Origin: an uncultured Sphingomonas sp.
Lineage (GTDB): Bacteria; Pseudomonadota; Alphaproteobacteria; Sphingomonadales; Sphingomonadaceae
DNA: 16,000 nucleotides
Direction: 5' to 3'
NCBI GenBank assembly: GCA_946886845.1
Contig: CAMPJH010000018.1
Coordinates: 1 to 16,000 of the forward strand
Shown here: positions 1 through 16,000 of the stretch, in pieces
How the letters are laid out: each line of letters starts with the position of its first letter
Position numbering within the stretch: the stretch's first letter is position 1
Made by a program: the position numbers and the translations under genes
Notes under the pieces: model-generated
The model's input: the letters and a program-made list of their open reading frames with translations, nothing else
Told to the model about the DNA's origin: nothing
The model's database searches: none

Positions 1-830
1 GCGCGCTGTACTTTGAGCGGACGGATGTAGCCTTTGCCCGTCGCGACGCCGAGGCAGTCGTCGAGGATCTCGCCGGGCTTGCCGGAAGAGTCCGAGCCGA
101 CCGCCGCCTCGAGCAGCTTGATGCGCTCCCCACCGGCCTCGAACCAGGCACCGGGCGAGGGGGCGAAGGCGCGGATTAGCCGCTCGATCTCGACGGCCGG
201 GCGAGTCCAGTCGATCTGGGCCTCGCCCTTGTCGACCTTCGCCGCATAGGTGACGCCTTCGCCCGGTTGCGGCACGGGCGCAGTCGGATGCTTCAGCCAT
301 TCGAGTAGGGCTCGAGCGCCGAGCTTCGCCAACTCCTGCGTCAGCTCGCCGGCCGTCTTGCTGTTGATCGGCGTATCGCGCTTCAGGAGCATCGGGCCGG
401 TGTCGAGCCCTTGCTCCATCCGCATGATCGTCACTCCGGTGGCTTCGTCGCCGGCGAGGATGGCGCGCTGGATCGGAGCGGCGCCGCGCCAGCGCGGCAG
501 CAACGAGGCGTGGACGTTGATGCAGCCGGCCTTAGGCGCCTCGAGGACCGGCTTGGGCAGAATCAGCCCGTAGGCGGCGACGACCGCGAGATCGGCGTCG
601 AGCGCGGCGAACCGCGCCTGCTCCTCGGGGTTCTTGAGCGACTTGGGGCAGCGCACCTCCATGCCAAGCTCCTCGGCGCGGTGGTGCACCGCGGTCTTTT
701 GCTCGCTCTTGCCACGGCCGGCCGGGCGCGGCGGCTGGGTATAGACGCAGGCAATCTCGTGGCCGGCGCAGACGAGCGCGTCCAGGCTCGGCACCGCGAA
801 GTCCGGCGATCCCATGAAGACGATGCGCAT
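1..830 (-). CDS. fmt: Methionyl-tRNA formyltransferase, 3' end cut by window
   Basis: Formylates the methionine on initiator tRNA using 10-formyl-tetrahydrofolate, in the cytoplasm. Reading from ATG at 830, about 276 codons are present; the family is usually a little over 300 residues, so only the last part of the C-terminal tRNA-binding domain is missing beyond position 1. The N-terminus [13 protein letters not shown] is typical. The formyltransferase catalytic set is visible: Asn105 and His107 in the [19 protein letters not shown] stretch and Asp143 in GLDTGPML. The visible end ([11 protein letters not shown]) matches the usual C-terminal strand. It is divergent from recR with a very short gap. 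def, its usual functional partner, lies two genes away in the opposite direction. Family assignment is near certain; only the 3' end is unseen. Confidence 0.96.
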
Positions 831-877
831 CGCCGTGCCCTATGGCGCGGGAGCGGCGAAATTCCTATCTCGCGGCT

Positions 878-1474
878 GTGGCAAGTCAGGAAATCGAGGC
901 ATTGGCGAGCGCCCTGGCGCGGCTTCCGGGGCTGGGCCCTCGGTCGGCGCGGCGCGCCGTCCTCCACCTGATGAAGAAGCGGCAGGGCGCGCTCGAGCCG
1001 TTGCTGGCGGCGCTCAAGAACGTCGCCGAGACGCTGTCGACCTGCTCGACCTGCGGCAATGTCGATACGTCGGATCCGTGCGGAATCTGCCGCGATCCGC
1101 GCCGCGACGATCGCTCCTTGTGCGTGGTCGAGGAGGTGGCCGACTTGTGGGCGCTCGACCGCTCGCGGCTGTTCCCGGGACGCTATCACGTGCTCGGTGG
1201 CCGCCTGTCGGCCCTCGACGGCGTTCGGCCGGAGGATCTGACCATCGACCAGCTGGTCGGGCGGGTGTCGAAAGGCGGGATCGACGAGGTGGTGCTGGCG
1301 ATGAACGCGACGCTCGAGGGCCAGACCACCGCCCATTATCTCGCCGAGCGTCTCGAAGGGTTCCCGGTGCGGCTCACCCAGCTGGCGCACGGCCTGCCGG
1401 TCGGCGGCGAGCTCGATTATCTCGACGAGGGGACGCTCGCCCAAGCGCTGCGGGCGCGTCGCCCGGTCGCTTGA
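878..1474 (+). CDS. recR: Recombination mediator protein RecR
   Basis: Works with RecF/RecO to load RecA at gaps during recombinational repair. The order of parts is standard: helix-hairpin-helix ([14 protein letters not shown], about residues 12-26), a four-cysteine zinc finger (Cys56, Cys59, Cys68, Cys71), then a Toprim domain starting near LCVVEE and including [15 protein letters not shown] chose GTG at 878 because family members begin close to this MASxEIEAL stretch, and the resulting 198 residues match the usual length of about 200. An in-frame ATG at 842 would add 12 residues ([12 protein letters not shown]) and leave only 11 nt to the fmt start. Neither start has a convincing Shine-Dalgarno sequence, so the start is less certain than the identity. 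def follows 31 nt downstream on the same strand. Confidence 0.95.
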
Positions 1475-1505
1475 AGCGGCCGCTCTCACAGCCTAAATCT
1501 ACCCC

Positions 1506-2045
1506 ATGGCCATCCGCCGCATTCTAGAGGTTCCGGACCCGTTGCTCCGGCAGAAGTCGACGCCCGTCGAGACGGTCGATGACGAGGTTCGCGCGCTGAT
1601 CGCCGACATGTTCGAGACGATGTACGCCGCGCCGGGAATCGGCCTCGCCGCGATCCAGGTCGGCGTGCCCAAGCGATTGCTGGTGATCGACCTGCAGGAG
1701 CCGGTCGAGGAAGGCGGCGAGCCGGTGCGGGAGCCGCGGGTGTTCATCAATCCCGAAATCGTCGAGCATAGCGACGAGGAAGTGCCCTACACCGAAGGCT
1801 GCCTGTCGGTCCCGGACCAGTTCGCCGACGTCGACCGGCCCGACCGAATCCGCGCCCGATGGCTGGACGAGAACGGCAAGCCGCACGACGAGGTCATCAC
1901 CGGGCTTCTGGCGACCTGCCTGCAGCACGAGATGGACCACCTCGAAGGCGTTCTCTTTATCGACCATCTGTCGCGCCTCAAGCGCGAGATCATCCTCAAG
2001 AAGCTCGCCAAGCAGCGCAAAGAGCTGGAACAGCGCGCGGCCTGA
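1506..2045 (+). CDS. def: Peptide deformylase
   Basis: Metalloprotease that removes the formyl group from nascent proteins, reversing the modification made by Fmt. All three signature motifs are present in the 179-residue product: GIGLAAIQVG (44-53), EGCLSVP (97-103, metal ligand Cys99) and QHEMDHLEG (140-148, metal ligands His141 and His145, catalytic Glu142). Length is normal. It starts 31 nt after recR and is probably co-transcribed with it. It converges with the lipoprotein gene on the minus strand, with only 7 nt between the two stop codons. Confidence 0.97.
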   Translation: MAIRRILEVPDPLLRQKSTPVETVDDEVRALIADMFETMYAAPGIGLAAIQVGVPKRLLVIDLQEPVEEGGEPVREPRVFINPEIVEHSDEEVPYTEGCLSVPDQFADVDRPDRIRARWLDENGKPHDEVITGLLATCLQHEMDHLEGVLFIDHLSRLKREIILKKLAKQRKELEQRAA

Positions 2046-2052
2046 GCCGCGT

Positions 2053-2496
2053 TCAGGCCTCGCGGCCGCAGAAGACCAGGCCGGCGTCGGCGATCGTCTC
2101 CGATTCGAACAGCATCGCCTTGGCCGATTCGGCGAAGCGGATCTTGAGCGTGTCCGACGCTGGCGGAGCTTCCGCCGTGCAGGTCGCCTGGATGTCATAG
2201 CCGCCCGGGACCGGGTTCACCTGGTCGAAACTGCAGACCGACCCGGCGGGCGTCCGAAGCGTGGTTTGCGTGAAGACCCAGGCGGCGGACGTGCAGGATC
2301 GTTCGTCCGCGGCCCATCGCCCGACGAAGCGGAGGCCCTCGCTCGGCTCGGGAAGGTCGCCGGCCCGCTCGGGTGGTAGCGGGGTATTGGCGGCGATCGT
2401 GTCGTTGATGATCGGCGTGTCGGGCGCGCGGCCGGCCGGGGCGTTGTCGCACGCGGCCAGAGCGATTGTCGCCGCGATGAGGACACCGATGCGCAC
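2053..2496 (-). CDS. Putative lipoprotein of unknown function, cysteine-rich
   Basis: A 147-residue product starting at GTG (2496), just 2 nt after the stop of the copper-binding protein gene, so the two are almost certainly translated from one message. The N-terminus MRIGVLIAATIALAACDN is a lipoprotein signal with lipobox LAAC (lipidated Cys16). A proline-rich linker follows, then a small domain with four more cysteines (in SCTS, SVC, ATC and VFC contexts) that could form two disulfides in the periplasm. I do not recognise the family. Pairing with a copper protein makes a metal-related envelope role possible, but nothing in the sequence proves it. The GTG start is supported by the signal peptide; no other start in the frame fits. 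Confidence 0.75.
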   Translation of the reverse strand: MRIGVLIAATIALAACDNAPAGRAPDTPIINDTIAANTPLPPERAGDLPEPSEGLRFVGRWAADERSCTSAAWVFTQTTLRTPAGSVCSFDQVNPVPGGYDIQATCTAEAPPASDTLKIRFAESAKAMLFESETIADAGLVFCGREA

Positions 2497-2498
2497 CG

Positions 2499-2897
2499 TC
2501 AGTCCGCCGGAGTGATGGAGGCCGCGGCCTTTTGGCAGTCGTCGGCGCACTCGCGGCACATCTGCGCGCACAATCTGCAATGCTCGTGGTCGTGCTTCTC
2601 GCACTCGACCGCGCAGGATTCGCACACCCGGGCGCAGACCTCGAGCATCTCCTTGAGCACCGCTTCGTTCGATCCGGCTCGGCGGACGGCGAGCTTGCCG
2701 GTCGCCTCGCAGACGTCGGCGCAGTCGAGACAGACGCGGATGCACTGGGTCATGTCCTGCTTTTCCGCGACGCAGGCGTCGGCGCAGCTGACGCACATTC
2801 GCGCGCAGTACATCAGATGGTGCGCGGCATCGGCGAGGGGCTGGTTGATGTGACCCTGAACGTCAGGGTGAAGGGCGATCATCTTGCGGATGGACAT
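2499..2897 (-). CDS. Four-helix bundle copper-binding (Csp-like/DUF326) protein
   Basis: 132 residues with 17 cysteines, most in repeated CxxxCxxC patterns: Cys31/35/38/42, Cys52/56/59/63, Cys88/92/95/99 and Cys107/110/114/117/121. This is the layout of the copper storage protein / DUF326 family, in which cysteines lining a four-helix bundle hold many Cu(I) ions. Histidines lie near the ends (HHLMYC; HDHEHC). No signal peptide is visible, so a cytosolic, Csp3-like location is expected. The start at ATG 2897 is fixed by AGGAGT six bases upstream; an in-frame ATG at 2948 would only add sequence lying upstream of that site. It leads a two-gene unit with the lipoprotein and is divergent from rmuC. 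Confidence 0.9.
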   Translation of the reverse strand: MSIRKMIALHPDVQGHINQPLADAAHHLMYCARMCVSCADACVAEKQDMTQCIRVCLDCADVCEATGKLAVRRAGSNEAVLKEMLEVCARVCESCAVECEKHDHEHCRLCAQMCRECADDCQKAAASITPAD

Positions 2898-2948
2898 GCG
2901 GGACTCCTGTCTGGCAGCGAACGGCGCTCCATAGGGCAAGGTTCCCAC

Positions 2949-2977
2949 TTGAGCACCATCATCGCGGAGCGTAGGGT
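2949..2977 (+). promoter_or_regulatory. Possible rmuC promoter
   Basis: TTGAGC (2949-2954) and TAGGGT (2972-2977) are separated by 17 bases and would give a leader of about 20-25 nt before rmuC. The -35 is fair and the -10 keeps only the first, second and last consensus bases. The segment lies between divergent genes. No clear promoter was found for the copper-protein gene on the other strand. Confidence 0.3.
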
Positions 2978-3006
2978 TCCCATTCTGTTCCGCCGGGGGA
3001 ATGACT

Positions 3007-4350
3007 ATGGACGCCGCCTTGTTCGTCGCTGCTGGAGTTGCCGGAATGGCGCTCGGGGCGGTGATCGCCTGGCTCTACGCGAGCCGCGAGGCTGCCGCCG
3101 CCAAGCAAACCGTGGAAACGCTCCGGCTCCAGCTCGACGGCGTCGTCAGCGAGCGGGATGAGGCGCGAGCCAATAGTGACACCGCCTCCCGCGAGCTTGC
3201 CGCGCTGCAGGCCGACGCTCGCAATTTCGAGCAGCGGATGAAGGACCTCACCGAATCCAAGGACGCCCTCGTCGCCCAGTTTCGGGCGATCGGCGACCAG
3301 CTGCTGGAGAAAGCGCACAAAGATTTTCTGGAGAAAGCCGGCGAGCGCTTTTCCAAGGCGGACGAGCAAAGCCAGACGAATCTGAAGGCGCTGTTGCAGC
3401 CGGTCGAAGCCACCTTGAAGCGCTACGAAGAGGGGCTGCAGCGCGTCGAGAAGGAGCGCGTCGACCAATATGCCGGGCTTCGCGAAGCCGTCGAGCTGGT
3501 CCGCACGGGGCAGGGGCAAGTCCGCGACGAGACCCGCAACCTGGTCAACGCGCTGAGGGCTTCACCCAAGGCGCGGGGCCGCTGGGGCGAGCAGAGCTTG
3601 AAGAACGTGCTCGAGCAGGCAGGCCTCAGCCCCTACGCCGATTTTCTCACCGAGGTTTCGGTCGACGGTGAGGACGGCAAGCTTCGCCCCGACGTGATCG
3701 TCCGGCTGCCCGGTGGGCGCAAGCTGGTGATCGACGCCAAATGCTCGTTGAACAGCTATCTCGACGCCTGCGACGAGGTCGACGACGACAAGCGCGACGC
3801 CTGTTTCCGGGCGCATGTCGCCTCCATCCGCAACCATGCGCAGCAATTGGGGTCGAAGGCTTATTGGGCTCAGTTCGACGATTCCGCCGACTATGTGATC
3901 ATGTACATTCCGGGCGAGCATTTCCTCACGGCGGCGCTGGAGCGGGACGATGGCCTTTGGGACTGGGCGTTCGAGCGCAAGGTGCTGCTCGCGACCCCAA
4001 CCAACCTGGTCGCAATCGCCAAGACCGTTGCCAGCATCTGGCGGCAGGAACGGCTGGCCGAAGCTGCCCAGGAAATCGCCAACCTCGGCAAGGAATTGCA
4101 CTCGCGGCTGGCGACGATGAACGAGCATATGACTCGGATGGGCAAGAATCTGTCGACCGCCAACACGGCCTACAATCAGATGGTCGGTAGCTTCGAGAGC
4201 CAGGTGCTGACCCAGGCACGGCGGTTCGAGACCTTGGGCGCGGGCAGCGCCAAGGACCTCGATTCGCCGCCGATGGTCGAGGCCAGCCCGCGGCCGCTGA
4301 CGAAGATCGCGGGCAAGTCCGAAGAACCGCCGCAGCTCGCGGCGGAGTAG
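3007..4350 (+). CDS. rmuC: DNA recombination protein RmuC
   Basis: RmuC-family protein, linked genetically to limiting DNA inversions and rearrangements; the family carries a nuclease-like fold. The 447-residue product has one N-terminal membrane helix (about residues 4-24, LFVAAGVAGMALGAVIAWLY). A long charged coiled-coil region follows to about residue 180, and then the conserved core: SPKARGRWGEQSLKNVLEQ (about 186-204), RPDVIVRLPGGRKLVIDAKC (about 227-246) and MYIPGEHF. I chose ATG 3007 because GGGGGA at 2995-3000 is correctly spaced for it but directly abuts the other ATG at 3001. Its stop abuts the convergent META-domain gene with no base between them. Confidence 0.94.
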   Translation: MDAALFVAAGVAGMALGAVIAWLYASREAAAAKQTVETLRLQLDGVVSERDEARANSDTASRELAALQADARNFEQRMKDLTESKDALVAQFRAIGDQLLEKAHKDFLEKAGERFSKADEQSQTNLKALLQPVEATLKRYEEGLQRVEKERVDQYAGLREAVELVRTGQGQVRDETRNLVNALRASPKARGRWGEQSLKNVLEQAGLSPYADFLTEVSVDGEDGKLRPDVIVRLPGGRKLVIDAKCSLNSYLDACDEVDDDKRDACFRAHVASIRNHAQQLGSKAYWAQFDDSADYVIMYIPGEHFLTAALERDDGLWDWAFERKVLLATPTNLVAIAKTVASIWRQERLAEAAQEIANLGKELHSRLATMNEHMTRMGKNLSTANTAYNQMVGSFESQVLTQARRFETLGAGSAKDLDSPPMVEASPRPLTKIAGKSEEPPQLAAE

Positions 4351-4752
4351 TTACCGCATCGGATCGAGCGCGATCGTTCCGGCGGGGTTGCTCAAGGTCA
4401 TCCGCTCGTTGCTGGTGAAGCTCACCTGCATCGGCTGCGACAGGATCGCCGAGCCCTGACTCTCGAAGGTCGCGGCCGGCTCCGGACAGCCCATCAGCGT
4501 CTGCGTGAGGTTGCTGACGATCAGCGTAGCGCCGACCAGCCGATAATTGCCGCCCATCGTGTTGCAGCCGAATTTCGCGCCGAAGGCGCCGTCAGCACCG
4601 AAGCGCATCGAATATTCGGCGGACGGCGTCTGGCGGCCATTGACCGAAATCACCCGCCAATCCGTCCCGGCAAGGTCGGCGACCGGGGGTGGCGGCGGCG
4701 CCGCGCAGGCAACCGACAGCACAAGCAAGAGCGCCGCGAACAGTTTCGGCAT
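4351..4752 (-). CDS. META-domain (HslJ-like) lipoprotein
   Basis: 133-residue secreted protein. The N-terminus MPKLFAALLLVLSVACA is a lipoprotein signal with lipidated Cys16, followed by a proline stretch (PPPPP). The rest is a META domain: GTDWRVISVNG opening strand, FGADGAFGAKFGCNTMGGNY, and the later TQTLMGC that places the second conserved cysteine. Such domains occur in the heat-shock protein HslJ and related envelope proteins; the molecular role is not established. It starts 10 nt after the small lipoprotein gene upstream on the same strand, so the two are likely one message, with trmH at its head. The stop abuts the rmuC stop. Confidence 0.88.
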   Translation of the reverse strand: MPKLFAALLLVLSVACAAPPPPPVADLAGTDWRVISVNGRQTPSAEYSMRFGADGAFGAKFGCNTMGGNYRLVGATLIVSNLTQTLMGCPEPAATFESQGSAILSQPMQVSFTSNERMTLSNPAGTIALDPMR

Positions 4753-4762
4753 CGGCCTTCTC

Positions 4763-5104
4763 CTATAGTCCGCCGCAGCCCTCGTGCGGCCTGCCGTCGA
4801 CCGAGACTTGGACCCGGTCCGGGTAAGTCCCTGTGTGGCCGAGCGCGCACTGGGCGTGGACGATGTTCACGTTGATCCGCGGCGTCTGGTAGATTTCGCC
4901 GGCAATGCCGACGATCACCGCCGGCTTCGGCTGGCGGATCGGCTGCCCGCCCGCCGGAAGGAAGGTGACGTGCTGGTCGTCGATCACCAGGTGCCAGGCG
5001 CCGTTGGCGCCGACCGCGTGATAGGGCGCCGGCGGCGGCGGCGGGTGCGGCAGGCAGCCGGCGAGCAGCACGGGCGCAATCACGAGGCTCAGACGCTTCA
5101 GCAC
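4763..5104 (-). CDS. Small proline-rich lipoprotein, unknown function
   Basis: A 113-residue product read from GTG 5104. The start is chosen because it gives a clean lipoprotein signal, MLKRLSLVIAPVLLAGC, with lipidated Cys17. A proline run (PHPPPPPAP) and a beta-rich domain follow. The end, CALGHTGTYPDRVQVSVDG followed by a GCGG motif, resembles the C-terminal pattern of small envelope proteins often found beside or fused to META domains. That resemblance is from memory and not a firm family call. It sits 35 nt after the trmH stop and 10 nt before the META gene, on the same strand. No strong ribosome binding site is visible ahead of the GTG. Confidence 0.7.
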   Translation of the reverse strand: MLKRLSLVIAPVLLAGCLPHPPPPPAPYHAVGANGAWHLVIDDQHVTFLPAGGQPIRQPKPAVIVGIAGEIYQTPRINVNIVHAQCALGHTGTYPDRVQVSVDGRPHEGCGGL

Positions 5105-5139
5105 TTGCAGACAAAGCGGCTCGGGCGGAGCGGTTCCAA

Positions 5140-5937
5140 TCAGCGCCAGCTGGCCTTGACCGCGAAGGCCATCACCGCCGCGGCGATGGCGGCATTGAGG
5201 CTGTCGGCGCGACCCGCCATCGCGATCTTCACCAGCAGGTCGCATTCGGCTTCGTAGGAGGGCGGTAGCCCCTGCTGCTCATTGCCGATCAGCAGGAAGC
5301 AGGGCTGCTTGTATTCGGCCTCCAGATAGTCCTGCTCGGTCTTCAGGCTGGTCCCGGCCAGCTGTCCCGGTCCGGAGCGGAGCCAGGCGATGAAATCGTC
5401 CCAGCGCGCGGTCGCAATTTGCTGCGTGAACACCGCGCCCATCGACGCCCGTACCGCCTCGACCGAAAAGGGGTCGGCGCAATCGTCGATCAGGATCAGC
5501 CCGCCGGCCCCGACCGCGTCGCCGGTGCGAAGGATGGTGCCGATGTTGCCCGGGTCGCGCAGGGCCTGGGCGCAAATCCACAAAGGCGAAGCGTTGCGCT
5601 CGATTCGGTCCAGCGAGGCGTCCGGCTGGCGGTAGGCGCCGAGCAGCATCTGCGGATTGTCCTTGCCGCTCATCTTCGAAAGGATGTCGGCGGTGGTCTC
5701 GATCGCCTCGCCGCCGGCGGCTTCGGTCGCGGCGATGATCTCGGCGGCGAGCGGGTGCTTGGCACCCTCGGCGGAAAAGGCGATGATCTCGGGCAACCGG
5801 CCGCTGTCGCGCGCCTCGGCGATGATCCTCAGGCCCTCGGCGAGGAACAGGCCTTCGGTACGCCGCGCCTTCTTGTCGCGCAGCGATCGCAGCCGCTTGA
5901 CGGTCGCATTGGAGAAAGCGGTTATCTGGCGGGGCAT
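5140..5937 (-). CDS. SpoU/TrmH-family RNA 2'-O-methyltransferase
   Basis: Transfers methyl from S-adenosylmethionine to a ribose 2'-OH in rRNA or tRNA; the exact target cannot be read from sequence. The 265-residue protein has an N-terminal substrate-binding domain (FLAEGLRI near 31-38) and a trefoil-knot SPOUT domain. Its three motifs are ALRDPGNIGTILRTGDAVGA (125-144, Asn131 and Arg137), LIGNEQQGLPP (216-226) and IAMAGRADSLNAA (238-250). ATG 5937 is used; a GTG directly before it is in frame. The first 21 codons (5875-5937) are repeated almost exactly at 8204-8266 behind ptsH, which indicates this gene once followed ptsH directly. The one difference makes residue 11 Ala here and Pro in the stub. 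The gene is followed by two lipoprotein genes on the same strand. Confidence 0.93.
   Translation of the reverse strand: MPRQITAFSNATVKRLRSLRDKKARRTEGLFLAEGLRIIAEARDSGRLPEIIAFSAEGAKHPLAAEIIAATEAAGGEAIETTADILSKMSGKDNPQMLLGAYRQPDASLDRIERNASPLWICAQALRDPGNIGTILRTGDAVGAGGLILIDDCADPFSVEAVRASMGAVFTQQIATARWDDFIAWLRSGPGQLAGTSLKTEQDYLEAEYKQPCFLLIGNEQQGLPPSYEAECDLLVKIAMAGRADSLNAAIAAAVMAFAVKASWR
5875..5937. repeat. Direct repeat, copy 1 (5' end of intact trmH)
   Basis: 63 bp covering codons 1-21 of the intact trmH. It matches 8204-8266 at 62 of 63 positions in the same orientation, offset 2,329 bp; the single difference is C5907 against G8236. Similarity stops at once on both sides. The two copies bracket the hydrolase segment. 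Confidence 0.95.
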
Positions 5938-6038
5938 CACGTCACTCTAGCGGACATGCGAGCCGGAATGAACGCGGTCGGCTTTTCCCAATTTGCGGAT
6001 TTTCCTAACGTTGAACCCGAATCGCGGCTTGCACATCC

Positions 6039-6068
6039 GCTACAAATGTAGCACGCTACAAATGTAGC
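6039..6068 (+). promoter_or_regulatory. Two tandem BlaI/MecI/CopY-type operator dyads
   Basis: GCTACAAATGTAGC occurs at 6039-6052 and again at 6055-6068, centres 16 bp apart. Each is a near-perfect palindrome containing TACAnnTGTA, the half-site layout recognised by winged-helix repressors of the BlaI/MecI/CopY family. They lie about 35 bp before the 51-codon ORF and about 100 bp upstream of trmH on the other strand, so one repressor could control both directions. A TTGCAC at 6029-6034 may be a -35 but no well-spaced -10 was found. No repressor or BlaR1-type sensor gene is in the window; it would have to act from elsewhere. Confidence 0.6.
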
Positions 6069-6102
6069 CGGCATAACACGCCGAACAAAGGAAAATGCGT
6101 CA

Positions 6103-6258
6103 ATGACCAGCCTTATTGGGAAGACGCTCGCTCAAACGGCGCCGGCCAGTGCTGAGCCATATCGGCCTGCAGCCCTTGCAAATGACGTGCGGCGCCAGCG
6201 CCCGTTCCAGGCGCCACAAAGCGTCGAAGACGTGGCAGTCGAGGTGCGCGATGCGTGA
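6103..6258 (+). CDS. Small ORF (51 aa) overlapping the hydrolase start
   Basis: Starts at ATG 6103, ten bases after AAAGGA (6087-6092), and ends at TGA 6256-6258, overlapping by 8 nt the ATG (6251) of the hydrolase. It begins MTSLIGKTLAQTAPASAEPY and ends VEDVAVEVRDA. The product is polar, with no signal peptide, membrane segment or cysteine, and I do not recognise it. The position right after the operator dyads and the overlap suggest either a real small protein or a leader whose translation is coupled to the hydrolase. It may also be a chance reading frame. Confidence 0.4.
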   Translation: MTSLIGKTLAQTAPASAEPYRPAALANDVRRQRPFQAPQSVEDVAVEVRDA

Positions 6259-8023
6259 AAGGCGAGGAACCAGCGGTTGGAAAGCATGGGTGGCGTCAGG
6301 GGCTCGGCTGTGCGCGCTTATCCGCGCTCTCTTCCGACCTTGGAGCCTTTTCCTGGCGGTCGCTCTACCCGCTGCTGCCGTTGCTCAGCCGGTGTCATTC
6401 GCCGGCGTCTATGGTGGTGGCTTCGGTGCGCCCGACACCTTTGTCTACACGAGGATCGAGCTCCAAGGAGGGACGTCTCTTACCGGTAAAATCGAACAGC
6501 CATTCGACCGCACCGACTCGCCCCCCATCACGGAGCTTGAGCGACAGGGATCGCGGCTCCGCTTCCAGGCGGATGGTCTGCGCTTCGATCTCAACCGTAC
6601 GGCGACTGGCTTACAAGGTACGGTGCAGCCGCCCGGAGGCGTGCCCCAGCCGGCGTATTTCGCGCTTCGGCCGGGTTCGCCGCCAGTGGACCTGTTGGCA
6701 CGCTATGAGGGGACATATGCGCTGGGTGGCGGGCGGCTGCTTACCCTGTCGCGGGGCAGCGACAGCCCCGTCTTGTATTACCTGGAACTGCCGTCCGGGC
6801 GCACCGGCTTTCTGTACAACCTCTCCAACACCGAATTCATCGCTGGTCCATGCATGTACTGCGCCGGGCCCGCGCGACTCCGGGTTCGCCTGCTGCCGGA
6901 GACCGACGAAAAGCCGGAGCCGCGGATTTCCGTCAGCCTAGACCCGCGTCAGGGCGGAGGAGCCCAGCGCGTTCGAGTAACGATCAGCGGCCGCACAATC
7001 TATGCGCCTAGAATCGAGACGCATTCCGAAGAGGAAATCAGTTTCTTCAGCAAGGATGGCACGCAACTGGCCGGTTCGCTGCTATTGCCCTCCGGAAAGG
7101 GGCCGCACTCCGCGGTAGTCTTCGCCCACGGGTCAAACGCGCAAAATCGCAACGGCTTTTTCGGTAATATCCGCTTCATTGCAGAAGCCTATGCGCGATC
7201 CGGAATTGCCGCGCTCATCTTCGACAAGCGCGGGACCGGCCGATCGAAGGGTGATTGGAAAACTGCAAATTTTGAAATTCTGGCGGACGATGTCGCCGCT
7301 GGCGTCGAGTTTCTCAGGACAAGAGCCGAAATCAAGGCTGATCGAATCGGCCTCACAGGCAGCAGCCAAGCGGGCTGGATCATGCCTTTGGCGGCGATGC
7401 GCGTGCCCAACATCCGGTTCATCCAGATGCGCTCATCTTCGCCTAGGAACGTTCGCGAGGAAGGGCGCCGTCAGCTCGTTCTGATGATGGAAGCCGAACG
7501 ATATCCTCGATCCGAGATCCAACGTGCGCTCGACATCCGCGACATGATGGATGACTATGCCGTCACTGGTCGGAATTGGGAGCAGCTGGAGGCCGCGGCA
7601 AAGCAGGTCGAGAACGAATATTGGATGACCCAGTTCATCGGCGGATTGCCGGCGAAGGACTCGCCGGATCATGCCTGGCTCCGCAAGGCATTCTCTTATG
7701 ACATGACGGCGCCCTTCCGGAACTTCAGGGGCGCTTGGCAAGCGATATATGGGGCTAGCGACATCGTGATATCTGTTCCCGAGGCACGGGCATGGTTCGA
7801 AGATGGCCTTCGTTACGGCCGCTCAAATGACGTGACGATCGAGGTCGTCCCGAACGCCGACCACAATTATTATGAAACCAAGACGGGTCTCGATCATCGC
7901 GAGTTGCCGAGATACAGCCGTTACGCACCCGGCATTTTTGACAAGATCACCCGGTGGGCGAACGAACGGATGCGCAACACATTTACCCGCCCACTCTCTC
8001 CCGGCAAAACCCCGTCACGTTGA
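6251..8023 (+). CDS. Secreted alpha/beta-hydrolase with N-terminal beta domain
   Basis: 590 residues from ATG 6251, which has GAGG (6241-6244) at good spacing; GTG 6290 would shorten a long n-region and is an alternative. The signal peptide ends near AAAVAQ (cut about 45/46), so the enzyme is exported. Residues about 50-275 form a beta-rich domain I do not recognise. An alpha/beta-hydrolase domain follows: oxyanion region FAHGSNAQNRNG, DKRGTGRS, nucleophile Ser372 in TGSSQAGW, probable acid Asp504 (GASDIV) and His538 (NADHNYY). The elbow reads GSSQAG, where the usual GxSxG has Ala in place of its last Gly, followed by Gly. Likely an esterase or peptidase; the substrate is unknown. Codon choice is less GC-biased than in the neighbours, and it lies in the putative inserted segment downstream of BlaI-type operators. 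Confidence 0.88.
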   Translation: MRERRGTSGWKAWVASGARLCALIRALFRPWSLFLAVALPAAAVAQPVSFAGVYGGGFGAPDTFVYTRIELQGGTSLTGKIEQPFDRTDSPPITELERQGSRLRFQADGLRFDLNRTATGLQGTVQPPGGVPQPAYFALRPGSPPVDLLARYEGTYALGGGRLLTLSRGSDSPVLYYLELPSGRTGFLYNLSNTEFIAGPCMYCAGPARLRVRLLPETDEKPEPRISVSLDPRQGGGAQRVRVTISGRTIYAPRIETHSEEEISFFSKDGTQLAGSLLLPSGKGPHSAVVFAHGSNAQNRNGFFGNIRFIAEAYARSGIAALIFDKRGTGRSKGDWKTANFEILADDVAAGVEFLRTRAEIKADRIGLTGSSQAGWIMPLAAMRVPNIRFIQMRSSSPRNVREEGRRQLVLMMEAERYPRSEIQRALDIRDMMDDYAVTGRNWEQLEAAAKQVENEYWMTQFIGGLPAKDSPDHAWLRKAFSYDMTAPFRNFRGAWQAIYGASDIVISVPEARAWFEDGLRYGRSNDVTIEVVPNADHNYYETKTGLDHRELPRYSRYAPGIFDKITRWANERMRNTFTRPLSPGKTPSR

Positions 8024-8203
8024 GCGTGGATCCGACAAGCTTGGGTTCAGAGCCGCAATAAGCTTCGCGCTTTGTCACGCCGGGCTATTTTCGACAGGAT
8101 CGTGGGATGGGCGGCGCGGCGTCTGCGTTGAGCATTCGGACGCGCCGCCGCTCTCTCGATCAATCACAATTATCTAACCGTTTTGCGAACCGCCCGGATG
8201 CGC
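8024..8203. other. Non-coding tail of the inserted segment
   Basis: 180 bp between the hydrolase stop and the trmH stub. It holds the hairpin described separately. Otherwise I see no convincing gene, RNA or recombinase remnant. The last bases (8174-8203) are read only as the out-of-frame tail of the stub ORF, which stops at TAG 8174-8176 on the minus strand. Confidence 0.5.
8110..8149. terminator. GC-rich hairpin after the hydrolase, possible terminator
   Basis: GGCGGCGC (8110-8117) pairs with GCGCCGCC (8142-8149), and GTC (8121-8123) with GAC (8139-8141) across a 3-nt bulge, with a 15-nt loop. It sits 86 bp past the hydrolase stop, between genes transcribed towards each other. There is no T-run on either side, so intrinsic termination is uncertain. 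Confidence 0.25.
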
Positions 8204-8266
8204 GTCGCGCAGCGATCGCAGCCGCTTGACGGTCGGATTGGAGAAAGCGGTTATCTGGCGGGGCAT
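8174..8266 (-). pseudogene. Truncated stub of trmH behind ptsH
   Basis: An ORF of 30 codons starting at ATG 8266, which overlaps the ptsH stop as TAATG. The first 21 residues (MPRQITAFSNPTVKRLRSLR plus Asp) are the start of the SpoU/TrmH methyltransferase found intact at 5140-5937. After codon 21 the frame runs into unrelated sequence (AHPGGSQNG) and stops at 8174. Pro11 in the stub, where the intact gene has Ala, fits what I remember of homologues (FSNPTVKR), so the stub may be the original resident start. It cannot encode an enzyme but may still be translated by coupling to ptsH. Confidence 0.85.
8204..8266. repeat. Direct repeat, copy 2 (trmH stub)
   Basis: 63 bp that match 5875-5937 at 62 of 63 positions. 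It begins at the trmH ATG and ends after codon 21. The edge next to ptsH is inside the TAATG stop/start overlap. Confidence 0.95.
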
Positions 8267-8544
8267 TATCCCGCTTCCTCTCCGAATCCGCTTTCGACCA
8301 GATCGACAAGCCTGGCGAGCGCCTCGTCGGCGCCGTCGCCTTCGGCGTGGATGGTGATGCAATCGCCGGTTGCGGCGCCGAGCATCATCAGGCCCATGAT
8401 CGATGTGCCGCAGACGCGGTTCGAATCCTTTTCCACCTCGATCTTCGACTGCAGCTCGCTGGCGAGGTTGACGAACTGCGCGCTGGCACGCGCGTGGAGC
8501 CCGCGCCGGTTGACTATCCGGACCTCGCGGCTGACTGCGCTCAA
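8266..8544 (-). CDS. ptsH: Phosphocarrier protein HPr
   Basis: 92-residue HPr that carries a phosphoryl group between PTS proteins. The phospho-histidine motif is NRRGLHARASAQF with His17. The regulatory serine region is CGTSIMGLMML with Ser48, the site expected to be phosphorylated by HprK encoded three genes upstream. The start is TTG at 8544, overlapping the EIIA stop as TTGA; a TTG start is unusual but the N-terminus (MSAVSREVRIVNRRG) fits the family. The stop TAA overlaps the ATG of the trmH stub. No EI or sugar permease is nearby, so this is a regulatory PTS. Confidence 0.95.
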   Translation of the reverse strand: MSAVSREVRIVNRRGLHARASAQFVNLASELQSKIEVEKDSNRVCGTSIMGLMMLGAATGDCITIHAEGDGADEALARLVDLVESGFGEEAG

Positions 8545-8948
8545 GCGGCGGCTTCCCCGAGGATCTCGGACGCCACGGAGATATATTTGCGGCCGGCCTC
8601 GCGGGCGGCGGCCACCGCCGCATGAACACCCATCACCTTGCGGGCGCCCTCGAGGCGGATCAGCATCGGCAGGTTGACGCCGGCGATGACCTCGATGTTC
8701 TCGCTCTTCATCAGGCTGATCGCCAGGTTCGACGGGGTGCCGCCGAACAGGTCGGTTAGGATGATCACGCCGTTGCCGCGATCGACCGCCTGGATCGCGG
8801 CGGCGATATCCTTGCGGCGCTCTTCCATGTCGTCGTCGGGACCGATGCAGACGGCTTCGATCGCCTCCTGCGGTCCAACCACATGCTCCATCGCGGTGAT
8901 GAACTCGGCCGCAAGCCGGCCGTGAGTCACCAGCACCAGTCCAATCAT
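8541..8948 (-). CDS. PTS EIIA component, mannose (Man) family
   Basis: 135 residues, a lone EIIA(Man)-type domain. The phosphorylated histidine is His9 in the N-terminal LVLVTHGRLA, and the second family motif is IILTDLFGGTPSNLA (about 66-80). There is no attached IIB and no transporter gene, as in other alphaproteobacteria where this protein is thought to signal rather than move sugar. Its ATG overlaps the rapZ stop as ATGA, and its own stop overlaps the ptsH TTG start, so all three are translationally coupled. Confidence 0.93.
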   Translation of the reverse strand: MIGLVLVTHGRLAAEFITAMEHVVGPQEAIEAVCIGPDDDMEERRKDIAAAIQAVDRGNGVIILTDLFGGTPSNLAISLMKSENIEVIAGVNLPMLIRLEGARKVMGVHAAVAAAREAGRKYISVASEILGEAAA

Positions 8949-9874
8949 TCGTTCAACTCGCTTCCACTCTCGGTGCCGGGTTCGGGTGCGGCGGTGTCTT
9001 CGATCCTGTCATTCGGCGCCAGCGCCAGGTCGCGGTGCCGGATGTTGGGAGAGAACCCCGCCGCTCGCAACCGTTCCGCCATCTCCACTGCCGCGGTGAC
9101 CGACCGATGTCGGCCCCCAGTGCAGCCAAAGGCGACGGTCAAATAATTTTTGCCCGCGGCCCAGTAGCGAGGAATCCACTCTCTGAGAAGCGATTCGATG
9201 CGGTCCATCGAATCCGCCCACGCCGGGTCCCCGGCGACATAGTCCCGCACCGGCTGGTCGTTGCCGGTCAACGGCCGAAGCTCGTCGATCCAGTACGGAT
9301 TGGTGAGGAAGCGCAAGTCGAATACGAGGTCGGCGGTGCGCGAGATGCCGTGGCCGAAGCCGAAGGAAACCAGCGTCAGCACCGGCTCCCGCTCGATCCC
9401 GAAGCGGCGGCGAAGCTCCTCGCGAAGCTCGACCGGCGTCAGGTCGGTCGTGTCGAGCACGCTGTCGGCCACGGTCCGAAGCGGCGCCAGAAGGCTGCGC
9501 TCGCGGGCGATTCCGTCCTCGGCGGGGCGGTCGGAAGCAAGCGGATGGCGCCGTCGGGTCTTGTCGAAGCGGCGAAGCAGCTCGGCGCTCGAGCAGTCGA
9601 GGAACAGGATCTCGGGGTCGACCCCCTCGACCGATCGAATCAGCTCCGACACGGTGGCCGGCTCGAACCCGCGGCTTCGAACGTCCATGCCAACCGCGAC
9701 CGGCAAGGTCCGGCACTGGTTGCCGGCATGGACGAAGGCCTCGAGCAGGTCGGCGGGGAGGTTGTCGACAGTGTCCCAGCCCATGTCCTCGAGCGCATCG
9801 AGGACGCTGGACTTGCCCGCCCCCGACATCCCGGTGACGAGCAGGAGCCGCGGATTGCGCGGCCGCGAGGTCAT
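8945..9874 (-). CDS. rapZ: RNase adapter / nucleotide-binding protein RapZ (YvcJ family)
   Basis: 309-residue RapZ/YvcJ protein. It has an N-terminal P-loop kinase-like domain with Walker A GMSGAGKSS (15-23), the conserved VDNLP (36-40) and a second strand ILFLDCS (89-95). The C-terminal domain carries SFGFGHG (170-176) and FGCTGGRHRSV (249-259). In enterobacteria RapZ brings small RNA GlmZ to RNase E; in alphaproteobacteria the role is unsettled, and its conserved place between hprK and the PTS genes suggests a link to phosphate signalling. Both ends overlap neighbours by ATGA. Length is slightly above the usual 285 or so because of a short acidic tail (PEPGTESGSELNE). Confidence 0.95.
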   Translation of the reverse strand: MTSRPRNPRLLLVTGMSGAGKSSVLDALEDMGWDTVDNLPADLLEAFVHAGNQCRTLPVAVGMDVRSRGFEPATVSELIRSVEGVDPEILFLDCSSAELLRRFDKTRRRHPLASDRPAEDGIARERSLLAPLRTVADSVLDTTDLTPVELREELRRRFGIEREPVLTLVSFGFGHGISRTADLVFDLRFLTNPYWIDELRPLTGNDQPVRDYVAGDPAWADSMDRIESLLREWIPRYWAAGKNYLTVAFGCTGGRHRSVTAAVEMAERLRAAGFSPNIRHRDLALAPNDRIEDTAAPEPGTESGSELNE

Positions 9875-10314
9875 TGGACCTTAAGCCCGAGGCGGTCGAG
9901 CGCGAGCGCCGCCTTCGACGACGCCGACGCGGTCATCGCATCGATCGTGACGAGCGGAAGCGCGACGCCGAGAATCGGACGTTCGCGGCTGTCCTCCGGA
10001 AGCCGCTGGATGTCGCCGGTCAGCTCGACGATCAGGGCGATCGGGACGTCGCTGGCCGCTTCCATTTCGATAATGCCGATTCCGCGGATTTCCAGCTTGC
10101 CGGTGATCTGCGGCGGGGCCGAAGCGAGCAGCCGATCGCCGTCGCGGCGAACGATCGTGCGATCGTCGCTGACCAGGACGAAGCCGCGGTCGATGAGGCG
10201 AAGCGCGAGGTCCGACTTGCCCGACCCCGACGGGCCGGTGATCAGCACGGCGCGGCCGTCGATGGCGACGGTGCTGGCGTGAACGGACTCTCCCGAAAGG
10301 CGCTGGGCGGTCAT
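9871..10314 (-). CDS. hprK: HPr kinase/phosphorylase, short form
   Basis: 147 residues, equal to the catalytic domain only; the Bacillus-type N-terminal domain is absent, which is normal for alphaproteobacteria. It has His12 before the core, Walker A GPSGSGKS (27-34), the acidic pair Asp50-Asp51 in VSDDRT, and the HprK signature LEIRGIGI (74-81). It phosphorylates or dephosphorylates HPr on the regulatory serine (Ser48 of ptsH here). Its start overlaps the chvG stop and its stop overlaps the rapZ start, both as ATGA. Confidence 0.94.
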   Translation of the reverse strand: MTAQRLSGESVHASTVAIDGRAVLITGPSGSGKSDLALRLIDRGFVLVSDDRTIVRRDGDRLLASAPPQITGKLEIRGIGIIEMEAASDVPIALIVELTGDIQRLPEDSRERPILGVALPLVTIDAMTASASSKAALALDRLGLKVQ

Positions 10315-11891
10315 TGCTGCTCCACCGCCGGAAGCGAGATGATGAAGCGGGCGCCGGACGGCGCGTCGTCGCGGTCGTAGACGCTGATTTCCCCGTCGTG
10401 CCCTTCGACGATAGCCTTGGCGATGGCCAGGCCCAAGCCCGAGTGGCGGCCGAAATTCTCGGTCTCTGGCCGTATCGAGTGGAAGCGGTTGAAGATCGCT
10501 TCACGCGCCTCGGGCGGAACTCCCGGGCCTTCGTCGTCAATCCGGATGAGGACGTCACTGCCGACCCTCGAGGCGGCGATCTCGACCAGCCCGCCGGGCG
10601 GCGAGAAGCTGACCGCATTGTCGATGATATTGTCGAGCGCCCGGGCCAGTCGGTTGGGATCGCCCATGACCACGGCGCTGTCCTTGCGCGGCCGGGCATA
10701 AGCCAGCCGGGCGTCGCCCTTGTCGCGCCGCGCACCCCAGCTGGCGACGAGCTGCTCGATGAGCGGGCCGAGGTCGACGACCTCGAATCGCGCGCGCGCA
10801 AGCTCGGCGTCGGTCCGCGCCGCCTCGCTGATGTCGTTGATCAGCCGGTCGAGCCGGCGAACATCGTCGCGGGCGACCTCGGTCAGCCTGGCGCGCAGCT
10901 TGTCGTCCTGGACGTTCTCCAGGCCGTCGATGGCCGAGCGCAATGACGCCAGCGGATTCTTGAGCTCATGCGTGACGTCGGCGGCAAAGGCCTCGATATT
11001 GTCGATCCGTTGGCGGAGCGATTGGCTCATGTCGGCAACCGAGCGCGCGAGCAGGCCGATCTCGTCTCGCCGCGACGGCAGCCGCGGCACCCGAACCTCG
11101 CGGGCTCGGCCGAGCCGGACGCGGTGCGCGGCAAGGGCGATCCGGCGGAGCGGCCGGACGATGGTCCTGGCGAGGAACAGCGACAGCAGCACCGATATCA
11201 GGATCGCGACCCCCATCGCGATCGCCAGCCCGGCGCGCTGGCTGCGCATCGACCGGGTGAGGCTGCGCTCGTTGGACGTGACGAGCAGGGCTCCGCCGTC
11301 GACCGGCGCGGCCGCCGAGAGGACCGGAGTCAGGTCCGGCGCGGTGCGGATCACGTTGGTGACTTCGTTGGCTCGTTGGGCCTGCCGGGCTTCGGGCCAA
11401 GCGGCGATGACATCCGTTGCCGGCTCTACGAAATCGGGCGCATATTCGGCGCCGACCAGCGCATTGAAGCCGCGATCGAGCGCGCGCGCGGCATCTTTCA
11501 TCCAGCCCTCGGCAGCAGGGTCGCGCAATCGGTATGTGGGGCCGGTCAAGGCCCAGCTGTCGGCGACCAGTCGGCCATCGGGGCCATAAAGGCGGATCCG
11601 GCTTCGGGTCGATTCGCCGATCGCGGCGATTGCCCGGGCGCGCTGCTCTGGCGGGACCGAGCGGGCGATGATGGCGCTGATCTCGGCCTCTCGCACCGTC
11701 CGCTGGACCCGCTCCTTGCTCAGCTTGTTGCGGAAGGCATCGAGATAGACGACTCCCAGCGCGAGGATCAGCACCGCGAAGATGTTGACGGCGAGAATTC
11801 GCCAGGTGAGCGTCCACCGGGCGGTCCACGGCCGCGGCGGGCGCCGCCGGCGCCGCCGCTTATTGATCGTCGAAGCGGTAACCGACGCCAT
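10311..11891 (-). CDS. chvG: Sensor histidine kinase ChvG (ExoS)
   Basis: 526-residue membrane kinase. The order is an arginine-rich cytoplasmic start ([11 protein letters not shown]), TM1 about 31-50, a periplasmic sensor about 51-218, TM2 about 220-240, HAMP about 241-293, then the kinase core. Phospho-accepting His308 lies in [14 protein letters not shown]. The N box is [14 protein letters not shown] (421-434), G1 [19 protein letters not shown] and G2 GLGLAIA (486-492). ATG 11891 is used; it lies inside the end of chvI (32-nt overlap), and no start codon exists between the chvI stop and TM1. In rhizobia and Agrobacterium ChvG responds to acid and envelope stress, with ExoR as inhibitor; exoR is not in this window. 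Confidence 0.93.
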
Positions 11892-12567
11892 AAAGCGTCT
11901 CGATGGAATCGAAGGCCGGGTCGACCGCCCGGAACTTGCGGCGGATTCGCTTGATGTGGCTGTCGATGGTGCGGTCGTCGACGTAGACATCTTCCTGATA
12001 AGCGACGTCGAGCAGCTGGTTGCGGTTCTTGACCACCCCCGGGCGCTGCGCAAGCGCTTCCAGGATCAGGAATTCGGTGACGGTCAGGGTGACGTCCTTG
12101 CCGTCCCACTTCACCTTGTGCCGGGCCGGGTCCATCGACAGCCGGCCGCGAACTAGCAGCTCCGGTTCGGTCTCGGCGGGTGCGGCGGCCTCGCTCTTGG
12201 CAAGCTCCTGGCGGCGAAGGATAGCGCGGATCCGGGCCAGCAGCAGGCGCTGCGAGAAGGGCTTGGAAATATAATCGTCGGCGCCCATCGCCAGGCCGAG
12301 CGCCTCGTCGAGCTCGTCGTCCTTGGAAGTCAGGAAAATGACCGGCATCGGGCTGAACTCGCGAAGCCGCCGAAGCAGCTCCATTCCGTCCATCTGCGGC
12401 ATCTTGATGTCGAACACGCCAAGGTCCGGCGGGTTTTCGGCGAACGCCTTCAGGGCCGTCACCCCGTCGGTATAGACGCGCGTGACGAACCCCTCGGACT
12501 GGAGGGCGATCGACACCGAGGTCAGGATGTTGCGGTCGTCGTCGACCAGCGCGATCATGTGGCTCAT
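11860..12567 (-). CDS. chvI: Response regulator ChvI, OmpR family
   Basis: 235-residue OmpR-type regulator and partner of ChvG. The receiver domain (about 4-118) has the acidic pocket DDD at 9-11, phospho-acceptor Asp53 in [10 protein letters not shown], Thr80 and Lys102. The winged-helix DNA-binding domain (about 135-233) ends with [18 protein letters not shown] and [16 protein letters not shown] 12567 ([11 protein letters not shown]) is preferred over a longer reading to 12612, whose extra residues are not typical; ATG 12558 is also possible. It heads the six-gene operon and is divergent from pckA, as in rhizobia, where the ChvI system and pckA are neighbours. Confidence 0.94.
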
Positions 12568-12610
12568 CAATCGGTCCGGAGCGGGCTTAGGCAGCGGTTG
12601 GACGGGACAC

Positions 12611-12640
12611 AAGCTATGCGGTGCCGTTTTGACCGCGCAA
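12611..12640 (-). promoter_or_regulatory. Possible chvI promoter
   Basis: On the minus strand TTGCGC (12635-12640) and TAGCTT (12611-12616) are 18 bases apart, about 45 nt upstream of chvI. It overlaps the pckA promoter on the other strand, so the two could compete or share a regulator. The match is moderate. Confidence 0.3.
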
Positions 12641-12657
12641 CTTTTTCGGGTTTATAG
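12629..12657 (+). promoter_or_regulatory. pckA promoter
   Basis: TTGACC (12629-12634) is followed after 17 bases by TTATAG (12652-12657), or after 16 by TTTATA. This is the best sigma-70-like match I found in the window. Transcription from about 12663 would give a leader of nearly 70 nt that contains the GC hairpin described next. Confidence 0.55.
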
Positions 12658-12676
12658 GCGCTCTTACTGCAGTGAT

Positions 12677-12715
12677 GCGGCGGCTGCCGAAGGGTCGCCG
12701 CCGCTCATTTTATTT
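12677..12715 (+). terminator. Terminator-like hairpin in the pckA leader (candidate attenuator)
   Basis: GCGGCGGC (12677-12684) pairs perfectly with GCCGCCGC (12697-12704) around a 12-nt loop and is followed at once by TCATTTTATTT (12705-12715). This is the shape of an intrinsic terminator. It lies between the pckA promoter and the pckA ribosome binding site AAGGAAGGG (12716-12724), so it would act on pckA's own message. No upstream plus-strand gene needs a terminator here. Confidence 0.5.
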
Positions 12716-12730
12716 AAGGAAGGGAAGCGG

Positions 12731-14362
12731 GTGGGCGACCGGGTCGCAAAACATGGACTTGAATCGCAGGGGATCGTGACTCCTGCCGAGCTGCACTGGA
12801 ACCTCTCCACAGCGCCGCTGGTAGAATATGCGGTCAAGCGCGACGAGGGCATGCTCGCCAAGGACGGACCGCTGGTCGTCAAGACCGGCAAGCACACCGG
12901 CAGAAGCGCCCAGGACAAGTTCACCGTCCGCGACGAGCTGACCGATTCCGTCGTCTGGTGGAACAAGGGCAACAAGCCGATGGATCCGGCCGCGTTCGAC
13001 CGGCTCTACGAGGATTTCCTCGCCGCGCTCGGCGAGAAGGACCTGCTGTTCGTCCAGGACCTGTACGGCGGCTCACAGCCCGAGCATCGGGTACGGGTGC
13101 GGGTGATCAACGAGCTCGCCTGGCACAGCCTGTTCATCCGAACGATGCTGGTGCGGCCGGAAGCCGACGAGCTGCCCGGCTTCCTGCCCGAGTTCACGAT
13201 GATCGACCTGCCGAGCTTCCGCGCCGACCCCGAGCGCCACGGCTGCCGCAGCGAGACGGTGATCGCGGTCAATTTCACCAGGAAGCTGATCCTGATCGGC
13301 GGCACCGCTTATGCTGGCGAGATGAAGAAGTCGGTGTTCGGCTTGCTGAACTTCCTGCTTCCGCCGCAGGGAATCATGCCGATGCACTGCTCGGCCAACG
13401 TCGGCCCCGACGGAGACACCGCGATTTTCTTCGGCCTTTCGGGAACCGGCAAGACGACCTTGTCGGCTGACCCCAACCGGACGCTGATCGGCGACGACGA
13501 GCATGGCTGGTCGGACACTGCGGTCTTCAATTTCGAGGGTGGCTGCTACGCCAAGATGATCCGCCTGTCCGAGACAGCCGAACCGGAGATTTACGCGACG
13601 ACCAAGCGCTTCGGAACGGTGCTCGAGAATGTGGTGATGGACCCGGAGACACGCGAGCTGGACCTCGACGACCCGAGCCTCGCCGAGAACAGCCGCGGCG
13701 CCTATCCGATCGACTACATCCCCAATTCTTCCAAAGAGAATATGGGGCCGGTGCCGAAGAACGTGGTTATGCTGACCGCCGACGCGTTCGGAGTCCTGCC
13801 GCCGATTTCCCGGCTGACCCCCGATCAGGCGATGTATCACTTCCTGTCGGGCTACACCGCCAAGGTCGCCGGCACCGAGATTGGCGTGACCGAGCCGGAA
13901 GCGACCTTTTCCACCTGCTTCGGGGCGCCGTTCATGCCGCGCCATCCGTCGGTCTACGGCAACCTCCTCAAGGAGCGGATCGCCAAGGGCGGGGTAGACT
14001 GCTGGCTGGTCAACACCGGCTGGACCGGTGGCAAGTATGGCACCGGCAAGCGGATGCCGATCCAGGCGACCCGCGCGCTGCTGAACGCCGCGCTCGACGG
14101 CAGCTTGAAGAACGCCAAGTTCCGCAAGGACCCGAACTTCGGATTCGACGTGCCGGTCCATGTGCCGGGCGTCGACGATGCGATCCTCGATCCGCGCGGC
14201 ACCTGGGCGGACCCGGCGGACTATGACCGCACGGCGGCCAGGCTGGTCGACCTGTTCGTCGAGAATTTCGCCGAGTTCGAAAGCCAGGTCGACGAGGGCG
14301 TCCGCCAAGCCGCGCCGAAGGTGCTGCAAGGCCAGGGCCAACCGCAAACGACTCCAGCCTAG
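12731..14362 (+). CDS. pckA: Phosphoenolpyruvate carboxykinase (ATP)
   Basis: Converts oxaloacetate and ATP to phosphoenolpyruvate, the entry step of gluconeogenesis. 543 residues, the normal length for the ATP-dependent form. Near the N-terminus is [15 protein letters not shown], then the P-loop [11 protein letters not shown] with Lys241, the metal/ATP signature LIGDDEHGW and NFEGGCYAK, and [15 protein letters not shown] chose GTG 12731 because AAGGAAGGG (12716-12724) sits six bases before it and the protein then starts [15 protein letters not shown], close to known PckA N-termini; upstream sequence in frame has no family likeness. Regulation probably involves the ChvG/ChvI system next door and the leader hairpin. 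Confidence 0.97.
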
Positions 14363-14363
14363 C

Positions 14364-14382
14364 GCCCGGTCGCCGATCGGGC
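14364..14382 (+). terminator. Weak hairpin after pckA
   Basis: GCCCG (14364-14368) pairs with CGGGC (14378-14382), extendable by a G-T and a T-A pair, 1 nt after the pckA stop. CCCCCTT follows instead of a T-run, so termination is doubtful and the next gene may be partly read through. Confidence 0.25.
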
Positions 14383-14403
14383 CCCCTTACAAGGACCCGA
14401 TCG

Positions 14404-14850
14404 ATGACCGAACTGTCGCCACGCCTGTTCCATTCCGACGCCGAGATCGAGCATATCGGCGAGGGGCTGCTCGCGCGCACGCTGCCGCGGGCCGAATGGA
14501 CCCACGAGGCGCATCTCGCCGCGACCGCCTATCTGCTGCTCAGGCGGCCGGACGTCGACCTCGACACGCAGCTTCCCGACATCATCCGCCGCTACAATGA
14601 GAGCGTCGGCGGAGTGAACAGCGACAGCGAGGGCTATCACGAGACGATCACGCGGGTGTTCCTGCACGGAGCCCGGCGGTTCCTGGCCGATGCCGACCAG
14701 CGGGAACCGCTTCACGAAATCGTGAATGGGTTGCTGCTGTCGCCGATGGGCCGCCGCGGCTGGCCGCTGCGCTTTTATTCGCCGAAGCGGCTGTACTCGA
14801 CTGAAGCCCGGCGCGAGTTCATCGCTCCAGACATCACCGCGATGCCCTGA
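14404..14850 (+). CDS. Conserved hypothetical protein, helical
   Basis: 148 residues from ATG 14404, with AAGGA seven bases upstream. The product looks soluble and mostly helical. Two histidine motifs stand out: EWTHEAHLAATAYLLL (31-46) and EGYHETITRVFL (76-87). From memory this WTHxAHL ... GYHETIT pattern occurs in a family of uncharacterised bacterial proteins of about 150 residues; I know no function. It lies 41 nt after pckA on the same strand and may share its transcript. Its TGA stop is immediately followed by the TCA that encodes the greB stop on the other strand. Confidence 0.8.
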   Translation: MTELSPRLFHSDAEIEHIGEGLLARTLPRAEWTHEAHLAATAYLLLRRPDVDLDTQLPDIIRRYNESVGGVNSDSEGYHETITRVFLHGARRFLADADQREPLHEIVNGLLLSPMGRRGWPLRFYSPKRLYSTEARREFIAPDITAMP

Positions 14851-15336
14851 TCAGCCCGGATAGCGGATGCCGAGGATTTCGTAGCTCTTCTCGCCCGAGG
14901 GCAGTCGGACAATTCGCTCGTCGCCCAGCCTGGCGCCGATCAATGCCCGGGCGAGGGGCGCGCTCCAGCCGATCCGGCCGGCGTCAGCGTCGGTTTCGTC
15001 GTCGCCGACGATCGTCAAGACGCGGCGGTTGTCGTCTTCGTCGGTGAGCTCGACGGTGGCGCCGAAGCGGACTTGGTCGCGCGATTGCTGGGTCGACGGG
15101 TCGACGACCCTGGCAGCCTTCATGATCCGGGCGAGATGGGAGAGCCGTCGGTCAATCTCGCGAAGTCGGCGCTTGCCGTAGAGATAGTCGGCATTCTCGG
15201 AGCGGTCGCCGAGCGCCGCTGCCCACGAGACGACCTCGACGATTTTTGGCCGTTCGACACCGAACAGCTCGTCATATTCGGCCCGGAGGCGCTGCAGGCC
15301 CTCGGGCGTGATGAAGCGCGGCTGTGCGTCAGCCAC
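14851..15336 (-). CDS. greB: Transcription elongation factor GreB
   Basis: 161-residue GreA/GreB-family protein that rescues backtracked RNA polymerase by stimulating transcript cleavage. The N-terminal coiled coil carries the catalytic acidic tip GDRSENADYLYGK (43-55), with Asp44 and Glu47. The DRSENADYxYGKRRLREIDRR wording is that of GreB rather than GreA. The C-terminal FKBP-like domain covers about 85-161. The start is GTG 15336, only 2 nt after the stop of the lytic transglycosylase gene upstream, so the two are likely co-transcribed. It converges with the hypothetical gene with no spacer. Confidence 0.93.
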   Translation of the reverse strand: MADAQPRFITPEGLQRLRAEYDELFGVERPKIVEVVSWAAALGDRSENADYLYGKRRLREIDRRLSHLARIMKAARVVDPSTQQSRDQVRFGATVELTDEDDNRRVLTIVGDDETDADAGRIGWSAPLARALIGARLGDERIVRLPSGEKSYEILGIRYPG

Positions 15337-15338
15337 GA

Positions 15339-16000
15339 TCAGCCAGGGTGAGACTTGCCCAGGTAACGCGACACATGGAGCGTCGTACGCGCCGCCGGCT
15401 GCGGGTTGAGGCTGTCGTAGACCACGCTGTTCTCAATAACCCGCTGGACGTAGCCGCGGGTCTCCGTGAACGGAATGGCCTCGATCCAGCCGATCATGTC
15501 GACCTGATTGGTGCGCGGATCGCCATAGGCATTGACCCACTTGCGGACGTTGCCCGCGCCGGCGTTGTAGCTTGCGACCGCCAACGGAACGCTGCCGTTC
15601 CAGGTGTTGAGCATCCGCTGGAAGTATGCCGAGCCGAGCATCACGTTGAATTCGGGATCGTGGATCCGGCTGCTCGAATAGCCGACACCGAGTTTGCCTG
15701 CCTGCTCGCGGGCGGTGCCCGGCATCAGCTGCATGAGCCCGCGCGCGCCGGCATGGCTGACGGCATTTCGGTCGAACGAGCTTTCCTGCCGGGTGATGCC
15801 ATGCGCCAGCGACCAGGACGTGCGCGGTGTGCTGCGCAGCGTCGGGAAGGCGTCGCGGACGTAGAATGGGACGCCGTTGTTGCGCGACCCGCGGGCCACC
15901 CAGACAGCGATGTCCTGCCGGCCGAGCTGCCTCGACATCTCGATCGCCAGCGCCCGCTCGGCCGGCGTGTCGAGCGACTCACCGAGCGCCCTGACGAACA
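15339..16000 (-). CDS. Soluble lytic murein transglycosylase (Slt type), 5' part cut by window
   Basis: The C-terminal 219 codons are visible and the frame stays open to the window end. It cleaves peptidoglycan strands in the periplasm. The SLT domain is clear: GITRQESSFDRNAVSHAGA with catalytic Glu (codon 15783-15785), ARGLMQLMPGTA, NVMLGSAYFQRML, VPLAVASYNAGAGNVRKWV and, near the end, FTETRGYVQRVIENSVVY. Upstream residues look helical, as in the superhelical domain of Slt70. The N-terminus and signal peptide lie outside the window. greB follows 2 nt downstream. Confidence 0.92.
   Translation of the reverse strand, partial: FVRALGESLDTPAERALAIEMSRQLGRQDIAVWVARGSRNNGVPFYVRDAFPTLRSTPRTSWSLAHGITRQESSFDRNAVSHAGARGLMQLMPGTAREQAGKLGVGYSSSRIHDPEFNVMLGSAYFQRMLNTWNGSVPLAVASYNAGAGNVRKWVNAYGDPRTNQVDMIGWIEAIPFTETRGYVQRVIENSVVYDSLNPQPAARTTLHVSRYLGKSHPG

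Follow-up and report, generated by a model that had tools for sequence, protein, structure and literature searches.

A hydrolase gene inserted at the 5′ end of trmH in an uncultured Sphingomonas and bounded by a 63-bp duplication of the trmH start

Introduction

Homology-facilitated illegitimate recombination of incoming DNA is expected to have one homologous side and one illegitimate joint and to duplicate part of the recipient gene, and one-sided homologous recombination is a known mechanism. Integrative elements can also act at the beginnings of genes, and in Escherichia coli the dusA element supplies a 5′ coding sequence that diverges significantly from the native one, according to the available part of its description (PMC8409611). 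Long direct repeats of 8–514 bp are left by IS1549 and IS1634, for which a 2008 paper knew of no model, as stated in its available part (PMC2266710). Literature searches listed nothing usable on islands at the ptsH-trmH site or on bacterial insertions with short duplications.

The locus described here lies in a 16,000-nucleotide stretch of DNA from an uncultured Sphingomonas sp. (contig CAMPJH010000018.1, positions 1 to 16,000), the whole of which is called the window. The original prediction, made from the sequence, saw in it a segment bracketed by a duplication of the trmH start, and took this for an element that had recombined into the 5′ end of the gene and brought a replacement 5′ end, as SXT-type elements do. 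A foreign enzyme gene does seem to have entered the trmH start in recent times, with an intact start kept and a broken copy left behind. The features of the locus are as follows.

5140–5937, minus strand: intact trmH-like gene (SpoU family), start codon 5935–5937; PF00588 and PF22435, below all NCBIfam cut-offs
5875–5937, minus strand: repeat copy 1, codons 1–21 of the intact gene, alanine at codon 11
5938–8203, no strand: inserted segment of 2,266 bp, bounded against the empty site of the congener G022 (locus L133)
5947–5950, minus strand: CTAG at −13 of the intact trmH ATG, apparently promoter-like
6039–6068, plus strand: two copies of GCTACAAATGTAGC (6039–6052 and 6055–6068), a probable BlaI-type operator
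6251–8023, plus strand: alpha/beta hydrolase (S15/CocE-like), PF02129, likely start ATG 6251
8068–8131, plus strand: frameshifted remnant of a C-terminus of the first hydrolase subfamily, recognized by eye from translations set against the C-termini of P0017–P0019
8204–8266, minus strand: repeat copy 2, the trmH stub, codons 1–21, proline at codon 11
8266–8544, minus strand: ptsH (HPr), PF00381, the native upstream neighbour of trmH
8541–9874, minus strand: EIIA-man and RapZ genes, a conserved neighbourhood on the upstream side of ptsH, from domain matches and comparison loci

Materials and Methods

Genome contigs were scanned with the trmH protein, and the best 80 of 323 loci were kept; 45 same-genus stretches were added, which made 125 loci and, among them, 119 different trmH sequences. 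The gene was found in 69 of the 71 genomes of the genus, 45 of them as added stretches and 24 from the best-80 scan (20 assigned by genome label and four by matching coordinates).

Results

The repeat search recovered the predicted duplication at both positions and with the predicted identity, 62 of 63 nucleotides in the same orientation. On the minus strand the identity begins exactly at the ATG and stops after codon 21. Base composition alone would give ∼1.5e-10 exact 32-mer pairs in 16 kb, and a chance origin of the repeat is therefore ruled out. The 63 bp of trmH that remain with ptsH form a stub, whose ATG is overlapped by the ptsH stop codon and whose frame runs through nine further codons to a stop (a 30-aa ORF). 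The start of the full gene falls on the insert boundary. The full gene encodes a SpoU-family RNA methyltransferase with an MRM3-like domain; no NCBIfam equivalog matched above its cut-off, so that "trmH" serves as a loose label. The insert gene is on the plus strand and is flanked by minus-strand genes, META and trmH to one side, and HPr, EIIA-man and RapZ followed by HprK- and ChvG-like ORFs to the other; among the ORFs resembling HprK, ChvG and pckA in the surroundings, only pckA scored above its NCBIfam cut-off. The minus-strand run terminates at rmuC (3001–4350, plus strand). The lower GC that had been claimed for the hydrolase module was also found (0.601 in the insert versus 0.677 and 0.676 at its sides).

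In nearly all of the best 80 of the 323 loci, trmH is preceded by genes for HPr, EIIA-man and RapZ, and ptsH is at most 200 nt upstream in 112 of the 119 distinct sphingomonad-type trmH sequences. The gap from the ptsH stop to the trmH start is 0 nt or less in 39 of these, 1–60 nt in 61, 61–200 nt in 12 and more than 200 nt in four (327, 407, 468, and 1,850 nt, with other sequence between the two genes and without duplication of the trmH start). HPr was not seen in the remaining three: L006 is cut by a contig end after 23 bases resembling an HPr tail, and in L036 and L157 the position is occupied by different genes. None of the 125 loci had a hydrolase match at E 1e-6 or a second copy of its own trmH start, in a scan that recovered both copies in the window as a positive control. 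The empty site of G022 aligns to the window at 8204–12255 (78.4% identity) and 4965–5936 (78.9%), and the two stretches overlap in G022 by 62 bp, the overlap being the repeat; positions 5938–8203 and one repeat copy are therefore extra in the window. The nearest trmH among the loci compared (L009, 84.5% at the nucleotide level) is overlapped by the end of ptsH, as on the stub side of the window. The segment at the trmH 5′ end is a true insertion, and an empty site is what relatives normally have. This is the insertion that the original prediction had claimed, and the proposed comparison of the junction in relatives gave ptsH directly before trmH without a hydrolase as the rule; neither a hydrolase shared by all relatives nor a trmH that never adjoins ptsH was found. 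Its further expectation of different cargo at the same site was not borne out, with the duplication in none of the 125 loci and absent from the four longer gaps among the 119.

The insert holds one clear gene, the alpha/beta hydrolase, with weak NCBIfam matches only and remote solved relatives (the best, MHETase MHT043-5, at E 2e-8). At E 1e-40 it was found in one of the 71 genus genomes, G022. At 1e-60, with at most three candidates per genome scored, it was found in none of 397 family genomes (a search without a positive control) and only in G022 among 396 order genomes. Weak matches in 14 of 20 close genomes (27–36% identity, E 3e-25 or weaker) were not counted as relatives of the cargo. 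The window and G022 hydrolases are 90.2% identical over 1,072 bp, compared with 78–79% around trmH, which suggests transfer within the genus. In G022 the gene occupies another place, beyond an hppD-adjoining stretch common to many congeners, and no long repeats were found flanking it. Judged by its GC content (0.60 versus 0.68) and its 90% identity to the G022 gene against 78–79% in the flanks, the cargo is foreign. Residues 31–210 resemble P0017–P0019 (73–97% per 30-residue block) and residues 241–590 resemble P0002 and P0004 (73–100% per 30-residue block), and on this block pattern the hydrolase is a chimera of two hydrolase subfamilies. P0001, which has 75 member sequences and covers 93% of the query at 99% identity, has the same structure, and the chimera is therefore not peculiar to the window. 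With P0019 as the query, the donor locus of the first subfamily was sought in 26 genomes from the genus to which L036 belongs, and no match reached 1e-60.

The motif GCTACAAATGTAGC, which we take to be BlaI-type, stands twice before the hydrolase of G022 as well, and in each of the five genus genomes searched a BlaI-family gene has one or two exact copies ahead of it. In G002, the one genome tested for this, the gene after the BlaI-family gene encodes a BlaR1-type M56 peptidase. Four of the five genomes (G001–G004) lack the hydrolase at 1e-40, and the repressor is therefore present independently of the cargo. A BlaI-type repressor would be expected to bind GCTACAAATGTAGC.

Either copy of the repeat matches at best 55 of 63 positions in any of the 125 loci, compared with 62 of 63 between the copies, and both copies therefore come from this species. 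Among the best 120 of 6,130 proteins matched, ten TrmH sequences of 265 aa were 98–99% identical to that of the window. Residue 11, the only difference between the stub (proline) and the intact copy (alanine), is alanine in four of these ten and proline in six, and at the protein level, with the intact copy of the window included, it shows all four combinations with four of five other informative sites. This is the pattern expected of an old polymorphism where a population recombines and has both alleles. Because the mismatch falls on this segregating site, the stub and the intact copy probably derive from two conspecific chromosomes; the contrast, compared at the protein level, could also come from later gene conversion, independent mutation or recurrent change.

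The replacement 5′ end that had been predicted is matched by an insert end with promoter-like sequence in register with the intact start. The sequence before trmH was compared where the gap exceeds 25 nt; of 38 such distinct regions, 18 have a CTA/TTAG-type motif at −18 to −8, in every case at −11 to −14, and the insert end therefore resembles a genuine gene start. One of the 38 has the motif at −26 to −19. In 20 of these 38 comparable regions there is none nearby, a count that speaks against the promoter argument of the reading favoured below. CTAG occurs eight times in the window versus ∼51 expected from base composition, and a sigma-70 consensus scan found no promoter at the intact-trmH end of the insert. 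The CTAG end may be a leaderless-type promoter.

The recombinase that the original prediction had found lacking did not appear in wider searches. Nine ORFs of at least 80 aa overlapping the insert gave one match against PHROGs, to an esterase/lipase, and seven of the nine gave only hydrolase domains against Pfam, with neither recombinase nor transposase among them. When the outer 80 nt at the two ends were aligned for terminal inverted repeats, the best score was 7 (95% shuffle level, 9), by which insertion-sequence ends were ruled out; integron attC sites were rejected by eye, the possible core motifs being in the wrong order. The insert had no match among phage or plasmid records that would point to a carrier, and no relatives of the hydrolase or of trmH were found in viral contigs. 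Direct repeats within the trmH 5′ end do lie at both ends (63 bp, 62 of 63 identical) and are putative attachment sites. The insertion is a clean one and bears no mark of any known type of mobile element.

Discussion

The reading that we favour, tentatively and at somewhat less than an even chance, is that one-sided homologous recombination and illegitimate joining made the insertion. A horizontally moving hydrolase unit of the genus would have come to lie between ptsH and trmH through incoming DNA from a same-species chromosome already carrying hydrolase, promoter and trmH in that order. Homologous recombination inside trmH would have been accompanied by an illegitimate joint at codon 21 of the recipient trmH, by one-sided homology or unequal recombination; the recipient start (Pro-11) would have become the stub, and the full gene would have received the donor start (Ala-11) and promoter. 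The effect would be like the gene-start replacement of SXT and dusA elements, with no dedicated recombinase needed. Recombination with such a donor chromosome would account, without a recombinase, for the boundary exactly at the ATG, the CTAG at −13 and the mismatch at a segregating site. The donor arrangement, hydrolase and trmH without a stub, was seen in none of the 125 loci, which counts against one-sided recombination. A special donor is not required if a hydrolase fragment was captured on one chromosome, at a staggered break or by template switching in trmH codons 1–21, with repair doubling the 63 bp. The promoter-like end would then reflect chance, later selection or joining at the ATG of another gene. 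This would fit the lack of a recombinase and of terminal repeats in the insert and an event unique among the 125 loci; it leaves three coincidences, namely the exact boundary at the ATG, the CTAG at exactly −13 and the mismatch at the segregating site, and we consider it rather unlikely.

Those same three features would be explained by site-specific integration of a minimal or decayed element, or of a cassette moved by a helper, with the trmH 5′ end as attachment site and a replacement start and promoter supplied. The long direct repeat at the 5′ end of a gene, the kept frame and the promoter-like end also fit it, an element from a conspecific host would likewise account for the Ala/Pro contrast, and an analogous restoration is described at dusA and prfC in the available part of one source (PMC8409611). 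The insert contains no recombinase and has no inverted repeats at its ends or match among phage or plasmid records, none of the 125 other loci has a duplicated trmH start, and the related hydrolase of G022 sits elsewhere without long flanking repeats, so that this origin is distinctly unlikely. The original SXT-type reading thus stands in part: the insertion at the trmH 5′ end and the promoter-like end agree with it, and the missing recombinase and terminal repeats, the want of any second occupant with the duplication (0 of 125 loci) and a supplied start 62 of 63 identical do not. A further reading, which we hold to be improbable, is a cassette that heals its own site without a recombinase: a 2.3-kb unit of trmH start, outward promoter, cargo gene and operator of a resident BlaI-type repressor might leave as a circle through the 63-bp repeats and re-enter the trmH of a conspecific by homology, the host keeping its gene. 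Graph assemblers require overlapping reads at a joint, which argues against an artefact in which contigs of two strains, one ending in trmH codon 21 and the other carrying the hydrolase and trmH, were joined. Two alleles within one sequence would fit such a joint, although a simple k-mer duplication would yield identical copies, and we regard it as very unlikely.

The locus offers a sharply bounded case in which a foreign gene enters an operon within a housekeeping gene and that gene survives, one copy of the duplicated start dying and the other gaining promoter-like sequence. The cargo shows apparent domain shuffling between subfamilies and brings the probable operator of a repressor present in all five genus genomes tested. 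Should the route without a recombinase be right, repeats resembling attachment sites at the start of a gene would not have to point to an integrase.

Among described processes, homology-facilitated illegitimate recombination shares with the window the partial duplication of trmH, with a proposed homologous side and an illegitimate joint, and differs in the donor arrangement, which was not seen among the 125 loci. SXT/R391 ICEs at prfC and SGI1-like elements at dusA are alike in their insertion at a gene 5′ end, the restored frame and the apparent new promoter, and differ in that the insert of the window has no integrase; the 5′ end supplied by the dusA element is divergent, as far as the available part of the source goes (PMC8409611), whereas that of the window is 62 of 63 identical. 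With IS1549 and IS1634 the window shares long direct repeats at the ends of its insert (8–514 bp in those two elements, according to the available part of PMC2266710), but it lacks a transposase, and the outer 80 nt of the insert show no terminal inverted repeats. The window, while failing a defining feature of each, works like the SXT and dusA elements and resembles IS1549 and IS1634.

Hydrolase mosaic and the ptsH-trmH gap

Sequence comparison of region 6251-8131 shows that the window hydrolase is a mosaic in which two subfamilies are combined, and a leftover frameshifted tail from one of these subfamilies lies downstream of it. Elsewhere in the window, a domain match identified one further ORF:

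2502-2948, minus strand, DUF326-matching ORF

In relatives, inspection by eye found two small ORFs resembling a VapB-VapC pair between ptsH and trmH in one locus (L044, 9427-10016), which has no trmH duplication, and palindromic repeat-like sequences within the gaps of four others (L010, L020, L141, and L151), which are perhaps REP-type elements. P0092, a 374-aa TrmH relative, has its N-terminal part repeated internally with a Leu-Arg-Asp motif at the repeat junction, and the window stub (the second copy of trmH codons 1-21) ends at a similar motif; P0092 may be an artefact in the assembly of a 2,135-bp contig.

Upstream motifs

Of 38 loci compared, 18 have a CTA/TTAG-type motif at -11 to -14 from the first base of trmH (window instance at 5947), although CTAG is scarce within the window; in these bacteria the motif may serve as the -10 element of promoters for leaderless transcripts. 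Upstream of BlaI-family genes, five genomes of the genus carry the 14-mer GCTACAAATGTAGC, which also precedes non-BlaI genes; two of these contain DUF2807, and another contains DUF5694. Sites in the window and two relatives' loci are:

Window, 6039-6068, GCTACAAATGTAGC site
L222, 1420-1451, GCTACAAATGTAGC site
L239, 1501-1532, GCTACAAATGTAGC site

It is possible that such sites define a BlaI/M56 regulon (M56, a BlaR1-type peptidase) of which the hydrolase is a member.
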